Assembly: GCA_002698995.1 (NCBI GenBank)
Contig: PAAX01000030.1
Span: 1-64,000, forward strand
Length of the DNA stretch: 64,000 bases
Source: Ignavibacteriota bacterium
GTDB taxonomy: Bacteria > Bacteroidota > Ignavibacteria > Ignavibacteriales > Melioribacteraceae
Direction of reading: 5' to 3'
The position numbers and the translations under genes are program-made. Under the pieces are notes generated by a model. That model saw nothing but the letters and a program-made list of their open reading frames with translations, ran no database searches and was not told the origin of the DNA. Of the stretch, positions 1 to 64,000 are shown one piece after another. How positions within the stretch are numbered: position 1 is the stretch's first letter; each line of letters starts with the position of its first letter.

Positions 1-208
1 CTCTTTTTCTCACTGATGATGCTTTAAAGAAAATGCTCTTTTTATATTATAGAGATTTATAAAAATTTTGGACAGTGCCAATTAGAAATTGTGCTGTTGT
101 ACTTTCAATTTATTCGATAAATTTTAAGGACATATTTGATGATTTTACTTAAACAAAAAAATCATTTGTACAAATTATTTTAGAGGTTCGCTACGTATAA
201 ATAATAAT
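1..208. other. Window edge, no gene seen
   Basis: This AT-rich stretch lies downstream of the minus-strand ccmF gene. I see no convincing coding sequence or RNA gene in it. A weak stem (about 139-146 with 158-165) could act as a poor terminator for the leftward operon. Confidence 0.4.
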
Positions 209-2563
209 TTATGAAAAACTCATTCGCCTCACCACAACAATGATGAGCCCCATTGCCATGATTAGAATACCAATCCAAACTAAACTTATGAACGGTTTTT
301 CACTAATCCTCACAGTTAAAACATCATTTGTGAAACTGGCAAATTGGTTATTGTTATCGATACTGATTTGAATACTACCGGCTACATCAAAACTTACTAT
401 TTCAAAGGAAATTTTTGTTTTCTCATCATACACATGTTTATTAACTCCTTGAACAAGAATAACATCAGTCTGTTTTGAGTATTCGCCTTTATCAATTGTA
501 ATTATTGCATGTATATCAAACTGTTCACCATCCATCATTTTCTGCATTGCATCTTCCGGAAGATCAAATTTTTCGAAAGTTACAGTTACTTCTCCAATTT
601 GGTGAGGCATACCCTTTCTTAATAATACTGTTTCTCGATTTGCAGAATTACCCGGTTCAAATGATAACGGTTCGATGTAAATATCTTTTATAAATCCCGT
701 TAATATATATGGTTCGCGCATTAAACTATTATTATACTCAGCGATATACATTACCGGTTTTGCAGTTTTAAAACCGGACTCTTCTTTAATCTTAATATCA
801 AAAGCATATTTCTTTCCATCTTCTATAGGACTATAGCCGTTAAACGAAATTGAATTTCCGGCAAATGAATATACTTGTTCTTTTTCTAGTTCCATTTCTT
901 TTTCATAACTTAAAAGAGCACTTATCACTACACCAATTAAGAAGACTCCAAAACCGAGATGTGTAATATGACCACCCATTAATTTTAGATTTTTGGATTG
1001 GAACATGAATTCAATATTCGCGATAATAGTAAATACTGAAGAAAATAGAAGTAAAACATAAAGAAATTCCGTTATACCTGTCAGAAATACAATTATGGCA
1101 ACACCAAGAGATGTAATAAGCACTGTTACAATCGTTCTTTTGAAAAATTGTATCAAGTCATTTGATCGCCAGTTGAGATAAAGTGAAAGAGGAATCAATG
1201 CACTCATCAGAATTACGAGAGGTAGATTCATTATTGTGTAAAATTCTATTTCAACAGTTTGTCCGAAAATCGGCGCCGACGTTCCAAAAAGTATCGCAAC
1301 TGCCGATGCAATCAAAAGCATGGAGCCATAAAACAAACCGATCTCTCTTGAAAATAATTTATGATCGCTTATCTCCGGAGGTTCAATTTCGCTTCTTCTA
1401 TAATAAACTAATCCAATTATCGCGAGTGTGAAAAGAATTAGGAAACCAAAAAGGACATTGTAAATAAACGTACCGGGATCGGAAAATGAGTGAACGGAAG
1501 TACCGGATAATATTCCGCTTCTAGTTAGAAATGTACTATATACAACAAGAACAAAAGTAAAACCGGCAAGAAGTAAATTAGTTTTTACAAAACTTCCCGG
1601 TTTATTTTCGCTCTTGGATTTTTTCTGAATTATCATTGTATGAAGAAGTGCTACACTTACAATCCATGGAACAAGACTCGAATTTTCCACAGGGTCCCAT
1701 GCCCAGTAACCGCCCCAGCCAAGTACACCGTAAGCCCAATAACCGCCGATTATAATTCCGAGACCCAGAACTAATATAGTTGCAATTACCCATGGCAACG
1801 CATTGTTTATCCATTTTTGATATTCGTTTTTTATTAATGAAGATACAGCATATGCAAACGGAACTCCGGCAAGCGCAAATCCGAGAAAAAGTATTGGTGG
1901 ATGTATCTGCATCCAAAAGCTTTCCAGCATAGGGTTCAATCCTTTACCTTGGACAATCAGTTGATTTATTTGGATTCCACTGTATTCAATCGCCCTAATA
2001 AGTTCTTCACCAACTTTGAGAACTGTTCGTTGGTTCTCCGTATCATTAAGCAGAAAGTTCTTTAAAGCAGGTGAATTGAGTAATGTTGAAGATAAATACT
2101 TTGTATCTATGTACGATGTACTGCTCCAAATATATGCGAAGGGATCTTTTATTAACGGACTTATCATAACAAGAATAAAAGTTACGGTCGGAATAAAACC
2201 GAGCATAAGTGTTGATTCGTTAGAACCGGATTTTTGACTGTGTGACATCAGAGTTAGTCCGATTATAACACCAAACAATGCCCATAGTAAGAAACTTCCC
2301 TGCTGCCCGGCAAAAAATGTTGAAAGCAGAAGTCCGAATGACAAATCACTGCTGCTGTAACTAAATACATAATCGTACTGGTATTGGTGGGTAATAATTA
2401 AGTAAAGAAGAATCACCGAAGCAACAATTACAGATATTGACATTGCATGGTACCCGATGCGTGCTTTCTGAAGTGTGTGTTCTCCTTTGTAGCTTCGATA
2501 GTAATTATAAAAACTATAGAAAGAAGCCAAGAGCGCTATAACTATAAAAATACTGCCTAACAT
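209..2563 (-). CDS. ccmF: Cytochrome c maturation haem lyase subunit CcmF (copy 1)
   Basis: A polytopic inner-membrane protein of 784 residues that should pass haem from holo-CcmE to apocytochrome c in the System I (Ccm) pathway. The tryptophan-rich WWD haem-handling segment lies around residues 272-300 (GGYWAYGVLGWGGYWAWDP), and WMQIHPPILFLGF is a second conserved CcmF block near residue 215. A periplasmic beta-rich domain precedes the last membrane helix. It is the last gene of a leftward group with an ABC transporter and two zinc-ribbon proteins. A near full-length paralogue lies at 43814-46174. Length and motifs fit CcmF rather than NrfE or CcsA, although CcmF and NrfE are hard to tell apart from sequence alone. 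Confidence 0.9.
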   Translation of the reverse strand: MLGSIFIVIALLASFYSFYNYYRSYKGEHTLQKARIGYHAMSISVIVASVILLYLIITHQYQYDYVFSYSSSDLSFGLLLSTFFAGQQGSFLLWALFGVIIGLTLMSHSQKSGSNESTLMLGFIPTVTFILVMISPLIKDPFAYIWSSTSYIDTKYLSSTLLNSPALKNFLLNDTENQRTVLKVGEELIRAIEYSGIQINQLIVQGKGLNPMLESFWMQIHPPILFLGFALAGVPFAYAVSSLIKNEYQKWINNALPWVIATILVLGLGIIIGGYWAYGVLGWGGYWAWDPVENSSLVPWIVSVALLHTMIIQKKSKSENKPGSFVKTNLLLAGFTFVLVVYSTFLTRSGILSGTSVHSFSDPGTFIYNVLFGFLILFTLAIIGLVYYRRSEIEPPEISDHKLFSREIGLFYGSMLLIASAVAILFGTSAPIFGQTVEIEFYTIMNLPLVILMSALIPLSLYLNWRSNDLIQFFKRTIVTVLITSLGVAIIVFLTGITEFLYVLLLFSSVFTIIANIEFMFQSKNLKLMGGHITHLGFGVFLIGVVISALLSYEKEMELEKEQVYSFAGNSISFNGYSPIEDGKKYAFDIKIKEESGFKTAKPVMYIAEYNNSLMREPYILTGFIKDIYIEPLSFEPGNSANRETVLLRKGMPHQIGEVTVTFEKFDLPEDAMQKMMDGEQFDIHAIITIDKGEYSKQTDVILVQGVNKHVYDEKTKISFEIVSFDVAGSIQISIDNNNQFASFTNDVLTVRISEKPFISLVWIGILIMAMGLIIVVVRRMSFS

Positions 2564-2628
2564 AATTTTTTCCTTAAATTCAGTCGAATAACAATTGGAT
2601 TAAAAGAACAGACAAACCGGCGCTGCAA

Positions 2629-3336
2629 CTAAACTGCTTTGTTTTCATGTAACCGCGAAGCAGTGTAACCGGTTTGGTTTATAATCTTACCATCCGATAG
2701 TTCAATACTACTATCACCATACTTTGCATAATCTTTGTTGTGGGTTACCATAACAATAGATTTACCAAAGCTTTTCAAATCGAAAAATATTTTCATAATT
2801 GCCGCACTCGTTTCGGTGTCCAAATTTCCGGTTGGTTCATCGGCAAGAATAATAAGCGGATCGTTAATTAATGCCCGTGCAATTGCAACACGCTGCTGTT
2901 CACCCCCGCTTAGCTCTGTCATCAATCTTTTTGACTTGCCCGCCAAACCTACCGATGCCAGACACTTTTCAGCCAAACTCTTCTGAGCCTTATCTTTTAT
3001 CTTGGTTATTGATAACGGCAGAAGAATATTCTCTTCTACGGTTAGATAATTAACAAGTTGAAATGATTGGAAAACGAATCCGATGTATTCATGTCTGAAC
3101 CTTGCAAGCTGTTTGGATGAAAGACTGTAAATATCAAGATCATCAACAATTATGGAACCTGAGGTTGGTTTACTTAAGCCGCCAAGAATTGTTAAAAGTG
3201 TGCTTTTACCGGAGCCGGACTGACCAATAATAGTAAGGAATTCATTATCCTCAATTTCCAGCGAGATATTGTTTACAGCAAGAACTCTTTCGCTGCCCGA
3301 GTAATATTCTTTAGTGAGTTCATTTATTTTGATCAT
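2629..3336 (-). CDS. ABC transporter ATP-binding protein, MacB/LolD type
   Basis: A 235-residue ATPase that would power the permease encoded just upstream (3355-4515). It carries Walker [10 protein letters not shown] at residues 38-46, the signature [15 protein letters not shown] near residue 145, Walker B ending in DEPTGNLD, and an H-loop VTHN. The ADEPTGNLD form is typical of the MacB/LolD/FtsE group, whose members act as mechanotransmitters with FtsX-like permeases rather than as solute importers. The gene is 18 bp from the permease gene. A DUF2318 protein upstream resembles the iron-related ABC sets of epsilonproteobacteria, so a role in metal or haem/cytochrome handling is more likely than lipoprotein sorting. 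The substrate is inferred, not shown. Confidence 0.85.
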
Positions 3337-3354
3337 GAATTTATAATCCTATTT

Positions 3355-4515
3355 TTATATTGCTCTGAATGCCACGGTGGGATCCATCCTGGTAGCTCTA
3401 ATTGCTGGGTATATACCTGCAATTATTCCAACCACAACTGATATGCCGACCGCTAACGGTAAATAAATAAAATCGAACGCATTGGAGGAGTTGCCTTCCA
3501 TCGTAAGGAAAGGTGTAATTATTGAAGTGGCAGGCATGCTTATGAGATAACCGACAAAACCCGATACAATACTTATGAATGCAACTTCGTAAACAATAAC
3601 TTTTAATATATGTGAATCTCTAAAACCAATTGCTTTTAAAATTCCGATCTCTTTCGTGCGTTCATTTACGGAAGCGTTTACGTTGACAAATACTATCAGA
3701 ATACTAATAAGCAGAATGACAAAAGAAATACCGAGAGCGAAAAGTTCAAAACTATGAATTGCGCTCATTTTGGATTCAATCGCTTGCTTAATTGGTGTTA
3801 CCTTTGCACCGGGAAGCATGGCAGAAGTTTGTGCAACTATTTCTTCAATGGGGCAATCATAACAGAGAGCAGCTACTTCAATAAAACTTACTTTATTTTG
3901 TTTATCAAAAAGGATTCCCGCTTCGGTCAAATCCATGAAAATCATTTCATCATCTTGCGAACCGGTTTCGGTTAATATACCTGTAATTTTATATTTACTA
4001 GTACTAATCTCAATGTTACCCCCTATTGATAGATTTAATTTTTCTGCCGCCAGGTTGCCGAGAATAATTTCATTTTTAGAAATAGGGTAGTTACCGGTTA
4101 GCTTCCACCATTTTTTTAATCTTTTCTCTTCGCTGAAATTCACACCGCTAACTATTACTTTTCCTTTATCTGTCTTTGCAATATTTAGAAGTTTCGGTGC
4201 AAGGACGCTTATATTTTTGCCGTTTTTGATTTTTTTTATCTTTAATGCATCATCAGTCGTTAATTCATTTTTTTGATATGAAGTGCTGGAAATATTGATA
4301 CCGGCATAATTAAAATTAACCTCGTCGGTTCGGGGTGTTACAATAATATTAGCACCGAACTCATCGAGATGTTCAGCGATGCTTTTATTCACATTGTTAC
4401 CTACATTAATTAAAGTAACAACCGAACCGACAGAGAGTATTATCCCGAGGGCAAGGAATAATGATTTTGCTTTTCTGCGTTTTATGCTTTGTAATGTAAT
4501 TGTATGCAGTTTCAT
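3355..4515 (-). CDS. ABC transporter permease, FtsX/MacB type
   Basis: Predicted 386-residue permease with an N-terminal transmembrane helix (about residues 20-40), a large extracytoplasmic MacB-like domain, and three C-terminal helices forming the FtsX domain. The motif NERTKEIGILKAIGFRDSHI is the usual cytoplasmic coupling segment. I place the start at the ATG at 4513-4515 (MKLHTITLQ), because an upstream start would extend into the preceding DUF2318 gene. It pairs with the ATPase at 2629-3336. Only one permease gene is present, so a homodimer is expected. The substrate is unknown. The DUF2318 neighbour suggests a link to iron or other metals. Confidence 0.82.
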   Translation of the reverse strand: MKLHTITLQSIKRRKAKSLFLALGIILSVGSVVTLINVGNNVNKSIAEHLDEFGANIIVTPRTDEVNFNYAGINISSTSYQKNELTTDDALKIKKIKNGKNISVLAPKLLNIAKTDKGKVIVSGVNFSEEKRLKKWWKLTGNYPISKNEIILGNLAAEKLNLSIGGNIEISTSKYKITGILTETGSQDDEMIFMDLTEAGILFDKQNKVSFIEVAALCYDCPIEEIVAQTSAMLPGAKVTPIKQAIESKMSAIHSFELFALGISFVILLISILIVFVNVNASVNERTKEIGILKAIGFRDSHILKVIVYEVAFISIVSGFVGYLISMPATSIITPFLTMEGNSSNAFDFIYLPLAVGISVVVGIIAGIYPAIRATRMDPTVAFRAI

Positions 4516-4519
4516 TTCA

Positions 4520-5179
4520 CTAAACCCTTCTGCTCCAATTGGCAATCGCACTTTCGGCAATTATTATTTTATCATCAACCAATTTGCTCGGTAAAGGATC
4601 CGGCGGATATTTACCGCATGAACCGCTTATTGCGTTTAGATTATTTATTTCCCAGGTAGTGCCACAAGCATCACAAACTAATTCATCACCGTTAATATGG
4701 AAGCTTTCCGAATTACAAGGCTCGCACATTCTTACAGCCGTAACTACCTGACCATCTTCATTTATGTATGCAAGCAAAGGTACAGCACTATTTTGTCCCT
4801 GGTAAGTGAATGAAACAAATTTATTCTGTTTTACATCATCTAAAGATATTATAACATTCCCATCCTGTGTGGCAGCATTTATTGGTTTCATTGTAAAATT
4901 ACCGATAGGATATGAATTGCTTTCCATAATTTGCGGTTGATTGGAAATTACTTTTTCTTCTTTAGTTTTGGTTGTTGTAAAGTAAATGAATATTACACCG
5001 AAAAACAGAACAGCAACAACCATATTTACCCATTTAAATTTTGAAGAAGATGCGTTTCCTAAAACTTTATCTTTTTTTACAGACGAGCCGCCGTCAATTT
5101 GATTTCCGCAGTTATTACAAAACTTTGATTCACTATTAAGTTTTTGACCGCAATTTGTACAAAATTTATTTGATGACAT
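4520..5179 (-). CDS. Zinc-ribbon membrane protein with C-terminal DUF2318 domain
   Basis: A 219-residue protein. It begins with a zinc ribbon (CTNCGQ then CNNCGN), then has one transmembrane helix (about residues 50-70), then an exported DUF2318 domain with two CxxC pairs (CEPC and CDAC) and a conserved SGSCGKYPP-like end. DUF2318 proteins occur beside FTR1, P19 and FtsX-type ABC genes in iron uptake loci, and are thought to bind metal or an Fe-S centre outside the membrane. I chose the ATG at 5177-5179 because it has an AAGGA ribosome binding site; the longer frame starts only with TTG. The stop is 4 bp before the permease start, indicating an operon. Confidence 0.78.
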   Translation of the reverse strand: MSSNKFCTNCGQKLNSESKFCNNCGNQIDGGSSVKKDKVLGNASSSKFKWVNMVVAVLFFGVIFIYFTTTKTKEEKVISNQPQIMESNSYPIGNFTMKPINAATQDGNVIISLDDVKQNKFVSFTYQGQNSAVPLLAYINEDGQVVTAVRMCEPCNSESFHINGDELVCDACGTTWEINNLNAISGSCGKYPPDPLPSKLVDDKIIIAESAIANWSRRV

Positions 5180-5215
5180 TTGTTTTTCCTTCAATAATTT
5201 GATGTAGCTTTTGGT

Positions 5216-5986
5216 TTATAATTTTTTCTCGCCGTATTTCGTTGCAACTTGCGTTACTATTTCATCAATTGAATAAAGATTAAGCGCTATCTGTGAATCG
5301 ATATAACTCTTCACTTCAACCGCGCCATTTTTATGATTACATGTACAATCTTTCAATTCATCCATCCCACACTGACCGCATGGACATTCAAATTGTGAAT
5401 AGATTGCAAGACGATCGTTGAAAGTAGCAACTAATTTAAAATCACTTTGGGGAACGTTTATATCTGCCGATTTAATCGACTTATCAACATCAATATCCGA
5501 TTTAAGACCGCCGTATTTGTTCTTTACAATAGAAATAATCGTCTTATCATCTGTTGAGCTTTGCACCAAATCTCTAATGAATTGTTTTTCCCGATTAGCA
5601 TAATCACATGTGCATAATTCCAAATTATCTTCATCACAACCGCCGCATCCGCAAATAAAATTTGAAGCTATTTCATAAACTTTTGCCTCGACAACAGAAT
5701 TTCCGCTAGTAAAATTATTTGCAGGAATGTTAGGTCTATAATCACGAGAAGAATTTGTATCTATAATGCTGTATATCAAAAACCCGGCTATAACAGCCAG
5801 ACCAACAACCCACAACGATTTAGTTGTTACAACTTGTTCCTTTTTCCCTCTGCGATTCCGATTCGGATTTTTTTTAGATTGTTTTTTATTGCCATTGTGT
5901 TTGGCTACCGTACCGAGTTGATTCCCACAGTTTTCACAAAATTTTGCATTTTCGTTGTTTTCAAAATTACATTTATCACAAATCAT
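5216..5986 (-). CDS. Zinc-ribbon membrane protein with two CxCGxC repeats
   Basis: A 256-residue protein of unknown function. An N-terminal zinc ribbon (CDKC and CENCGN) is followed by a basic linker and one transmembrane helix (about residues 52-72). The extracytoplasmic part holds two copies of an unusual module: a CGCGGC or CPCGQC motif, about nine residues, then CTCDYANR or CTCNHKNG and a helix. The modules faintly resemble the Cys-pair helix of CcmH-type thiol reductases. With a CcmF gene in the same operon, a role in haem or thiol chemistry is possible, but this is inference. It is the first gene of the leftward operon, and the terminator at 6009-6030 separates it from the cus genes. 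Confidence 0.6.
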   Translation of the reverse strand: MICDKCNFENNENAKFCENCGNQLGTVAKHNGNKKQSKKNPNRNRRGKKEQVVTTKSLWVVGLAVIAGFLIYSIIDTNSSRDYRPNIPANNFTSGNSVVEAKVYEIASNFICGCGGCDEDNLELCTCDYANREKQFIRDLVQSSTDDKTIISIVKNKYGGLKSDIDVDKSIKSADINVPQSDFKLVATFNDRLAIYSQFECPCGQCGMDELKDCTCNHKNGAVEVKSYIDSQIALNLYSIDEIVTQVATKYGEKKL

Positions 5987-6008
5987 AGTTCTACCTCAAA
6001 TACTTTTA

Positions 6009-6030
6009 ATAAAAGCCGCCCGAAGGCGGC
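6009..6030 (-). terminator. Rho-independent terminator of the cus operon
   Basis: Read on the minus strand, a six-bp GC stem GCCGCC/GGCGGC with a TTCG tetraloop is followed by TTTTATT. This is a near-ideal intrinsic terminator. It lies between the stop of the last cus-cluster gene (6074) and the next operon start (5986). Confidence 0.88.
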
Positions 6031-6044
6031 ATATATATATAAGA

Positions 6045-6064
6045 GAACGGGAGAAACCCGGTTC
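6045..6064. repeat. Small inverted repeat next to the cus terminator
   Basis: An imperfect hairpin (GAAC, CGGG, CCCG, GTTC arms) stands immediately upstream of the main terminator stem on the minus strand. It could be part of a bipartite terminator. Confidence 0.4.
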
Positions 6065-6073
6065 CCGGATTGT

Positions 6074-6484
6074 TTATTTCACTTCTAATCCATTACTAAT
6101 TAGATTTACTTTTGCTTCGTTAAGTGAGACTTCTTTTAATTTCATACCGCATAATGGGCATTCACCAGCTTTATCAGAAATTACATTCCAATCCATCATG
6201 TCTTGGAATACTTTCCCGTCGCCGTTTTCATCAATTGCCTTTAAGTCTATTGGCTCTTCACGAACAATTGAGTTTTGCTTTGTTGAATCCATCATAGAAT
6301 GATTCATCATTTTAGAATGGTCGGTTGAATCCATCATAGAATGATTCATTTTCATTGAATTGTGTTTCATATGATTCATCTTTGTGGTATCTGTTTTTTC
6401 TTGTCCGTAAGTTGCTACTGTCAATAGCAGAACCGTTACGAAAAAACCGATCAATTTTATTGCTGCTTTATTCAAATTATACAT
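6074..6484 (-). CDS. Secreted Met/His-rich protein with EF-hand-like CPLCGM metal domain
   Basis: A 136-residue protein. It has an N-terminal signal peptide (cleavage after the ATYGQ region), then a Met/His-rich stretch with repeated NHSMMDST units suited to Cu(I)/Ag(I) binding, then a domain with an EF-hand-like loop (DENGDGKVFQD) running into MDWNVISD and CPLCGM. The same domain occurs in the protein at 6523-7146 and twice at the C-terminus of the CusB-like protein. It is the last gene of the cus operon. A periplasmic copper/silver chaperone or sponge is a reasonable inference; I know of no named family for the whole protein. Confidence 0.7.
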   Translation of the reverse strand: MYNLNKAAIKLIGFFVTVLLLTVATYGQEKTDTTKMNHMKHNSMKMNHSMMDSTDHSKMMNHSMMDSTKQNSIVREEPIDLKAIDENGDGKVFQDMMDWNVISDKAGECPLCGMKLKEVSLNEAKVNLISNGLEVK

Positions 6485-6522
6485 TGTTGCTCCTTATTGT
6501 TTATGTAAAGTTATTTTTCTAA

Positions 6523-7146
6523 TTATTTTTCGCCGATAAACTCTTGTCCATCACTGCTAAGGTTTTTTAAGTATCTTTCCGGATCTTTAAGAAATACTTC
6601 ATGATGTTTTGAACCCGCGCAGCAAAAACCTATTATTTTACCTTCGTACTTAAGAGTCTCGGCTGATTTGCTGATCTTTTTTCCGGTTACGGGACAATAT
6701 TTATTCCAGATAACTGCATCATAACTTTTTGATGCAGTTGATTGGTTAAGAGCAGTTTCGGAATCAGTTTTGCCGGAATTATTTTTGTGATTAGAACTAA
6801 TTACCGTAAAACCGTTACTTAGTAAGTTTGCCTTTGCCTCATCTAAAGAAACTTCTTTAAGAGTCATTCCGCATAAGGGGCATACACCAGCTTCATCAGA
6901 AATCACATTCCAATCCATCTGATCTTGAAAAACCATACCGTCACCGTTTTTGTCAATTGCGGATAAATCAATTGGACTTTTCCAAACTACATTTCCATGA
7001 TCTGAATGAATCATTTCATCAGAATGGTGCATACCGTTTTTAACATGCACTTTATTGGTATCGGTTTGAGCCTGTAATGTTCCTACAAGAATTAGGATCG
7101 TGACACCAACTAATACTTTCGCTTTACTTAGATTTAATTTTTTCAT
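6523..7146 (-). CDS. Secreted protein: EF-hand-like CPLCGM domain plus YHS/TRASH-like domain
   Basis: A 207-residue exported protein with a signal peptide ending near LQAQ. The first domain (about residues 50-115) carries the EF-hand-like loop DKNGDGMVFQD, MDWNVISD and CPLCGM shared with other proteins of this operon. The second (about residues 150-200) has YCPVTGKKI, FCCAGSKHHEVFLKDPERY, which fits the YHS/TRASH metal-binding fold. It lies between the PII-like gene and the Met/His-rich gene, all in the leftward cus operon. It probably binds soft metal ions in the periplasm and may hand them to the CusB-like adaptor, which carries the same first domain. Confidence 0.7.
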   Translation of the reverse strand: MKKLNLSKAKVLVGVTILILVGTLQAQTDTNKVHVKNGMHHSDEMIHSDHGNVVWKSPIDLSAIDKNGDGMVFQDQMDWNVISDEAGVCPLCGMTLKEVSLDEAKANLLSNGFTVISSNHKNNSGKTDSETALNQSTASKSYDAVIWNKYCPVTGKKISKSAETLKYEGKIIGFCCAGSKHHEVFLKDPERYLKNLSSDGQEFIGEK

Positions 7147-7161
7147 TGTGTCCCCTTCTGA

Positions 7162-7494
7162 TTAAAAAACATTTTTTTCGCCGGTTCTTATTTTTAGCGA
7201 AGAATCTATAGTCGAAATGAATATCATTCCGTCACCAGGGTTTCCGGTTTTTCCGTACTTGGCAATTACATTAACAAGTTTGTCGGTCTCTGCGTCGTCA
7301 CAAACAATTTCCAGTTTAACTACGGTAGAATATTTTTGTACATATTCTATAGAAAAACTAAAAGCATTTTTGTCAGCCCACTCAGCCAGTGCGTTGGCGT
7401 CTAATACTGTCATTCCTCTTACACCGGCGTCTTCCAATTTTTCTATAACGATGTCTGCCTTTTCTTTTCGTACATATGCTTTAATTTCTTTCAT
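7162..7494 (-). CDS. PII-like signalling protein of the cus operon
   Basis: A 110-residue protein with the PII ferredoxin-like fold. It starts MKEIKAYVRKEKADIVIEKL and keeps the B-loop-like motif TGNPGDGMIF and the C-terminal IRTGE. The T-loop region is short, and the GxGxQ/Tyr-uridylylation segment of GlnB/GlnK is absent, so it is not a classical nitrogen regulator. The gene starts 2 bp after the stop of the RND pump gene, a spacing that implies translational coupling. A second PII-like gene follows the other RND pump (42216-42557), so a role in gating or sensing for heavy-metal RND efflux is likely. The ligand (nucleotide or metal) is unknown. Confidence 0.78.
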   Translation of the reverse strand: MKEIKAYVRKEKADIVIEKLEDAGVRGMTVLDANALAEWADKNAFSFSIEYVQKYSTVVKLEIVCDDAETDKLVNVIAKYGKTGNPGDGMIFISTIDSSLKIRTGEKNVF

Positions 7495-7496
7495 TT

Positions 7497-10400
7497 TTAT
7501 TCTCCTTCAATTTGTTTTGTATCATTTACCGATTTGGAAGAAGATAATTGCTCTACTTCTTTTTTCTTAATTATGAAAAATATTGCCGGAAATAAGGTTA
7601 ACTCCATTATAAAACTTGTGATAATACCGCCAACCATAGGAGCAGCAATTCTTTTCATTACATCTGAACCTATTCCAACACCGATAAGAATTGGAAGTAA
7701 GCCGAGCATAGTTGTCATAACGGTCATCATTTTAGGTCTTATTCTTTTTACAGCGCCTTCAAATATTGCTTCCCTCAAGTCGTTCAGCGATTTTATTAAT
7801 CCCTGCTTCTTGAATTTATCATAAGCAATATCCAGATAGAGCAGCATCACTACACCGGTTTCGGCGCTGATGCCGAGAAGAGCAATAATACCGACCCAAA
7901 CCGCAACACTAATGTTATAATCCGCTAAATACAGAAACCATATTGAACCGACCATTGAAAACGGAAGCGCCAATAAAATGATACTTGTTTTCAATACCGA
8001 TTTGGTGTTCATATATAATAGTACAATTACTAAAAGTAATGTTACGGGCACAACCATCATTAATCTTTTTGATGATCGTTCCATATATTCATACTGACCG
8101 GACCACACAATTGAATAGCCTGCCGGGAGAGTAACTTGTTCGTTAATTACCCGCTGCGCTTCTTTTACATAACTGCCCACATCAATATCTTTTATATCTA
8201 TATAAACCCAAGCGTTCGGTCGTGCGTTTTCAGATTTTATTGCAGGCGGACCTTTTTTAACTTTTACATCAGCCAATTCAACCAGAGGTACTTGTCCCCC
8301 TCTAGGCAGCGGTACCAATACTCTTTTAAGCGCTTCTACATTCTGTCTATAGTCTCGTTGATATCTTAAGTTGATCGGATACCTTTCAAGTCCTTCAACA
8401 GTTTGGGAAACATTCATACCGCCTATAGCCGACATAATTACATTTTGTACATCACCAACATTCAAACCATATCTTGCAATTGCATCTCTGTCGATATCAA
8501 AATCGACATAATTACCCCCGGCAGATCTTTCGGCATAAGCAGATCTTGTACCGGGAATTGTACGGGCAACATTTTCAATCTCCTGCCCAATCTCTTGAAG
8601 AACATTTAAGTCTGGTCCAGCAATTTTAATTCCTACCGGGGTTTTAATACCAGTAGAGAGCATATCAATTCTCGTCTTGATCGGCATCGTCCATGCATTT
8701 GTTAATCCGGGAATCTGAATTGCAGCATTCATTTCCTCGATCAGGTCATCCGGGGTTATTCCTTCCCGCCATTTGGATTTATCTTTTAATTGTATAGTTG
8801 TTTCTATCATTGTTAATGGCGCCGGGTCGGTAGCGGTTCTTGCCCTCCCTATTTTGCCAAACACCGATTCAACTTCAGGGAATGATTTTATGATTTTATC
8901 TGTCTGTTGAAGTATCTCTTTTGCTTTTGTAATCGATATTCCGGGTAAAGTTGTAGGCATATATAATAGGTCCCCTTCGTAAAGCGGCGGCATAAATTCG
9001 GAACCTAATTTGGAATAAGGGATAAAGGTGATTAGCATGGTCAATATTGCCAACCCGATAACCCACCATCTTCGTGTCATTACAAAATCAACTACCGGGT
9101 GGTAAAGTCTTGTGAGAAGTCTTGTAATAGGGTTGCTTTCCTCTTTACGCATTTTACCCCTTACAAAAAACCCAATTAGAATAGGTACAATAGTTACGGC
9201 TAAAATTGCCGCCATACCCATCGAATATGTTTTAGTGTAAGCAAGAGGTTTGAACATTCTTCCTTCCTGCTGCTCTAATGTAAAGACCGGTAAAAAGGAA
9301 ACAGTAATTACAAGTAATGAATAGAAAATTGAAGGTCCTACTTCTTTGGCGGACTCAAGTACAAGCGCCCAATGAGGTTTTTGTTTTTCTTTGGGCTTTT
9401 CCTGATCGTGCACCATATGAGTGTGTGCATTCTCCACCATAATAATGGCGGCATCGACCATAGCCCCGACAGCAATCGCAATACCTCCCAACGACATTAT
9501 ATTTGCATTAATACCCTGGTACTTCATAATTATATATGCAGCTAGTACAGCGGTAGGCAATGTGAATATTGCAACAAGAGAACTCCGTACGTGAAGCAAG
9601 AAGAGTATAATGATTATCGACACAATTATACTTTCTTCAATTAATGTATTTTTAAGATTATCGATTGCTGCGTTTATCAGATCAGAGCGGTCATAAGCAG
9701 GAACTATCCTAACACCTTCAGGTAACGAACTCTCCAACTCAGCCAATCTACCTTTAACTCTATTAATTACATCAAGTGCATTTTCGCCGAACCGCATTAC
9801 GATTATACCGCCGACGGTCTCTCCTTCTCCATTCCATTCAACTAATCCCCTTCTTAATTCGGGACCAATATCAATATTGGCTACATCTTCCAAATAAATC
9901 GGAGTACCCGTTTCAATTGAATTACCGATTACTATTTTTCGCAGGTCATCAACTCCCTTTATGTAGCCAAGTCCACGAACCATGAATTCCATTTCACTAA
10001 TCTCGAGTAGTTTTCCACCAACATCATTATTACTCTGTTTGATAGCATTTCTAACTTTCGAAAGTGAGATACCGTATGAAGCTAATGTATTTGGATCGAC
10101 ATTGACTTGATATTGCTTTACAAATCCACCGATACTTGCAACTTCTGAAACTCCGGGTAATGCGGATAATTCGTATCTTAAAAACCAATCTTGAATCGAA
10201 CGCAATTCTTGCAGATCATGATTATCAGATTCCAACACATACTGATAAACCCATCCTAGACCAGTTGCATCAGGTCCAAGTTGAGGAGCTACACCTTGAG
10301 GCAATTCGTTCTGCATTGAGCTAAGATATTCTAATACTCTACTCCGAGCCCAATAAATATCCGTACCATCTTCGAAAATTATATATGTCATCGAAAATCC

Positions 10401-10694
10401 GAAGAACGAATAACCTCGTACAACTTTCGCAAAAGGAACAGAAAGCATCTTTGTTGTCATCGGATAAGTAACTTGATCTTCAACAATTTGTGGACCTTGT
10501 CCGGGATATTCTGTATAGATAATAACCTGAACATCACTTAAATCGGGGATGGCATCTATAGCCGTATTTCTTAACGACCAATATCCTGCTCCAATCAAAA
10601 ACAGTGTAAAGATTATTACTAAAAATTTATTATTAATCGACCATTCAATAAGCTTCGAAATTAAACCGTCTTTTTGAGTACTTTGACTTACCAT
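7497..10694 (-). CDS. cusA: CusA-type Cu(I)/Ag(I) RND efflux pump
   Basis: A 1065-residue heavy-metal-efflux RND transporter with 12 expected transmembrane helices and two large periplasmic loops, working as a proton-driven trimer with CusB and a TolC-like channel. The helix-4 motif GAMVDAAIIMVENAHTHM is CusA-like rather than CzcA-like. Of the three pore methionines of E. coli CusA, two are conserved (APLTMIETT and TRIDMLSTGIK), but TLPGM is TLPGI here, so the first Met is lost. The gene follows cusB by 19 bp and is followed at once by a PII-like gene. Copper/silver specificity is a strong inference; related pumps could also take other soft ions. Confidence 0.92.
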   Translation of the reverse strand: MVSQSTQKDGLISKLIEWSINNKFLVIIFTLFLIGAGYWSLRNTAIDAIPDLSDVQVIIYTEYPGQGPQIVEDQVTYPMTTKMLSVPFAKVVRGYSFFGFSMTYIIFEDGTDIYWARSRVLEYLSSMQNELPQGVAPQLGPDATGLGWVYQYVLESDNHDLQELRSIQDWFLRYELSALPGVSEVASIGGFVKQYQVNVDPNTLASYGISLSKVRNAIKQSNNDVGGKLLEISEMEFMVRGLGYIKGVDDLRKIVIGNSIETGTPIYLEDVANIDIGPELRRGLVEWNGEGETVGGIIVMRFGENALDVINRVKGRLAELESSLPEGVRIVPAYDRSDLINAAIDNLKNTLIEESIIVSIIIILFLLHVRSSLVAIFTLPTAVLAAYIIMKYQGINANIMSLGGIAIAVGAMVDAAIIMVENAHTHMVHDQEKPKEKQKPHWALVLESAKEVGPSIFYSLLVITVSFLPVFTLEQQEGRMFKPLAYTKTYSMGMAAILAVTIVPILIGFFVRGKMRKEESNPITRLLTRLYHPVVDFVMTRRWWVIGLAILTMLITFIPYSKLGSEFMPPLYEGDLLYMPTTLPGISITKAKEILQQTDKIIKSFPEVESVFGKIGRARTATDPAPLTMIETTIQLKDKSKWREGITPDDLIEEMNAAIQIPGLTNAWTMPIKTRIDMLSTGIKTPVGIKIAGPDLNVLQEIGQEIENVARTIPGTRSAYAERSAGGNYVDFDIDRDAIARYGLNVGDVQNVIMSAIGGMNVSQTVEGLERYPINLRYQRDYRQNVEALKRVLVPLPRGGQVPLVELADVKVKKGPPAIKSENARPNAWVYIDIKDIDVGSYVKEAQRVINEQVTLPAGYSIVWSGQYEYMERSSKRLMMVVPVTLLLVIVLLYMNTKSVLKTSIILLALPFSMVGSIWFLYLADYNISVAVWVGIIALLGISAETGVVMLLYLDIAYDKFKKQGLIKSLNDLREAIFEGAVKRIRPKMMTVMTTMLGLLPILIGVGIGSDVMKRIAAPMVGGIITSFIMELTLFPAIFFIIKKKEVEQLSSSKSVNDTKQIEGE

Positions 10695-10713
10695 GAAAAC
10701 TTTCTCCCAATAA

Positions 10714-12660
10714 TTACTTTACTTGATAACCGTGTTCAATTAAGTTGGATTTAGCTTTTTCCAGAGAGACTTCCTGAAGTATCATATTGCATACAGGGCA
10801 TCTTCCCGGTTCGTCTGAAATCACATTCCAATCCATAAAATCTTGATAAACTTTTCCGTCATTGTTTTTATCAATTGCTTTTAAGTCAATCATTCCTGTT
10901 CTTATTAATGGTGAATCAATTCCATGCTCATTTGAATGTCCGGTATCAGAATGGGCGCCGATTTCTTTTGCTTTAAATCCATGCTCTTCTAAATTCTTTT
11001 TAGTTTCCTCAAGAGTAAATTCTTGCAGTGTCATTCCGCATATGGGGCATTTACCCGGTTTGTCCGAAATCACATTCCAATCCATAACATCCTGGAAAAC
11101 CTTTCCATCCTTGTTTTCATCAATTGCTTCCAAATCAATCACACCTTTTCTAATTAATTCCGATTCTTCAGCGTCATGAGATTCCCCTTCCATTTTCATA
11201 TTTTTATCACCGCTCATTTGATCACTTTGTTTACTCATTGAATCGTCTTTATTCATCTTCATATCCTTATCTGCTTCTCCCTTCTTTGAAGAAGAAAACT
11301 TTTTAACTGCGGCTTTCAAGTTACTTTCGGAATCAATTAAGAATTGAGCAGAAGTGACAAATTCTGTTCCTTCAGATAAACCTTCAAGAATTTGATAATA
11401 CCCATCAGCATAAGCTCCCAATTTGACGGGCTGAGGTTTGAATTTGCCTTCACCTAAAGCAACGATTACTATATCATTCCGTCCGCCTCTTAAAATTGCT
11501 TCTTCGGGAACTGTTGGATACGTGCCCAAATTCTTACCTTGAATTGTCACGTTGGCAAGCATTGCGGGTTTTAATTCTCCACCGGTATTTTTTATATTAA
11601 TTCTAACTTTTGCCGTTCTTGTTTTAGGATCTATTGTCGGGTAAATAAAATCTACTTCGCCGTTGTACGTTTTGCCGGGCATAAAATTGAAATTGATTTT
11701 AGCTTTAGATCCCAATGTGACTAACGCAAGTTCATATTCGTAGATATCTGCGTATAACCATAGTTTATTAAGATTCGATATCTGCAGCAAACTCATACCC
11801 GCAGAAATTTTTTGACCCTCGATAACATTTTTATGCATTACCGTACCGCTATAAGGCGCATAAAGCGACATATATGTTTTGGTCTTTCCAGTCTTTATTA
11901 AATTTTCAATATCAGTTTCGGGAATTTCCAACAACCTGAGTTTCTCCATCGCGTTTTCGATTAGGATATCTCCACTTTCCATAATACGAGATACACTACT
12001 TGATGAAGTTGCTTTCTGATAATTTATCGCTGTAAGTAATTCCTCTTGAGTGGATACTAATTCAGGCGAATAAATATCCAAAAGTTTTTCACCCTTTTTG
12101 ACTATTTGACCGGTATAGTTTATATAAAGATTCTCAACCCAGCCGTTAACTCTTGTACTGACTGTATAATCGGTTGATTCGTTAGTGGACAACACTGCAT
12201 TGGTAGAAACTTCATTGGATAAATTTCTTGTAGTAACTTTCTCTGTTTTAACATTCATATTCTGAACAACCACAGGATCAATTTTAACTACGCCGGAAGC
12301 GCCTGCTTCATCGGCATAAACCGGTACCAAATCCATACCCATTTTTGATTTACCGGGTTCGTCATAAATTTCATTCGGGTCCATCGGCGCGCGCCAATAA
12401 AGAATTTCTTTTTCACCGGATGCAGAACTTGACTGCGTATCATTCAATGGGACTAATTTCATACCGCATATTGGGCAGTCACCGGGTTCATCTAAAATAA
12501 TATCAGGGTGCATTCCACAGGTCCATAATTGCCCTTCTTCATCCACATGAGCATGCTCTACTGTAACACTATCCGACGAAAAAACAGACAATAACAGGTA
12601 CGTTCCAACAATCCCTATTGTAAGTGAAATAACTGCGACAAGAATAATCTTCAAATTCAT
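10714..12660 (-). CDS. cusB: CusB-type RND adaptor with four metal-binding modules
   Basis: A 648-residue membrane-fusion protein, longer than usual for CusB (about 400). An N-terminal anchor is followed by two heavy-metal-binding domains: TCGMHPDI...CPICGMKL, and a degenerate APMDPNEIYDEPGKSKMGM form. Next come the barrel-sandwich, alpha-hairpin and beta domains, an acidic Met/Lys-rich linker, and two extra C-terminal copies (about residues 505-565 and 585-648) of the EF-hand-like loop plus CPICGM or CPVCNM domain also found in the two small secreted proteins of the operon. The adaptor links the pump to the outer-membrane channel and should present Cu(I)/Ag(I) to it. The C-terminal tandem appears to be a lineage-specific addition. 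Confidence 0.9.
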   Translation of the reverse strand: MNLKIILVAVISLTIGIVGTYLLLSVFSSDSVTVEHAHVDEEGQLWTCGMHPDIILDEPGDCPICGMKLVPLNDTQSSSASGEKEILYWRAPMDPNEIYDEPGKSKMGMDLVPVYADEAGASGVVKIDPVVVQNMNVKTEKVTTRNLSNEVSTNAVLSTNESTDYTVSTRVNGWVENLYINYTGQIVKKGEKLLDIYSPELVSTQEELLTAINYQKATSSSSVSRIMESGDILIENAMEKLRLLEIPETDIENLIKTGKTKTYMSLYAPYSGTVMHKNVIEGQKISAGMSLLQISNLNKLWLYADIYEYELALVTLGSKAKINFNFMPGKTYNGEVDFIYPTIDPKTRTAKVRINIKNTGGELKPAMLANVTIQGKNLGTYPTVPEEAILRGGRNDIVIVALGEGKFKPQPVKLGAYADGYYQILEGLSEGTEFVTSAQFLIDSESNLKAAVKKFSSSKKGEADKDMKMNKDDSMSKQSDQMSGDKNMKMEGESHDAEESELIRKGVIDLEAIDENKDGKVFQDVMDWNVISDKPGKCPICGMTLQEFTLEETKKNLEEHGFKAKEIGAHSDTGHSNEHGIDSPLIRTGMIDLKAIDKNNDGKVYQDFMDWNVISDEPGRCPVCNMILQEVSLEKAKSNLIEHGYQVK

Positions 12661-12692
12661 TTGTATATCTCCGTTTAGCTTAATTCAATTCT

Positions 12693-13961
12693 TTATTTAA
12701 TATCTGTTCCAACTAAAAATTCTATGTTGCTGATTTCTTTATAGTACTCAGATCTTATATTGAAAAGTTCAATTTCGACCTGTAACAATTTATTTTGCGC
12801 ATCTAAAACATTTATAAAATCGATTTCATTAACTTGATATGCCGACATTGCCGCATAATAAGTCTGTTCGGTTTGAGGCAGTAGTCCGTTTGCTATCAAC
12901 TCTTCTCTTTCTTCCAATTCCTGTAAAGAAGAAATTGATGACCCGAATTTTTGGAACAACATTTGTCTGGCGGATTCGTACTGAGATTCAAACATTTTTC
13001 GTTTTAGTTCAGCTTCTTCAACTGCGGCGGATTTTTTCCCGCCGTAATTTATCGGGAGCGAAATTCCAACCATAAAGGATAGGAAATCATTTAAATCGGT
13101 ATTCGTCCGTGCAATTTCATCCCTTTGTGAATATTGAATTCTCAGATTAAAATTCGGATAAAATTCATATTCTGCAAGATCCTTCATCAGAACCGTTTGC
13201 TCTTCCCTAAGTTTTACACCCTTAAGAAAAGGTCTGTATTCTCTTGCTAATGAATCAAGATAATTTACAGTAAATTTTTTAGCTGCAATCGCCTTGAGTT
13301 TGCTTGTATTAATGCCGGCATTGGAATTTTCAAGAATTAGCGCATTAATATTAGAAATAAGAGTTCTTTCCTTACTTTCTAATTTCTTTAATTTATCCTC
13401 TATTCTCGTTATTTCGGCTTGAACTTGTATTAAATTTTGCTGACTCGCTTTAGAAACCTGGTACTTTGTTTTAACAACTTGTGTAATACTTTCCAATAAC
13501 CTTTTTGATTCTAAGGTTACTTCAATTGTCTCTCGAACGTTAGCCAGATCATAATAATTTTTAGCAACCTGCATTCTAATTTCATTTATAGTATCGTCAA
13601 TTTCCTGTTGGATTATCTCGGAGTTTTTACTTTTAACATTTCCCATCGCATTTAATTTACCTGGAAAAGGAACCGCTTGACTTAATCCCACTATTTTACC
13701 GGTCATCGGTTCTTGTGTAAATGAGAAACTATTTGTCGGCAAATTAGCCAAACCCAGGGTTAACATCGGGTCGGGTAAATTTGAGACTTGCGGCACTTCG
13801 GCTTCTGCTGCTAATTGCTTATTTTTAAGTGCTTCTAATTTTGGACTAACTTCAATTGCTTTTTCAATTAGGTTGTTTAGAGTAGCATCTTGAACTTGTG
13901 CAATAACACTGCTGTTTTGTGACATCAATATTATTGCTAACAGAATTATTACTTTTCTCAT
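12693..13961 (-). CDS. cusC: TolC-family outer-membrane channel of the cus operon
   Basis: A 422-residue outer-membrane efflux protein (OEP family) with a signal peptide (MRKVIILLAIILMSQ...) and the usual two-fold helical repeats. It contains PDPMLTLGLANLP and a long coiled-coil region with AKNYYDLANV, typical of CusC/CzcC channels. The start is set at the ATG at 13959-13961, because it has an AAGGA ribosome binding site seven bases upstream and gives a clean signal peptide; an ATG 18 bp further up lacks one. It is the first large gene of the operon driven by the sigma54-type promoter at 14094-14110. Confidence 0.88.
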   Translation of the reverse strand: MRKVIILLAIILMSQNSSVIAQVQDATLNNLIEKAIEVSPKLEALKNKQLAAEAEVPQVSNLPDPMLTLGLANLPTNSFSFTQEPMTGKIVGLSQAVPFPGKLNAMGNVKSKNSEIIQQEIDDTINEIRMQVAKNYYDLANVRETIEVTLESKRLLESITQVVKTKYQVSKASQQNLIQVQAEITRIEDKLKKLESKERTLISNINALILENSNAGINTSKLKAIAAKKFTVNYLDSLAREYRPFLKGVKLREEQTVLMKDLAEYEFYPNFNLRIQYSQRDEIARTNTDLNDFLSFMVGISLPINYGGKKSAAVEEAELKRKMFESQYESARQMLFQKFGSSISSLQELEEREELIANGLLPQTEQTYYAAMSAYQVNEIDFINVLDAQNKLLQVEIELFNIRSEYYKEISNIEFLVGTDIK

Positions 13962-13971
13962 AAATTTCCTT

Positions 13972-14076
13972 CTAGTCATTTTTTGCTTTGAGGTTTTTTT
14001 TCAACAATAGAATTATCCCGATTGTAATACCGAAATAGACTATTATTGAAGCGATATGTATAATTAACTCATTCAT
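13972..14076 (-). CDS. Possible 34-residue membrane peptide at the head of the cus operon
   Basis: A short frame encoding one hydrophobic helix followed by a basic tail (LLLKKNLKAKND), of the type seen in tiny single-pass membrane proteins. It lies between the sigma54-type promoter and tolC. The predicted transcription start would leave only about seven leader bases, and I see no ribosome binding site, so the frame may be fortuitous. Confidence 0.35.
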   Translation of the reverse strand: MNELIIHIASIIVYFGITIGIILLLKKNLKAKND

Positions 14077-14093
14077 TATTTTGATTCTTGTTA

Positions 14094-14110
14094 GGCAAAG
14101 AGAGTGCCAA
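14094..14110 (-). promoter_or_regulatory. Sigma54 (-24/-12) promoter of the cus operon
   Basis: On the minus strand this reads TTGGCACTCTCTTTGCC, a full match to the TGGCAC-N5-TTGC consensus with correct GG-GC spacing. The start point would be near 14083, ahead of tolC. A phased A/T-box array lies upstream at 14162-14194. Confidence 0.85.
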
Positions 14111-14161
14111 ACGGAGAAATAGGTTTTTGGGTCAAATTGGAAAGAATTTTTTGCGGGATTT

Positions 14162-14194
14162 TTAAATTTCTTTAAATGATTTTAAGGTTTTTAA
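14162..14194 (-). promoter_or_regulatory. Phased TTAA-box array (candidate activator site) for the cus promoter
   Basis: Four TTAA boxes begin at 14162, 14172, 14182 and 14191, so they sit on one face of the helix. In minus orientation the farthest box begins 86 bp upstream of the -24 GG. The same layout precedes four other sigma54-type promoters in this window. It is a candidate enhancer for the sigma54 activator encoded next door. Confidence 0.65.
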
Positions 14195-14408
14195 AAAGTA
14201 TAAATTACTATTACTACTGATTATTCTATGGATCGGATTTTTACAAAATCTTTATGAGCGCTGTTGAAATATCTTAAAACAACTCTTTGTTTAATAGAGG
14301 GGAATATAATACAATCATTTTAGGCTTGTATAATATTATAATATTATATTATTGCAATTAGCACTTTAAAGTAACTGTAAGAAAACAAAAAGCAACAACA
14401 TTAACGAT
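14195..14408. other. AT-rich spacer between the response regulator and the cus control region
   Basis: I see no gene here. The stretch holds a long AT palindrome around 14329-14353 (TAATATTATAATATTA core) that may end transcription of the regulator gene or bend DNA. Confidence 0.4.
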
Positions 14409-15755
14409 TTACTTTTTTATATCGTAGTTTTCTATTTTACTATAGAGCGTTGGTAGGGAGATGCCAAGTATTTTAGCTGCTTTAGGTTTATCCCATTTTA
14501 ATTTAGTGAGAACTTTTTCGATGTGCATTTTTTCGATATCACTGAGTGTGTAATTTAAAACCGAATCGAATTCATAGGATTTTTTTTCTGTGTCGTGTAA
14601 AAGAATATTTTCCTTTTCAAGAACATCGCCTTTTGAAAGAACCACAGCTTGCATCAAAGTATTTTCCAATTCTCTTACATTGCCAATCCATTCATGGTTT
14701 ACAAGCATATCCATAACGGAAGCAGGTAACTTAACAACCGATTTATGAAGTTCTTTATTTACTTTATTCAAAAAATGATTGACTAATAATGGAATATCTT
14801 CGCGTCTTTCTCTTAATGGAGGTAAATTAATTGTAACAATATTCAATCTATAATATAAATCTTCTCTAAACTTTCCAGCTTCTACAAGCTTTTCCAAATT
14901 TTTATTTGTAGCAGCCATTATTCTTGCTTTCATTGGTATTACAGTTTCACCGCCTACTCTCTCAAATTCTTTTTCCTGCAATATTCTTAATAGTTTAATC
15001 TGAAGATTCGGCGATACCTCGGAAATTTCATCGAGAAAGATTGTCCCGTCTCCGGCTAATTCAAATTTTCCTTTTTTATCTTTTATTGAGCCGGTAAAAG
15101 CACCTTTCACATGACCGAATAATTCGCTTTCGAGCAAAGTCTCCGTTAGTGCAGTACAATTAACCGGGATGAATGGAGAGTTTTTAGTTATGCCGCTGTA
15201 ATGAATAGCTCGTGCAACAAGCTCTTTGCCTGTTCCGCTTTCCCCCTGAATTAAAGCTGTAACCCTGCTGCTAGAAACTTGTCCGATCTTTTTGAATATT
15301 TCTTTCATTACTTGTGTTTTACCGATTAGAACATTTCTCGGTTCATAAGTTTCGGCGTTCTCTTCAATAATCGTATCTAGTTTCTCGCTTAATTTTTTAT
15401 TATCCAGTGCTCTTTTGATCGTAATTTTTAAACGGTCTATATCTAGAGGTTTTTCTATAAAATCATAAGCGCCTTTTTGCATCGCATCAACAGTTGTCTG
15501 CATTTCATCAAATGCAGTAATCATAATAAAATGAATACTGCTATCTATCTCTTTTATCTTTTCGAGAACCTCAAGTCCTGTCATTTTCGGCATCTTATAA
15601 TCGCAAATAACAAGATCGGGCATTTCAATTCTTATCAACTCAACACCTTTACTTCCGTCTTCAGCAGCCATAGGTTGATAACCCTGCCGTTTAAGAAAAG
15701 TTGTTAGAGTTTCTCGTATCGATTGATCATCGTCAATTACTAGTATTTTTTCCAT
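14409..15755 (-). CDS. Sigma54-dependent response regulator (NtrC/ZraR type)
   Basis: A 448-residue enhancer-binding protein. The receiver domain has the acidic pocket DDD near residues 8-10, phospho-acceptor D52 (VICDYKMPK) and the switch lysine in EKPLD. The AAA+ domain has Walker A GESGTGKE, the sigma54-contact loop GAFTGS (last residue Ser rather than the common Ala) and Walker B GTIFLDEIS. A Fis-type helix-turn-helix (PKAAKILGISLPTLYSKI) ends the protein. It overlaps the histidine kinase gene by 23 bp, so they form a pair. The gene is followed by the sigma54-driven cus operon. The five -24/-12 promoters with shared upstream arrays make it the likely master activator of the local metal regulon. 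Confidence 0.92.
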   Translation of the reverse strand: MEKILVIDDDQSIRETLTTFLKRQGYQPMAAEDGSKGVELIRIEMPDLVICDYKMPKMTGLEVLEKIKEIDSSIHFIMITAFDEMQTTVDAMQKGAYDFIEKPLDIDRLKITIKRALDNKKLSEKLDTIIEENAETYEPRNVLIGKTQVMKEIFKKIGQVSSSRVTALIQGESGTGKELVARAIHYSGITKNSPFIPVNCTALTETLLESELFGHVKGAFTGSIKDKKGKFELAGDGTIFLDEISEVSPNLQIKLLRILQEKEFERVGGETVIPMKARIMAATNKNLEKLVEAGKFREDLYYRLNIVTINLPPLRERREDIPLLVNHFLNKVNKELHKSVVKLPASVMDMLVNHEWIGNVRELENTLMQAVVLSKGDVLEKENILLHDTEKKSYEFDSVLNYTLSDIEKMHIEKVLTKLKWDKPKAAKILGISLPTLYSKIENYDIKK

Positions 15756-17874
15756 TATCGTTGTTCTTTATTAATAATTCAATTTGAAATATTGTTTCAC
15801 CTTTGCGGGATGATACTAACTCAATTGTTCCGTTGTGAAGCTCAATTATTTTCCGTGCAACCGCCAAACCTAATCCGGTTCCGGATGATTTTGTAGTATA
15901 AAAAGGTTCGAATATTTTTTTCTTCATGTCTTCCGGAATGCCTAAACCATTATCCATTAGCTTAAACAATATTCTTCCGTCTTTCGATTTATCTACAACT
16001 GAATCAATTTTTAATTCACCGTTCTCCTCGACAGATTCATATGAATTTTGAATAAGATTGAGAAATACCTGATGAAGCTTTTCCTTGTCGGCATAAATCT
16101 CGGCACTCTTACCATCGTAAATCACCTTAAAATTCTTATCGGCAAATTTTGCTTTATAATTTCCGATTATTTCTTCAATCAGTTCTTTTATATCAAATTG
16201 TTCTTTATTCAGATTCATTTGTTTAGCAAACAGTAGTACTTCTTTAACCAAATTGTTTAAGCGATTAATTTCCTTTTTGATAATATTCATTGATGATGCA
16301 TCATCCTCGTTCAAGACCAAACTTTCTGCAAGCATATCGCTGTTCATTTTTATCGAAGTTAGTGGAGTTTTGATCTCATGAGTAAGAATAGCTGCCATTT
16401 TACCAAGCGCAGCAAGTTTTTCCGAATGAGCTAACTGAGATTCTAGTTTCTTTAAATCCGTGGTATCGATTGCAATTAGTAGGTAACCGGCAGGCTTCGC
16501 TTCGTCAATATAGAAGGGCGACATCGTAATTAAATAGTTCTTTATTTCTTCATCAAATTGAATACTGATTTCTTCTTCAAGTTTATTTTTGCCATTAAAT
16601 TTTTGCAGCACTTCAGTAAGTTCCTTTAGATTTGTAGCAGGTTCAATTATTTTGAAAATGATACTATTATAAAGATTAGCTTTACTAATTTTCAAAATAT
16701 TGGAAAATTCAGTATTCAACTCAATAATCTTACCCGATAAATTCAACACACATATTGCAGCATTAGATTTTTCGAACGCATTTAATAGCATTTCAATTCT
16801 ATTCTGTTTTAGTTCTAATTCTACACTATCAATTATTAATGTTTTTGACATTTCATTGAATGTTGCTGCTAATTTTCCTAATTCATCATTAGAATAAATA
16901 TCAACAACTGTACCATAATTTCCTCTACGAATTTCAGTGGTTTTCTCTATCAGTTTATTTAAAGGATTAGCAATCAGCTTGGTAATCATAAATGCCATTG
17001 CAGTACTGACAATTATTCCACCAAATAGACTAATAAAAAAGTAGTGTTCCCACTGTTCACCTGTTTGGATATCAAATAAAATTCTTCCCAATGGAATCTG
17101 TATCAATAATATTATAACGGGAACAACAATAACTGCTGAGAAAATAATTTTTTTATTCAATGAGAATGATTGAATTTTCGAAATCGCCGTAGGGAAAAGA
17201 TCAAACCTGGATATCGCAATTGCTGTAGTAAGAATAACACCAATAAAAAATGCGAGCGGACTTATCTCGACTAAATAATAGAATCCAAGTATCCAAGGTA
17301 AATACAATCCGAAAACGAATGCAGTTAAATTGGTAATTATTAAACCAATAAGAACAGTGAAGATTTGTTTTCTTATTTGATTGCTTTTAGAAATAATTGC
17401 TTTCTTAACTAAGAAATAGATACTTAGCGATAATAAAAGAACATACCAAACTAAATATCCGGCATAATAAGGACTATAATGCGCCTCCAATTTTTTTGTA
17501 TGAACATGTGAAGATTCTACGAGATAACCACTCCACAGAAGCAAAATTAGCGCTGCAGAGGGCACTATAAGAAATAGCTTCAACGGGAAACTCATATCCT
17601 TGCTGGAATGAAAGTAATATGAAAAGAATGTTAACACTAGTATTATTAGCAACAGAAATGAATGACATGATTGATCGAGAATTGTTACGTCTTCGGAAGG
17701 CATTATTATAAAATGAACGAAGTGAGAAATCAAATATCCAATTACAAGTAATAAAGTTAACACAAATAATTTTCGTGAAATTTCTGCAATACTTCTCGAA
17801 TATATTATGTAGATAATTCCAATTGCCGAAATTATTGTTGCTATCAAAAATAGAGTGTTAAAAATTTGTGTCAT
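15733..17874 (-). CDS. Membrane histidine kinase of the metal regulon
   Basis: A 713-residue sensor kinase. The N-terminal third holds about seven to nine transmembrane helices, then a HAMP linker (about residues 300-350), a PAS domain (about 365-475), and a HisKA domain with LTHEIKTPLTS, phospho-acceptor His near residue 499. The HATPase domain has LIQNSYES (N box), DNGLGIP and TGLGLAVARK. No large periplasmic loop is evident, so the signal is probably sensed in or near the membrane. The start is taken at the ATG at 17872-17874; a TTG 15 bp upstream is possible. It overlaps the response regulator gene. The cognate signal is probably a metal such as copper, by context only. Confidence 0.9.
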   Translation of the reverse strand: MTQIFNTLFLIATIISAIGIIYIIYSRSIAEISRKLFVLTLLLVIGYLISHFVHFIIMPSEDVTILDQSCHSFLLLIILVLTFFSYYFHSSKDMSFPLKLFLIVPSAALILLLWSGYLVESSHVHTKKLEAHYSPYYAGYLVWYVLLLSLSIYFLVKKAIISKSNQIRKQIFTVLIGLIITNLTAFVFGLYLPWILGFYYLVEISPLAFFIGVILTTAIAISRFDLFPTAISKIQSFSLNKKIIFSAVIVVPVIILLIQIPLGRILFDIQTGEQWEHYFFISLFGGIIVSTAMAFMITKLIANPLNKLIEKTTEIRRGNYGTVVDIYSNDELGKLAATFNEMSKTLIIDSVELELKQNRIEMLLNAFEKSNAAICVLNLSGKIIELNTEFSNILKISKANLYNSIIFKIIEPATNLKELTEVLQKFNGKNKLEEEISIQFDEEIKNYLITMSPFYIDEAKPAGYLLIAIDTTDLKKLESQLAHSEKLAALGKMAAILTHEIKTPLTSIKMNSDMLAESLVLNEDDASSMNIIKKEINRLNNLVKEVLLFAKQMNLNKEQFDIKELIEEIIGNYKAKFADKNFKVIYDGKSAEIYADKEKLHQVFLNLIQNSYESVEENGELKIDSVVDKSKDGRILFKLMDNGLGIPEDMKKKIFEPFYTTKSSGTGLGLAVARKIIELHNGTIELVSSRKGETIFQIELLIKNNDNGKNTSN

Positions 17875-17920
17875 CTTTATAAAACCCAAGCTTTATTTAC
17901 TAAAATTATATTTACGTTCA

Positions 17921-17952
17921 TTAAATATTTTAAAAAAATTAAAGATACTTAA
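17921..17952 (+). promoter_or_regulatory. Phased TTAA-box array upstream of the 18099 gene
   Basis: Four TTAA boxes begin at 17921, 17930, 17939 and 17949. The first lies 85 bp upstream of the -24 GG of the promoter at 18005-18019. It matches the arrays at the cus, 18943, 22895 and 23616 promoters. It also lies just upstream of the histidine kinase gene, which reads the other way. Confidence 0.62.
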
Positions 17953-18004
17953 ATTACCCATATCAATAATTCATCTGAAACATCAAATTTTACTTAATGT
18001 TCCC

Positions 18005-18019
18005 CGGCATGGGATTTGT
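18005..18019 (+). promoter_or_regulatory. Sigma54-type promoter upstream of the YHS gene at 18099
   Basis: CGGCATGGGATTTGT has GG and TTTG at the spacing of the -24/-12 consensus; the last base is T rather than C. A start near 18031 would give a leader of about 70 bases. Confidence 0.6.
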
Positions 18020-18098
18020 ACTTATAAAAGCCTATCGGAATATAAATATTCTTAAAACTAGATGTGTAGAATGAAATTTCACAATAGGTACAATAAAA

Positions 18099-18317
18099 AT
18101 GGAAAAAGAAAATACATATTACTTTGATCCCGTGTGCGGAATGAAAGTAACCAAACCAGAAGAGAAAGATCTTCGATTATTTTCCACAGCATATAATGGA
18201 AAAATATTTTATTTTTGCTCTCCTTTTTGTACGGCAGCTTTTCTTGATAATCCGAAAAGATATATAAACAATAAAGATAACTATGATGGAAATGATTCCA
18301 AAAGAAATTCCCTATAG
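18099..18317 (+). CDS. Small YHS/TRASH metal-binding protein
   Basis: A 72-residue protein made mostly of one YHS domain: DPVCGMKV near the start, a YNGKIFYFCSPFC centre and FLDNPKRYI near the end. The three cysteines in DPVCGM and FCSPFC are the expected metal ligands. YHS domains occur in copper- and mercury-linked proteins and in copper-ATPase N-termini. There is no signal peptide, so it should be cytoplasmic. It follows a sigma54-type promoter with a phased A/T-box array, and its end overlaps the next gene by 35 bp. Confidence 0.82.
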   Translation: MEKENTYYFDPVCGMKVTKPEEKDLRLFSTAYNGKIFYFCSPFCTAAFLDNPKRYINNKDNYDGNDSKRNSL

Positions 18318-18648
18318 AGACAAAAGTGAATTTTTGCGAGGCTTTTTACTGCTAATACGTCAGGATAAAAAGATTAGCAAATACGAAAGAAATATGACCT
18401 TAGTAATTGGGAAATATTTTGGTTTTGATGAAGAATTTTGTGAGGAAAGTATTGATTCAATTTTGGTGAATGAATATGTATCGAACGATCCGCCTCAATT
18501 TTCAAGTAAATCTATAGCAAAATATTTTGTGTTAGAATCATATAATATCCTTAAACAAATTCATTTATTAACCGACACAGAGTTGGAATGGTTAAGAAAA
18601 ACTGCCGAGGCTAATCATTTAAAAGGTGAATTGGAAAACCTGTCATAG
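18283..18648 (+). CDS. Small helical protein of unknown function, TerB-like flavour
   Basis: A 121-residue, all-helical, acidic soluble protein that I do not recognise with certainty. The pattern FLRGFLLLIRQDKKISKYERNM followed by helices with conserved acidic residues recalls TerB-like tellurite/stress domains, but the match is weak. It overlaps the end of the YHS gene and so should be translated with it from the same sigma54-type promoter. The exact start could be either of three nearby ATG codons (18283, 18286, 18292). Confidence 0.6.
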   Translation: MMEMIPKEIPYRDKSEFLRGFLLLIRQDKKISKYERNMTLVIGKYFGFDEEFCEESIDSILVNEYVSNDPPQFSSKSIAKYFVLESYNILKQIHLLTDTELEWLRKTAEANHLKGELENLS

Positions 18649-18771
18649 ATATATTGGCTCATAATTTTATCGAATTTTTTTCTAAACCTAATCAATATTA
18701 ATCTTGTATTTATTGAAAAATAGATCAAGCATTCTTGTTTCCTTCCACGTAAACCATTTTGATTATCCGTT

Positions 18772-18803
18772 TTAAAAAATTAAAAAATATTCAAATACTT
18801 TAA
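18772..18803 (+). promoter_or_regulatory. Phased A/T-box array upstream of the 18943 gene
   Basis: TTAA boxes begin at 18772, 18780 and 18800, with a TTCAAA variant at 18790. The first box is 84 bp upstream of the -24 GG of the promoter at 18854-18870. The layout matches the other four arrays. Confidence 0.6.
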
Positions 18804-18853
18804 AGAACTCTTCTTTTGTGATATGAAATAGATTATATAAAGCAAATTTCCGA

Positions 18854-18870
18854 TCGGCATAATCATTGCA
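18854..18870 (+). promoter_or_regulatory. Sigma54 promoter of the YHS-DUF5676 operon
   Basis: The core CGGCATAATCATTGCA keeps GG and TTGC at exact -24/-12 spacing. The start point would be near 18881, about 60 bases before the YHS gene at 18943. Confidence 0.75.
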
Positions 18871-18942
18871 CATCCACAAATGACATTAGATATAATAAGA
18901 TTTTCCAAAACTTGCAAAGCAAAATAAAACACTGAGGTTATA

Positions 18943-19110
18943 ATGCAAAAAAAACACGATGTACTACGCGACCCTGTTTGTGGTAAAAAAATGAATCCGA
19001 ACAAAGCTTATGCAAAAGTAAAAGTAGGTAAAGACACATTTTATCTATGCTGCCCTGTCTGTCAATCCGAGTTTGAAAATGATCCGGAGAAATTTATCAA
19101 TAAAAAATGA
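18943..19110 (+). CDS. 55-residue YHS metal-binding protein
   Basis: A very short protein that is a single YHS domain: RDPVCGKKMNP, then FYLCCPVCQSEFENDPEKF. It has four cysteines available for soft-metal binding (one in DPVCGK, three in LCCPVC). It lies 72 bp after the sigma54-type promoter and 13 bp before a tandem DUF5676-like membrane gene, so the two should be cotranscribed. YHS and DUF5676 genes are neighbours again at 26046-26528, which supports a shared job, probably metal delivery to or from a membrane partner. Confidence 0.8.
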   Translation: MQKKHDVLRDPVCGKKMNPNKAYAKVKVGKDTFYLCCPVCQSEFENDPEKFINKK

Positions 19111-19123
19111 GTTAGGAGCGAAA

Positions 19124-19699
19124 ATGAAAAAGTTAGAACCTTATCCAATAGCGACAGCGCTTTTTTTCATATTTACAACCTTATACATCGTATGTATCGG
19201 AATAAAGCTGCTTCTGGTTGGTTTCGGAATTGAGGGAATCTGGCACATGCACGAAATTTGGAAGTATTTTTTGCCGGGGTTTAACGGACTCTCTAGTTTA
19301 AGCATACTTGTAGGCTTAATAGAAGTCTCTCTCGGCTCATACTTTTTAGGTTATATAATTGTTCCGGTTTATAATTACCTCGCACAGCCGAACAAACCGG
19401 AGAAAATATACCAGGCAAGCCCTATTAAAATAAGATTTGCCACCTTGTTCTCTACATTGTCGATATACACCGGTATTCTTTTTTCAATTTGCTTATTGTA
19501 CGATCTGGTTGTTCCACCTGAATACCAAATGCTATATGTCTGGGAATTACTGCTGCCGGGCTTCACTGAGTTGAGTTTTACTCAGTATTTACTCGGTTTA
19601 TTCGACATTCTCGTTTACAGTGCATATACGGCATTCATCTTTTCAATTACATTGAACTTTTTTGAAAAAACCGAAATTAAAAAGAATCTGAAAACTTGA
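19124..19699 (+). CDS. Membrane protein with two DUF5676-like halves
   Basis: A 191-residue membrane protein with about four helices in two similar halves. Each half has a helix, a short loop ending in LLPG/FLPGF, then a helix with LGLIE/LLGLFD and a polar end (VPVYNY in the first half). The halves resemble the single-unit DUF5676 protein at 26046-26315. The start is the ATG at 19124-19126, which has a TTAGGAG ribosome binding site; a longer frame runs into the YHS gene. The function is unknown. Its repeated pairing with YHS genes suggests a small metal-related membrane unit. Confidence 0.7.
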   Translation: MKKLEPYPIATALFFIFTTLYIVCIGIKLLLVGFGIEGIWHMHEIWKYFLPGFNGLSSLSILVGLIEVSLGSYFLGYIIVPVYNYLAQPNKPEKIYQASPIKIRFATLFSTLSIYTGILFSICLLYDLVVPPEYQMLYVWELLLPGFTELSFTQYLLGLFDILVYSAYTAFIFSITLNFFEKTEIKKNLKT

Positions 19700-19709
19700 G
19701 GAAAATAAA

Positions 19710-20012
19710 ATGTTAGACAATAATCAAAGCAAAATAGAGTTGCGGAAAAACAAATACGCATCAAAATATTTTGGAGTAGCAACCGGAGTATTAGCGGTAA
19801 TTTTGTTCATGCTGATAATACTTAATTCGGCGGTTTCGAATATTAACGAAGCTCAACTAATTAAGCCGTTTATCCCTTTCTGGAATGGAATGAGTATTCC
19901 TAATATTGCAGGCGGAATTTTTATTTCATTTATTTGGGGCTGGTTAATTGGATTTTTCTTTATGCTGATCTATAACTTTTTTGATAGCAAGTTTTCAAAT
20001 GAAGAAAGATGA
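19710..20012 (+). CDS. Small membrane protein, DUF5676-like
   Basis: A 100-residue protein with a charged N-terminus, two transmembrane helices (about residues 25-48 and 65-90) and a polar tail. The spacing KPFIPFWNGMSIPNIAGG...LIYNFF recalls the LLPGF...VPVYNF pattern of the DUF5676 neighbours, so I regard it as a diverged member. It starts 11 bp after the tandem DUF5676 gene and has a GAGGAAA ribosome binding site, so it belongs to the same sigma54-driven operon. The function is unknown. Confidence 0.6.
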   Translation: MLDNNQSKIELRKNKYASKYFGVATGVLAVILFMLIILNSAVSNINEAQLIKPFIPFWNGMSIPNIAGGIFISFIWGWLIGFFFMLIYNFFDSKFSNEER

Positions 20013-20086
20013 GAAATGGGTTAGGATTTTTGTCCATTGTTTTTTATCTGATTTTGATGTCTCTGATATTCTGGCAAACGGACTGA
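20009..20086 (+). CDS. Possible 25-residue membrane peptide (ATGA-coupled)
   Basis: A tiny frame whose ATG overlaps the stop of the preceding gene as ATGA. It encodes a short N-terminus, one hydrophobic helix (FLSIVFYLILMSLIF) and a TD end. Coupled tiny membrane peptides also occur before lspA (54923). Support is limited to frame, overlap and hydrophobicity. Confidence 0.3.
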   Translation: MRNGLGFLSIVFYLILMSLIFWQTD

Positions 20087-20110
20087 ATCTATTTCCCGGT
20101 CTGTTTGCCA
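20072..20110 (+). terminator. Stem-loop after the YHS-DUF5676 operon
   Basis: TGGCAAACGGAC (20072-20083) pairs with GTCTGTTTGCCA (20099-20110), with one G-T pair. No T run follows, so it may be an mRNA-stabilising hairpin or a Rho-linked end rather than a classical terminator. Confidence 0.55.
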
Positions 20111-20168
20111 ATAACAACAGAGTTTGGAAACTATAAAAAAATATTTTCTGAATTAATTAAACGCACTT

Positions 20169-22529
20169 ATGAAAAATCTGAAACCATTTATAATAATATT
20201 CTTCTTATCTCTCTCAACATTAAGTTTTGAGATAATACTTGCAAGAATATTTTCGTATATCCTCGCTTATCACTTTGTATTTATAATAATTGCTTTTTCC
20301 ATACTTGCTATAGCTCTGGGTCAATTATATACCTCACGTTTAATAGCAAATAATTCCTTTTCCATATCAAAATATTTTATTCTTCTGCAAGCACTGTTCC
20401 CTATAAGCTTAGCTGCGATTTTTATCTTACCTGCAATTGAAAATATCGGCTCCGGTTCTACCGGTTTGTTGATGTATATTTTCCTTTCTGGAATTACCTT
20501 CTTTTTAGTGGGAGTGATAACAGCTTACATATTTCAGAATATTGAAGAAAGGATAAGCAGACTTTATGCAGTTGATTTATTGGGAGCAGCAGCCGGTTCG
20601 TTACTCGGATTATTCTTATTAAATGAGTTCGCAATTTTTCAAGCTCTCGCATTCATTTCTATTATATTTTCCGGAGCTGCTTTTTTTGCTGTAAGTTATG
20701 ATAAAAAAAATAAAGCAAAGCTTATAATATTATCTTCTTTAGCTGCTATTTCAGCAATGTTTTTTATTTTCATCCCACATAGTCCACAACTAACTATAGC
20801 AAAATCTCCTAATAAAGATTTGCTCCGTATTCAAAGTGATCCATCGGTAAAATCGGATATTGTTGATAGTGAATGGAATTCATTTGGTAAAACCGATTTG
20901 GTTGAATTTTATTATACTAATTCAACTTCGTCACAATCTATGTTTATTGACGGTGCTGCTGGAACTCGTGTTGTTAGTATTGCTGAACTAGAAAAAGATT
21001 CAGTAAGGCTATCCCACACCCTTATGCATTCCGGTATATATTTTCCTTTTAATTTTCTGAATGAAAATGAAAAAGATACAGCCTTGATAATTGGTCCCGG
21101 TGGTGGATATGACATTGCTATAGCCTATTTCGGCGGTGTTAAAAAGATTGGCGCTGTTGAAGTAAATCCTTCCTTTGTATCACTAATGAAAAAGTATAAT
21201 CCTTCAACTTTTACAGATCAGCCAAATATTGATGTAATTATAAGTGAAGGAAGAAATTTTGTTAAAACCAGTAATACCAAATATGATCTGATATTTTTGA
21301 CTATCCCTATTACAAAAGGCGTTAGGTCAAGCGATTTCGTTAATCTTACTGAAAATTATTTATTTACTATGGAAGCGGTAGAAGATTATTTAAATATTCT
21401 TACTCCTGAAGGAAGAATTATTTTTACAATGCACAACAGTGAAGAAGTTTATAAAATGCTTTCAAATTATTTGGAGCTTCAATCCAAACGTGGGTTAACT
21501 AATCGCGAAGCATTTAAGTATATTTATGTAGTTGACAACGGCATGAACCCTCTGCTCGTTATCAAAAAGAATGCTTTCAATAAAGAGGATATTGAACCAA
21601 GGCATTACTTATCCCATAAACTTCGCTTCGATAATGGAATTACCTTTTTCCCTTTTACACAACAGTTAAGAAAAGATACTGTACTGCAAGGACAGAATTA
21701 CGAATTTTCGATGTTTGACGATATTTTATATAAAATAGCAAATAACAAATACAACTTTCACGATGTAACTGAAAAAGCCTTAGTAAACCTCCACCCTGTA
21801 TCAGACGATTCACCCTTCTTCTTTAACTATAATTTAGGAATTCCGGATAATATGGATGGCTTAATTTATTCTGTTGTTATCCTAATAGGTTTATTCGCGT
21901 TTTTATTCAAGCGAAATTTTAACGTACGATTCGATCAGCCAAACAAATCGGAAAATTATAGTAATCTATTTAGATATTTTTCTTTCACAGCATTTGTGCT
22001 TGGGTTTTCTTACATATTAGTTCAATCTTACCTATTTCAGATGCTGAATACATTTTTATCCAACCCGCTTGAAAGTTTTTCTGTTTTATTGTTTTCATTT
22101 TTGTTGGGTACCGCCGGTGGAAGTTATGCAGTAAATACAATCAAGCGGCAGTACTTGCTGTTAGGTGTCTATTCGATTATAGCTGCACTGACCGTATTGT
22201 TGATTGAAATTTTTGTTATAATTCCCAGCTACAATAGTCCTTCTACTTTAGAACTTTTTCTATTGGTAGTAATCCCGGCAGTGCTGATTGGAATTCCATT
22301 CCCGGTTCTATTACAGGAAGTCTTTAAAATACGCACCTCAAACGGAATACCGATTATATTAGGTATTTCCGGTGGCGCCGGTTTTATCGGTTCCGTTGGT
22401 GTGCTCATTGTCGCTACTCTTTGGAGTTACAAAGTTGTATTAACTCTAGCAGGCGTCGGTTATATTCTTGTTATTTATATCTACAATAAAGTTTCTAAAC
22501 AGCAGGTTTATTTAAATTACTCTGACTGA
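20169..22529 (+). CDS. Membrane-embedded spermidine-synthase-like protein
   Basis: A 786-residue protein with an N-terminal block of about six helices, a central SAM-binding Rossmann domain like that of spermidine synthase, and a C-terminal block of about seven helices. The nucleotide motif ALIIGPGGGYDI lies near residue 300, with the acidic VEVNPS after it. The IPIT segment differs from the catalytic DxxD/DSTDP loops of SpeE, so aminopropyl transfer is unsure. Such fusions are widespread in bacteria and mostly uncharacterised. It follows the DUF5676 operon by about 80 bp after the hairpin, and I see no sigma54 element directly before it. Confidence 0.75.
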   Translation: MKNLKPFIIIFFLSLSTLSFEIILARIFSYILAYHFVFIIIAFSILAIALGQLYTSRLIANNSFSISKYFILLQALFPISLAAIFILPAIENIGSGSTGLLMYIFLSGITFFLVGVITAYIFQNIEERISRLYAVDLLGAAAGSLLGLFLLNEFAIFQALAFISIIFSGAAFFAVSYDKKNKAKLIILSSLAAISAMFFIFIPHSPQLTIAKSPNKDLLRIQSDPSVKSDIVDSEWNSFGKTDLVEFYYTNSTSSQSMFIDGAAGTRVVSIAELEKDSVRLSHTLMHSGIYFPFNFLNENEKDTALIIGPGGGYDIAIAYFGGVKKIGAVEVNPSFVSLMKKYNPSTFTDQPNIDVIISEGRNFVKTSNTKYDLIFLTIPITKGVRSSDFVNLTENYLFTMEAVEDYLNILTPEGRIIFTMHNSEEVYKMLSNYLELQSKRGLTNREAFKYIYVVDNGMNPLLVIKKNAFNKEDIEPRHYLSHKLRFDNGITFFPFTQQLRKDTVLQGQNYEFSMFDDILYKIANNKYNFHDVTEKALVNLHPVSDDSPFFFNYNLGIPDNMDGLIYSVVILIGLFAFLFKRNFNVRFDQPNKSENYSNLFRYFSFTAFVLGFSYILVQSYLFQMLNTFLSNPLESFSVLLFSFLLGTAGGSYAVNTIKRQYLLLGVYSIIAALTVLLIEIFVIIPSYNSPSTLELFLLVVIPAVLIGIPFPVLLQEVFKIRTSNGIPIILGISGGAGFIGSVGVLIVATLWSYKVVLTLAGVGYILVIYIYNKVSKQQVYLNYSD

Positions 22530-22605
22530 TTCACAGACGCTATCAAGTAAATAACGGAAAGTTGTTAAATTGATACTACCCCTTTGTGAATAGACATATA
22601 GTCAG

Positions 22606-22637
22606 TTGTAGAGACGGGGCATGCCCCATATCTACAA
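22606..22637. repeat. 32-bp imperfect palindrome with GGGGCATGCCCC core
   Basis: Outer arms TTGTAGA and TCTACAA flank a perfect GGGGCATGCCCC core. Palindromes of this TTGTAGAGAC type occur as scattered, probably mobile, intergenic repeats in several bacterial phyla. Only one copy was noticed in this window. Confidence 0.6.
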
Positions 22638-22748
22638 AGTCCATGGTCTTATATATGTAAGTCGTTTGAAAATATATTCTAATGACAAATCCAGATTAAC
22701 TAAAAGGAAAGGAACACAGAACTTCACTGTTTCAATTTGATTAGAAAA

Positions 22749-22781
22749 TTCAAAAAACTAAAAATTCTTTAAGATATTTAA
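22749..22781 (+). promoter_or_regulatory. Phased A/T-box array upstream of the 22895 gene
   Basis: Boxes begin at 22749 (TTCA), 22758 (CTAA), 22769 (TTAA) and 22778 (TTAA). The first is 85 bp upstream of the -24 GG at 22834, as in the other arrays, although two boxes are diverged. Confidence 0.5.
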
Positions 22782-22831
22782 CATCAGCAATGCTACTTCC
22801 CCTTCATACACTTCATAATCAATATTTTTTC

Positions 22832-22847
22832 TTGGTACGGTAATTGG
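22832..22847 (+). promoter_or_regulatory. Sigma54 promoter of the His-rich peptide gene
   Basis: TTGGTACGGTAATTGG matches TTGGYACG-N4-TTGS with correct GG to TTG spacing. The start would be near 22859, giving a short leader with a GGAGG site before the ATG at 22895. Confidence 0.7.
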
Positions 22848-22894
22848 TTAATCTATTAGATATAGATAGATGAACCCAAATTATGGAGGTAGTT

Positions 22895-23047
22895 ATGTTA
22901 AACGTGATTCTTGGTATTTTCATTGCGCTTATTTTTATTGGAGGATTAAATTATTTTCTTACCAGAAGCAGTATAAAAAAGGCAGCTCAGAATGGCGGGT
23001 TGGGTAATCATAATCATAAATCCGGCGGTCATGGTTGCTGCCATTGA
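22895..23047 (+). CDS. 50-residue membrane peptide with His/Cys tail
   Basis: A single transmembrane helix (about residues 3-24) is followed by a short basic stretch and a tail NHNHKSGGHGCCH, well suited to binding metal at the membrane surface. It has a strong GGAGG ribosome binding site and a sigma54-type promoter upstream. A YHS gene follows 40 bp later. A second membrane peptide with a His-rich tail (25844-26017) sits by another YHS/DUF5676 set, so the combination recurs. Confidence 0.7.
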   Translation: MLNVILGIFIALIFIGGLNYFLTRSSIKKAAQNGGLGNHNHKSGGHGCCH

Positions 23048-23087
23048 ATTAATATGCTAAATGTTTAATCTAAAAAAGGAGATTGAC

Positions 23088-23321
23088 ATGGAACTGGACC
23101 CGGTTTGCGGAATGAAACTCAGTAACATTTTTGATACCCCGCGGAGCGCATATAAAGGCAGAGTGATATATTTCTGCTGCCCTAAATGCAAAGGTATGTT
23201 TGATACGAACCCGGATGCCTATACTTCCGGAATACATTTCGAATTTAGTTACAGTAATCCAAAACCCGATAAATGTGATTGTAACGAAAAGGTTTTATCT
23301 ATTCGCCCTTCTCGGAGATAA
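23088..23321 (+). CDS. YHS-domain metal-binding protein
   Basis: A 77-residue cytoplasmic protein. The YHS domain runs from LDPVCGMKL through VIYFCCPKCKGMFDTNPDAY, and a tail adds KCDCNEK, giving extra cysteines. I set the start at the ATG at 23088 because it has an AGGAG ribosome binding site; a longer frame upstream would cover that site. It should be cotranscribed with the His-rich membrane peptide gene just upstream. Confidence 0.8.
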   Translation: MELDPVCGMKLSNIFDTPRSAYKGRVIYFCCPKCKGMFDTNPDAYTSGIHFEFSYSNPKPDKCDCNEKVLSIRPSRR

Positions 23322-23346
23322 TTTGTTAATACTCACGTTGAGAAAA

Positions 23347-23367
23347 AATTGCAGTTGAAATGCAATT
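23347..23367 (+). terminator. Short hairpin after the YHS gene
   Basis: AATTGCA pairs with TGCAATT across a seven-base loop, about 25 bp after the YHS stop. It is weak, with no T run. Confidence 0.3.
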
Positions 23368-23448
23368 GTAATTGAAAAACATTGTTGATGATCTATATTC
23401 TGATATCAGAACTCAACAAGTTGAAACAGGTTATCTAACGTAGATCCT

Positions 23449-23480
23449 TTAAATTTTTTAAAAGTTTTTAATCTTTTTAA
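23449..23480 (+). promoter_or_regulatory. Phased TTAA-box array upstream of the TPR gene
   Basis: Four TTAA boxes begin at 23449, 23458, 23468 and 23477. The first is 85 bp upstream of the -24 GG at 23534, the same distance as in the other sigma54-type control regions here. A separate palindrome (TTCTGATATCAGAA, 23398-23411) lies further upstream. Confidence 0.62.
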
Positions 23481-23531
23481 TTCAATAAATAGACCTTTCC
23501 TCTCATTTGGGCTTATAACCGCAGCTAATTT

Positions 23532-23547
23532 CTGGCACTCTAATTGA
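23532..23547 (+). promoter_or_regulatory. Sigma54 promoter of the TPR gene
   Basis: CTGGCACTCTAATTGA keeps TGGCAC and TTG at exact -24/-12 spacing. The start would be near 23559, about 57 bases before the TPR gene ATG. Confidence 0.72.
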
Positions 23548-23615
23548 TTTTTAAGCAATTAAGCGAAATTACTTAATCGAACAGATATCTACTTCCATTT
23601 TCATTGGAGCTTGAT

Positions 23616-24554
23616 ATGAAAAATTACTTACTGGTACTTGTATTTATTATATCTTTTCTTGTATTGAATGCCCAAGATCAAATTGGCTCTATGGCAGAAA
23701 AATCACCTGATAATTCATTTGAAATAGGTATTCAATATTTTCACAAAGAGAACTTACAACAAGCGGAGGTTAATTTTCTAAAAACGCTGAAAAACAATCC
23801 GGATCATATAGATGCATTAAAATATCTCGCAGAGATTGCAATAGCACAAAAAAAGATTCCGATTGTTGAATACTACTATAGTAAGGTTTTAGAACTAAAT
23901 ACGGAAGATGTGGACGCATTGATAAGTTTAGGAGTAATTCAGTTAAATACGGGGAACTTTGAGCAAGCTGAGATTTTTTTGCAGCGAGCTTTAGAGAACG
24001 AACCCAATAACGAGCTTGCCCTTTTTAATTTGGGTGTTTTATATGGAGCCGCTGGAAAATTATCTACTGCAACTGAAACATTAAAAAAGGTAATTTCAAT
24101 AAACCCCGGTAACGGTAAGTATTATCAAACTCTCGGACTGTATTTTCTGTTGCAAGATCGTTATTCGGATGCAGAAGCAATGTTTCTTAAATCTTTAACG
24201 CTAGACCAAAATTTAATTGATTCACGGAAAGGTTTGGTAATAATTTATCAAAATCAAAATAAGCTTACTTCCTCTCAAAAATATATTCACGATTTGGAAG
24301 TACTTTCGCCGAACCTACCTTCTCTGAATTTATTAAAAGCAAAACAGTATTATCTTAATAATGAAATAGAAATGGCGATCGACTATGCTCAACAAGAAAT
24401 AGAGGAAAACCCTCTTGAACCTGATGCTTATTATTTTCTTGTCGATTTATACAAGATAAAAGGTGAAGATAGAAAAGCTGATGCCCTCTCTATTGCAGCG
24501 CAAAAATTGAACGAAATGGATAACGCCAAACAGCTTAGCAAAAATAAAAGGTAA
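23616..24554 (+). CDS. Exported TPR-repeat protein
   Basis: A 312-residue protein with a signal peptide (MKNYLLVLVFIISFLVLNAQ) and about seven tetratricopeptide repeats, recognisable by the A/G-x-Y-A and NPxN patterns (for example ENEPNNELALFNLGVLYGAAG). It is a periplasmic scaffold; the partner is unknown. The start is the ATG at 23616, since the longer frame begins with TTG. It has its own sigma54-type promoter with the shared A/T-box array, so it should be induced with the cus genes. A second TPR protein of similar type lies at 42574-43431. Confidence 0.8.
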   Translation: MKNYLLVLVFIISFLVLNAQDQIGSMAEKSPDNSFEIGIQYFHKENLQQAEVNFLKTLKNNPDHIDALKYLAEIAIAQKKIPIVEYYYSKVLELNTEDVDALISLGVIQLNTGNFEQAEIFLQRALENEPNNELALFNLGVLYGAAGKLSTATETLKKVISINPGNGKYYQTLGLYFLLQDRYSDAEAMFLKSLTLDQNLIDSRKGLVIIYQNQNKLTSSQKYIHDLEVLSPNLPSLNLLKAKQYYLNNEIEMAIDYAQQEIEENPLEPDAYYFLVDLYKIKGEDRKADALSIAAQKLNEMDNAKQLSKNKR

Positions 24555-24638
24555 GTTAATTTTATATAACTGTTCGTACGTGAATAAATAAAATAGATTA
24601 ACTTATTAAATCAGTCTGAATTTTAATTAGGAGGTAAT

Positions 24639-25715
24639 ATGCAACTTATACCTGAATGGGCGCCGAATATTCATCCGCTCATAGTTCACTTTCCTATAGT
24701 GTTTTTAATATCGGCACTATTCTTCGATGCCGCAGGGTTAATATTTAAAAAATCCGTATGGCTCGAAAAATCTGCAATGATACTTTATGCAATCGGCACC
24801 CTGGCAATTGTTATAACTTATTTTACCGGGCGTTCAGCCGCCGATGGGCTTAACATTCCGGCGAAAGTTATACCTTCGGTAACAGACCATGCCGATTGGG
24901 CTGAAATCACTATGTGGTTTTTCATAATATTTTCAATTGTAAGGTTAACGATTGGTTTGTTTTTAAAATCCGTAAATCGGACTATAGTTATTGTGGTCGT
25001 TATTATTGGTCTTGTGGGTATTTATCCTCTATTTCAAACCGGTGAACATGGCGCCAAATTGGTTTTTGGTTATGGGCTTGGTACAGGCAATATATTGAAA
25101 GATGACTCATCTGCCGTTAAAACTAATAACAACAATGAGACGCAGATTAGCAATTCAAACCTAACTCACAATAATGACGGTTCATGGAAACTAAACGCCG
25201 GAAATAACGTGGTAGATATTCTGAACGATAAGTTTACCTGGATTAACGGTACTATTGAAGATTTTTCCCCAATGTATAATGACGAAAACGCCGCCTTAAT
25301 GTTTCATTTTCAAGATGATATAAAAAACGCAGGTTTCATTTTTGATAATAAGCTTGCAAGCATTCAAGTAACCGCAAAAATAAATATTGACAACTTTAAC
25401 GGCGTAATAGAATTAGTCCATCACTTTTTAGATAAAAACAATTATGATTTTCTCGGGATCGCTGATCAAAAGTTATCTCTTTCCAGAAAAATTAATGGAA
25501 AGATTAAGAATTTCGAAGAAAGTAGTTTTTCCTCCAAAGGATGGATAGAATTGAAATTAATCACCGACGGTTCTCACTTTAGAGGTTATATAAATAACAA
25601 ACTAATTTTACACGGACACGGCGATGAACCGGAGCCCGGCAGCATTGGAATATTATTTTCCGGTAAAGGTAATGTAAGTATTAGAATGATTGATGCTGTT
25701 GTATTGGAAAACTAA
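24639..25715 (+). CDS. DUF2231 membrane domain fused to a lectin-like domain
   Basis: A 358-residue protein. Residues 1-150 form a DUF2231 membrane domain with four helices (IHPLIVHFPIVFLISALFFD is its hallmark, with conserved His). A linker is followed by a beta-sandwich domain (about residues 180-358) of the concanavalin-like/DUF1080 type. DUF2231 proteins are often near cytochrome or copper genes and may bind haem or metal through the conserved histidines. The gene has a strong GGAGG site. No sigma54 element is seen directly before it. Confidence 0.72.
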   Translation: MQLIPEWAPNIHPLIVHFPIVFLISALFFDAAGLIFKKSVWLEKSAMILYAIGTLAIVITYFTGRSAADGLNIPAKVIPSVTDHADWAEITMWFFIIFSIVRLTIGLFLKSVNRTIVIVVVIIGLVGIYPLFQTGEHGAKLVFGYGLGTGNILKDDSSAVKTNNNNETQISNSNLTHNNDGSWKLNAGNNVVDILNDKFTWINGTIEDFSPMYNDENAALMFHFQDDIKNAGFIFDNKLASIQVTAKINIDNFNGVIELVHHFLDKNNYDFLGIADQKLSLSRKINGKIKNFEESSFSSKGWIELKLITDGSHFRGYINNKLILHGHGDEPEPGSIGILFSGKGNVSIRMIDAVVLEN

Positions 25716-25843
25716 AAAACGGAGATATTAATCCAATATTTTTAACGGATTAGTATTTCCGTATCATTTGAAGAGTGCCAATATGTTAAGATCGATAAAT
25801 ATCTTACATAAAATCTTATTGAATTTAAGAAGGGAGATCGAAC

Positions 25844-26017
25844 ATGGAATGGTTAGCGGAAAACTGGTTTTGGGTACTGATCGGCATTCTTTTTGTCGTG
25901 ACGCATCTATTTGGTCACGGGAGTCATGGCGGACACGGGGGACACCTCGAATCCGGGAAACATGATAATCACAAAGAGGAAAATAAAGATCGAAACTCCG
26001 GACATGGACATCATTGA
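25844..26017 (+). CDS. 57-residue membrane peptide with very His-rich tail (DUF2933-like)
   Basis: One transmembrane helix (ENWFWVLIGILFVVTHLF) is followed by HGSHGGHGGH and more His near the end (SGHGHH), an obvious metal-binding tail. It has an AGGGAG ribosome binding site. Small DUF2933-like proteins of this form sit in copper and other heavy-metal loci. A DUF5676 gene and a YHS gene follow immediately. Confidence 0.72.
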   Translation: MEWLAENWFWVLIGILFVVTHLFGHGSHGGHGGHLESGKHDNHKEENKDRNSGHGHH

Positions 26018-26045
26018 CAAATATAATTAAAGAAGGAGATTTATA

Positions 26046-26315
26046 ATGCTGAACATAAAGATTGTAACATGGTCATTGGGGATTTTTACTGCCGTTAGCT
26101 TTATTGTTTGTGTAAGCTATGGTCTTATAACTCCGGAAAGCATTCACATGCATACATTTTTGGAATCAGTGCTCCCGGCTTTTAAATGGTTAACCTTCTG
26201 GGGTTTTATACTTGGTCTTATAGAAAGTTTTTTATACGGTGTTTACGCAGGTTTGGTTTTTGTTCCGGTTTACAATTTCTTTTATAAAAAATGGGCAATA
26301 GCTAAACCAAACTAA
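26046..26315 (+). CDS. DUF5676 family small membrane protein
   Basis: An 89-residue, two-helix membrane protein with the family hallmarks: an N-terminal helix, SIHMHTFLESVLPAFKW, a second helix with LGLIESFLYG and the end VPVYNFF. It has an AAGGAG ribosome binding site and is followed by a YHS gene 33 bp later. DUF5676 has no known function. Here it recurs beside YHS and His-rich peptide genes, which argues for a metal role. Confidence 0.8.
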   Translation: MLNIKIVTWSLGIFTAVSFIVCVSYGLITPESIHMHTFLESVLPAFKWLTFWGFILGLIESFLYGVYAGLVFVPVYNFFYKKWAIAKPN

Positions 26316-26348
26316 CTAATCATTCAATAAAAATAATAGAGGTGTAAA

Positions 26349-26528
26349 ATGATACACGATCCAGTATGCGGTATGGAAATAAAAGATATAAACAGTGCAG
26401 AAAAAGTAGAGTACAAGGGAAATACTTATTACTTCTGTACTACTCTTTGTAAAGTTCAATTTGAACAAGATCCTGAAAAGTATGTGAAGAAAGATGATGA
26501 TGAACATATGGGGCATCATCACCATTGA
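26349..26528 (+). CDS. YHS metal-binding protein with His-rich end
   Basis: A 59-residue protein consisting of a YHS domain (HDPVCGMEI, then YYFCTTLCKVQFEQDPEKY) and a C-terminal HMGHHHH tail. The three Cys residues and the His tail are likely metal ligands. It follows the DUF5676 gene closely and has an AGAGGTG ribosome binding site, so it is in the same transcription unit. Confidence 0.8.
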   Translation: MIHDPVCGMEIKDINSAEKVEYKGNTYYFCTTLCKVQFEQDPEKYVKKDDDEHMGHHHH

Positions 26529-26539
26529 TGTTAATCTGA

Positions 26540-26581
26540 TGCCGGATATTTATTATTTCAAAGTTATATATCTATCCGGCA
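26540..26581. repeat. Stem-loop TGCCGGATA / TATCCGGCA
   Basis: Perfect nine-bp arms (26540-26548 and 26573-26581) separated by 24 bases lie just after the YHS gene. It may end or protect the upstream transcript. No T run is seen. Confidence 0.5.
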
Positions 26582-26651
26582 CCTATTTCCTGTATAAAGC
26601 TGCGAAAAAAGAATTCAAGTAAAGTAAAAACTATCAAAAGGAATCAATTAA

Positions 26652-27314
26652 ATGGAAAGAGGAATTGAACATTCCGGTGCATGGGCGGTTGCGATAGTAG
26701 TTATCGTTATCGCATCATGGCTGCTATACCGTTATCTCGCTCCAAAGACCTGGCGGGAATGGACAGGCGCCGGACTTATTCAGGCTTTTATTATTGCATT
26801 GTATGCAGAGATGTATGGCTTTCCGCTTACAATTTATTTTCTTGTTAGGTTTTTGGGATTAGATAGTACATATCTTAGTGCAAATCTTTGGTCCACCCTG
26901 ATAGGTGTTGGCGAAACCGGAATGATGGTCTCGATGATCATTGGGTATATATTACTTTTCACAGGATTTGGAATTTTCCTTAAAGGTTGGAGACAACTTT
27001 ACAAAGCTCATCAAGAAAACCGACTGGCAACAGGAGGATTATACAGCCTGGTTCGACATCCTCAATATACGGGACTCTTTATAGCGTTATTCGGTGAAGG
27101 TGTTGTTCATTGGCCAACGCTTTTCTCGGTTGGACTGTTTCCAATTATAGTAATTGTTTATTACCGGCTTGCCCGTAAGGAAGAACAGAAAACCATTGAA
27201 AAATTTGGCGATGAATATATAGAATACAAAAAGCATGTTCCTATGTTTATTCCGGTGAAGGGAAAATGGCGGAAGCTTGTTGAGAATTCCAATATATCTT
27301 CAAATGATACGTAA
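26652..27314 (+). CDS. Isoprenylcysteine carboxyl methyltransferase-like membrane enzyme
   Basis: A 220-residue membrane protein with about five helices. The C-terminal half has GGLYSLVRHPQYTGLF and the later RKEEQKTIEKFGDEYIEYKKHVPMFIP block, the hallmark of the ICMT/phospholipid methyltransferase-like family, which binds S-adenosylmethionine. In bacteria the acceptor is usually unknown; some members methylate thiols or lipids. It lies between the YHS set and a GAPDH gene. A link to metals is possible (thiol methylation) but only inferred. Confidence 0.78.
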   Translation: MERGIEHSGAWAVAIVVIVIASWLLYRYLAPKTWREWTGAGLIQAFIIALYAEMYGFPLTIYFLVRFLGLDSTYLSANLWSTLIGVGETGMMVSMIIGYILLFTGFGIFLKGWRQLYKAHQENRLATGGLYSLVRHPQYTGLFIALFGEGVVHWPTLFSVGLFPIIVIVYYRLARKEEQKTIEKFGDEYIEYKKHVPMFIPVKGKWRKLVENSNISSNDT

Positions 27315-27443
27315 CAATTTGCTTTATTATACAATGTGTTTCTCGACATCAATAAAGATTTCGGTCTTGTTTTATAATTAGGAGAGAAGAAGGTTTTTTA
27401 GAACCATCAATCACAGATTTACACATTTAAAAGGAAGTAAAAT

Positions 27444-28487
27444 ATGACTAACAAAAAAATTAAAGCAGCCGTAAATGGTTACGGCATTATCGGAAAACGG
27501 GTTGCAGATGCAATCAAACTTCAGCCGGATATGGAATTGGTTGGTGTTGCCGACGTAGAAAGCGATTATCGGGTTAAAGCCGCAGTTGTTTTGGGCTTAC
27601 CGATTTATGCATCACTGCCGGAAAAATCAAATGAAATGAAAGATGCCGGTATTCCAATAGCAGGAAATTTGGATGACTTACTAAAGCAGATTGATATAAT
27701 AGTTGATTGTACCCCAAAAGGAATCGGTGCAAAAAATCTTGAGCTTTATATAAAAGCCGGTGTAAAAGCAATTTATCAGGGCGGCGAAAAGCACAGTCTT
27801 ACAGGTCATTCTTTTGTAGCGCAAGCAAATTATGAAACAGCATTGGGATTGGATGCAACACGTGTTGTCTCATGTAATACCACAAGCACGGTCCGCACGC
27901 TTACAGCTTTGCGTAATGCCGGCTTGCTCAAAAAAGCACGAGGTGTTTTAATAAGACGCGCTACAGATCCCTGGGAATCTGACCATAGCGGAATTATGAA
28001 TACAGTTGTACCCGAACCGCATATTCCAAGCCATCAGGGACCGGATGCTCAAACAGTTGTACCGGAACTTGATGTAATAACAATGGCAGCTAAAGGGTCT
28101 CATACACAAACTCATAATCACTACTGGGTTGTAGAACTTACCCGCGATGCAAGCAGAGACGACGTGCTGGCAGCATTTAAAGCAGCTTCACGAATTGCTT
28201 TTATCCGAATGAGTGACGGCATTGTTGCGCTTAACAGCTCTATTGAATTAATGAAAGATATTGGACGACCTCGCGGCGATATGTGGGAAGTTGCATTATG
28301 GGAAGATGTATTAACCGTTAACGGAAATGAAGTCTATTACACTTATCAGGTTTATAATGAAGCCATTGTTGTTCCGGAGAGCATTGATGCGATCCGTGCT
28401 CTGATGGGTACGGTTAAAGATGGCTCTGAATCTATCCTTATTACCGATGAAGCAATGGGAATGCGGAAAGAATTTTTATATGAATAA
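27444..28487 (+). CDS. gap: Type II (archaeal-type) glyceraldehyde-3-phosphate dehydrogenase
   Basis: A 347-residue enzyme that oxidises glyceraldehyde 3-phosphate with NAD(P) and phosphate. The N-terminal Rossmann motif is VNGYGIIGKRV, the catalytic Cys near residue 143 lies in VVSCNTTS, and VPEPHIPSHQGPD and TMAAKGSHTQTHNHY are conserved in the archaeal GAPDH group. It is clearly distant from the usual bacterial GapA (which has SCTTNC). Type II enzymes are common in archaea and rare in bacteria, so a transferred gene is plausible. The following small gene overlaps its end by 8 bp. Confidence 0.87.
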   Translation: MTNKKIKAAVNGYGIIGKRVADAIKLQPDMELVGVADVESDYRVKAAVVLGLPIYASLPEKSNEMKDAGIPIAGNLDDLLKQIDIIVDCTPKGIGAKNLELYIKAGVKAIYQGGEKHSLTGHSFVAQANYETALGLDATRVVSCNTTSTVRTLTALRNAGLLKKARGVLIRRATDPWESDHSGIMNTVVPEPHIPSHQGPDAQTVVPELDVITMAAKGSHTQTHNHYWVVELTRDASRDDVLAAFKAASRIAFIRMSDGIVALNSSIELMKDIGRPRGDMWEVALWEDVLTVNGNEVYYTYQVYNEAIVVPESIDAIRALMGTVKDGSESILITDEAMGMRKEFLYE

Positions 28488-28812
28488 AATCAATCGCAAG
28501 CCGATTATATTTTTGATAATCGCGTGGCTGCTAGTATTATTATCTCTCTATTTAGAAATCATTTGGAGAGGTTCATTGTTTTCAAGATCAGGTTCTTTAA
28601 TGGTTTTGTTTGCTTTCATTGCTGAATATTACTTTTTGAGAGCACGGGATGTATATCATAGCGATCAGTTGAAAACATATTCAAGAGGAAATCAAGTAAA
28701 CTTTATGGAAATACATCCATCAAAAAACCATCAATACTTAGAAAAAGCTTCACACATTACCGTAATTATCGGGACTATCATTTGGGGTTATGGTGATTTA
28801 TTATTCCAATAA
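28480..28812 (+). CDS. Small membrane protein of unknown function
   Basis: A 110-residue protein with two N-terminal helices (about residues 8-28 and 40-55), a polar middle (RARDVYHSDQ...) and one C-terminal helix (TVIIGTIIWGYGDLLF). I do not recognise the family. I take the ATG at 28480, which overlaps the end of the GAPDH gene by 8 bp and implies coupled translation; a longer frame would begin well inside that gene. No metal-binding residues stand out. Confidence 0.65.
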   Translation: MNKINRKPIIFLIIAWLLVLLSLYLEIIWRGSLFSRSGSLMVLFAFIAEYYFLRARDVYHSDQLKTYSRGNQVNFMEIHPSKNHQYLEKASHITVIIGTIIWGYGDLLFQ

Positions 28813-28874
28813 ATTCATTTAAATATATTTTAAAAAATAAATTGAAATTTCTAAATACATAATAAAGGCTCATA

Positions 28875-30203
28875 ATGCATCCTTCTTCTAAAAGTAAGTT
28901 ATCTCTCATCGGATCAGTATCCTTAGGAACCGGTGTTATGATAGGCGCCGGAATATTTGCACTTATGGGACAAGTTGCCGAATTAGCCGGCAGTCTTTTC
29001 CCTGTAGCGTTTTTAGCCGGAGGTATTATAACCGGTCTTAGCGCTTATTCTTATGTAAAATTCTCCAATGCATATCCGTCGTCTGGGGGAGTTGCTAAAT
29101 TTTTGAGAAAAGCTTACGGTCCGGGTACAGCTACCGGTTCTTTTTCTCTTTTAATGTATGTCTCGATGGTCATCGCAGAAAGCCTTGTAGCCAGAACTTT
29201 TGGTTCCTACACACTTAGGTTATTCGATGTTGATGATGGTGGTGCTTTTGTCCCTGTCCTGGGTGTGGTTTTGATTGCTGCAGCCTTTATCATAAATGTA
29301 TCCGGCAATAAAATAATTGGAGCGACTGCAACTATTACAGCGATTGCAAAAATACTGGGTATTGCCTTATTAGCAATTGCACTACTTGCTGCATCGGGTT
29401 TTCCCTCCTTCGAAACTTTGGGTTCGTCAGAGACCAGCGATTGGTCAATGACCGGAGGTTTTGTTGCAGCTTTGGCATTGTCGATACTTGCCTATAAGGG
29501 GTTTACGACAATCACTAACCAAGGCGGTGATATTGTAAATCCAAATAAAAACGTAGGGCGTTCCATCATTATTTCAGTTTTAATTTGTATGGTCATTTAT
29601 GTTGCATTAGCTCTGTCTGTTTCAGCAAACCTAAGCATACCGGAAATCATTAAAGCAAAAAATTACGCTCTTGCAGAAGCATCCCAACCGGTGTTCGGTA
29701 ATTTGGGTTTATGGTTTACAGTAATTTTGGCAATCATAGCCACTGTATCGGGATTGATTGCCAGTGTTTTTTCTGCATCCCGGCTGCTTGCAATGTTGAG
29801 CAATATGAAACAAATACCTTATCTGCAATTTAAATTCAGTAACCCGGCGCTTCTGTTTACTGTTTCACTAGCTACAATACTGACTATTCTATTTGATCTG
29901 ACGAGGATTGCAGCCATAGGCGCCATATTTTATATTGTTATGGATATAGCTGTTCATTGGGGGCTCTTTAAATTTCTGAGAAAGGAAGTTAGTTATAAGC
30001 CTATTTTTCCATTGCTTGCATTACTTTTTGATGCCGTTATTCTTAGTGCCTTTATATTACTAAAATTTAAAAGCGATCCTCTTATACTTATCGTTTCCTT
30101 CGGGGGCATTCTTATAGTCGTAATTGCTGAGAGGCTTTTTATGAAAACTCATACTGATAAGGATGGTAAAATGCATATGGAAATGGATATGAAGGATAGT
30201 TAG
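28875..30203 (+). CDS. APC-family amino acid permease
   Basis: A 442-residue transporter with about twelve transmembrane helices. The first helix has GTGVMIGAGIFALMG, the substrate-binding glycine-rich signature of the amino acid-polyamine-cation family, and YKGFTTITNQGGDI lies in helix 6. The C-terminus ends with a Met/Asp-rich tail (DGKMHMEMDMKDS) that is unusual for the family and might touch metals. The substrate is unknown. Confidence 0.83.
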   Translation: MHPSSKSKLSLIGSVSLGTGVMIGAGIFALMGQVAELAGSLFPVAFLAGGIITGLSAYSYVKFSNAYPSSGGVAKFLRKAYGPGTATGSFSLLMYVSMVIAESLVARTFGSYTLRLFDVDDGGAFVPVLGVVLIAAAFIINVSGNKIIGATATITAIAKILGIALLAIALLAASGFPSFETLGSSETSDWSMTGGFVAALALSILAYKGFTTITNQGGDIVNPNKNVGRSIIISVLICMVIYVALALSVSANLSIPEIIKAKNYALAEASQPVFGNLGLWFTVILAIIATVSGLIASVFSASRLLAMLSNMKQIPYLQFKFSNPALLFTVSLATILTILFDLTRIAAIGAIFYIVMDIAVHWGLFKFLRKEVSYKPIFPLLALLFDAVILSAFILLKFKSDPLILIVSFGGILIVVIAERLFMKTHTDKDGKMHMEMDMKDS

Positions 30204-30245
30204 AAAAAGATTTTTTATTCTTTGTATTACACACTCTGATTTGAT

Positions 30246-30291
30246 TGTTTACAGATCATATCAACCATACAGTTGTAAAAGGCTGTAAACA
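30246..30291. repeat. Inverted repeat TGTTTACAG / CTGTAAACA
   Basis: Perfect nine-bp arms at 30246-30254 and 30283-30291, separated by 28 bases, lie between the permease and the DMT transporter genes. It could be an operator or hairpin for the downstream gene. Confidence 0.4.
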
Positions 30292-30337
30292 TAATAACTA
30301 ACTCTAATAAATTTTTAACAACATTAGGTATTTTTAC

Positions 30338-31276
30338 ATGGAAAATAATTTTGTTCAACCTGGATTTTTTCATAAAGACAGGAAACTTTCGCCCTATACA
30401 GTCTTCGGGCTGATGCTTATTTATACATTTGTTGCGGCAATATGTTATACCGCTATTAAATTAGGTTTGGAGTACTCATCTCCCCTTCGATTTGCCGGGT
30501 TGAGAACATTAATTGGAGGTGTTTCGCTAATTGCATTACTTATTATATTAAAAAAACCAATTCTTATTCGCCGTGATTTGATAAAGTGGGTCTTACCGGT
30601 TGGTTTTGTATCGACAACTATTACATTCGGATTTATGTTTTCAAGTCCTGAATTTACCGGGGCGGGTATTGCTTCAGTTTTAGGTAACTCTCAACCCCTC
30701 ACAATCATAGTGTTAGCAGCGTTATTTCTTAATGAAAAAATCACATTAGTAAAAATTACAGCTCTCATTTTGGGAATGGCAGGAATTATACTTATCTCGG
30801 CACAGGCATTTATGAATGAAAATCCGTATGCATTCATCGGCGCGATGCTAGCCACAGGAACATCACTTGGCGCTGCTATTACTGCCATTTTATTAAAAAA
30901 AATAAAACCAGGTACGGATCTTATTTCGTTCACCGGTTGGCAGCTTATTGCCGGAGGTCTTCCGCTATTTGCCTCTTCATTTCTTTTCGAGTCTGAACGC
31001 AGTATTAATTGGTCCGGTACATTTTTAGGCTTAGTTATATTTTTAGGTATAATTGGAACAGCCCTTACAGAAATAATCTGGTTTTGGCTCCTCCAGAAAT
31101 ATGACGCAAGTAAACTATCACTATACCTGTTTTTGATACCGGTGTTCGGACTAATTTTTGCTTTCATAGCGTTTGGAGAAACACTTCAGGTTTTCGAAAT
31201 TTCAGGAATTATCGTTGTATTATCGGCAATTGGATTATCTGTTATAAATGAGTTTAAGAACAAGCTATCAAAATAA
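30338..31276 (+). CDS. EamA/DMT-family transporter
   Basis: A 312-residue protein with ten predicted helices in two EamA repeats. Each has the pattern of a small-residue-rich helix following a FxGLR or GAALATG-type motif, and the second repeat ends ILSAIGLS-like (here VVLSAIGLSVINEFKN). Members export metabolites or drugs; the substrate is not predictable. The start ATG at 30338 has only a weak ribosome binding site. Confidence 0.83.
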   Translation: MENNFVQPGFFHKDRKLSPYTVFGLMLIYTFVAAICYTAIKLGLEYSSPLRFAGLRTLIGGVSLIALLIILKKPILIRRDLIKWVLPVGFVSTTITFGFMFSSPEFTGAGIASVLGNSQPLTIIVLAALFLNEKITLVKITALILGMAGIILISAQAFMNENPYAFIGAMLATGTSLGAAITAILLKKIKPGTDLISFTGWQLIAGGLPLFASSFLFESERSINWSGTFLGLVIFLGIIGTALTEIIWFWLLQKYDASKLSLYLFLIPVFGLIFAFIAFGETLQVFEISGIIVVLSAIGLSVINEFKNKLSK

Positions 31277-31278
31277 TA

Positions 31279-31300
31279 GCTGATTATTTAACTATCAGCA
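31279..31300. repeat. Short hairpin after the DMT transporter
   Basis: GCTGAT and ATCAGC arms form a short stem just after the transporter stop. Support is weak. Confidence 0.3.
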
Positions 31301-31351
31301 GGGAGCAACAAACAAAATATTGATCTGATCTAAATGTGAAAGGAAATATTT

Positions 31352-32491
31352 TTGAGCAAAGAAAAATATATTACTATTGTTGGCGCCGGACCGGCAGGAT
31401 TAACCGCAGCTATAAACTTAGCTAATGCCGGATTTGAGACCACTGTTTATGAGCAAAACCAAAATGCCGGACTTCGTTTTAATGGTGATTTTCAAGGGCT
31501 GGAAAATTGGTCGGATGAAGATGATACGCTGCAAATATTAAACCAGATCGGCATTAAAATTAATTTTTTATGTCATCCATATTCAGGAAATGATGGTCTG
31601 TTTTACGGACCAAAACTTGAAAAAGTTAAAGTAAAAACTTCACGACCTCTTTTCTATCTAATTGAAAGAGGTTCTAATCCGAATTCGTTAGATCAGGGAT
31701 TACGAAAACAAGCCGAAGAACTGGGCGTAAATATTTTGTGGGGCAAAAAACTTGAATCGGTTGACGACTCAAAAGCTATATTAGGCACAGGCCCAAAAGC
31801 AGCAGATGCTATTGCTAAAGGAATGGTATTCAGAACACCACTCGATGATATCTTTATAGGTTTTATAGATGATAAGATTGCACCTAAAGCTTATGCTTAT
31901 CTTTTAGTTAATGATGGAAAAGCTACGTTCGCAACATGTATGTTCGAAGATTTTCAAAATGAAAAGATTTACTACGAAAGAGCATTGAGAGCGCTTAATA
32001 CAGTGATAGATATCGATATAAATGAACCTGAAGAATTCGGAGGATTTGTTAACTTCTTCAATGAACCTAAGATTTCCAAAAACAACAGAATATTATATGT
32101 AGGCGAAAACGCCGGATTCCAGGATGCTCTGTGGGGATTTGGAATTAAGTATGCTATGCTTTCAGGTTATTATGCTGCAGAAAGTATAATTCACAATCAG
32201 GATTATAAAAAGTTATGCGAAATAAATCTACTGCCTAAACTTAAAACTTCGCTTGCAAACCGGTGGTTGTTTGCACATCTATATAACCCGGGTTATACTT
32301 TTATTCTTAACAAACTGAAAACAATGGGCGATGTTATCCCGGCTTTAAAAAAGCATTATAATACTTCAATGAGCAAAAAATTAGTCTATCAAATTGCAAA
32401 ACGCTGGTACAAAACAAGATTAATTGATAAACAATGTATGCACGAAAATTGTGATTGCGTTTGGTGCAGGCACGGCAAACATGCACATTGA
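31352..32491 (+). CDS. FAD-dependent oxidoreductase, geranylgeranyl-reductase type
   Basis: A 379-residue flavoprotein. The N-terminal dinucleotide fold GAGPAGLTAAINLANAG binds FAD, and VGENAGFQDALWGFGIKYAMLSG near residue 255 is the second FAD motif typical of geranylgeranyl reductase/FixC relatives. The last 15 residues carry CDCVWCRHGKHAH, a Cys/His tail that may bind metal. The start is TTG at 31352, with an AAGGA site nine bases upstream. The substrate is unknown. Confidence 0.78.
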   Translation: MSKEKYITIVGAGPAGLTAAINLANAGFETTVYEQNQNAGLRFNGDFQGLENWSDEDDTLQILNQIGIKINFLCHPYSGNDGLFYGPKLEKVKVKTSRPLFYLIERGSNPNSLDQGLRKQAEELGVNILWGKKLESVDDSKAILGTGPKAADAIAKGMVFRTPLDDIFIGFIDDKIAPKAYAYLLVNDGKATFATCMFEDFQNEKIYYERALRALNTVIDIDINEPEEFGGFVNFFNEPKISKNNRILYVGENAGFQDALWGFGIKYAMLSGYYAAESIIHNQDYKKLCEINLLPKLKTSLANRWLFAHLYNPGYTFILNKLKTMGDVIPALKKHYNTSMSKKLVYQIAKRWYKTRLIDKQCMHENCDCVWCRHGKHAH

Positions 32492-32500
32492 ACGAAGTAA

Positions 32501-32529
32501 AATGCAGTCTTACAAAGATGGGCTGCATT
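32501..32529. terminator. Bidirectional hairpin between convergent genes
   Basis: AATGCAG (32501-32507) pairs with CTGCATT (32523-32529). It lies between the stops of the flavoprotein gene (+) and merA (-), so it can end both transcripts. Confidence 0.55.
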
Positions 32530-32540
32530 AATCTCATAAA

Positions 32541-34184
32541 TCAAACCACACAACAACTAAGTTTCTTAACATCTTTATCAAAACTTATAGCTGCTATTTT
32601 AATTCCCTCTGATAATGTTAGATATGGATGGAACATTTGTTTTAATTCTTTTACTGTAATTCCGTATTTGATTGCAAGAGAAATTTCCATCAATAGTTCT
32701 GAACCTTCAGAAGCTAATATTCTTGCGCCGATAAGTTTATCGTTTTCTTTGTTGCGAAAAAGTTTGATAAACCCTTTTTTATTTCGTGCAGCAAGCGAAC
32801 GGGGAACATCTTTTAGTTGAATTTTCGAGACTTCGTAATCAATTTTATTTTCGTATGCTTGATTTTCATCCATTCCAACACCGGCTACTTGCGGGTCGAT
32901 GAATATTACCCAAGGAAAAACTGAATAATCTTTTTTGATTGGACTTTCAGCAAACATATTTGCAACTGCCAAAGAACCCTCATAAGCAGCGGAATAAACA
33001 AACAAATATTCACCGGTCACATCCCCGGCTGAATAAATATTGGGAATTGATGTTTGCATATACTCATTTGTCTTAATGAAATCTTTCATATGAAATTCAA
33101 CACCGACTTCTTCTAATCCGAAACCTTTAGTATTTCCTTTTCTGCCGGTTGCAACAAAGATATGTGACCCTTGAATGGTTTCTATTTCATCTTTAACCAA
33201 GGCATTAACCAAAACTTTACCTTCTTTCATATTGATAGATTTTATTTTCCCACCGGTTTTTATTTCTATTCCTTCTTCTGCGAGATATTCTTTCAATGTT
33301 TCGGTTACATCCGGCATTTCGTCTGGAAGAATTCTGAATGACCGTTGAAGAATTGTAACTTTAGAACCGAGACGTGCAAACATCTGAGCATTTTCCAAAG
33401 CGATATATCTTCCACCGATTATAATCAAATGCTCAGGAAGTTCTTCTAAATCATACAATGTTTCGTTTGTTAAATAGTTAATCTCGTTTAAACCGGGAAT
33501 ATCCGGCACAAATGTGTTTGAGCCGGTTGCAATTAAAATATTTTCCGCCGAATATTTTTTACCATCGGCTTCAATTGTGTTTTTGTCTATAAGTCTTCCG
33601 TATGCTTTAAGAATTCTTACATTAGAATCATCTTTCAATACATCTATATATTTGTGTTGCCTTAACTCTTCAACTAATTCAGTTTTTTGATGGATAACTT
33701 CCTTAAAATTAATTTTATTATCGCCAGATTTTATTGAAGAAAAATTTGGATGGTTGGCTGTGTAAACTTGTTCTGCAGTTCTTATTAAAGTTTTAGATGG
33801 AACACAGCCAACATTTACGCAAGTACCACCAAGAGGCAAACCGTCATTTATCATAAGAACTGTTTTCTCAAATTCACTGGCTTTAATTGCTGCAGAAAAA
33901 GCAGCAGAACCTCCGCCAATGATAATCAAATCATAATGATCAGATTTATTATTATTCGTTTCTACCTCCCCAACTACTTTATAATCACCAATAGAAATTA
34001 TGGCATCTATAATTTCAGATTTTGATACTTTATCTGAATCGAAACTGAATTCTCCTTTCTTTTCCGGATAACTTACCTTCGCAGATAATACACCTTTAAG
34101 TTGGGTAATTTTATTATTAATGGTTTGCGCGCAATGGTCGCAGGTCATTCCTTTTATTATTAATTCTGTTATTCGAACACTCAT
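32541..34184 (-). CDS. merA: Mercuric reductase with N-terminal HMA domain
   Basis: A 547-residue flavoenzyme that reduces Hg(II) to Hg(0) with NADPH. Residues 1-70 form a heavy-metal-associated domain with GMTCDHC (12-18). The redox-active disulfide motif is GGTCVNVGCVPSK. The C-terminus ends KLSCCVV, preserving the vicinal Cys pair that is needed to take Hg(II) from the other subunit, so it is a true MerA and not only a dihydrolipoamide dehydrogenase relative. The start is the ATG at 34182-34184, with a GGAG site; a GTG two codons earlier is possible. It is the last gene of the mer operon, 12 bp after merTP. Confidence 0.95.
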   Translation of the reverse strand: MSVRITELIIKGMTCDHCAQTINNKITQLKGVLSAKVSYPEKKGEFSFDSDKVSKSEIIDAIISIGDYKVVGEVETNNNKSDHYDLIIIGGGSAAFSAAIKASEFEKTVLMINDGLPLGGTCVNVGCVPSKTLIRTAEQVYTANHPNFSSIKSGDNKINFKEVIHQKTELVEELRQHKYIDVLKDDSNVRILKAYGRLIDKNTIEADGKKYSAENILIATGSNTFVPDIPGLNEINYLTNETLYDLEELPEHLIIIGGRYIALENAQMFARLGSKVTILQRSFRILPDEMPDVTETLKEYLAEEGIEIKTGGKIKSINMKEGKVLVNALVKDEIETIQGSHIFVATGRKGNTKGFGLEEVGVEFHMKDFIKTNEYMQTSIPNIYSAGDVTGEYLFVYSAAYEGSLAVANMFAESPIKKDYSVFPWVIFIDPQVAGVGMDENQAYENKIDYEVSKIQLKDVPRSLAARNKKGFIKLFRNKENDKLIGARILASEGSELLMEISLAIKYGITVKELKQMFHPYLTLSEGIKIAAISFDKDVKKLSCCVV

Positions 34185-34196
34185 TATCACTCCAAC

Positions 34197-34892
34197 TTAA
34201 TTTTGTTTTTCATCAACTGATTGAATCTTTTTTACTTTATATCCAACTTTATATTCGATTGCTTTTTTCAATTGTTCAGGTTGAACTTTAGTTGCATCAT
34301 ATTGAACATAAGCAATTCCGGTCTGATAAGATGATTCAGCGCTCAAAACACCCTTTTCCGATTTAAGCGCATAATCAACAGATTGTTCGCAACTTGTGCA
34401 AGTCATTCCTTCAATTTCCAGTTTCGCTTTTATTATGTGATTTGTCCGAAGGACTCCACTCGGAGAATTTGTTGAAAATACGCTTTGAGATTCCGGCTTA
34501 TCCCTTTGGGGGAAGAATGCTTGAGAGTAATAAGGAAATGTAATTAAAACAACTGCAATCACTGCTACTATCCATAAGAATGATTTAGAATTAATAAAGC
34601 TTTTCTTTATATCAACTTTATCATCATCGCCTTCCTTCGCAGAAGCTTCGGCAGGTAAACAAGCACATTCTATCTCATCTTTTTCCTTAGGTTTGTATGC
34701 ATTATAAAAAGCATAGCCGAGAATAATTATTGTAAATGCTATAAAGTAAGGGCGGAGTGGCTCAAGAAAAGAAAATGTAGATGCAATACCACTCAATCCG
34801 CCTAATACCGCTAATACTGGCGTAATACAACACAATGAAGCAAGCACTGCCGTTACGATTGCGCTGTTTCTGAATAATTTATTTGTCTTCAT
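34197..34892 (-). CDS. merTP: MerT-MerP fusion mercury transporter
   Basis: A 231-residue inner-membrane protein. The MerT part (about residues 10-70) has the vicinal Cys pair LCCITPVL at 21-22 in its first helix and a cytoplasmic ECACLP pair. A third helix follows near residue 105-125, and a periplasmic MerP-like HMA domain closes the protein, with GMTCTSC near residue 165. It imports Hg(II) for reduction by MerA. The fused form is known from some non-proteobacterial mer operons. A strong hairpin (34941-34974) separates it from the small peptide gene. Confidence 0.9.
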   Translation of the reverse strand: MKTNKLFRNSAIVTAVLASLCCITPVLAVLGGLSGIASTFSFLEPLRPYFIAFTIIILGYAFYNAYKPKEKDEIECACLPAEASAKEGDDDKVDIKKSFINSKSFLWIVAVIAVVLITFPYYSQAFFPQRDKPESQSVFSTNSPSGVLRTNHIIKAKLEIEGMTCTSCEQSVDYALKSEKGVLSAESSYQTGIAYVQYDATKVQPEQLKKAIEYKVGYKVKKIQSVDEKQN

Positions 34893-34940
34893 AATAATTT
34901 AACTCCGTAAAATCATAATATTCTTCTTTAACAAAATTCT

Positions 34941-34974
34941 AAAAGGGATTCGGTATTTAATCCGAATCCCTTTA
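34941..34974 (-). terminator. Perfect hairpin inside the mer operon (possible attenuator)
   Basis: AAAGGGATTCGG (34942-34953) pairs with CCGAATCCCTTT (34962-34973) around an eight-base loop. It lies between the 49-residue peptide gene and merTP and ends in a short T tract on the minus strand. It may partly terminate or process the transcript. Confidence 0.7.
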
Positions 34975-34984
34975 AGTTTATCCA

Positions 34985-35134
34985 CTATTTGCAGCAAGAA
35001 GGATATTCCGGGCATTCGGGTGTTCCTCTAAGGGGACAAACCGAATTATCTGTGTTGGTACTTGCCCCAGTGAAGGCGAGTGCACTCACTGTTATTCCCA
35101 ATATTCCAAAAATTAATGCAAGCTTGCGTTTCAT
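34985..35134 (-). CDS. 49-residue exported Cys-rich peptide of the mer operon
   Basis: A signal-peptide-like N-terminus (MKRKLALIFGILGITVSALAFTG) is followed by a short mature part with CPLRGTPECPEYPSCC, four cysteines including a vicinal pair. Its ATG overlaps the merR stop as ATGA, which implies coupled translation. The composition fits a periplasmic Hg(II)-binding peptide that might feed MerTP. The family has no name that I know. Confidence 0.7.
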   Translation of the reverse strand: MKRKLALIFGILGITVSALAFTGASTNTDNSVCPLRGTPECPEYPSCCK

Positions 35135-35565
35135 ATCGTATCACCTCCTTTCAATGATTTCGTTTTAGGGTCAATTACTTCAAGAATGGGACACTCATCA
35201 GTAGAAAGTTCTTCACATACACATTGATTAACCAATTTTACCAAAACATTTTTAATACTCTTCAAGTCTTTTATTCTTTCTTCGATGTCTGTTAATTTAT
35301 TTTCGGCTAAATGTTTTACATCTCCGCAAGTTGCAGTTGATTCAATTTTTATATTCAATAATTCTTTTATTTCTTTTAATGTAAAACCAAGTTCTTTTGC
35401 TCTTTTTATAAATAATAACCTTTTTAAATCCAACTCATCATAAATACGATAGCGTGATTCCATACGCTTTGGTTTAGGCATAATTTTTATTTTTTCATAA
35501 TAGCGTAAAGTCTCTATATTCACACCGATTTTTTCAGCTATTTCGCCAACTTTGTAGTGTTCCAT
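35131..35565 (-). CDS. merR: MerR-type mercury regulator
   Basis: A 144-residue regulator. The winged helix-turn-helix is at residues 4-45 (VGEIAEKIGVNIETLRYYE), followed by a dimer helix. Cysteines at 80 (TCGDV), 115/117 (QCVCEE) and 125 (ECPILE) match the positions of the three Hg(II) ligands in Tn501 MerR, so Hg(II) is the likely effector. It is the first gene of the mer operon, transcribed from the promoter at 35593-35624, where it should bind and activate by unwinding. The next gene overlaps its stop. Confidence 0.92.
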   Translation of the reverse strand: MEHYKVGEIAEKIGVNIETLRYYEKIKIMPKPKRMESRYRIYDELDLKRLLFIKRAKELGFTLKEIKELLNIKIESTATCGDVKHLAENKLTDIEERIKDLKSIKNVLVKLVNQCVCEELSTDECPILEVIDPKTKSLKGGDTI

Positions 35566-35592
35566 TTCTAAACCTATTTTTCACTTAATACA

Positions 35593-35624
35593 AATATAAT
35601 ATCAGTAGTAGAGTACGGAGTCAA
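35593..35624 (-). promoter_or_regulatory. MerR-responsive promoter of the mer operon
   Basis: On the minus strand a -35 TTGACT is followed by CCGTACTCTACTACTG. The TTGACTCCGTAC part is the same as in the Tn501 mer operator, but the second half-site has diverged from GTACGG. A -10 TATATT with a 20-bp spacer, or TATTAT with 17 bp, fits; the long spacer would suit MerR activation. Confidence 0.75.
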
Positions 35625-35862
35625 GTGAAATTTCAGTATTTTCTTTTTATTTGTCATACGAGGTATGAATGGAATTTTCAATTTACAAGAAAGTAAAATC
35701 AGTTCCGTACCCGCTCCAAACAACTCTTATGCAATAGCTCAAAAAAAAGACCTATCATGTGGCTTATCAGTCTCTTCTTCATAGATTTTTCATTTAATTT
35801 TACTCCCCTCACCTTCGCACTGCTCAGAAATTTCGGTTTTAATATGTCAAACACTTGCACGT

Positions 35863-35874
35863 TTGTTCAAATGT
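35863..35874 (+). promoter_or_regulatory. Candidate ArsR/SmtB-type operator half-site
   Basis: TTGTTCAAATGT resembles half of an SmtB/CadC operator (AT-rich TGAACA/TGTTCA arms). It lies 15 bp before the arsR-type ATG, as expected for autorepression. The other arm is poorly matched. Confidence 0.4.
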
Positions 35875-35889
35875 ATGTAAATTTGTAAA

Positions 35890-36252
35890 ATGAAAAAAGA
35901 AACGAATGCGCCGGTTTGCGAAGTTGAAATAGTTGACGGAAAGAAAGTCGAAAAGGCAAAAGAGAAAATTGCCGACACGGACCAAGTTCTCGAGATGGCG
36001 GATATTTTTAAATTGCTTGGGGAACTAACCAGATTAAAAATTGTATTAGTTCTTTTGAATAGTGAACTTTGCGTTTGCGATCTTGCAGCGGCGATGGATG
36101 CAAATGTTTCAACCGTTTCGCATCAATTAAGATTATTAAGAAATGCGAAATTAGTCAAATATAGAAAGGAAGGAAAAATGGTTTTTTATTCCATTGACGA
36201 TAATCATATTAATGATGCGATAAAAAAAATTAAAGAACACACTGAAGAATAA
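35890..36252 (+). CDS. ArsR/SmtB-family metal repressor, CadC type
   Basis: A 120-residue winged-helix repressor. ELCVCDLA in the DNA-recognition helix region gives C61 and C63, and with the N-terminal C10 it forms the alpha3N site known from CadC (Cd/Pb/Zn). DDNHIND and KEHTEE near the end could form the alpha5 zinc site. It should repress the czc operon that follows and release DNA on binding Cd(II), Pb(II) or Zn(II). The next gene overlaps its stop by one base. Confidence 0.88.
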   Translation: MKKETNAPVCEVEIVDGKKVEKAKEKIADTDQVLEMADIFKLLGELTRLKIVLVLLNSELCVCDLAAAMDANVSTVSHQLRLLRNAKLVKYRKEGKMVFYSIDDNHINDAIKKIKEHTEE

Positions 36253-36671
36253 TGAGCAATAATTTTATAAATAAATCTACACACATCTTTTTATTATTAA
36301 CATTAGTCAGCCATCTAACATTAGCTCACGACTTGATATCCGAGTATGTTTTATGCACCGGCAGCGATGGTCATGTTGCAATTGAAAATGTAAACGAGTG
36401 TGAAGAGTGCAGCAATATTCAATTTAACGGAGACACGAAATTAGTTGTTATAAGTATACAAGACTGCGAAGATGTTGCCCTCGATCAAAACTGTTTTGAA
36501 GATGATGAATTTATTCCCCAAAATAAAATTGTTATTACAGCCAGTATTGTAAAATTTGCAACAATATTTGAAAATACCGACTATGAAAAAAAATTTAATA
36601 ATTCTTACATTGACCAAGACTTTAAAAATCCAATTTTAGAAAGATATACGTCCGTATCACTTCTAATATGA
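36252..36671 (+). CDS. Secreted Cys-rich protein of the czc operon
   Basis: A 139-residue exported protein with a signal peptide (LLLTLVSHLTLA) and a short mature part with CTGSDGH, NECEECSN and two further cysteines, then a polar tail. I recognise no named family. Its place between the repressor and the czcC-type gene suggests a periplasmic metal-binding role. The C-terminal end (ERYTSVSLLI) resembles the end of the unrelated-looking protein at 53328-53672 (FNSAFLI). It starts inside the repressor stop codon. Confidence 0.6.
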   Translation: MSNNFINKSTHIFLLLTLVSHLTLAHDLISEYVLCTGSDGHVAIENVNECEECSNIQFNGDTKLVVISIQDCEDVALDQNCFEDDEFIPQNKIVITASIVKFATIFENTDYEKKFNNSYIDQDFKNPILERYTSVSLLI

Positions 36672-36691
36672 TACTATTTATCAAATAGTAT
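36671..36691 (+). repeat. Palindrome ATACTATTT / AAATAGTAT
   Basis: Nine-bp perfect arms with a three-base spacer lie just after the secreted-protein gene and 52 bp before czcC. It could be an operator or a hairpin that tunes downstream expression. Confidence 0.45.
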
Positions 36692-36743
36692 TAATCATCA
36701 ACATATTCTTAAAAAACATTACAGTAAAAACAAAGGAATTTTT

Positions 36744-37988
36744 ATGAACAAAGCAGTGTGTATAATTTCTGCCGTTTTGTTTGCTCTATTTACGGTTACA
36801 ACCTATGGACAAACAAGCGGCGGACTAACCATTGAAGAAGCAGTATCGATGGCAGTTCAGAATAATCCCGAACTGCAAGCTTTACGCTATGAAATAGATG
36901 CTCTTGAAGCGGCAAAGTTACAGAGCGGTTTAATGCCTAATCCCGAGTTTGGAGTTGAAGCTGAAAATATTTTCGGCAGTAAAGATTTCAACGGATTTGA
37001 TAACAGTGAAATAACAGCGCTTTTAAGCCAGGATATTTTACTTGCCGGTAAAATTAGTAAGCGTGTTAAAGTTGCTGAATCGAACATCTCTCTTGCTGAA
37101 TGGGATTATGAAACAAAGAGAATAGAAATTATTACTGAAATAAGAAAAGTATTTCAGCAAGCATTAGCAGTACAACTTCTTATTGAAAAAAATGAAGAAC
37201 TTATAAAAATATCAGATGAGTTTATTGCAAATCTTCAAAAACGTGTTGATGCCGGTAAAATTTCTCCGGCTGAAGTATCGCGTGCAAAGATAATTCTCAA
37301 CTCTCTGAATATTGATCTGAACCGTTTAAAATCCGAATATGAAATCTTCAAATCTGAGTTGCTCTCACTGATTTATCAGCCCGATTTAACCATAAATTCC
37401 CTTGCCGGCGAACTTAAGTTTACGGTTGATATACCGAGTTACAATTCACTTGTTGACCGGTTAGAGGACAATCCGAAACTAAAAAGATATGAAAGCGAAT
37501 ACGATAAACGAATGGCAGTTGTAAATCTGGAAGAATCGAAAGCAGTACCCGATTTAACAATAAGCGCCGGATTTAAAAGATTAAACGATGCTAAAGCTAA
37601 CACGTTCTTGATCGGAGCTTCAATACCTCTTCCAATCTTCGACAGGAATCAAGGCGCAATACAGGAAGCACAAATCCGCGTTGATCAAAAAAAGAGAGAA
37701 TACGAGTCCGTTAAAAATAGATTAACTCTGCAATTAAACGTTCTGTATAAAAGATTGACAACACTCAAAACAACCGCAGAACAGCTTCAGAGTGAATCGA
37801 TACCGCAGGCTGAAGAGGCATTTAAAATTATTAAAGAAGGCAATCTCGTTGGAAGATTTGCCATACTCGATGTGCTCGATGCCGAACGTACTTTGTTCGA
37901 ACTGCAGAATCAATACTTAAATGTTATCGGTGAAATTCATTCTGTTGAAACGGAAATAGAAGGTTTAATTGCAAAGGAAATAAAATAA
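36744..37988 (+). CDS. czcC: CzcC-type outer-membrane channel
   Basis: A 414-residue TolC-family protein with a signal peptide ending near TTYGQ, the segment LTIEEAVSMAVQNNPELQALR, and long helices with AKIILNSLNIDLNRL. IGASIPLPIFDRNQGAIQEA is typical of the CzcC group. It forms the outer channel of the CzcCBA complex. It has an AAAGGAA ribosome binding site and is 13 bp before the adaptor gene. Confidence 0.88.
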   Translation: MNKAVCIISAVLFALFTVTTYGQTSGGLTIEEAVSMAVQNNPELQALRYEIDALEAAKLQSGLMPNPEFGVEAENIFGSKDFNGFDNSEITALLSQDILLAGKISKRVKVAESNISLAEWDYETKRIEIITEIRKVFQQALAVQLLIEKNEELIKISDEFIANLQKRVDAGKISPAEVSRAKIILNSLNIDLNRLKSEYEIFKSELLSLIYQPDLTINSLAGELKFTVDIPSYNSLVDRLEDNPKLKRYESEYDKRMAVVNLEESKAVPDLTISAGFKRLNDAKANTFLIGASIPLPIFDRNQGAIQEAQIRVDQKKREYESVKNRLTLQLNVLYKRLTTLKTTAEQLQSESIPQAEEAFKIIKEGNLVGRFAILDVLDAERTLFELQNQYLNVIGEIHSVETEIEGLIAKEIK

Positions 37989-38001
37989 AGGATAAATAAT
38001 T

Positions 38002-38994
38002 ATGGAAAAGAGAAATAAATTAATCTATTTGATTATCGGTATTGCCATCGGCACCGTTATTGCTCTAGCGGCTTCAGCATTATTGTATAGCGGCGGAGAT
38101 ACGGAAATACATTCTGCCGAAGAAGCCGGGCATACTGAAAAAAACATCGAAGGCGAAGAACATACTGAAGAAGAAATTGTTACTATTTCCGATTCGGAAA
38201 TAAAGGAACTCGGAATTGAACTCGACACTGTTGGTTCTAAAAAATTGCAGATGCATACCGATTTAACCGGCGAAATTGTGCCTGACCCCGATAAACTTGC
38301 TCATATTGTTCCAAGATTCTCGGGAATTGTAAAAACAGTTTACAAGAAAATTGGTGATAAAGTTAAAAAAGACGAAGTGATTGCAGTTATCGAAAGCAAC
38401 GAAAGTCTTGTTACTTATGAAGTTAAATCCTCAATCGATGGTGTCGTGCTCGAACTGCATATGACACCCGGCGAATTGATTGGCGATGATAAACACATTG
38501 TTACCATTGCCGATTTAAGTTCAGTCTGGGCAGAATTGACTGTATATCAAAAAGATATTGATAAGATTAAATTAGGTCAGAGCACTCAAATATATTTTAA
38601 GAATATAGAAAATGCCGTTAATGGAAAAATATTCTATTTAAGTCCTACCGTTGATGAACATACACGTACTGCAACAGCGAGAGTACGCTTGAATAATTCA
38701 TCCGGCTACTGGAAACCAGGAATGTTCATCACTGGAAAAGTGTTGACTGATTTTGTAGTAGTTGATCAAGCAGTAACCCTCAATGCAATTCAAAACTTCG
38801 AAGGTCAGAAAGTTGTATTCGTAAAAGAGGGCGAAGGGTTCAGACCGCAGCCGGTAACTATCGGAAAAACGAATACAAATTACACCGAAATTTTGAGCGG
38901 CTTGCAAGACGGGCAAACCTACATAGCCGAAGGCGCTTTTGTAATTAAATCGGAATTGTTAAAAGAATCGTTCGGCGGCGGTCACGGTCATTAA
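38002..38994 (+). CDS. czcB: CzcB-type RND adaptor
   Basis: A 330-residue membrane-fusion protein with an N-terminal anchor, an acidic/His linker (HTEKNIEGEEHTEEE), a barrel-sandwich (IVPRFSGIVKTVYKKIGDKV), beta-barrel and membrane-proximal domains, and a GGGHGH end. It lacks the CPICGM-type metal modules seen in the CusB-like protein, so divalent ions are the likely load. It lies between czcC and czcA. Confidence 0.88.
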   Translation: MEKRNKLIYLIIGIAIGTVIALAASALLYSGGDTEIHSAEEAGHTEKNIEGEEHTEEEIVTISDSEIKELGIELDTVGSKKLQMHTDLTGEIVPDPDKLAHIVPRFSGIVKTVYKKIGDKVKKDEVIAVIESNESLVTYEVKSSIDGVVLELHMTPGELIGDDKHIVTIADLSSVWAELTVYQKDIDKIKLGQSTQIYFKNIENAVNGKIFYLSPTVDEHTRTATARVRLNNSSGYWKPGMFITGKVLTDFVVVDQAVTLNAIQNFEGQKVVFVKEGEGFRPQPVTIGKTNTNYTEILSGLQDGQTYIAEGAFVIKSELLKESFGGGHGH

Positions 38995-39009
38995 TTTTAG
39001 GAGGACTTA

Positions 39010-42000
39010 ATGGATAGAATAATAGATTTTGCACTTAAAAACCGGCTGCTGATTACTGTTCTTGCAATAGTTGTTTTTGCAGGCGGTTATTTCAGTTATA
39101 ATAATTTACCCATAGATGCATTCCCGGATGTGTCACCTTCCCTTGTTCAGGTATTTACCGTAACCGAAGGGCTTGCACCGGAAGAAGTTGAAAAGTATGT
39201 AACATTTCCAATTGAGACATCAATGAACGGATTGCCGAATTTGAAAAATATACGTTCCGTTTCAAACTTCGGTTTGTCTGTAGTTAACATTTATTTTGAA
39301 GACGAAACAGATATTTACTTCGCCAGGCAGGTTGTTGGAGAAAGATTACAGGAAGCGCGCGAACAGATACCGGAAGGATTTGGCGATCCGCAGATGGGAC
39401 CCATCTCAACCGGAATGGGATTAGTGCTGTTTTATTATCTCGACGATACAACCGGCAAATATTCTCTAACCGAACTTAGAACAATCCAGGACTGGATAAT
39501 TAAGTATCAGCTTCAAACAGTTCCCGGTGTTACGGAGGTACTCGGCATCGGCGGCTGGGAAAAACAATTTCACGTTGTTACAGACCCGAATGCATTACTG
39601 CGGTACAATATTGCCGTGAATGATCTGGTTGATATAATTAAGAAAAACAACCTGAACGTAGGCGCATCATATATTGAGCGTGATGCTGAAGAATTTTTAG
39701 TCCGTTCGGTTGGACTGGCAACAAAAATTGAAGATTTGGAAAACATTGTAATTAAATCCGAAGACGGCACACCTATTTATTTGGACCAAGTTGCTGATAT
39801 CCAAATCGGCGGGGCAATAAGAAGGGGACTTCAAACAAGAAACGGTATTGAGGAAGTTGTGTCCGGTCAGGTGATAAAGTTATTCGGAACAAACTCTTCA
39901 ACGGTAATAAGCGATGTTGAAAAAAAGATGGCGGAGATAAATAAAACACTTCCCGAAGGAATAGAGATCGTTCCATATTACGAACAGAAATCACTTGTTG
40001 AAGCTGCAGTAAGTACCGTAACCAATGCGTTGCTGCAGGGAATCGCACTTGTTGCAATTATATTGATTTTGTTTATGGGATCGATAAGACCGAGTGTGGT
40101 TGTTGCTTTATCAATCCCATTCTCTGTTTTGTTTTCTTTTATTGGAATGGAATACTTCGGTATTTCTATAAATTTAATGTCATTCGGCGGACTCGCAATT
40201 GCAATTGGTATGATGGTGGACGGGAGTATTGTTCTTGTTGAAAATGTGGACAGGCTAAAACGGGAATCATCTCCGGATGAAAATTTTATTCATATTGTTG
40301 CCAAAGCAAGTAGAGAAGTTCTGCGCCCAATTATCTTCTCAATAATAATAATCATTACTGTTTTTATTCCTTTATTTACATTACAAGGAGTTGAAGGTAA
40401 AACATTCAGACCGCTCGCTTATACAATTGCTCTCGCTATGTTCGGCTCATTAATCTTTGCGATGTTTTTAGCCCCTGTGTATTCTTCATTCCTGTTAAAA
40501 CATAAGAAGAAAAAACTTGCCGGTGATGAACCGAAAGAAAATTTAATAATTAGAGTGCTGTTGAAAATATATAATCCTGTTATAAAGTTTTTTGTAAAGA
40601 CCCGGATTGCTGCGGTAATACTGGGTATATTAATTCTAATAGCCGGTGTGTTTATTTATCCAAGGCTTGGTTCGGAGTTTACGCCGACTTTAAAGGAAGG
40701 AACGCTCGTTGTAAGATTAGCTCTTGCTCCTTCAATCTCAATTGAGGAAAGTAAAAAAACAGCTTTGCTAGTTGAAAAAAGAATTATGCAGGTTGAAGAA
40801 GTTACCGGAACCGTAAGCAGAATTGGAAGAGGCGAAGTAGGTGCCCATACCGATCCGATCAACAGTATTGAAATGTATATCCTTCTTAAAGGTGAAGATG
40901 ACTGGCGACCGGGAATGACGCAGGAAAAACTTGAAGATGAAATTAGGCAGAAAGTAGGAAACTATCCCGGTGCGCTTACAAACTTTACACAACCAATCCA
41001 AATGACTGTTGACGAATTATTGGAAGGTGTTAAAGCCGAACTTGCCGTTAAACTTTTCGGTGATGATCTTACGTCGTTAAAATCAAAAGCGGAAGAGATT
41101 GCAGGAGTACTTAGAAACGTAAGAGGAGGCGCCGATATTCAGGTTGATCAGGTTAGCGGTAAGCCGCAACTTAAAATAACAGTCGACCGCCACGCAATAG
41201 CGCGCTACGGCTTAAATCTCGCGGACGTTCAGCAAGTTATTAAAACCGCGATCGGCGGAGAAACTTCAGGACAGATTTTTGAGGGTATAAGACGGTTTGA
41301 TATTTTTGTCCGCTTAGCGCCGGAATACAGAGATAACAAAGCGGTTATTAACGAATTGCTGATAAGCACACCTTCGGGAATGCAGGTTCCATTAAGCCAA
41401 GTTGCCGAAATTGAAGAGATCGAGGGGCCGCGGCAAATAACACGCGAGCAGAATCAACGTTTTATTATCGTGCAATGTAATGTTGTTGGCAGAGATATCG
41501 GGGGTTTTGTTCAAGAAGCTCAAAAAGAAATTGATGAGAAAGTTTCTTTACCAATTGGCTACTATACCACTTGGGGCGGACAGTACAAACTGCAGCAGGA
41601 AGCAAACAAACGATTTGCAATTGTTATCCCTATTACATTATTGATTGTATTCTTCTTGCTCTACTCAAGTTTCAACTCGATGAAAAATACCTTGCTGATA
41701 TTTATAAATATTCCGCTTGCATTGGTTGGCGGAGTTATCGGATTGTGGATTACGGGACAAAATCTATCCGTTCCCTCTTCGGTTGGTTTTATTGCGCTCT
41801 TCGGTATTGCTCTGCAGAACGGAATGGTGCTCGTTACATATCTGAATCAATTGCTGCGCGAAGGAAGGTCAATTGACGAAGCCTCTATTGAAGGCGCAAA
41901 ACTCAGACTTCGCCCGGTACTGATGACGGCGCTGACAACAATGCTCGGTTTGCTACCCTTGCTTATTGCAACAGGCACCGGGAGTGAAGTTCAAAAACCG

Positions 42001-42111
42001 CTTGCTACGGTGGTTATCGGCGGATTGTTTACTTCGACTATACTTACGCTGATTGTTTTGCCGGCATTGTATAAATGGTTCCCGGTTAAAGTAAGAGCAG
42101 GTGAGATGTAA
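39010..42111 (+). CDS. czcA: CzcA-type divalent-metal RND pump
   Basis: A 1033-residue heavy-metal RND transporter with 12 helices and two periplasmic loops. The helix-4 motif GMMVDGSIVLVENVDRL and the segment TVDELLEGVKAELAVKLFGDD are of the CzcA/CnrA type, for Zn(II), Co(II), Cd(II) or Ni(II). It works with the adaptor and the channel encoded just upstream. A strong hairpin follows its stop, then a PII-like gene. The operon mirrors the cus operon at 7162-13961 in order and in the trailing PII-like gene. Confidence 0.92.
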   Translation: MDRIIDFALKNRLLITVLAIVVFAGGYFSYNNLPIDAFPDVSPSLVQVFTVTEGLAPEEVEKYVTFPIETSMNGLPNLKNIRSVSNFGLSVVNIYFEDETDIYFARQVVGERLQEAREQIPEGFGDPQMGPISTGMGLVLFYYLDDTTGKYSLTELRTIQDWIIKYQLQTVPGVTEVLGIGGWEKQFHVVTDPNALLRYNIAVNDLVDIIKKNNLNVGASYIERDAEEFLVRSVGLATKIEDLENIVIKSEDGTPIYLDQVADIQIGGAIRRGLQTRNGIEEVVSGQVIKLFGTNSSTVISDVEKKMAEINKTLPEGIEIVPYYEQKSLVEAAVSTVTNALLQGIALVAIILILFMGSIRPSVVVALSIPFSVLFSFIGMEYFGISINLMSFGGLAIAIGMMVDGSIVLVENVDRLKRESSPDENFIHIVAKASREVLRPIIFSIIIIITVFIPLFTLQGVEGKTFRPLAYTIALAMFGSLIFAMFLAPVYSSFLLKHKKKKLAGDEPKENLIIRVLLKIYNPVIKFFVKTRIAAVILGILILIAGVFIYPRLGSEFTPTLKEGTLVVRLALAPSISIEESKKTALLVEKRIMQVEEVTGTVSRIGRGEVGAHTDPINSIEMYILLKGEDDWRPGMTQEKLEDEIRQKVGNYPGALTNFTQPIQMTVDELLEGVKAELAVKLFGDDLTSLKSKAEEIAGVLRNVRGGADIQVDQVSGKPQLKITVDRHAIARYGLNLADVQQVIKTAIGGETSGQIFEGIRRFDIFVRLAPEYRDNKAVINELLISTPSGMQVPLSQVAEIEEIEGPRQITREQNQRFIIVQCNVVGRDIGGFVQEAQKEIDEKVSLPIGYYTTWGGQYKLQQEANKRFAIVIPITLLIVFFLLYSSFNSMKNTLLIFINIPLALVGGVIGLWITGQNLSVPSSVGFIALFGIALQNGMVLVTYLNQLLREGRSIDEASIEGAKLRLRPVLMTALTTMLGLLPLLIATGTGSEVQKPLATVVIGGLFTSTILTLIVLPALYKWFPVKVRAGEM

Positions 42112-42149
42112 ACACAAATTTCGCAAAATAATACGAGTACTAAATAATA

Positions 42150-42184
42150 AACTTCGAAGGTAACTTGCTTTTACCTTCGAAGTT
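42150..42184 (+). terminator. Strong hairpin between czcA and the PII-like gene
   Basis: Perfect 14-bp arms (42150-42163 and 42171-42184) enclose a seven-base loop, followed by GCTTTAGG. The stem is strong but the T tract is short, so it may cut down transcription into the PII-like gene or protect the czcCBA message. Confidence 0.65.
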
Positions 42185-42215
42185 GCTTTAGGCAGCAAAT
42201 TAAAAGGAGAAAAAA

Positions 42216-42557
42216 ATGAAAGAAATAAAAGCAATAATTAGACCGTTCAAATTGGATGCTGTAATTACCGCACTTCATAATATTGAAGGATTACCGGGCA
42301 TTACAATTTCCTGGATAAAAGGTTTCGGAAAATCTAAAGCTAAAGATTCCGAGGATTCAATAAGAGATGGACTGCACGATTATGTCGAAAAAGTGAAACT
42401 GGAATTAGTTGTTCATAATGATATTGTTGATGAAGTTGTGGATACTATTCAACGAATCGCACATACAGGTAATCCCGGCGACGGGAAAATATTTGTAGTT
42501 GAGGTGAGTAACACAATTAAGATTCGTACGAATGAAAGAGGTGAAGAAGCAATATAA
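42216..42557 (+). CDS. PII-like signalling protein of the czc operon
   Basis: A 113-residue PII-fold protein with MKEIKAIIRPFKLDAVITAL at the N-terminus, a B-loop-like HTGNPGDGKIF and the end IRTNERGEEAI. The T-loop (ISWIKGFGKSKAKDSEDS) is longer than that of its partner at 7162-7494 and lacks the uridylylated Tyr of GlnB. It has an AAAAGGAG ribosome binding site. Its place after an RND pump, as in the cus operon, suggests a pump-linked regulator rather than a nitrogen regulator. Confidence 0.78.
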   Translation: MKEIKAIIRPFKLDAVITALHNIEGLPGITISWIKGFGKSKAKDSEDSIRDGLHDYVEKVKLELVVHNDIVDEVVDTIQRIAHTGNPGDGKIFVVEVSNTIKIRTNERGEEAI

Positions 42558-42573
42558 TATTCTTTATGAATTT

Positions 42574-43431
42574 ATGTATAACTCAAAAACACATATAAGA
42601 TTAGTAAGAGTGATCGCCATTGCAGTTTTACTTCTTACCGGCTTTAATAGATTATTAAGCGCTCAGCAAAATGCAGTAGTTGATAGCAAAGAGGATTTGA
42701 TTTTTATTAAGAATTATTATGAAAGTATTTTTAAGAACGACAGCACAAATTACTCAGCTCTTACTAATCTTGGTGTTATTTACCAGCAGCAAGGTGATTT
42801 AGAGAACTCTGTTCGATTTTTTAAAAAAGCAGCCGGGTTACATCCGTATAACGCAAGAGCTTATCATAATCTCGGAATTCTTTATAGCTTAATGGGAAAG
42901 CTTGACGATGCGATTATTTATCTCGAAAAAGCGGCGGAAATTGATTCAGCGAGTTCGTATTCAATACGACAACTGGGAATTATTCACTTGCAAAATAAAA
43001 AGTATATAGAAGCAATTGAATCATTTAACAAAGCTTTAAGCAGAGATAAACTGGATACCGAAAGTTACCTGGGCAAAGCCTTAACTTTTTGGTTAATGGA
43101 AGATTACAAAAATGTAATTACAACAATTGATAAAATGAAGCGCTTCAACTTACGGTTTTACCGTATGGAACTGCTGCTCGCCGATGTTTATTATAAATTG
43201 AACGATTATGACAACGCAATGAAATATGCAAAGATTGATGAACAAGAAAATTCATCTAAAGCAGAAGGACATTATATACTCGGACAAATATTTAGTTCTG
43301 TCGGAGAAAACGGCAAAGCAAAACGTGAATTTGAAAAGGTCTCTTCTATCATACAAGAAAATCCGGATGCTTCCTTGGAATTAAGTATTAACATTTTCTT
43401 TGAATCAAAAGTTAAACAACAATTTGAGTAA
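42574..43431 (+). CDS. Exported TPR-repeat protein near the second ccmF
   Basis: A 285-residue protein with an N-terminal hydrophobic anchor or signal (VRVIAIAVLLLTGFNRLL) and about six TPR units (for example NARAYHNLGILYSLMGKLDDAI). The start is unsure: the ATG at 42574 and an ATG at 42532 inside the PII-like gene both lack a clear ribosome binding site. It lies just before a CcmE-like gene and ccmF, so it may play the part of the CcmI/CcmH TPR chaperone for apocytochromes. That role is inferred from position. Confidence 0.7.
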   Translation: MYNSKTHIRLVRVIAIAVLLLTGFNRLLSAQQNAVVDSKEDLIFIKNYYESIFKNDSTNYSALTNLGVIYQQQGDLENSVRFFKKAAGLHPYNARAYHNLGILYSLMGKLDDAIIYLEKAAEIDSASSYSIRQLGIIHLQNKKYIEAIESFNKALSRDKLDTESYLGKALTFWLMEDYKNVITTIDKMKRFNLRFYRMELLLADVYYKLNDYDNAMKYAKIDEQENSSKAEGHYILGQIFSSVGENGKAKREFEKVSSIIQENPDASLELSINIFFESKVKQQFE

Positions 43432-43435
43432 ATAA

Positions 43436-43783
43436 ATGAAAACATCAAAATTGATATTACCTCTAATTTTCGCCGTGGTTATAGTAATAATGTACTTTAC
43501 CTATTTTGCGCAAACCGGTGAAATAGGTTCATTCAGTAAATTCAGTCCCGGCAGCGAGATAAATCAAAGTATAATTGTAGAAATTGTTAAATCGAAAGGT
43601 TTCGAAAGAGATGCTAACGGCAATATTATTTCTTTTTATGCAAGAGACAAAAATAATGTTGAAGCGAAAGTTACTTCTCACGAACCTATTGTAACGGAAA
43701 TAATTGATGCGGAGGTTGTTGAGGTGTTTGGACATATGCACGATAATACTTTGAACGCATCAAAAGTAACTGTTATTAAATGA
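43436..43783 (+). CDS. CcmE-like haem chaperone candidate
   Basis: A 115-residue protein with one N-terminal helix (LILPLIFAVVIVIMYFTYFA) and a small beta-rich domain with VVEVFGHMHDNTLNASKVTVIK, similar in length and topology to the OB-fold of CcmE. The usual haem-binding HxxxY motif of CcmE is not clear; the histidines of GHMHDN are candidates. The gene is 30 bp before ccmF. A truncated remnant with the same core (46214-46309) lies after ccmF. I hold the CcmE link as likely, not proven. Confidence 0.55.
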   Translation: MKTSKLILPLIFAVVIVIMYFTYFAQTGEIGSFSKFSPGSEINQSIIVEIVKSKGFERDANGNIISFYARDKNNVEAKVTSHEPIVTEIIDAEVVEVFGHMHDNTLNASKVTVIK

Positions 43784-43813
43784 AATCAATAAATAAAATT
43801 CCCCGGAAAATTT

Positions 43814-46174
43814 ATGTTAGGTAATATACTTGTAGTCGTCGCGTTACTTACAGCCCTATATTCTACATTAATGTATTATAAGGCTTACAAAGGATTCAAT
43901 ACAATTAATAAAGCCAGAGTTGGTTATCATATTACCACTATCCTGGTTATTTTTGCTTCGGTCTTACTGCTTTACTTCATACTCACTCATCAATACCAGT
44001 ACGAGTATGTTTTTGAATATAGCAGCGGGAATCTTTCAACCGGATTGTTGATATCCTCATTCTTCGGCGGTCAGGAAGGAAGTTTTTTACTTTGGCTTTT
44101 ATTCACAGTATTAATCGGACTAATAGTAATTAACCAAACTTCAAAAGAAAAAGATTTTGAAGCACAGGTAATGATGCCATTCCTTGTAGTTGTGATGTTT
44201 TTACTTATAATGATAAATCCTATGTTGAAAAGTCCTTTCGGCTATATATGGGCGGATGTTAATTATATCGATCAAAAATTTATTAATCCCAATATACTGG
44301 GATACACCTTTATGAAGAGTTTTATTTTCCAGAATGATAGCGGTCAATCTTTCGTAAAGGTAAGCGAAGAATTAATTAATACGATTAAAGCTAACGGTCT
44401 ATCCGTTGATAATCTGGTAATTCAAGGAAAAGGATTAAATCCACTGCTCCAAAATTTCTGGATGCAGATTCATCCGCCGGTATTGTTTTTAGGTTTTGCA
44501 CTCGCAACCACTCAATTTTCATTTGCAATGGCGGCGCTTATTAAAAATGATTACCGCACCTGGATAAAATATAATTTACCCTGGACATTAATCACAGCGC
44601 TCTTCTTAGGTCTCGGAATAATGATTGGCGGTTATTGGGCTTACGGTGTTTTAGGATGGGGCGGTTACTGGGCGTGGGACCCGGTTGAAAATTCAAGCCT
44701 TATCCCCTGGATTTTTGCGGTGGCTCTGCTGCATACACTTATAGTTCAAAAACAATCGCAAACTGAACACAAGTTGGGAAGCCTTGGAAAAACCAATTTA
44801 ATACTTTCGGTTTTCACTTTTGTACTTGTTGTTTACAGTACTTTCCTCACACGCAGTGGAATACTTTCAGAAGCCTCCGTACACTCATTTAGTGATCCGG
44901 GTTCATTCGTTTATTCTGTACTTATCTTTTTCCTTTTTGGTTTTATTCTATCGGTTTTTATTGGAATATATAAAAGAAGAAAAACATTAAACAACTATAA
45001 ACCACTTTCTACAAATATTCTCTCAAGGGAACTTGGACTTTTTTACGGTTCGATGCTTTTGATTGGTTCGGCAATAGCAATTTTAATTGGTACTTCCGCA
45101 CCAATATTCGGCAGCTCTGTTGACATAAGTTTTTACAATCAAATAAATTCATTGCTTGCTGTTTTTATGGTTCCACTTATCGGGTTTACACTCCATACTT
45201 ACTGGCGGAATACTCCCGTAATCATTTTTATCAAAAGAATAACCTTATCAATAATATTCTCCTTACTGGCAACTTTTCTGATTTTATATTTAACCGGTAT
45301 CTGGAATTTTCTATACGGCTTTCTTTTATTTGCTTCTCTCTTTGCTATAACAACCAACCTTGAACTCATTTTGAAATTCAATAAGAAATTTATTTTTATG
45401 GGCGGTCATATTGCGCATATTGGTTTTGGAATATTTTTAGTAGGAGCGGTATTAAGCGGCATATTATCGAAGTCGGAAACCTTAGACCTTCCGCAAAACA
45501 TTAGTCAATCGGTGTTCAATAAAAAATTAACATATCTTGGAAATGAACCCATAGAAAACGGTAAGAAGTTTGCCTTCACCGTTAAAATAGAAGAAGGAAG
45601 CAATACTTATTTTTCCAAACCGGTAATGTATATATCGGAGTATAACAACAGTTTAATGAGAGAGCCCGATATTCTGATAGGGGCTGTCCGGGATATCTAT
45701 TTGTCGCCGTTGTCATTTCAAGAAGGGGAAGAATCGGGAGCCAAAGAAATTGACTTAAAAAAAGGAGAGCCGTATAAAATCGGTAATTCGGAAATACTTT
45801 TCGAAAAGTTCGACATTCCACCGGATGCAATGCAAAAAATGATGAACAAAGAAGAATTTGATATTAACGCCGTGTTAAAAATTACTACAGGCGGTATTAC
45901 CAAAAATTTAAACATCGTTGTAAACGATTCTTTGAGAAATAGTTTTCAAATAGAAGAGGATGGATTAACTTTTACGGTTGCTCACTTTGATGTTAGCGGA
46001 GTGCTGGAACTGAATGTGATGGATTCAAATAATAAAAAAGAAATTAATGCAGACATACTTTCTATTGAATACAGAGAAAAACCTTTGATAAATCTTGTAT
46101 GGTCCGGTGTACTGCTTATGGCGATAGGATTTTTAATAATGTTAATAAGAAGATTTCGCGAACTGAAGGATTGA
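43814..46174 (+). CDS. ccmF: Cytochrome c maturation haem lyase subunit CcmF (copy 2)
   Basis: A 786-residue polytopic protein of the same type as the one at 209-2563, with WMQIHPPVLFLGF near residue 217 and the WWD segment GGYWAYGVLGWGGYWAWDP near residues 274-292. It is in line with a TPR gene and a CcmE-like gene. The two copies share length, WWD region and C-terminal domain, and differ over most of their sequence, so this is an old duplication or a separate acquisition. It may serve the cytochrome c domain of the FTR1 fusion or other exported c-type cytochromes. Confidence 0.9.
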   Translation: MLGNILVVVALLTALYSTLMYYKAYKGFNTINKARVGYHITTILVIFASVLLLYFILTHQYQYEYVFEYSSGNLSTGLLISSFFGGQEGSFLLWLLFTVLIGLIVINQTSKEKDFEAQVMMPFLVVVMFLLIMINPMLKSPFGYIWADVNYIDQKFINPNILGYTFMKSFIFQNDSGQSFVKVSEELINTIKANGLSVDNLVIQGKGLNPLLQNFWMQIHPPVLFLGFALATTQFSFAMAALIKNDYRTWIKYNLPWTLITALFLGLGIMIGGYWAYGVLGWGGYWAWDPVENSSLIPWIFAVALLHTLIVQKQSQTEHKLGSLGKTNLILSVFTFVLVVYSTFLTRSGILSEASVHSFSDPGSFVYSVLIFFLFGFILSVFIGIYKRRKTLNNYKPLSTNILSRELGLFYGSMLLIGSAIAILIGTSAPIFGSSVDISFYNQINSLLAVFMVPLIGFTLHTYWRNTPVIIFIKRITLSIIFSLLATFLILYLTGIWNFLYGFLLFASLFAITTNLELILKFNKKFIFMGGHIAHIGFGIFLVGAVLSGILSKSETLDLPQNISQSVFNKKLTYLGNEPIENGKKFAFTVKIEEGSNTYFSKPVMYISEYNNSLMREPDILIGAVRDIYLSPLSFQEGEESGAKEIDLKKGEPYKIGNSEILFEKFDIPPDAMQKMMNKEEFDINAVLKITTGGITKNLNIVVNDSLRNSFQIEEDGLTFTVAHFDVSGVLELNVMDSNNKKEINADILSIEYREKPLINLVWSGVLLMAIGFLIMLIRRFRELKD

Positions 46175-46213
46175 ATAAAGTGATTTGAAAAGGATTTTTA
46201 GGAGTAAATCAAT

Positions 46214-46309
46214 AAAAACGGCGGTAATATTTCTTTCTACGCAGGAGATAAAAACAATGTTGATATGAAGATCGTATCTCACGAACCGGTACCGGAAAAA
46301 CTAATTTAG
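46214..46309 (+). pseudogene. Remnant of a CcmE-like gene
   Basis: A 31-codon frame ending in TAG encodes GGNISFYAGDKNNVDMKIVSHEP, clearly like residues 60-90 of the intact protein at 43436-43783 (GNIISFYARDKNNVEAKVTSHEP). The start and the rest of the gene are gone. Confidence 0.75.
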
Positions 46310-46407
46310 AAAATGTTATGGCTATAAATGAATTCGTCTTAATTATATTTTTAATTCTTCCAAGAATATTACTATTCTTTAAGTATCATAAAAAATAGGA
46401 GGTATAT

Positions 46408-46764
46408 ATGCTTACGATAAACAACTATGAAAACAGTAATATGATTGAAACCGTTTCCGAAGGAAAACTTGACCAGCAAGACTATAATAAATTAATACCA
46501 CTCCTTGAAGAAAAGATTAATAAATTTGGGAAAATACGCTGGTATTTTGAAGTAGGAAATTTTGATGGCTGGACAATTGAAGCGATGTGGTCCGATTTTA
46601 AATTCGATATTAAACATCGTAATGATTTTGAAAAGATTGCAATTGTGGGAAATAAAAAATGGCACGAGTGGATGGCTGACGTTCTTAAACCTTTTACAGA
46701 TGCCGAGATAAAATATTATGAGAATGAAAATAATTCTAAAGCAAAGGAATGGCTTTTAAAGTGA
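46408..46764 (+). CDS. SpoIIAA-like (STAS-fold) protein
   Basis: A 118-residue soluble protein with IRWYFEVGNFDGWTIEAMWSD and FEKIAIVGNKKWHEWMADVLKPF, the hallmarks of the SpoIIAA-like family (PF11964), which has a STAS-like fold. Its function in bacteria is unknown. It has an AGGAGG ribosome binding site. It lies between two gene remnants, and no partner is evident. Confidence 0.8.
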   Translation: MLTINNYENSNMIETVSEGKLDQQDYNKLIPLLEEKINKFGKIRWYFEVGNFDGWTIEAMWSDFKFDIKHRNDFEKIAIVGNKKWHEWMADVLKPFTDAEIKYYENENNSKAKEWLLK

Positions 46765-46776
46765 TCTGAGTTAATT

Positions 46777-46875
46777 TCACAAGATCATTCGTACACGCAC
46801 CAAGTAAAAGATTTCGGCAAAGCATTCACAATCGGCATTGCTTTAAATGATGTTAGTGACAAAATGAAACCATAA
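46777..46875 (+). pseudogene. Remnant of a CDF transporter gene N-terminus
   Basis: A 32-codon frame without a start codon encodes THQVKDFGKAFTIGIALN, nearly the same as the N-terminus of the intact CDF protein at 51144-52040 (THEVKDFGKAFAIGIALN), then diverges and stops at TAA. It is a small duplicated or deleted leftover. Confidence 0.8.
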
Positions 46876-46891
46876 TATAAGAGAACTAATT

Positions 46892-49396
46892 ATGAAAAAA
46901 CTTCAAATTGAAATACCGCTTATATTACCAAACGTACCGGATGAAAAAGACAAATGTGTGCATAAGTTAATTGAACGCTTACAAAACAAACCCGGTATAG
47001 ATAAAGTACATATCTCATCGGAAAAGGAGAACGGGATTCCGCAGCTCTGTTTTCATTACAACCAGGATGAAATTTCCATTGAACGGATAAAATCGATTGC
47101 AAAACAAACCGGGGCGCAGTTTACCGATAAATACGGACATATGCTGATTGAAGTGGAAGGAATCCGTCATACAAGGCACGCCCGCTTAATCGAAGAATCT
47201 TTAAGCGATAACCACGCATTGATAGAGGTATCTGTATCCGGTACCGGTATGATAAGAATTGAATTTGATCGTGAAAAAATCAATGATGAAGTAATATTTA
47301 ATCTGCTTGAAAAAGAAAATTTAACAATTGTAGATAAAGCGATACCGCCGGAATACTATATTAGCGAAGTAGATAAACTCGCCGGTGATGAAGAACAAAA
47401 AGCTGATACCGAGACAGAGGAACATAAACACACAGAGGAAGAACACGAACATTCACACGGTGGAATTTTCGGTAAGAATACCGAACTTATTTTTTCTATT
47501 ACTTGTGGAATTCTATTAGCCGTTGGCTTCGGGTTATCCTTTGTAGAGACTGTTCCCGGATGGGTAAGCTTAGCGCTTTATATCGGCGCTTACTTTTTTG
47601 GCGGTTATTTTACGGCAAAAGAGGCTATCGAAACCGTTTTAAAAGGCGGTTTTGAAATTGATTTCTTGATGCTGGTTGCGGCTATAGGCGCCGCAATATT
47701 AGGCGAATGGGCTGAAGGAGCATTGTTATTATTTTTATTCAGTATGGGGCACTCACTTGAACATTACGCAATGAACAAAGCCAAAAAATCAATTGCAGCT
47801 CTATCCGACCTGGCTCCCAAAACCGCACTACTAAAACGTAATGGAAAAACCGAAGAAGTTAGTATTGAAAAATTGAAGATAGGCGATATTATTCTTGTAA
47901 AACCAAATAGTAAAATATCGGCAGACGGTGTTGTTGTAAATGGTAATAGCAGCGTAAATCAAGCGCCGATTACCGGCGAGAGCGTGCCGGTTGATAAGTT
48001 CCCGGTCGATAACCCGGAAAAAGATTATTCAAAAGAGAAAGATATAAAAGATGAAAACCGTGTCTTCTCAGGTACTATCAACGGAAATAATACGCTGGAG
48101 ATTAAAGTAACAAAACAAGCCGGGGATTCAACCTTATCCCGTCTGATTAAATTAGTAAATGAGGCACAGACTCAAAAATCACCTACGCAGCAATTAACCG
48201 ATAAATTTGAAAAATATTTTGTGCCCTCGGTACTTGCTCTCGTTGTAATATTAAATTTTGCTTTTCTTGTTTTAGATGAATCATTTGCGGAAAGTTTTTA
48301 CAGGGCAATGGCTGTACTTGTAGCCGCAAGTCCGTGCGCGCTGGCAATATCAACCCCCAGTGCAGTACTTAGCGGTGTAGCGCGGGCAGCTAAAAGCGGT
48401 GTTTTAATTAAGGGTGGAAGACCGCTGGAAGATTTAGGTGTGCTTACTGCGGTAGCCTTCGATAAAACCGGAACGCTTACCGAAGGAAAACCTAAGCTTA
48501 CAAAAGTAGTTCCTCTCAATAATACTACAGAAAAGGATTTACTGAAAACTGCCGTGGCTGTTGAAAATCTTAGCGATCACCCTCTTGCCGAAGCTGTGGT
48601 GCGAGATGGGAAAAAACGACTTAATAGTGATGAAATTCCCGAAGCGCAGAACCTGGAATCTGTTTCGGGGAAAGGGATTAAAGCATCAATTGGAGATGAT
48701 AAAATTTATATCGGCAATCTTGAACTGTATGAAGACCTGGATGGTAAAGAGCCGGTAGATGAAATTAAGGAAAAAATAATTTCGCTTGAATCCGAAGGCA
48801 ACACTACAATGCTAATAAGAAAGAATGACGAATATATCGGGATAATATCTTTAATGGATACGCCGCGCAAAGAAGCAAAAAACACTTTGCAAAAACTAAA
48901 AGATATCGGCATAAAAAAAATGATAATGTTGACCGGCGATAATCAAAAAGTTGCGGATACAGTTGCAAATGAAATCGGTATTACAGATGCCTGGGGAAGT
49001 TTGCTGCCGGAAGAAAAAGTTAATGCGATAAAAAAGTTAAGAGATAAAGAAGCCAAAGTTGCGATGGTGGGAGATGGCGTAAACGACGCACCCGCAATGG
49101 CTAACAGCACAGTTGGCATTGCAATGGGAGCCGCAGGTTCCGATGTAGCTTTAGAAACAGCGGATATTGCATTGATGGCAGACAAATTGGAAATACTCCC
49201 TTTTGCAATCGGTTTAAGCCGTAAGGCAAAAGGAATAATCAAACAAAATTTGTGGATAAGTCTTGGTATAGTTGCGCTGCTTATCCCGTTAACTGTTTCG
49301 GGAATTGCAACAATTGGACCCGCAGTTTTAATTCACGAAGGTTCTACAATTGTTGTGGTTTTTAATGCTCTGCGGCTTTTAGCATTTAAAGAATAA
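46892..49396 (+). CDS. P1B-4-like metal-transporting ATPase
   Basis: An 834-residue P-type ATPase. The transmembrane ion motif is SPCALAIS (near residue 480) instead of CPC, and HEGST lies in the last membrane segment; SPC with HEG(S/G)T marks the P1B-4 group (Co(II), Zn(II), Cd(II)). DKTGT holds the phosphorylated Asp (near residue 524). Two N-terminal HMA-like domains lack CxxC. A His/Glu linker (HKHTEEEHEHSHGG) precedes the first helix. The pump is expected to export divalent ions from the cytoplasm. Confidence 0.9.
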   Translation: MKKLQIEIPLILPNVPDEKDKCVHKLIERLQNKPGIDKVHISSEKENGIPQLCFHYNQDEISIERIKSIAKQTGAQFTDKYGHMLIEVEGIRHTRHARLIEESLSDNHALIEVSVSGTGMIRIEFDREKINDEVIFNLLEKENLTIVDKAIPPEYYISEVDKLAGDEEQKADTETEEHKHTEEEHEHSHGGIFGKNTELIFSITCGILLAVGFGLSFVETVPGWVSLALYIGAYFFGGYFTAKEAIETVLKGGFEIDFLMLVAAIGAAILGEWAEGALLLFLFSMGHSLEHYAMNKAKKSIAALSDLAPKTALLKRNGKTEEVSIEKLKIGDIILVKPNSKISADGVVVNGNSSVNQAPITGESVPVDKFPVDNPEKDYSKEKDIKDENRVFSGTINGNNTLEIKVTKQAGDSTLSRLIKLVNEAQTQKSPTQQLTDKFEKYFVPSVLALVVILNFAFLVLDESFAESFYRAMAVLVAASPCALAISTPSAVLSGVARAAKSGVLIKGGRPLEDLGVLTAVAFDKTGTLTEGKPKLTKVVPLNNTTEKDLLKTAVAVENLSDHPLAEAVVRDGKKRLNSDEIPEAQNLESVSGKGIKASIGDDKIYIGNLELYEDLDGKEPVDEIKEKIISLESEGNTTMLIRKNDEYIGIISLMDTPRKEAKNTLQKLKDIGIKKMIMLTGDNQKVADTVANEIGITDAWGSLLPEEKVNAIKKLRDKEAKVAMVGDGVNDAPAMANSTVGIAMGAAGSDVALETADIALMADKLEILPFAIGLSRKAKGIIKQNLWISLGIVALLIPLTVSGIATIGPAVLIHEGSTIVVVFNALRLLAFKE

Positions 49397-49437
49397 ATAA
49401 CAGAATTAAGAAAGCAGTTTTTTAGGTGAAATCAATT

Positions 49438-50478
49438 GTGAATAGATTTAAGCATTTGTTGAAATTAAGTTCCTACTACAATAAAGAAAAGGTATTACTC
49501 CACACAATTATTTTAGCTGTTACGATAAGTATTGTTCATTTTTTCACATATAACAGCGGAGAAATATACCTCGAATTTTTGCACAAATTATTAACAAAAT
49601 TATATTTTATACCTGTTCTCATCGCGGCTTTTTTCATTGGTAAGAAAGGAGCTATACAACTCTCGTTTGTGGTATCTTTATTATATGTTCCGCACAGTAT
49701 TAATACACAGCTTTTTTCCGGTCTCTCGGTTATCGAAAACATTTCCGAAATAATACTTATATGGTCTATTGGAATAGTTTCCGGTGTATTGACTGATAAG
49801 TTAAAAAAAGTTCAAATAGAAAAAGCCCGGCTGGCTGCTTTGGAAAAAGTATCAACAGTTATTAATGTTGTTAATAAAGATATTATGAATGATTACCTGG
49901 CTTGTACGGGTTTAACAAAATCTTTAGAACATATTTACGATAAGGAGGATGGAAACTCTTTTACTGTAAAGCTGCTTTCAAAAAAATTAGATCATTTGGG
50001 TTCGCATATAACGAATCTCTCAAACCTTGCTGCGCCAAAACCGGTGAAGAAAACTAAATATAATATTTCCCATTTGACTAAAAAATGTGTTAAGGAAGTT
50101 ACCCTGAACAATCCCGGTTACAATTTTTCATTTAAGAGTGAACCAAAACTCCCGCCGGTATATATGGATGTAAGGCAAATTGAATTTGCTGTAAAGCAAA
50201 TATTACAAAGTTTTATTGAACAAAACTTAGGGAAAAAGGAACTTGTAGTATCCGCAGCAAAAAACAATGGAATGGTTGAAATATCTTTAACTCTGAATGG
50301 AAAGAAAGCGACTCCCCGAACTAGAGGAACTGAAGTATTTGATTTAATAGCTGACCCGGAAAAAGGATACTTGTTTGCACTTGCATCTTCAATTATCCGC
50401 TCGCACAATGGTGAGGCAAGATTTGAAACCGGTGAAAGCGGTATCGAGGCAATTTATTTGTATATGCCTATAAATTAA
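49438..50478 (+). CDS. Degenerate membrane histidine kinase-like protein
   Basis: A 346-residue protein with an N-terminal membrane domain of about four helices, then a coiled-coil and a GHKL-like C-terminal domain. The phospho-acceptor region reads STVINVVNKDIMND with no His-Glu, and the N box has SFIEQ rather than an Asn-rich helix. The G1 box is not clear, so it is likely a pseudokinase. I take the GTG at 49438, which is preceded by AGGTGA; a GTG at 49426 is possible. It could be a scaffold or decoy for one of the two NtrB-type kinases, an inference. Confidence 0.6.
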   Translation: MNRFKHLLKLSSYYNKEKVLLHTIILAVTISIVHFFTYNSGEIYLEFLHKLLTKLYFIPVLIAAFFIGKKGAIQLSFVVSLLYVPHSINTQLFSGLSVIENISEIILIWSIGIVSGVLTDKLKKVQIEKARLAALEKVSTVINVVNKDIMNDYLACTGLTKSLEHIYDKEDGNSFTVKLLSKKLDHLGSHITNLSNLAAPKPVKKTKYNISHLTKKCVKEVTLNNPGYNFSFKSEPKLPPVYMDVRQIEFAVKQILQSFIEQNLGKKELVVSAAKNNGMVEISLTLNGKKATPRTRGTEVFDLIADPEKGYLFALASSIIRSHNGEARFETGESGIEAIYLYMPIN

Positions 50479-50579
50479 AAAATAGATATACTAAAAAAGT
50501 TTAGAGAAATAACAGCCGAAAAAAGCTATTTATTATTTTGTAAATTGTCATTTTCACTATATCAGATTGGAAATGAGTA

Positions 50580-50915
50580 ATGGAATTATTTAAATCAATC
50601 TTTCTTTTTTTCCTTGCCGGACTTGCTGAAATAGGCGGCGGTTACCTCGTTTGGCTTTGGCTGCGCGAAGGCAGAAGCTTCTGGCTTGGAGTAATCGGTG
50701 GAATAATTTTAGTCTTTTACGGAATAATTCCAACTTTGCAGTCTTCGCCAAACTTCGGCAGAATTTACGCAGCTTATGGCGGTGTGTTTGTGGTAATGTC
50801 GATTTTATGGGGATGGACGATAGACGGTAAAGCCCCCGATAATTATGATTTAATCGGAGCCGCAATTTGTATTGTGGGAATTGCAATAATTATGTATGCG
50901 CCGAGGAGTGTTTAA
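50580..50915 (+). CDS. YnfA family (UPF0060) small membrane protein
   Basis: A 111-residue membrane protein with four helices. The pattern [20 protein letters not shown] and the end [22 protein letters not shown] are those of YnfA, a small membrane protein structurally similar to SMR exporters. The next gene starts directly after its stop (TAA then ATG), so they are cotranscribed. Confidence 0.88.
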
Positions 50916-51125
50916 ATGAAAAATATTGTATATGAATCAACTATAAAATGCCCCAACTGCGGATTTGAAAAAATGCTGATAATGCCGGAAGATGCTTGTA
51001 TGCATTTTTACGAATGCGAAAACTGTAAGCAATTATTGAAACCTTTGAAGGGCGACTGCTGTGTTTTCTGTTCATACGGTTCGGTAGTTTGTCCGCCGAG
51101 GCAGAAAGAGGATAAATGTTGTTGA
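50916..51125 (+). CDS. GDCCVxC-domain protein
   Basis: A 69-residue Cys-rich protein with ESTIKCPNCGF, ECENC and KGDCCVFCSYGSVVCPP, the named GDCCVxC motif (a selenocysteine variant exists in other species). It has about eleven cysteines and no signal peptide. It follows a YnfA gene and precedes a CDF gene; family members are often seen in mercury or other heavy-metal loci. A cytoplasmic metal-binding or thiol role is likely. Confidence 0.85.
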   Translation: MKNIVYESTIKCPNCGFEKMLIMPEDACMHFYECENCKQLLKPLKGDCCVFCSYGSVVCPPRQKEDKCC

Positions 51126-51143
51126 AAAAATAAAGAGTACAAA

Positions 51144-52040
51144 ATGTCACAAAATCATTCACACACGCACGAAGTAAAAGATTTCGGCAAAGCATTCGCA
51201 ATCGGTATTGCATTGAATGTTGTTTATATAGTTGTTGAAGTAATATACGGCTTAATAGTAAATTCATTAGCTTTAATTGCCGATGCCGGGCATAACCTTA
51301 GCGATGTTCTGGGATTAGTAATTGCTTGGGTAGCGAGTTATCTGGTTAAAAAATCCACAACTGAAAAATATACTTACGGATTAAAAAAATCTTCCGTACT
51401 TGCAGCGTTCTTAAACGCAATGATTCTTTTGGTCGCTATCGGAATAATAATTTGGGAAGCAATCGGGAGATTTGCCGAACCACAGCAAATTGAAGGAACC
51501 ACAATTATGATAGTTGCCGGAATAGGTGTTGTGATCAATGCAGCAACCGCATTTCTCTTTTTCTCCGGTAGAAAGCAGGACTTAAATATAAAAGGTGCGT
51601 TTCTTCATATGGCTGCCGACGCCGGAATTTCTCTCGGCGTTGTAATAGTGGGAGTTGTGTTAACTTTTACAAATTTGTACTGGCTCGATCCGGTAGTAAG
51701 TATTGTAATAGCATTGATTATATTTTGGGGCACCTGGGATTTACTGAAAGATTCCACAAGCTTAGCGCTCGATGCCGTTCCTAAAGACATAGACAAAGAA
51801 GAGGTTGAAAATTATCTTAATTCTTTACGGGAAGTAGAGAACTTTCACGATCTGCATATTTGGGCAATGAGTACTACTGAAACCGCTCTTACTGTTCACG
51901 CAGTAGCTAAAGAAAACTGTCGCAGCAATGAGCTAATTAACAAAATAAGCGAAGCTCTCAGAGATAAATTCAATATAGTGCATACAACAATTCAAATAGA
52001 AGAACCGGGAGATAAAGATTGCAATCAGAATCATATTTAA
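51144..52040 (+). CDS. CDF-family divalent cation exporter (CzcD/ZitB type)
   Basis: A 298-residue cation-diffusion facilitator with six helices and a C-terminal cytoplasmic domain. The N-terminus has HSHTHEV, the first metal site is in ALIADAGHNLSD, and the second in FLHMAADAGIS; the HxxxD/DxxxD pattern indicates Zn(II)/Cd(II)/Co(II)/H+ antiport. The cytoplasmic end has HDLHIWAMS and VHAV. Its start has been copied as a remnant at 46777. The next gene begins 22 bp before its stop. Confidence 0.9.
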   Translation: MSQNHSHTHEVKDFGKAFAIGIALNVVYIVVEVIYGLIVNSLALIADAGHNLSDVLGLVIAWVASYLVKKSTTEKYTYGLKKSSVLAAFLNAMILLVAIGIIIWEAIGRFAEPQQIEGTTIMIVAGIGVVINAATAFLFFSGRKQDLNIKGAFLHMAADAGISLGVVIVGVVLTFTNLYWLDPVVSIVIALIIFWGTWDLLKDSTSLALDAVPKDIDKEEVENYLNSLREVENFHDLHIWAMSTTETALTVHAVAKENCRSNELINKISEALRDKFNIVHTTIQIEEPGDKDCNQNHI

Positions 52041-52834
52041 CGAAATCGACTTACCGAATTTCAAAAATGGACTGCTCCGCCGAAGAGCAGATGGTAAGAA
52101 TGAAATTGGAAAGTTTGAGTAATATCAAAAAATTAGATTTCGATCTTACTAACAGAACTCTATCCGTAATTCATTCGGATGATAATGAAAAAATAACCGA
52201 AAGCATAGATGAGTTGAATTTGGATTCATCTTTAATTGAATGCAAACCAATCGACGAGTCGAAAAGCATTCTCGCCGAAGAATCGAATCAGACCAAACTC
52301 TTGTGGACTGTTCTGATCATCAACTTTGCATTTTTTGTTATAGAAATGACAACCGGATTGATTTCAAAATCGATGGGACTTGTTGCCGATTCACTCGATA
52401 TGTTTGCCGATGCCGCTGTTTACGGGTTGAGCTTATTGGCAGTCGGTAAAGCAATCTCAAGGAAAAAGTTAGTAGCAAAGTTAGCCGGCTATTTTCAATT
52501 TACCTTAGCTGTAATCGGGTTTATCGAAGTTGTGAGGAGATTCATCGGATTTGAAGGTTTGCCCGATTTTCAGACAATGATAATAGTTTCAATCTTTGCA
52601 TTGATCGGTAATGTCGCTTCGCTGATAATTCTGCAGAAAACAAAAAGTAAAGAAGCACACGTTCAGGCAAGTATGATTTTCACTTCGAACGATATAATTG
52701 TAAACGGTGGAGTGATCGCAGCGGGCATATTGGTAAGTTTACTCGATTCAAGAATACCGGATCTAATAATTGGCGGAATTGTATTTAGCGTTGTTATAAG
52801 AGGTTCATTTAGAATCCTAAAACTTGCAAAATAA
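52019..52834 (+). CDS. HMA-like domain fused to a CDF-type transporter
   Basis: A 271-residue protein. Residues 10-80 form a degenerate HMA-like domain with a single Cys (KMDCSAEE in place of GMxCxxC). The rest has six helices with SMGLVADSLDMFADAAVYGLS, which keeps the first metal site D-x3-D, while the second site reads TSNDIIVNGG with one Asp changed. It overlaps the preceding CDF gene by 22 bp and uses TTG with a GGGAG site. It may form a mixed dimer with that CDF protein, or have a changed specificity. Confidence 0.78.
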   Translation: MQSESYLTKSTYRISKMDCSAEEQMVRMKLESLSNIKKLDFDLTNRTLSVIHSDDNEKITESIDELNLDSSLIECKPIDESKSILAEESNQTKLLWTVLIINFAFFVIEMTTGLISKSMGLVADSLDMFADAAVYGLSLLAVGKAISRKKLVAKLAGYFQFTLAVIGFIEVVRRFIGFEGLPDFQTMIIVSIFALIGNVASLIILQKTKSKEAHVQASMIFTSNDIIVNGGVIAAGILVSLLDSRIPDLIIGGIVFSVVIRGSFRILKLAK

Positions 52835-52865
52835 TTAATATCGTAAATACTCTAAGGCGATAATT

Positions 52866-53219
52866 TTGGAAATATTAATACTTATCAACGATGTATCATA
52901 AGGAACTGAAAAGACTGACAATGTTTTGAGAATAGCAATGATTATTCAAAAAGAAAATCCCGAAACAGAAGTAGCACTTTTTTTCATGGCTGAGACAGTT
53001 GAATGTGCTATCCATAATCAAACTACACTGTCGGGATATTTAAACATAGAAATTATGATGAAATCAGTAATTAAAAAAGTCGCAGATGTAAAAGCTTGCG
53101 GTACTTGTATGGATGCAAGAGGTTTTAAAGATATCAAATTAATGGACGGCGCCAAACGCAGCAATATGAAAGAACTTACTGAATTAACTTTGACTGCTGA
53201 TAAAGTTATAACATTTTGA
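52866..53219 (+). pseudogene. DsrE-family gene interrupted by a TAA stop
   Basis: From the TTG at 52866 the frame encodes EILILINDVS, a TAA stop at 52899-52901, then GTEKTDNVLRIAMIIQ in the same frame and the rest of a DsrE/YchN-like protein, including ACGTCMDARGF, ending at 53219. Family members read NDxxYGTE at the stop site, so a Tyr codon appears to have become TAA. A shorter product from the TTG at 52926 would lack the first beta strand. DsrE proteins handle sulfur; here the copy is probably inactive. Confidence 0.72.
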
Positions 53220-53327
53220 TACGGGCTAACCAACCATATGGAAGAATTTAGCAATGAAGCTATTAAACATTGGTAGAATAATTATGAATCCTTTATTGAT
53301 TCATTGCATCGTACTATATAGAAACAA

Positions 53328-53672
53328 ATGATTAAGTATTTATTAAAATATCGTGCATTATCGGTAACTATTTTAGTTTTGGCGCCATTATTAATTTGGT
53401 TCTTATGCTCAGAGCTGGGGCAGTTCACTATTGAAAAGGAACAACCCATCGCGCAAGATTATTGTGAGACAGTAAAAGTAATAAAAACTGAAACCGATAA
53501 AGCTGCGCAAAGTGATTTATTCAAACTGAAAGTTGAAAAATTATTTTTACCCGCTTCTATTGATGGGCTAAACATTCAGCGTAATTCATATAGTCAATTA
53601 GATATTAAACATTTCTACATTCCGCAAAAAACCAATAAAATATATCTTTTCAACAGCGCTTTTCTGATTTAA
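53328..53672 (+). CDS. Small single-helix protein of unknown function
   Basis: A 114-residue protein with an N-terminal transmembrane helix (LSVTILVLAPLLIWFLCSEL) and a polar extracytoplasmic part with one Cys after the helix (DYCETVK). I recognise no family. Its C-terminus (IYLFNSAFLI) resembles the end of the Cys-rich czc protein at 36252-36671. It lies between the broken DsrE gene and the Spy-like gene. Confidence 0.5.
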   Translation: MIKYLLKYRALSVTILVLAPLLIWFLCSELGQFTIEKEQPIAQDYCETVKVIKTETDKAAQSDLFKLKVEKLFLPASIDGLNIQRNSYSQLDIKHFYIPQKTNKIYLFNSAFLI

Positions 53673-53787
53673 TACTACTCCTTTTGGGGGATGCACAGGC
53701 ATTCTCTCTTTTCAAATTATCCCTTAAACATAAAAAGGGTATAATAATAATATTTCTAATTTATAAAACATTACAAGGAGTAATAAA

Positions 53788-54357
53788 ATGTTACCTTCAA
53801 ATAAAAAATGGTTTGCCGGAATTACAATTGTTTTTGCAGTTCTGCTTGTATCTTTAACATTATTTGCACAAAACCAGCCAAATAATAATTCTACGAATCG
53901 TATTTATGATTCCTCTTGGTGGAATTACAATGTACCGGCTCAATATCAAATGCTGCCGGATCAGATAAAAGAAATGAATGACCTTAGAGTAGAATATGAT
54001 AATAAGATTATTCCACTTCAAAATGAATTAAGAGCAATAAGAACCGAAATGAGAGGATATATGAATCGCTCGGACTTTGATCCGGATCAGATTAAAGATT
54101 ATAGAAATCAGATAAGAGATATTGAAGATCAAATTGCCGATTATCGATTGGACTACAGAAAAAATATGAACAATCTTCTGACCGATGATCAAAAAACATA
54201 TTTCAGCAACTCTTCAAATGGTTGGTGGGATGGATTTTATGATAGGTGCGGCTGGGATTATTCTGACATGGAATATAGAATGGGAAATCGCGGACATATG
54301 GATTATGATAATAGAGATCGCGGTAGGATGTATAACAACGGTAGATGCTGCTGGTAA
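53788..54357 (+). CDS. Spy/CpxP-like periplasmic metal-stress protein
   Basis: A 189-residue exported protein with a signal peptide (ending LFAQN) and a helical hairpin rich in Arg, Glu and Asp (LQNELRAIRTEMRGYMNRSDFD), as in the Spy/CpxP/ZraP group, whose members bind metals or protect proteins in the periplasm. The LTxxQ-type motif is present as LTDDQKTYF. A Trp/Gly/Met/Asp-rich tail ends RCCW. It has an AAGGAG site, begins the lead-type cluster and precedes a terminator-like hairpin. Confidence 0.75.
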   Translation: MLPSNKKWFAGITIVFAVLLVSLTLFAQNQPNNNSTNRIYDSSWWNYNVPAQYQMLPDQIKEMNDLRVEYDNKIIPLQNELRAIRTEMRGYMNRSDFDPDQIKDYRNQIRDIEDQIADYRLDYRKNMNNLLTDDQKTYFSNSSNGWWDGFYDRCGWDYSDMEYRMGNRGHMDYDNRDRGRMYNNGRCCW

Positions 54358-54382
54358 TATTTTCATCGATGAAAAACCAAGT

Positions 54383-54413
54383 AATTTTCCCCGCTGACAC
54401 AGAGGGGAATTAT
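54383..54413 (+). terminator. Rho-independent terminator after the Spy-like gene
   Basis: AATTTTCCCC pairs with GGGGAATTATT around an 11-base loop, followed by an AT-rich tail. Confidence 0.6.
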
Positions 54414-54484
54414 TTACTAAAAGATTTAGAAAATAAAATAGCACAAGAATAATTTGAATTAGAATAAAAAAAGGAGTAATAAAA

Positions 54485-54910
54485 ATGTTGAACGAAGTGA
54501 AATCCCGTTCTACGGGAGAACAAACAAATTATGGATTCTCGAAAATAGTTGACCTCGGTTACGAACAGGCAATAGAAAAAGTAACCGAAGAGTTAAAAAA
54601 AGAAGGTTTCGGCATTCTCACCGAGATTGATGTTAAAGAAACATTAAAGAAAAAGCTTGATGTTGATTTTAAACCGTACAAAATACTCGGCGCTTGTAAT
54701 CCGCCTTTCGCGCATGAAGCTCTTCAGGCAGAAGAACAAATTGGATTGATGTTGCCTTGTAACGTTATTGTTTATGTGAATGATAATAGTGAAACAGTTG
54801 TTTCGGCAATAAATCCGATTGCTTCTATGCAGGCTGTAAAGAATGATAATCTTGGTGAAGTAGCCGAGACAATTCAAAGTAAATTGAAAAAAATAATTGA
54901 AAGACTTTAA
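54485..54910 (+). CDS. DUF302 protein
   Basis: A 141-residue cytoplasmic protein with EEGFGILTE-like GFGILTEIDV, YKILGACNPPFAHEAL and IGLMLPCNVIVY, all hallmarks of DUF302. The two invariant cysteines (ACNP and PCNV) may bind metal or a small thiol. The family is widely found near thioredoxin, cytochrome and metal genes. A broken paralogue lies at 63638-63999. Its operon continues with a 26-residue peptide and lspA. Confidence 0.85.
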   Translation: MLNEVKSRSTGEQTNYGFSKIVDLGYEQAIEKVTEELKKEGFGILTEIDVKETLKKKLDVDFKPYKILGACNPPFAHEALQAEEQIGLMLPCNVIVYVNDNSETVVSAINPIASMQAVKNDNLGEVAETIQSKLKKIIERL

Positions 54911-54922
54911 AGGACAAAATTT

Positions 54923-55003
54923 ATGAAAGGTAAACTTATTGGTTTAGCAATTGGATTGGCTATTATATTAATTATAGCTGTTATCATAGCATTAACAAAA
55001 TGA
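54923..55003 (+). CDS. 26-residue membrane peptide coupled to lspA
   Basis: The frame encodes a Lys-containing start and one strongly hydrophobic helix (LIGLAIGLAIILIIAVIIAL) ending TK. Its TGA overlaps the ATG of lspA as ATGA, and an AAAGGA site precedes it. Coupled tiny membrane peptides can regulate or stabilise a partner; its purpose here is unknown. Confidence 0.6.
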   Translation: MKGKLIGLAIGLAIILIIAVIIALTK

Positions 55004-55572
55004 AAGTCCTATATATAACTTTTTGCGCAGTTTTACTTGATACTATAACGAAACTTTTTGTTAAGGGATTCAGCATACCTATGTTGGATATTCAAGTTAG
55101 TGGAATGTCTTATGGCTCAAGTATTCCGTTGATTGGTGACTTCTTTAGGTTAACCTATATTGAAAATCCGGGAATGGCTTTTGGGATTAAGGTATTCAAT
55201 AAAGAATATTTAGCATTATTTACAATTATTGCAACAGTTGGCTTGATTATCTATTTGTATAAGATAAGGAATGAATCTTTTTGGCTAAGGTTCCCTTTAG
55301 CTTTAATACTTGCAGGTGCAATTGGAAATTTGATAAACCGTGTATTCTTCGGTGTACTTTTCGGTTATGCTCCTCTGCTTCACGGAAATGTTGTTGATTT
55401 TCTTGATGTTGATTTCTTTGATTTACAAATTTTTGGTTACAGTATGAGCCGTTGGCCTGTGTTTAATTTTGCAGATGTAGCAGTAACTATGGGGGTTACA
55501 ATTCTGTTGATATCCAGTAGGTTTAACAACGTAGATGAACCGGATAAAATAATAATTAAAAATACTAAGTAG
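55000..55572 (+). CDS. lspA: Signal peptidase II
   Basis: A 190-residue membrane protease with four helices that removes lipoprotein signal peptides. The catalytic pair lies in NVVDFLDV and FNFADVAV. The position often occupied by Asp in the NxxDR motif is Asn here (GNLINRVF), while the true catalytic aspartates are kept. It is placed before an FTR1-cytochrome c gene and a P1B ATPase, as lspA-like pbrC is in lead-resistance operons. It may thus be a dedicated copy rather than the housekeeping one. Confidence 0.9.
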   Translation: MKVLYITFCAVLLDTITKLFVKGFSIPMLDIQVSGMSYGSSIPLIGDFFRLTYIENPGMAFGIKVFNKEYLALFTIIATVGLIIYLYKIRNESFWLRFPLALILAGAIGNLINRVFFGVLFGYAPLLHGNVVDFLDVDFFDLQIFGYSMSRWPVFNFADVAVTMGVTILLISSRFNNVDEPDKIIIKNTK

Positions 55573-55578
55573 GCAATT

Positions 55579-57540
55579 ATGAAAAGACCTTTTATGATTC
55601 TGTTTGTTGTCTTAAATATTATCACAGTAAGTGAACTTATCGCGGTAGACATTAATTCGACAAAAGATATAAGAACATTTATAAGTTTGATTGACTATAT
55701 CGGATCTGATTATAACAATGCTGTAAAAGATGGCAAGGTTATAAATTCTAATGAGTATTTGGAAATGAATGAATTTATTAATAAGGCGGTAGATTTATTT
55801 AACAAAACGGATTTAAAAATTAATTCCGGTGAAAGAATTGATTTATCTCGTGAATTGGCAAAGTTAAAATCCTTCATTGAAAAAAAAAGAAGTAAAGAAG
55901 AAGTATTTAGCAGCGCAGCTAAAATTAAATCGGCAATTTTAAAGCTCAATCTTATAGAAACTGCACCGGCAAATTGGCCTGATATTCAAAACGGCGAAAA
56001 TTTATATCAATTTAACTGCTCATCCTGCCACGGCGTAAACGGGAATGGCGAGGGAATATTATCAAAAACTTTAATCCCTAAACCGGCAAATTTTTTGAAT
56101 GATACACTGATGGAAAATATTTCGCCTTTCAAAATATATAATACTGTAAGACTTGGAATAAGCGGCACAAGTATGGTCCCTTTTACTCAACTCACTGACA
56201 AAGAAATTTGGGACTTATCGTTTTATGTTAACAGTCTGCGGTATAAAAACAAATATAAGTTGACAGAGGACTCGTTAGAAAAATTATACAACAAAGCTTT
56301 ATCCAAAACTTCTTTAGAAGAAGTATCAACTTTATCCGATAAATTATTGTTGACGAAAATGGGAGAAAATAATAAATCGGATACTCTTCAATTAACAGCT
56401 TTGCGTTTACATAACACGCAATCAGATAAAAATCTTTCCATAAATATTACTTTAACCCTTTTAGATGAATTACTGAATTTATATCAAAAAAGTGAATTTG
56501 ATAAAGCCGAAGACAAAGCGTTATTTGCATACCTGGAAGGGATAGAACCTTTTGAACAGCAACTGCAGGCAATTAATTCTGAACTTAAAGATGAACTGGA
56601 AGCGATTATGTACAAGCTGAGAGCAGATATTAAAAACCGTGAAATTTTTGAAATAATTCAAAATGATGTTGCAAAAGCGCAAACATTAATTAGTGATGCA
56701 AACTTTGCGATGCAAAATAAAAATTACTCGTTTGGATTTGCATTTATACTTGCCGCTTCAATTATCCTTAGAGAAGGTATCGAAGCATTTTTAATAATAA
56801 TTACAATCCTTGGTGTGTTAAAATCAATTAATGAAAATAAAGCGGTAAAATGGGTACACGGCGGATGGATAGCCGCTTTGATTGTTGGAATAGTAAGTAT
56901 GTTCTTCGTTAGCTTAATTGTTTCGTTCAATGCGCAAAGCAGAGAACTAATGGAAGGTTTCGGTTCATTATTTGCCGTAATTTTATTGCTGTATGTCGGT
57001 TTCTGGCTGCACAGCAAAACAGAAGCAAAAAAATGGAAAGAATTTGTTGAGCATAAAATTATGAAGTTGGTAAACAATAATAATATGATAGGGCTGGCAG
57101 TAATATCTTTTGTGGTCGTTTTTCGTGAAGCATTTGAATCGGCTATTTTCCTTTCTGCAATTGAATTGCAAATTGACCAAAGTGCCAAAAGTGGAGTTTA
57201 CTTAGGTGCTATCTCTTCCCTAATACTTGTTTTATTATTAGCGTGGATCGCCTTAAAGTTTGCAGTGAAGTTACCTATTATGAAATTATTTAAATATTCC
57301 GCAGTAACTATCGTATTTCTTTCAATTGTACTGGCTGGAAAAGGTATTCAGGCATTTCAGGAAAGCGGATATGTGAGTATAACTCAAATACCAATCAAAT
57401 TAAATCTCCCGCTAATAGGATTTTATCCGACAATGGAGACAACAATCGCACAATTATTTGTGCTGGTGTTTACATTAGTGTTATGGAAGTTTAATAACAA
57501 ATTTTCTTATCCAAAAAGCAAAATCATCAATAATGGTTAA
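55579..57540 (+). CDS. Cytochrome c-FTR1 permease fusion (PbrT-like)
   Basis: A 653-residue protein. After a signal peptide and helical stalk, a cytochrome c domain has NCSSCHG at residues 147-153 and a methionine-containing axial region near SMVPF. A helical region leads to a seven-helix FTR1 permease with REGIE near residue 397 and REAFE near residue 516, the glutamates that bind Fe. Fusions of this form import Fe or, as PbrT, Pb(II). The neighbours lspA and a P1B ATPase complete a pbr-like set. The next gene's optional start overlaps its stop. Confidence 0.85.
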   Translation: MKRPFMILFVVLNIITVSELIAVDINSTKDIRTFISLIDYIGSDYNNAVKDGKVINSNEYLEMNEFINKAVDLFNKTDLKINSGERIDLSRELAKLKSFIEKKRSKEEVFSSAAKIKSAILKLNLIETAPANWPDIQNGENLYQFNCSSCHGVNGNGEGILSKTLIPKPANFLNDTLMENISPFKIYNTVRLGISGTSMVPFTQLTDKEIWDLSFYVNSLRYKNKYKLTEDSLEKLYNKALSKTSLEEVSTLSDKLLLTKMGENNKSDTLQLTALRLHNTQSDKNLSINITLTLLDELLNLYQKSEFDKAEDKALFAYLEGIEPFEQQLQAINSELKDELEAIMYKLRADIKNREIFEIIQNDVAKAQTLISDANFAMQNKNYSFGFAFILAASIILREGIEAFLIIITILGVLKSINENKAVKWVHGGWIAALIVGIVSMFFVSLIVSFNAQSRELMEGFGSLFAVILLLYVGFWLHSKTEAKKWKEFVEHKIMKLVNNNNMIGLAVISFVVVFREAFESAIFLSAIELQIDQSAKSGVYLGAISSLILVLLLAWIALKFAVKLPIMKLFKYSAVTIVFLSIVLAGKGIQAFQESGYVSITQIPIKLNLPLIGFYPTMETTIAQLFVLVFTLVLWKFNNKFSYPKSKIINNG

Positions 57541-57553
57541 AGGATTAAGGACA

Positions 57554-59641
57554 ATGAAAAAATATCAATTAAAAAACATTGACTGTGCCAACTGTGCAGC
57601 TAAAATTGAAAGTGGAGTTGCAAAACTCCAAGAAGTAAAATTTGTTAGCGTCAATTTTGCTAACTCAACAATGACTGTAGATACCGATAATATTGAAAAG
57701 GTAAAAAGTAGAATAAAAGAACTTGAACCGGAAGTGGAAGTTCATAATTTGGGAACAAATAGAGATTTAGTTTCTAAAGGTGAACTCGAAGAAAATAAGA
57801 TCCAAATATTAAAGGCAGTATCAGCGCTTACTCTTTTAATAATAGGATTAATTTTTGAAAAGGAAATACACGCAACACCCTATTACATAGCTGAGTATGC
57901 AGTTTTCATTACCGCTTATTTAATTGTAGGCTGGAAGGTTTTAGCAAGTGCAGTTAGAAACATAGTTCGAGGACAGGTATTCAATGAGCATTTCCTAATG
58001 TCAGTTGCTACTATAGGTGCAATAGCTCTTCACGAAATGCCGGAAGCAATAGCTGTAATGTTGTTTTATGTTGTTGGTGAATTATTCCAGGATATCGCGG
58101 TAAACCGTTCACGAAAATCAATTAAATCCTTGTTGGAAATAAAACCGGATTATGCAAACGTAAAATTAAATGGAGATGTAAAAAAAGTTTCACCGGAAGA
58201 AGTGCTAATTGGAGATGAAATAGTTGTAAAAGCCGGTGAGAAAATTCCATTGGACGGTAAAATACTTGAAGGGAATTCGTTTTTAGATACTTCTGCCCTA
58301 ACCGGTGAAAGCGTTCCAAGAAAAGTAAACATAAACGATGATGTATTGGCGGGAATGATCAACCAATCAGGACTGCTAACTATAAAAGTAACGAGAACTT
58401 TTGGTGAATCATCTATTTCGAAAATTCTTGAGCTTGTTGAAAATGCTACATCAAAAAAAGCTGAGACTGAAAAATTCATTACAACATTTGCTAAGTATTA
58501 TACGCCGGTTGTTGTATTCGGAGCTTTGTTTTTAGCAGTATTGCCACCACTTTTATTTCCCGGACAATTATTCAGCGATTGGATTTACCGTGCATTAGTT
58601 GTGCTGGTTATTTCTTGCCCTTGTGCGCTGGTGATTAGTATTCCACTCGGATATTTCGGCGGGATTGGCGGAGCTTCAAAAAAGGGTATTCTTGTAAAAG
58701 GTTCCAATTTTCTTGATGCTTTAACCCAGGTAAAAACAGTTGTGTTTGATAAAACCGGAACTTTAACAAAAGGTGAGTTTAAAGTTTCAGAAATAGTACC
58801 CTCAAACGGATTTAGTAAAGAACAAATAATTGATTATGCTGCACACGCCGAAGCAAATTCCAATCACCCTATAGCAAAATCTATACTTGAAGCATATAAA
58901 TCTAAGATAGATAATTCCAGGATAAATGATGTTTCCGAAATATCAGGACACGGAATAAAAGTAAATATTGATGGGAAAATAATATTTGCTGGAAATGACA
59001 AACTTCTTCATAAAGAAAAAATAGAACACAAAATTTGTGATGTGGAAGGCACTGTGGTTCATATTGCAGTTGATATGGAATATGCAGGATATATTATTAT
59101 TTCCGATAGTTTAAAAGATGATTCAATAGCTGCAATCAGTAGTTTAAATGAAAAGAAAATAAATACAATTATGCTCACAGGCGATAATAAATCGGCTGCA
59201 GATATCTATGCTAAAAAATTAGGAATAAATAGATATTACTACGAATTATTACCGGAAGATAAAGTTGAACACATCGAAAAACTGCTAAGCAGTGATAACA
59301 AAAATAAAGTTGCCTTTGTTGGTGACGGAATAAATGATGCACCGGTCTTAGCCCGTGCCGATGTTGGAATTGCAATGGGGGCACTTGGTTCCGATGCAGC
59401 AATTGAAACTGCGGATGTTGTATTGATGACGGACTCCCCATCTAAAGTTTCTGAGGCAATTGATGTTGCAATTAAAACAAGAAAAATAGTGTGGCAAAAT
59501 ATTCTTTTTGCCCTGGGTGTTAAATCAATATTTATAGTATTAGGAATATTCGGAATAGCAACAATGTGGGAAGCAGTTTTCGGAGATATGGGAGTGGCTG
59601 TTCTGGCTATTTTGAATGCGACAAGGGTATTAAAAAACTAA
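57554..59641 (+). CDS. P1B-2-type Zn/Cd/Pb ATPase (ZntA/PbrA type)
   Basis: A 695-residue P-type ATPase with an N-terminal HMA domain (IDCANCAAKIE), ion motif CPCALVIS near residue 354, DKTGT with the phosphorylated Asp near residue 398, and GDGINDAPVLARADVGIAMG. The pattern fits ZntA/CadA/PbrA exporters. I take the ATG at 57554, with an AAGGA-type site; an ATG at 57533 overlaps the preceding gene. It is the last gene of the pbr-like group and should remove Pb(II), Cd(II) or Zn(II) from the cytoplasm. Confidence 0.9.
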   Translation: MKKYQLKNIDCANCAAKIESGVAKLQEVKFVSVNFANSTMTVDTDNIEKVKSRIKELEPEVEVHNLGTNRDLVSKGELEENKIQILKAVSALTLLIIGLIFEKEIHATPYYIAEYAVFITAYLIVGWKVLASAVRNIVRGQVFNEHFLMSVATIGAIALHEMPEAIAVMLFYVVGELFQDIAVNRSRKSIKSLLEIKPDYANVKLNGDVKKVSPEEVLIGDEIVVKAGEKIPLDGKILEGNSFLDTSALTGESVPRKVNINDDVLAGMINQSGLLTIKVTRTFGESSISKILELVENATSKKAETEKFITTFAKYYTPVVVFGALFLAVLPPLLFPGQLFSDWIYRALVVLVISCPCALVISIPLGYFGGIGGASKKGILVKGSNFLDALTQVKTVVFDKTGTLTKGEFKVSEIVPSNGFSKEQIIDYAAHAEANSNHPIAKSILEAYKSKIDNSRINDVSEISGHGIKVNIDGKIIFAGNDKLLHKEKIEHKICDVEGTVVHIAVDMEYAGYIIISDSLKDDSIAAISSLNEKKINTIMLTGDNKSAADIYAKKLGINRYYYELLPEDKVEHIEKLLSSDNKNKVAFVGDGINDAPVLARADVGIAMGALGSDAAIETADVVLMTDSPSKVSEAIDVAIKTRKIVWQNILFALGVKSIFIVLGIFGIATMWEAVFGDMGVAVLAILNATRVLKN

Positions 59642-59875
59642 CTTCGTTAGGTAATGAATTTGAATTGCTTGAACATATCTTTTATCTAAATATTCAGCCT
59701 TCCTGATGGCGAAAGATTATACGTTTATACTTTATTCATAAGAATGATTTGATCAACAAAATGAAAGGACATAAATTAGTATTAACCAGAATTTGAGACA
59801 TATCCAACAATTTATTGAGACGAATCGATATTCCGTAATTTGCATCATATTTATAAATAATACAAGGAATATGAT

Positions 59876-60346
59876 ATGAAATTATTTAAAACTCTTTTTG
59901 CTGTTATGATGTTTATTTTATCTTTCAATACTATTAGTGCGCAAGAGGCGGAGAACTATAAGATAATAATGGGAGTACGTCTTAATCCTTTGGTGATTTA
60001 TGACTTTGAAGGTGGTAGAAAAGAATTATTTAGACTCCATGCTGAAGTTGGTGCACTTCTTAATAAACGTACATATCTTTCTGCCGGCTACACGCCGTTC
60101 ACTAACAGTATTTATTCTTTTAACGAATATTGGTTCATTTCGTTCGATAATCCCCTCCCTATTTCTGCTGTAATTTCTGCAGAGTATATGTTTGATAGTG
60201 AAAAGTTTATTTTACAAGGCGGACCGAACTTCAAATTAAACGGTGGTAATGTATTTGCTTTCATTTTTACACCTATTGATAATATAAATTGGGGATTAAA
60301 AGTTGGAGCATTTATTCCAATAAATTTCGTGATTTCAAAAGGATAA
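59876..60346 (+). CDS. Secreted protein of unknown function, possible outer-membrane beta-barrel
   Basis: A 156-residue protein with a signal peptide (MKLFKTLFAVMMFILSFNTISAQ) and alternating hydrophobic strands, ending INWGLKVGAFIPINFVISKG, as in small porin-like outer-membrane proteins. I do not recognise the family. It lies between the P1B ATPase and a kinase gene, with an AAGGAA ribosome binding site. Confidence 0.6.
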   Translation: MKLFKTLFAVMMFILSFNTISAQEAENYKIIMGVRLNPLVIYDFEGGRKELFRLHAEVGALLNKRTYLSAGYTPFTNSIYSFNEYWFISFDNPLPISAVISAEYMFDSEKFILQGGPNFKLNGGNVFAFIFTPIDNINWGLKVGAFIPINFVISKG

Positions 60347-60398
60347 TTAAATTCTAATTTTATAAAAATATGCAAAAGTTTTTCACATAAAGTTAAGT

Positions 60399-62051
60399 AT
60401 GAAAAATTATAAACTACTAAATACGTTAACAGTATTATTAGGTATTTTTTCTCTGGTATTGATCCTTGCACTCGGTTGGTTCACATATGAGAACTACAAT
60501 AGAGAGAGAAAATTAATGGAAAACAACCTGTTCCAAGAAGCTGAATTTATTAGGACTTCACTTCGTGCAAAACTTTTAATGGGAATTGGTGGAGATCTAC
60601 ATAAGCTGCGGGAATATGTTGAAAGATTGGAAGCCTCTAAGTTTGTTAAACATATTTTGGTATTTGATAAAGATAAAAATAATTTGCTTGGTGATGAAGG
60701 ATATTACTTCGATGAAAATAATAACGATCGTAGTCAACACCAAGAAATTAGATTGGACAGTGAGCAAAATCATGTTTATACCTTTATCTCCGAGATCGAA
60801 TTTCGCTATGATATTAAAACTGGACAGAGAGTAGAAAATTCGAAACCGGGTATAAAATACACAACTGTAATCGAATTATATGCTAACGAATATTACGAAG
60901 CTCAAACTGAGGATATAAGAAGAGCTTTAGGTACAGGTCTTATCTTGCTTGTTATCGGGTTTGCTTCTGTTTTTTTTATTTTTGTATTAAGACGTTATTA
61001 TTTAGTAAATGTCTATTTGCAAAACGTTCAGAAATATATCTCTAATGTTATCCAAAGTATACCGAATGGATTAATATCTTTCGATAGAGCAGGAAGAATA
61101 GAAACTATTAATAGAACTGCTCTCAGGATCTTGAAATTAGAAGATACTGAACCCACCGGCAAGCAAGTTCAAGATGTTATTCCGAATTGTAAAACAGAAA
61201 TGGCGGTTAATTTTGAGAGCGATAAATTAGAACAGCAAATAGAATGTCATCTTAAAGACGGTAGTTCTATCCCCTTAAACATTATATCAAGCAAGATCAC
61301 CGACGAGAAAAATGAAACTATTGGAACTGTTATTATATTGAGCGATCTAAGAGAACTTAAATCATTGGAAAAAGCGGTGGAGCGATCAGAGAGGCTGGCT
61401 AGCTTAGGCAGAATGGCTGCAGGTATTGCACACGAAATTCGAAATCCCTTAAGTTCAATTAAAGGATTCTCCCAATATTTCCGTAATAAATTTGAGAATC
61501 AAACTGAAGACTGGAACTATGCTGTAATGATGGGTAAAGAAGTCGACCGTCTAAATCGGGTAATCCAGGAATTATTAAATTTTGCCAGACCCCGGGAGAT
61601 GAATCTGCAGCTAATTGAAATTCAGCCTCTGATTCAGCATGCACTGAAATTGATCCAAACTGATTTGAAAGAAAAAAAAATACACGTCCAAGTTGAAATG
61701 GATGCGACACAGCCAATTTTGGCATTAGCCGACAGCGATATGATAACCCAGGTTCTTTTAAATCTTTTTATTAATGCCTTGGATTCCATGAAAAAAGACG
61801 GACAACTGATCATCGACGTTTCAGACCTGAAGGATTTTGTTACCATCAAAATCAGCGATAATGGATGCGGTATTGCCCAGCAAGATATCTCCTATATTTT
61901 CGATCCGTTCTTCACCACCAAAAAAAGCGGCACTGGGTTAGGACTGTCAATTGTGTATCGTCTCATCGAACAAATACGAGGTGAAATTGAAGTTCAGAGC
62001 GAAGTTGGCAAGGGCACAACCTTTAAAATAGATTTAAGAAAAAGAATCTGA
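60399..62051 (+). CDS. PAS-containing sensor histidine kinase (NtrB/ZraS type)
   Basis: A 550-residue kinase. A transmembrane helix at about residues 10-30 and another at about 180-205 enclose an extracytoplasmic sensor domain. A PAS domain (about residues 215-310) and a HisKA domain (IAHEIRNPLSS, His near 345) follow, then a HATPase domain with LFINALDSM, SDNGCGIAQQD and TGLGLSIVYRL. The partner response regulator gene starts 6 bp downstream. The signal is not known; context favours a metal or envelope stress. Confidence 0.92.
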   Translation: MKNYKLLNTLTVLLGIFSLVLILALGWFTYENYNRERKLMENNLFQEAEFIRTSLRAKLLMGIGGDLHKLREYVERLEASKFVKHILVFDKDKNNLLGDEGYYFDENNNDRSQHQEIRLDSEQNHVYTFISEIEFRYDIKTGQRVENSKPGIKYTTVIELYANEYYEAQTEDIRRALGTGLILLVIGFASVFFIFVLRRYYLVNVYLQNVQKYISNVIQSIPNGLISFDRAGRIETINRTALRILKLEDTEPTGKQVQDVIPNCKTEMAVNFESDKLEQQIECHLKDGSSIPLNIISSKITDEKNETIGTVIILSDLRELKSLEKAVERSERLASLGRMAAGIAHEIRNPLSSIKGFSQYFRNKFENQTEDWNYAVMMGKEVDRLNRVIQELLNFARPREMNLQLIEIQPLIQHALKLIQTDLKEKKIHVQVEMDATQPILALADSDMITQVLLNLFINALDSMKKDGQLIIDVSDLKDFVTIKISDNGCGIAQQDISYIFDPFFTTKKSGTGLGLSIVYRLIEQIRGEIEVQSEVGKGTTFKIDLRKRI

Positions 62052-62056
62052 AAATT

Positions 62057-63424
62057 ATGAAAACAAAGCAATTGAAAAAAATTTTAATAGTAGATGATGA
62101 TGATGCGCATCGAATGATGTTGAAGGCAAGCCTCTCGGAAGATGGTTATAGTGTCGAGGAAGCTGCAGACGGTGACGAAGCCATCCGGATGGTAGAAGAA
62201 GGATTTTATGACCTGATCATGCTCGATCTGAAGATGAAAAATATTCACGGCATTCAAGCTCTTCGACAGATTAAACAGATCAGCCCGGCGATCCCAGTGC
62301 TGATTATGACGGCTTATGCTTCCGTCCAAACCGCAGTGGAAGGGCTTAAATTAGGCGCATTCGATTATTTGAATAAACCTCTGGATATGGATGATGTGCT
62401 GGAAAAAATCCGTGAAGCGCTTTCTGACGATAACGTTTATCTTTCTAAAGATAATTTGAAGGAGAATTTACTGCATGAATTTGATTTTTCAGATATCATC
62501 GGAAACAGCAAAAAGATGCGCGATCTTTTTGAGATACTGATGATGGTAGCCCCCAGCGACGCTACAGTCTTGATTTTAGGTGAAAGCGGCACCGGCAAAG
62601 AACTGATTGCTGATGCCATCCAGCATAATAGTCTGCGTACAGATAAGTCATTTATAAAGCTAAATTGTGCCGCATTGCCGGAAAATCTGTTGGAGAGCGA
62701 GCTTTTCGGGCATGAGAAAGGCGCTTTTACCGGAGCAACTTCACTACGTCAGGGACGCTTTGAACTAGCAGATCAGGGAACGATTTTTCTCGATGAAATC
62801 GGCGACATGAGTTTAACTACGCAGGCAAAAATTCTACGGATTCTGCAGGAGGGCGAATTTGAGCGGTTGGGCGGCGAAAAAACTTTGCAAGTGGATGTAC
62901 GGGTTATTGCCGCTACCAATAGAAATCTGGAGGAGGAGGTTAACAAAGGGAATTTTCGTCAGGATCTTTACTTCCGCCTAGGCGTTGTTCCCATCGAGAT
63001 TCCACCGTTACGGGAAAGGAAGGTAGACATTCACATTCTGGCAGAGCATTTTCTAGAGAAATTCGCACAAAAGAATCAACGGCTGATCAAAGGATTTACA
63101 CCAGAGGTAATTGATATGTTATCACGCTATTCCTGGCCGGGAAATGTTCGCGAACTGGAAAATGTAGTAGAGCGGGCAGTTATTTTAAGCAGGCAGGAGA
63201 TGATAACACCGGAAGCTTTACCCATGGGATTTAAGCAATTGACAAAACCAGAGGCGGAACCTTCTGAAGTAGAGTTGGCTGGACAATCACTAAAAGAGAT
63301 GGAAAAGGAACTCATCCTGAAGACCCTCGAAGAAACCGGGCACAACATCACCCGCACTGCGGAGATTCTTGGTATTACCCGTCGTGGATTACAGTACAAA
63401 CTAAAAGAATTGGGAAACAATTAG
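62057..63424 (+). CDS. Sigma54-dependent response regulator (second NtrC-type)
   Basis: A 455-residue activator with a receiver domain (phospho-acceptor D57 in IMLDLKMKN), an AAA+ domain with Walker A GESGTGKE, GAFTGA and GTIFLDEIGDM, and a C-terminal Fis-type helix (TRTAEILGITRRGLQYKL). It pairs with the kinase just upstream. The sigma54-type promoter at 63575-63590, before the broken DUF302 gene, is the nearest candidate target. It differs from the first regulator, which has GAFTGS. Confidence 0.92.
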   Translation: MKTKQLKKILIVDDDDAHRMMLKASLSEDGYSVEEAADGDEAIRMVEEGFYDLIMLDLKMKNIHGIQALRQIKQISPAIPVLIMTAYASVQTAVEGLKLGAFDYLNKPLDMDDVLEKIREALSDDNVYLSKDNLKENLLHEFDFSDIIGNSKKMRDLFEILMMVAPSDATVLILGESGTGKELIADAIQHNSLRTDKSFIKLNCAALPENLLESELFGHEKGAFTGATSLRQGRFELADQGTIFLDEIGDMSLTTQAKILRILQEGEFERLGGEKTLQVDVRVIAATNRNLEEEVNKGNFRQDLYFRLGVVPIEIPPLRERKVDIHILAEHFLEKFAQKNQRLIKGFTPEVIDMLSRYSWPGNVRELENVVERAVILSRQEMITPEALPMGFKQLTKPEAEPSEVELAGQSLKEMEKELILKTLEETGHNITRTAEILGITRRGLQYKLKELGNN

Positions 63425-63491
63425 TGCGCAAAAATATCACAGCTTAACAAAATGTAATTTTTAACTCGCGAAATCTTTTCACGCCTTATCA

Positions 63492-63526
63492 AGCCATCTG
63501 TACTTACCAGGTCAGATGGCTTTTTC
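63492..63526 (+). terminator. Rho-independent terminator of the second two-component operon
   Basis: AGCCATCTG (63492-63500) pairs with CAGATGGCT (63513-63521) over a 12-base loop and is followed by TTTTC. It lies about 70 bp after the response regulator stop. Confidence 0.88.
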
Positions 63527-63574
63527 TATTTCGGGCTTAAGCCAATTAAAAACAATAATCTGTTGAACTTTTTT

Positions 63575-63590
63575 TTGGCATAGAAGTTGG
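63575..63590 (+). promoter_or_regulatory. Sigma54 promoter before the broken DUF302 gene
   Basis: TTGGCATAGAAGTTGG keeps GG and TTG at -24/-12 spacing. No phased TTAA array lies 85 bp upstream (that place is the terminator), so it probably answers to a different activator than the five promoters around 14-24 kb. Confidence 0.68.
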
Positions 63591-63637
63591 TCATAGAGAC
63601 ATTAAATAGAAACATAAAGGAAAATTTTAATAGGAGT

Positions 63638-63999
63638 TATTTTTTCATTAAAGACGTAAAGCTATCATTTGATGAACCGTTGAAAATGTCAAAAGAGAAC
63701 TTGAGAAGGAAGGTTTTACCATTCTCTCTGAAATTAATATGGCAGAGATGATAAACAAGAAACTCGATGTGGATTTCAGACCTTACAAAATCATCGGTGC
63801 CTGTAATTCAATAGTTGCTCACAGGGCAATTCAACGAGAAAAAAATATTGGTGACTTTCTACCCTGCAACGTTGTTGTTCGCCAGTGATCCGAAGGGGTG
63901 ACAATAAGCGCTGAAGATCCCGTTAATAGAATGAAAGCAGTTGAAGACGGTAAAGTGTCCGGAATTTCCATAAGAATTCAGAAAAAACTGAAAAAGTAA
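63638..63999 (+). pseudogene. Broken DUF302 gene with frameshift and stop
   Basis: The first part (IKDVKLSFDE) lies in one frame, and the rest (VENVKRELEKEGF, then KLDVDFRPYKIIGACN and LPCNVVVRQ) in another, with the shift at about 63674-63678. A TGA at 63886-63888 then interrupts the frame, after which SEGVTISAEDPVNRM continues to TAA at 63997. The intact paralogue is at 54485-54910. The promoter and an AGGAG site remain, so loss may be recent; an error in the sequence is also possible at either place. Confidence 0.75.
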
Positions 64000-64000
64000 T

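Follow-up and report, generated by a model that had tools for sequence, protein, structure and literature searches.

That an NtrC-type two-component system can govern copper genes through sigma54 is already known from Myxococcus xanthus, where CorSR pairs a kinase with a sigma54-type response regulator (receiver, Sigma54_activat and HTH_8 domains) and controls copper genes including the curA operon (PMC3707914). Its targets include a multicopper oxidase and a P-type ATPase with PF04945 (YHS), four sigma54 promoters were predicted, and CorS is predicted to combine a periplasmic sensor with one transmembrane helix; the term 'binding site' is absent from the main text (PMC3707914). Likened by that description, CorSR is a precedent for sigma54-controlled copper genes and resembles the locus described here, which has an NtrC-type regulator and copper-gene targets, assigned by sequence alone, behind sigma54-type promoters. 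The two differ in their kinases, the one here having a seven-transmembrane (7TM) domain with invariant His and Cys residues in place of the periplasmic sensor and single helix of CorS, and in their targets, which here include cusCBA, small YHS proteins, TPR and spermine-synthase-like genes.

Other described systems share single traits with this locus. The Escherichia coli CusRS–cusCFBA system likewise places a kinase and regulator beside a CusCBA-type pump, but CusR is an OmpR-type regulator that is not known to use sigma54, whereas the regulator here is NtrC-type by its domains. ZraSR is a sigma54-using, NtrC-type system for metal stress with other targets, and the proteins here score far below the NCBIfam models for ZraR (391.7 against a cut-off of 760) and ZraS (154 against 479). 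Enhancers of the NtrC/NifA type also consist of paired sites upstream of sigma54 promoters, and some depend on helical phase; the classical forms, however, are GC-containing dyads, often further upstream and movable, whereas here four TTAA boxes stand at a short distance that changes by whole turns only. We found no description of this enhancer form, its quantised spacing, the 7TM His/Cys sensor or the gene set in the open-access literature (titles and the starts of abstracts), in keeping with the suspicion of a preliminary description of this DNA that the regulon was undescribed.

The window, that is, the whole stretch of 64,000 nucleotides analysed from an Ignavibacteria-type bacterium, contains five four-box arrays, each upstream of a sigma54-type promoter, at the positions first claimed for them (Table 1). 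The first G of the -24 element lies at 14108 (minus strand) and at 18006, 18856, 22834 and 23534 (plus strand), and its distance from the start of the first box is 84–86 bp at all five sites, as proposed; the proposed spacing of 8–11 bp between mostly TTAA boxes also holds, with 17 of 20 boxes exact and the other three reading TTCAAA or CTAAA, and the promoter at 63575 indeed lacks an array. When up to one mismatch per box was allowed and at least two boxes had to be exact, all five upstream regions passed, far above 2000 dinucleotide-preserving shuffles (mean 0.55, none reaching 4). The sigma54 words by themselves were dropped as evidence, since they occur in the window at chance frequency, with neither TGG-N8-TTGC (8 observed, 7.0 expected) nor a looser word (58 observed, 60.8 expected) significantly enriched. 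The signal resides in the array and its distance to the promoter, not in the -24/-12 words. Among 28 standard sites GG and TTG are each present in 28, 10 bp apart, counts that are biased upward because the sites were chosen using a sigma54 score. The genome encodes sigma54 itself (rpoN; PF04552, 3.4e-59).

Table 1. Arrays, promoters and genes of the window (positions within the window; R2 is the refined site model)
Feature	Position	Strand	Remarks
Array A, four-box TTAA, putative cus-operon enhancer	14162..14194	-	R2 53.9 bits, training site
Promoter A, sigma54-type, TGGCACTCTCTTTGCC	14094..14109	-	
Array B, four-box TTAA	17921..17952	+	
Promoter B, sigma54-type, CGGCATGGGATTTGTA	18005..18020	+	
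Array C, four-box, box 3 TTCAAA	18772..18803	+	
Promoter C, sigma54-type, CGGCATAATCATTGCA	18855..18870	+	
Array D, four-box: two exact TTAA, TTCAAA, CTAAA	22749..22781	+	
Promoter D, sigma54-type, TGGTACGGTAATTGGT	22833..22848	+	
Array E, four-box TTAA, spacing exactly 9-10-9	23449..23480	+	
Promoter E, sigma54-type, TGGCACTCTAATTGAT	23533..23548	+	
CusA copper/silver RND pump	7497..10694	-	TIGR00914 1227 bits; best PDB match E. coli CusA 3k07
CusB-like adaptor, four HMBD metal-binding stretches	10714..12660	-	
TolC/CusC-like outer membrane channel	12693..13979	-	Below NCBIfam cut-offs; best matches TolC/NodT families
NtrC-type response regulator, proposed array-binding activator	14409..15755	-	Receiver, sigma54 AAA+, Fis-type HTH
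Sensor kinase, 7TM N-terminal domain	15733..17889	-	Start probably ATG at 17874
YHS-domain protein 1	18099..18317	+	PF04945
121-aa protein	18283..18648	+	No Pfam family; behind arrays in 4 genome labels
YHS-domain peptide 2	18943..19110	+	PF04945
Protein, 208 aa as listed	19073..19699	+	Clusters with DUF5676-type genes
Small protein, 100 aa	19710..20012	+	In cluster with DUF5676-type genes
786-aa protein, spermine/spermidine synthase-like domain	20169..22529	+	PF01564; behind arrays in 5 genome labels
54-aa peptide, His-rich tail ending GHGCCH	22883..23047	+	No Pfam family
YHS-domain protein 3	23061..23321	+	PF04945
TPR protein	23604..24554	+	
DUF2231 membrane protein, probable operon partner of TPR gene	24639..25715	+	
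DUF5676 2TM protein, without own array	26046..26315	+	PF18926

We consider it very probable, on comparative grounds, that the array acts as enhancer in a regulon for copper, and possibly silver as well, which the regulator at 14409–15755 activates through sigma54. This protein carries PF00072, PF00158 and PF02954 in one chain, each above its cut-off. Its translated sigma54-contact loop reads GAFTGS, whereas the canonical loop of NtrC-type regulators is GAFTGA, and we count this among the points against our explanation. The earlier proposal that the regulator binds the arrays and drives the cus operon with the YHS and TPR genes gains comparative support from co-occurrence, from arrays before cus genes in relatives and from a joint change of box and recognition helix; it does not extend in the same form to the DUF5676 gene, which lacks an array of its own, so that only read-through from the TPR promoter could express it.

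The regulator gene usually has cusCBA for a neighbour, together with the gene of a 7TM kinase whose His/Cys residues are invariant, the N-terminus of the window kinase being HisKA_7TM (PF16927). Alignment of 25 kinases, the partners of 25 of the 29 Cus-linked regulators, showed Y52, H56, H59, D72, C75 and H76 to be invariant, with H130 retained in 24, H128 in 23 and M63 in 21. Kinases adjoining other regulators (15 candidates, of which 2 were lost to a 300-aa cut) all matched the kinase part of the window protein (13/13), and none of these 13 matched its N-terminal 300 residues (best E 2.0). The pattern points to a class of sensor kinases with a conserved His/Cys set in the membrane domain.

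A profile model trained solely on the five window sites (R1) predicted further members. Its basis was an alignment in which N replaced the spacer (A2), since the MAFFT alignment (A1), which was rejected for this purpose, placed gaps in the A/T-rich spacer. Across the whole 4.2-Mb genome R1 returned the training sites at 40–44 bits and then one further full-length site, a sixth arrayed promoter on the window's own contig beyond the window (C35:86,481-86,582; 24.3 bits, E 1.2e-4), the next match being partial at 16.3 bits. Genes for a 149-aa protein, a SHOCT protein, a YHS+HMA P-type ATPase and a cupredoxin lie 3' of this site, with a multicopper oxidase directly upstream, a gene content that suggests copper as the metal of the regulon. 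CusA agrees: against solved structures it scores 1223 bits with E. coli CusA (3k07) and 555 bits with the zinc pump ZneA, and its alignment to E. coli CusA retains Met at three positions, counted by hand, which we take to be 573, 623 and 672 of the E. coli protein. What had been described as a 'metal' regulon can thus be narrowed to copper/silver by the P-type ATPase and cupredoxin at the sixth site and the Met residues of CusA.

Run on 58 relatives, our own genome being one of them, R1 gave matches at E<=0.01 in 27 and reached at least 24 bits in 13, all of them among the 26 with a regulator of at least 57% identity (our count). Regulator identity in these relatives runs from 57 to 100% and then drops to 53% and below; a further set at 52–55% comes from other families. 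The 25 named loci with a regulator at or above 57% comprise 24 from metagenome-assembled genomes, labelled Melioribacteraceae, Ignavibacteria(e/ceae), Chlorobiota or Bacteroidetes/Bacteroidota, and one labelled Bdellovibrio. Scans of the loci gave 72 sites, a few doubtful, spread over 29 genome labels, in a table drawn by hand that leaves out near-identical copies (L029, L030, L082 and L083), mirror-strand and partial matches, one-contig duplicates under two locus identifiers and matches below 20 bits; L084, a near-copy of the sixth site, was retained here and in the phasing and array-count sets. Arrays precede CusC-like genes in 20 genome labels, CusB-like in 20, CusA-like in 18 and YHS-containing proteins (P-type ATPases included) in 11, and 149-aa-type proteins and cupredoxins stand behind them in 6 each. 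Profile matches in relatives fall with the regulator and before cus and YHS genes, a pattern for which the preliminary description had proposed to look. The arrays thereby suggest a copper/silver-handling setting as likely for several unnamed families (the small YHS, 121-aa, spermine-synthase-like, DUF5676-type and, before the copper ATPase, 149-aa proteins), and they provide a quantified cis-code for a regulon of a lineage in which the 25 closest named records are metagenome-assembled genomes.

The association with the regulator was measured with a refined model (R2, 25 sites) run on 245 genomes of the class. R2 matched 18 at E<=1e-5. Seventeen of them belong to the 19 genomes whose regulator match is at E<=1e-180, and the 18th, G246, is among the 40 with the regulator at E<=1e-150; none of the other 205 genomes matched (hypergeometric 1.4e-16 for 18 matched genomes and 40 of 245 with the regulator). 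After removal of the 8 R2-training genomes and two near-copies, the remaining 8 of 8 still fall within the 40 (P ~3e-8). We take the G246 match to be chance, since it is strong yet has only two TTAA boxes and accompanies a CTCA-type regulator. Two regulator genomes with weak R2 scores, G044 and G051, each have an array of four boxes at one of the quantised distances. In the phylum-wide set of 296 genomes, R2 matched 11 at E<=1e-4, all among the 12 with the regulator at E<=1e-180 (15 at E<=1e-150) and missing G044; the class sample had included those 12, so that only negatives were gained here. At E<=0.01 matches by R1 (27/58) and R2 (85/245, many of those listed being partial) include genomes lacking the regulator, and the strongest R2 match of this kind is in G023 (1.1e-4, 24.5 bits). 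In G008 the regulator gene lies 98–125 kb from the arrays, and the link is therefore not merely one of shared neighbourhood; such a separation is as expected if the regulator acts in trans.

The spacing between array and promoter follows the DNA helix. Arrays were set without regard to promoters, as four exact TTAA boxes at spacings of 8–11 in 1.26 Mb of loci, and strong sigma54 words were then sought 25–109 bp downstream. Such a promoter was present for 42 of 45 distinct arrays (0.054 expected per array), with one on each side in two of the 45, while among unphased clusters of four TTAA it followed 11 of 125, at scattered distances. The 44 array–promoter pairs fall at 44–45 bp (3), 53–56 (24), 64–68 (15) and 77 (2), with none between (Rayleigh R 0.76, 0.82 and 0.84 at periods of 10, 10.5 and 11 bp); most loci were fetched through R1/R2 matches or the regulator, which favours about -55 and gives no advantage to -45, -65 or -77 over the values between. 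The fixed distance claimed initially thus stands within the window and gives way, across relatives, to one that moves in steps of about one helical turn. These natural spacing variants show a whole-turn rule for short-range sigma54 activation.

Box sequence and recognition helix vary jointly. One branch (100/98) of a tree of 58 regulators separates 31 TTAA-labelled from 6 CTCA-labelled proteins, a split that ignores 21 unlabelled rows and uses labels taken, partly by eye, from the contents of the locus or, as for L048 and L222, of the same genome. Recognition helices of the TTAA group have ISLPTLYSKI or a close variant, those of the CTCA group ISKATIYRKI or a close variant. The 29 Cus-linked regulators do not resolve as one clade; they lie around an open fork from which a supported group of 26 others also arises (97/92). 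Of ten regulators of the CTCA subclade and its nearest kin, mostly of family f8, eight are followed by a strong sigma54 promoter no more than 250 bp beyond the gene, and six of these eight promoters have at least one full CTCA-N3-TGAG palindrome upstream (centres at -58; -78 and -58; -90; -91; -88; -56), the other two having a similar half only. These promoter-linked palindromes are 7 of the 11 in 150 kb of CTCA-side loci, and ten TTAA-type loci, a chosen subset, had 2 in 200 kb. Three unlabelled regulators with PTLYSK or PTLYNK (L055, L114 and L120) show a partial TTAA pattern. The joint change is, short of a footprint, the best evidence that the regulator reads the boxes, and it offers a natural test of specificity change in a sigma54 activator (TTAA with PTLYSK-type, CTCA-TGAG with ATIYRK-type helices).

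These data also bear on other explanations of the arrays. It is improbable, in our estimate, that they are DNA-shape or nucleoid-protein elements (an IHF/HU-like site or phased A-tract curvature) aiding looping for an activator bound elsewhere: although the boxes are rich in A/T and recur at roughly one-turn intervals, and the profile of the 28 sites shows an additional A-run at -20 to -16, strong matches track one regulator group in the samples of 245 and 296 genomes, for which an architectural protein would give no explanation, and the boxes change along with its recognition helix. The TpA step in mid-box, moreover, interrupts A-tracts. That the arrays are chance A/T clusters of an A/T-rich genome might seem suggested by the chance frequency of sigma54-like words in the window, but this is in our view already refuted by the conservation data, given the shuffle test, the independent genomic site and the sites in 29 genome labels (a few doubtful).

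A paralogous NtrC-type regulator might bind the arrays instead, for example the 59% identical one at G000:C31:399941, an alternative to which we give slightly less weight than to a DNA-shape element. The genome has many such proteins (29 scored matches among 103 candidates), and two regulators of other genomes outside the Cus-linked group, L051 and L057 (helix PTLY[HS]K), adjoin TTAA arrays, so that this type of box is not confined to copper genes. Neither R1 nor R2, however, has a match among those listed in the 20 kb around the C31 paralogue, Cus genes lie on the fetched stretch of 23 of the 29 Cus-linked regulators (our count), and an array precedes the kinase–regulator genes themselves in three genome labels (G056, G053 and WY4). 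In the window, array B was also inspected on its minus strand, where a kinase-gene promoter might lie, but showed no usable -12 word, and for this reason we claim no autoregulation there; a weak R1 match (6.2 bits) lies at 17849-17946.

Under activation by the window regulator, the 7TM kinase (15733–17889) would sense metal through its conserved His/Cys residues and then phosphorylate the regulator. Each array consists of two pairs of TTAA boxes; one regulator dimer would bind each pair, which would leave the two dimers on the same side of the DNA, separated by two turns of the helix. Sigma54-RNA polymerase would wait at -24/-12, some five turns beyond the last box, until the regulator assembles its AAA+ ring and opens it for transcription. 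At so short a distance the array would have to face the polymerase, because DNA of less than 100 bp is too stiff for free twisting, and across species only whole-turn changes would then be allowed. More tentatively, and with confidence in the whole that stays somewhat short of even, these features may together define a distinct class of sigma54 promoter, with a rigid face-of-helix enhancer in which two activator dimers occupy a near-symmetric four-box array, whole-turn distances only, the capacity to serve two divergent promoters and re-specification by joint change of box and helix; this class would be wired to a new type of copper sensor (a 7TM kinase whose ligand set is HxxH...CH...HxH) and to genes (for small YHS, spermine-synthase-like and 2TM proteins) that would make up a new copper-handling pathway.

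Within the arrays, 9-10-9 is the commonest box spacing (17 of 46 parses). As a census the exact pattern, with an AATT pattern as its reversed control, was set aside as specific but too strict: in the 245 genomes it found 26 distinct arrays, of which 14 (our count) are in the 19 genomes whose regulator match is at E<=1e-180, three of these genomes being near-copies of each other in this region, and 12 in the other 226.

The copper region of the window is shared at 96.9–99.9% identity, stretch by stretch, with the copies L029, L030, L082 and L083, and its NtrC-type regulator, the proposed activator binding the four-box TTAA array, is 99.8–100% identical among G000 (the window's genome), G013 and G032. 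Since these three genomes are placed in different genera, such identity argues for a recent horizontal transfer of the copper region. Near-identity with G013 and G032 breaks down across window 5529-5924, and the protein encoded at 5216-5986 shares just 56% identity with its counterparts in these copies.

In the G032 copy, a 1.4-kb insertion separates the spermine-synthase-like gene from promoter D; its two ORFs resemble an IS3-type OrfA/OrfB pair, and a 12-bp overlap at this site suggests a target duplication. One contig end in G013 lies within about 60 bp of the matching point.

Single arrays are also found between two divergent sigma54 promoters, at distances of 56/77 bp in locus L033 and 45/56 bp in L036. 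In a 28-site profile, an A-run is conserved at many sites between array and promoter, spanning roughly positions −20 to −16 relative to the −24 GG.

Location of the features discussed
Feature	Location	Strand
Near-identical copper region	window 1-28717	
Divergent protein	window 5216-5986	
Interruption of the match	window 5529-5924	
NtrC-type regulator	window 14409-15755	
Spermine-synthase-like gene	window 20169-22529	+
G032 insertion	L082:6893-8332 (equivalent to about window 22604)	
Promoter D	window 22833-22848	+
Second NtrC-type regulator	window 62057-63424	
Sigma54-type promoter lacking the TTAA array	window 63575	
Array in L033	L033:12878-12909	
Array in L036	L036:7395-7426	

By translation, the sigma54-contact loop of the copper-region regulator reads GAFTGS, the usual motif being GAFTGA. 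The window encodes a second NtrC-type regulator, about 40% identical, whose gene is directly followed by the array-less promoter. A sister clade of regulators (L226, L229, L231, L232, L233 and L236) is accompanied by CTCA-N3-TGAG boxes and by a kinase that has a receiver and lacks the 7TM domain; no cus genes were recognised in the fetched stretches of these loci.

The 786-aa spermine-synthase-like protein is encoded behind arrays in five genome labels and may contribute to copper handling through the chemistry of polyamines or metallophores.

Follow-up and report, generated by a model that had tools for sequence, protein, structure and literature searches.

A conserved bacterial unit of a His-tailed membrane peptide, DUF5676 and YHS: a candidate for copper/silver handling

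Why do very small genes of the YHS and DUF5676 families lie repeatedly beside tiny membrane peptides in one piece of bacterial DNA, and do their products belong together? We analysed a window of 64,000 nucleotides (the whole stretch of DNA under study; Ignavibacteriota bacterium, contig PAAX01000030.1). An earlier note on this DNA had pointed out that the YHS genes at 18943 and 26349 adjoin DUF5676-type genes, and that those at 23088 and 26349 lie near small helical peptides with His/Cys tails (22895 and 25844). The open reading frames bore out both arrangements, and all of the genes named are present where the note placed them. Two further genes had escaped it: 18099 is a fourth YHS gene, and 19710 a third DUF5676-like one. 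Only one set in the window, at 25844-26528, is a complete triplet; two others, at 18943-20012 and 22895-23321, are partial or expanded (Table 1). A scan of the window for Rfam families and tRNAs found none.

Table 1. Coordinates of the genes and sigma54-type sites discussed in the text
Feature	Position	Strand	Remarks
Sigma54-type site	14109-14094	minus	precedes cus/tolC operon
YHS singleton, fourth in window	18099-18317	+	PF04945, 48.3 bits
Sigma54-type -24/-12 site CGGCATAATCATTGCA	18855-18870	+	precedes YHS 18943
YHS singleton, first of expanded set	18943-19110	+	PF04945, 35.3 bits
Tandem of two DUF5676-like domains, 191 aa	19124-19699	+	PF18926, 20.2 bits, below cut-off
Third, divergent DUF5676-like domain	19710-20012	+	orthologues in L056, L058, L059
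Weak sigma54-type site TGGTACGGTAATTGGT	22833-22848	+	TTGG in place of TTGC; precedes peptide 22895
Single-helix peptide, His/Cys tail (GGHGCCH), 50 aa	22895-23047	+	read from ORF
YHS singleton after His/Cys peptide	23088-23321	+	PF04945, 41.2 bits
Sigma54-type site	23533-23548		precedes TPR gene 23616
Single-helix peptide, His-rich tail (MEWL...GHGGHGG type)	25844-26017	+	triplet gene 1; 57-aa ORF
DUF5676 subtype A, two-helix membrane protein	26046-26315	+	PF18926, 55.9 bits
YHS singleton with His tail	26349-26528	+	triplet gene 3; PF04945, 64.7 bits
Isoprenylcysteine-methyltransferase-like membrane enzyme	26652-27314	+	NCBIfam matches below cut-off; frequent neighbour

All four YHS genes of the window scored above the PF04945 cut-off of 30.3 bits (35-65 bits), and the genome has six YHS domains in total, every one on the 126-kb contig that includes the window. 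The DUF5676 gene of the triplet is the sole match to PF18926 over the cut-off (27.6 bits) in the 4.23-Mb genome. The score of the tandem comes from its second half; blastp matches it to clear DUF5676 members (~1e-9), to which both of its domains align, the helix-1 Cys is kept in both and the HMH motif in the first, and orthologues were found in L056, L058, L059 and L060. The domain at 19710, which gave no PF18926 match in the profile search of the window, is called DUF5676-like here, and blastp aligned it with a type B DUF5676 member (3e-6). Peptides 22895 and 25844, each consisting of one hydrophobic helix and a His/Cys tail, matched no Pfam or NCBIfam family in profile searches. Among relatives of the latter, N7, H21 and H25 are invariant (alignment A3), and the former has a counterpart in another genome (G144 C64:43622-43753).

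The earlier note had also placed sigma54-type promoters before two of these groups. There is a good site upstream of the YHS gene at 18943 and a weak one upstream of peptide 22895, but none upstream of the triplet at 25844. Over the whole window such sites were no commoner than chance; four of them precede a gene start by 47-133 bp, a position in which 0.47 would be expected (P ~0.001). The genome encodes one RpoN, and the open reading frames indicate an NtrC-type regulator (14409-15755) and a kinase (15733-17874). The one relative that shares this upstream DNA (L056) is 100% identical there.

Outside the window, we examined 80 loci, from several phyla, with a DUF5676 gene of the window's subtype. 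A His-tailed single-helix peptide of the MEWL...GHGGHGG type was encoded upstream of DUF5676 on the same strand in 65 of the 80, with a median gap over all 65 of 14 bp (no more than 144 bp in 62 of them), and at no other position in those loci. Both genes were present in all 31 genomes tested, and in one order, represented by 343 genomes, all four full-length peptides lay 22-32 bp from DUF5676. The pair occurs in at least five phyla and also on plasmids. Some alphaproteobacterial DUF5676 genes have neither a helix nor a YHS partner, with a small Cys-rich ORF nearby instead.

The third gene is less constant. In 31 genomes, 43 of 104 YHS genes were located within 10 kb of a peptide-DUF5676 pair, when 0.56 would be expected (77-fold above chance), and the order peptide-DUF5676-YHS was found in ten loci besides the window. 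YHS is a frequent partner of the pair, not an obligate one. Helix, His/Cys tail and YHS domain are fused in proteins encoded immediately upstream of DUF5676, or overlapping it, in Roseibium, Halomonas, Nitratireductor, Indioceanicola, Hoeflea and Alteromonas plasmids, and L071:7303-7716 encodes such a fusion as a counterpart of YHS 23088. A helix is fused to DUF5676 in Ciceribacter, and in L060 a domain of the 19710 type is joined to the tandem, giving three DUF5676 domains within one 293-aa protein. We did not count an apparent fusion of the MEWL peptide with DUF5676 in L086, seemingly the product of a frameshift through the His tail; a search for YHS and DUF5676 in a single ORF found none. 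These fusions tie peptide, DUF5676 and YHS together, and comparative genomics shows that they form one conserved unit. The suggestion in the earlier note that such genes make up a small membrane unit for metals stands in part, as regards a single unit (gene order, neighbourhood statistics far above chance for both the pair and YHS, and concurring fusions) and its setting among metal genes, described below; YHS has to be counted as an optional member. The note had named chance-level co-occurrence in such statistics as grounds for refutation, and this outcome was not found.

Gene neighbourhood argues strongly for a link with metals. Fifty loci spanned at least 15 kb; a gene for a P-type ATPase, an RND pump, a cupredoxin or a multicopper oxidase was present in 39 of them and in none of 20 control regions. 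An isoprenylcysteine-methyltransferase-like gene occurred in 34 of the 80 loci and in none of the 20 controls. CueR and P-type ATPase genes adjoin the unit in Nitratireductor and lie within 9 kb of it in Roseibium.

From these observations we propose, tentatively and with a probability of roughly 0.45, that the helix peptide, DUF5676 and YHS together gather Cu(I)/Ag(I) at the cytoplasmic face of the membrane, to which they would be tethered, and hand it over to export pumps. The unit would sit in the inner membrane as a His/Cys-tailed helix, the two-helix DUF5676 hairpin and YHS. The invariant Cys of DUF5676 would lie in helix 1, the nearly invariant Glu in helix 2 and the HMH motif on the outer loop; the structure model of the 26046 product is a hairpin (pLDDT 82.7). 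The helix, beside DUF5676, would keep its tail in the cytoplasm, and YHS, free or fused to the helix, would also act on that side. Copper or silver would be gathered and buffered there and then passed to the neighbouring exporter, which is a P1B ATPase at most loci, with some Ignavibacteria having an RND pump. The topology and oligomeric state of the unit, its metal binding, the identity of the metal and the hand-over are points that we infer. The N and C termini of DUF5676 are predicted to be inside from the distribution of charges, and the single membrane helix that would tether a metal domain is predicted from hydrophobicity and charge only. Points against this reading are the large loci with no recognised metal gene (below), the alphaproteobacterial DUF5676 genes that have neither partner, and the missing sigma54 site before the complete triplet.

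Could DUF5676 and its helix partner instead be a new, minimal Cu(I)/Ag(I) exporter or channel that works independently of an ATPase? The hairpin would then form an oligomer, perhaps a trimer, in which C22, E60 and the outer HMH line the path, with metal fed in from inside by His tails and YHS. In an alignment of 66 DUF5676 sequences, C22 was invariant, E60 was conserved in 98% and H34 in 93%; C22 and E60 are predicted to lie within the membrane helices, and the outer loop to carry HMH. That three DUF5676 domains occur naturally in one protein would favour this reading, and in 11 of the 50 large loci no gene for a pump, cupredoxin or multicopper oxidase was recognised (four of these also lacked YHS). 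However, a pump is also present in most loci, and the third domain of the window (19710) has neither the Cys nor HMH. A structure search with the hairpin model and a PDB profile search gave no usable match and no resemblance to a transporter, and a model of the three-domain protein was too poor in quality for any pore to be read. We consider a transporter unlikely.

Small membrane proteins tune other pumps, and the peptide and DUF5676 might likewise be subunits that assist or regulate the neighbouring P1B ATPase, with the His tail reporting or adjusting metal load. Their small size would fit, as would the fact that 34 of the 50 large loci have a P-type ATPase gene, adjacent to the unit on several plasmids. 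The pumps differ, however, from CPC-type and CPH-type ATPases to an RND pump in G144, and some loci have none nearby. A dedicated subunit is disfavoured because one conserved partner accompanies different pumps, and we regard it as a little less likely again.

Somewhat more doubtful still is a low-oxygen role in place of metal resistance, be it in supplying copper or in adapting the membrane (cuproenzyme assembly, fermentative carbon metabolism). A related DUF2933-ICMT operon is activated by FixK2 in microoxic Bradyrhizobium (PMC9104804), so that low oxygen, not metal, may drive some relatives, and genes for phosphoketolase, GAPDH-II, glycogen enzymes and acetate kinase recur near the unit; export pumps and copper regulators are nevertheless the commoner neighbours. 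It is very improbable that small genes have merely been gathered in metal islands by gene transfer, with no joint function: the unit does occur on islands and plasmids, with near-identical copies in different Melioribacteraceae, but its order and strand are fixed, with gaps that across phyla measure 3-40 bp for the most part, and its parts are found fused in three ways.

Recognition of helix peptide, DUF5676 and YHS as one unit allows what had been separate unknowns to be tested as a single hypothesis. It also suggests a rule for annotation: where a MEWL/GHGGHGG peptide is encoded just upstream of DUF5676, the locus probably handles copper or silver. If the role proposed here is correct, a part of bacterial copper/silver defence that is common but has gone undescribed would now be open to testing.

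How does the unit compare with known systems? DUF5676, a family without assigned function, was not mentioned in the literature searched, and the only entries there for DUF2933, likewise without assigned function, were in lists and tables of annotations. Peptide 25844 did not match DUF2933 (PF11666) in profile searches of the window and of the genome; the MEWL peptide of L090 barely exceeded the cut-off (21.1 versus 21.0 bits), and NCBI annotation names the upstream peptide DUF2933 on two plasmids. A search of plasmids with a DUF2933-like query gave no match. The window peptide has one helix, whereas longer DUF2933-like proteins have two. An equation of the peptide's DUF2933 relative with Sil ORF105/SilG was dropped; SilG is a CopG-type CxxC protein (PMC4356207).

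The YHS domain, including the Asp and three Cys that are its proposed ligands, is shared with copper ATPases and with an adenylyl cyclase of Mycobacterium phlei, which Cu2+ activates (PMC4626032), a precedent for a link of YHS with copper; in our loci it is free-standing or helix-tethered beside DUF5676. In Alteromonas and others, a merR-copA-cupredoxin-DUF2933-ICMT cluster has been described in which copA is copper-induced and a small protein, given no function, and ICMT are encoded downstream; neither YHS nor DUF5676 is mentioned (PMC8478169). The version on an A. stellipolaris plasmid also has helix-YHS and DUF5676, but the unit described here comprises peptide, DUF5676 and YHS and accompanies several different pumps.

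CupA of Streptococcus pneumoniae is a membrane-tethered copper chaperone that shuttles Cu(I) to CopA (PMC5646241). In CupA, a membrane leader anchors a copper-binding domain, and the gene accompanies that of a copper exporter; the unit would work in a similar manner and may be termed CupA-like by analogy, not by membership. The putative metal-binding part is a YHS domain or a His/Cys tail in place of the cupredoxin fold of CupA, and the unit adds a conserved partner with two membrane helices, DUF5676.

All of the YHS, DUF5676 and peptide genes named in the earlier note were present in the window. Four YHS singletons scored over the Pfam cut-off (18099, 18943, 23088 and 26349; genes are named by their start coordinates), while the only clear DUF5676 gene to do so was 26046. 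Peptides 22895 and 25844 are tiny ORFs with one helix and a His/Cys tail, and had no family match. The 4.23-Mb genome has six YHS domains and one DUF5676 over cut-off, and all of them lie on a single contig. Judged by its ORFs, the window is a metal island: it encodes RND pumps, metal P-type ATPases, regulators of the MerR and ArsR types, and an NtrC-type regulator and its kinase.

DUF5676 was present in 25 of 297 genomes of the phylum, and splits into subtypes: A, that of the window (motif HMHxFLExVLPAF...LGLIESF), and B, the common flavobacterial-type form, near whose loci no YHS gene was seen. A scan of genome contigs for subtype A gave 80 loci (ORF calls from a simple script; some loci truncated), from Ignavibacteria and other Bacteroidota, Proteobacteria, Acidobacteria, Nitrospirae and Gemmatimonadota. 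Neighbourhood counts, as the earlier note had proposed, placed a peptide of the form MEWLxxNWfWvl...MHxFGHGGHGG..H upstream of DUF5676-A on the same strand in 65 of the 80 loci, at a median distance of 14 bp (≤144 bp in 62 of the 65). MEWL-type peptides occurred at no other position within these loci; 20 control regions of 20 kb, placed arbitrarily in four of the carrier genomes, held no MEWL peptide, YHS gene or metal ATPase. When, in reverse, carrier genomes were searched in full with the peptide alignment (A3), 31 of 31 had the peptide. In the order to which Marinobacter flavimaris belongs (343 genomes) there were four full-length peptides (E <1e-15), every one 22-32 bp from a DUF5676 gene scoring 53-62 bits, and the other DUF5676 subtypes in these genomes lacked one. 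The MEWL peptide and DUF5676-A are thus near-obligate partners. P values over loci overstate independence, since loci were counted without lineage correction; the phylum spread and the fusions described below stand independent of them.

YHS is a frequent, non-obligate third partner. Its co-occurrence with the pair exceeds chance: of 104 YHS genes in the 31 genomes, 43 were no more than 10 kb from the pair, where uniform placement would give 0.56, and 23 genomes contributed. YHS starts ≤200 bp downstream of DUF5676 in the window and in L056, L069, L071, L079, L086, L096, L105, L108, L111 and L128 (DUF5676-bearing loci elsewhere), some of which have no intact MEWL peptide in front. Plasmids of Roseibium, Halomonas, Nitratireductor, Indioceanicola, Hoeflea and Alteromonas encode single-ORF helix-His/Cys-YHS proteins immediately upstream of DUF5676, in several cases with an 8-bp overlap; L071 and L078 have similar proteins, as does L096, where the YHS is degenerate. 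A fusion of the same kind of helix with DUF5676 lies on a Ciceribacter plasmid (L175:2369-2734). In L060 a single 293-aa protein comprises three DUF5676 domains, the counterpart of window genes 19124 and 19710. From these fusions, the window's three groups look like split and expanded forms of one unit. Genome G144 carries the same sets as the window: an RND pump and PII-like gene, then YHS, tandem DUF5676 and a third copy on the same strand, with a MEWL peptide-DUF5676 pair about 6 kb away.

L056, from another Melioribacteraceae MAG, shares the island at window 18840-26000, with intergenic DNA 100% identical at three tested places, but its counterparts of 22529 and 22895 are separated by two minus-strand ORFs that look like an inserted transposase; the common island probably reflects recent transfer. 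L037 and L057 have a second type of pair, in which a His-rich single-helix peptide (MSETLIYIVIFAAVMFFMHRGHGAHGG...) stands beside a different 2TM protein that may be one more DUF5676-like variant. On Roseovarius and Paracoccus plasmids (L172, L176, L177), DUF5676 is preceded by small Cys-rich ORFs (GGCCGGSS...GKCCCSKN type) rather than by a helix or a YHS partner.

Fifty loci are 15 kb or longer. In 39 of them there was a gene for a P-type ATPase, RND pump, cupredoxin or multicopper oxidase, the ATPase counts resting on homology and possibly taking in metal ATPases other than copper ones. One of these types or YHS was found in 46 of the 50 and in none of the 20 controls. A type II (archaeal-type) GAPDH gene lay beside the unit in 12 of the 80 loci and phosphoketolase near it in 13; others had glycogen phosphorylase, acetate kinase, phosphoglucomutase or isoamylase. 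Together these genes are a recurrent carbon-metabolism set of copper islands (loci L056-L135 and the window), possibly a bypass when copper inhibits the normal GAPDH. The open-access papers searched made no mention of DUF5676.

Features of the window and gene orders at compared loci
Feature	Location	Remarks
121-aa protein	18283-18648	adjoins a YHS gene; loosely TerB-like by eye; no Pfam match
Its counterparts, beside YHS	G144, C64:35631-36020 and C64:37269-37478	latter short
DUF5676-like tandem pair of domains	19124-19699	
Third DUF5676-like domain	19710-20012	divergent
Spermidine-synthase-like domain between membrane helices	20169-22529	adjoins DUF5676 genes; in 7/80 loci; similar 809-aa gene in genome G088
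Type II GAPDH	27444-28487	
Second pair type, L037	G144:C64:30761-31240	
Second pair type, L057	~5.2-5.6 kb upstream of DUF5676	
P-type ATPase-x-DUF2933-DUF5676	Polaromonas plasmid	annotated plasmid
MerR-x-HMA-DUF2933-DUF5676-ppk2-ATPase	Methylophaga plasmid	annotated plasmid
MerR-CopA-plastocyanin-helixYHS-DUF5676-ICMT	Alteromonas stellipolaris plasmid	annotated plasmid
YHS-DUF5676-ICMT-SHOCT-Cu ATPase	Halomonas plasmid	annotated plasmid
ATPase-CueR-YHS-DUF5676	Nitratireductor plasmid	annotated plasmid

The genome encodes RpoN. Sigma54-like sites were not enriched across the whole window, but four lay just upstream of genes (0.47 expected), the best before the cus/tolC operon and YHS 18943. 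Two groups had been placed behind sigma54-type promoters; this holds for the 18943 group, whereas the site before peptide 22895 is weak and there is none before the complete triplet (25844). Induction with the Cu/Ag pump, also proposed earlier, is plausible for the 18943 group only.

Among 66 subtype-A sequences C22, G26, P30, P44 and N77 are invariant; M35 and E60 are conserved in 98%, H34 in 93% and H36 in 72%. DUF5676 is predicted to form a hairpin (helices 4-28 and 51-85, pLDDT 82.7) which, with the charge pattern, would put both ends inside and the HMH loop outside. Because the N-terminus of the single helix is acidic or uncharged, and Arg stands right behind the helix in fusions, the His tail and YHS probably lie in the cytoplasm. 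A microoxic role may be considered, FixK2 controlling a DUF2933-ICMT operon (PMC9104804); DUF5676 may itself be a transporter, or the unit may act as a regulatory subunit. The predicted DUF5676 topology and probable cytoplasmic His tail and YHS suggest a membrane platform, which would collect Cu(I)/Ag(I) on the inside and pass it to an exporter. Such a unit would be like CupA (PMC5646241) in principle, but unlike it in fold.
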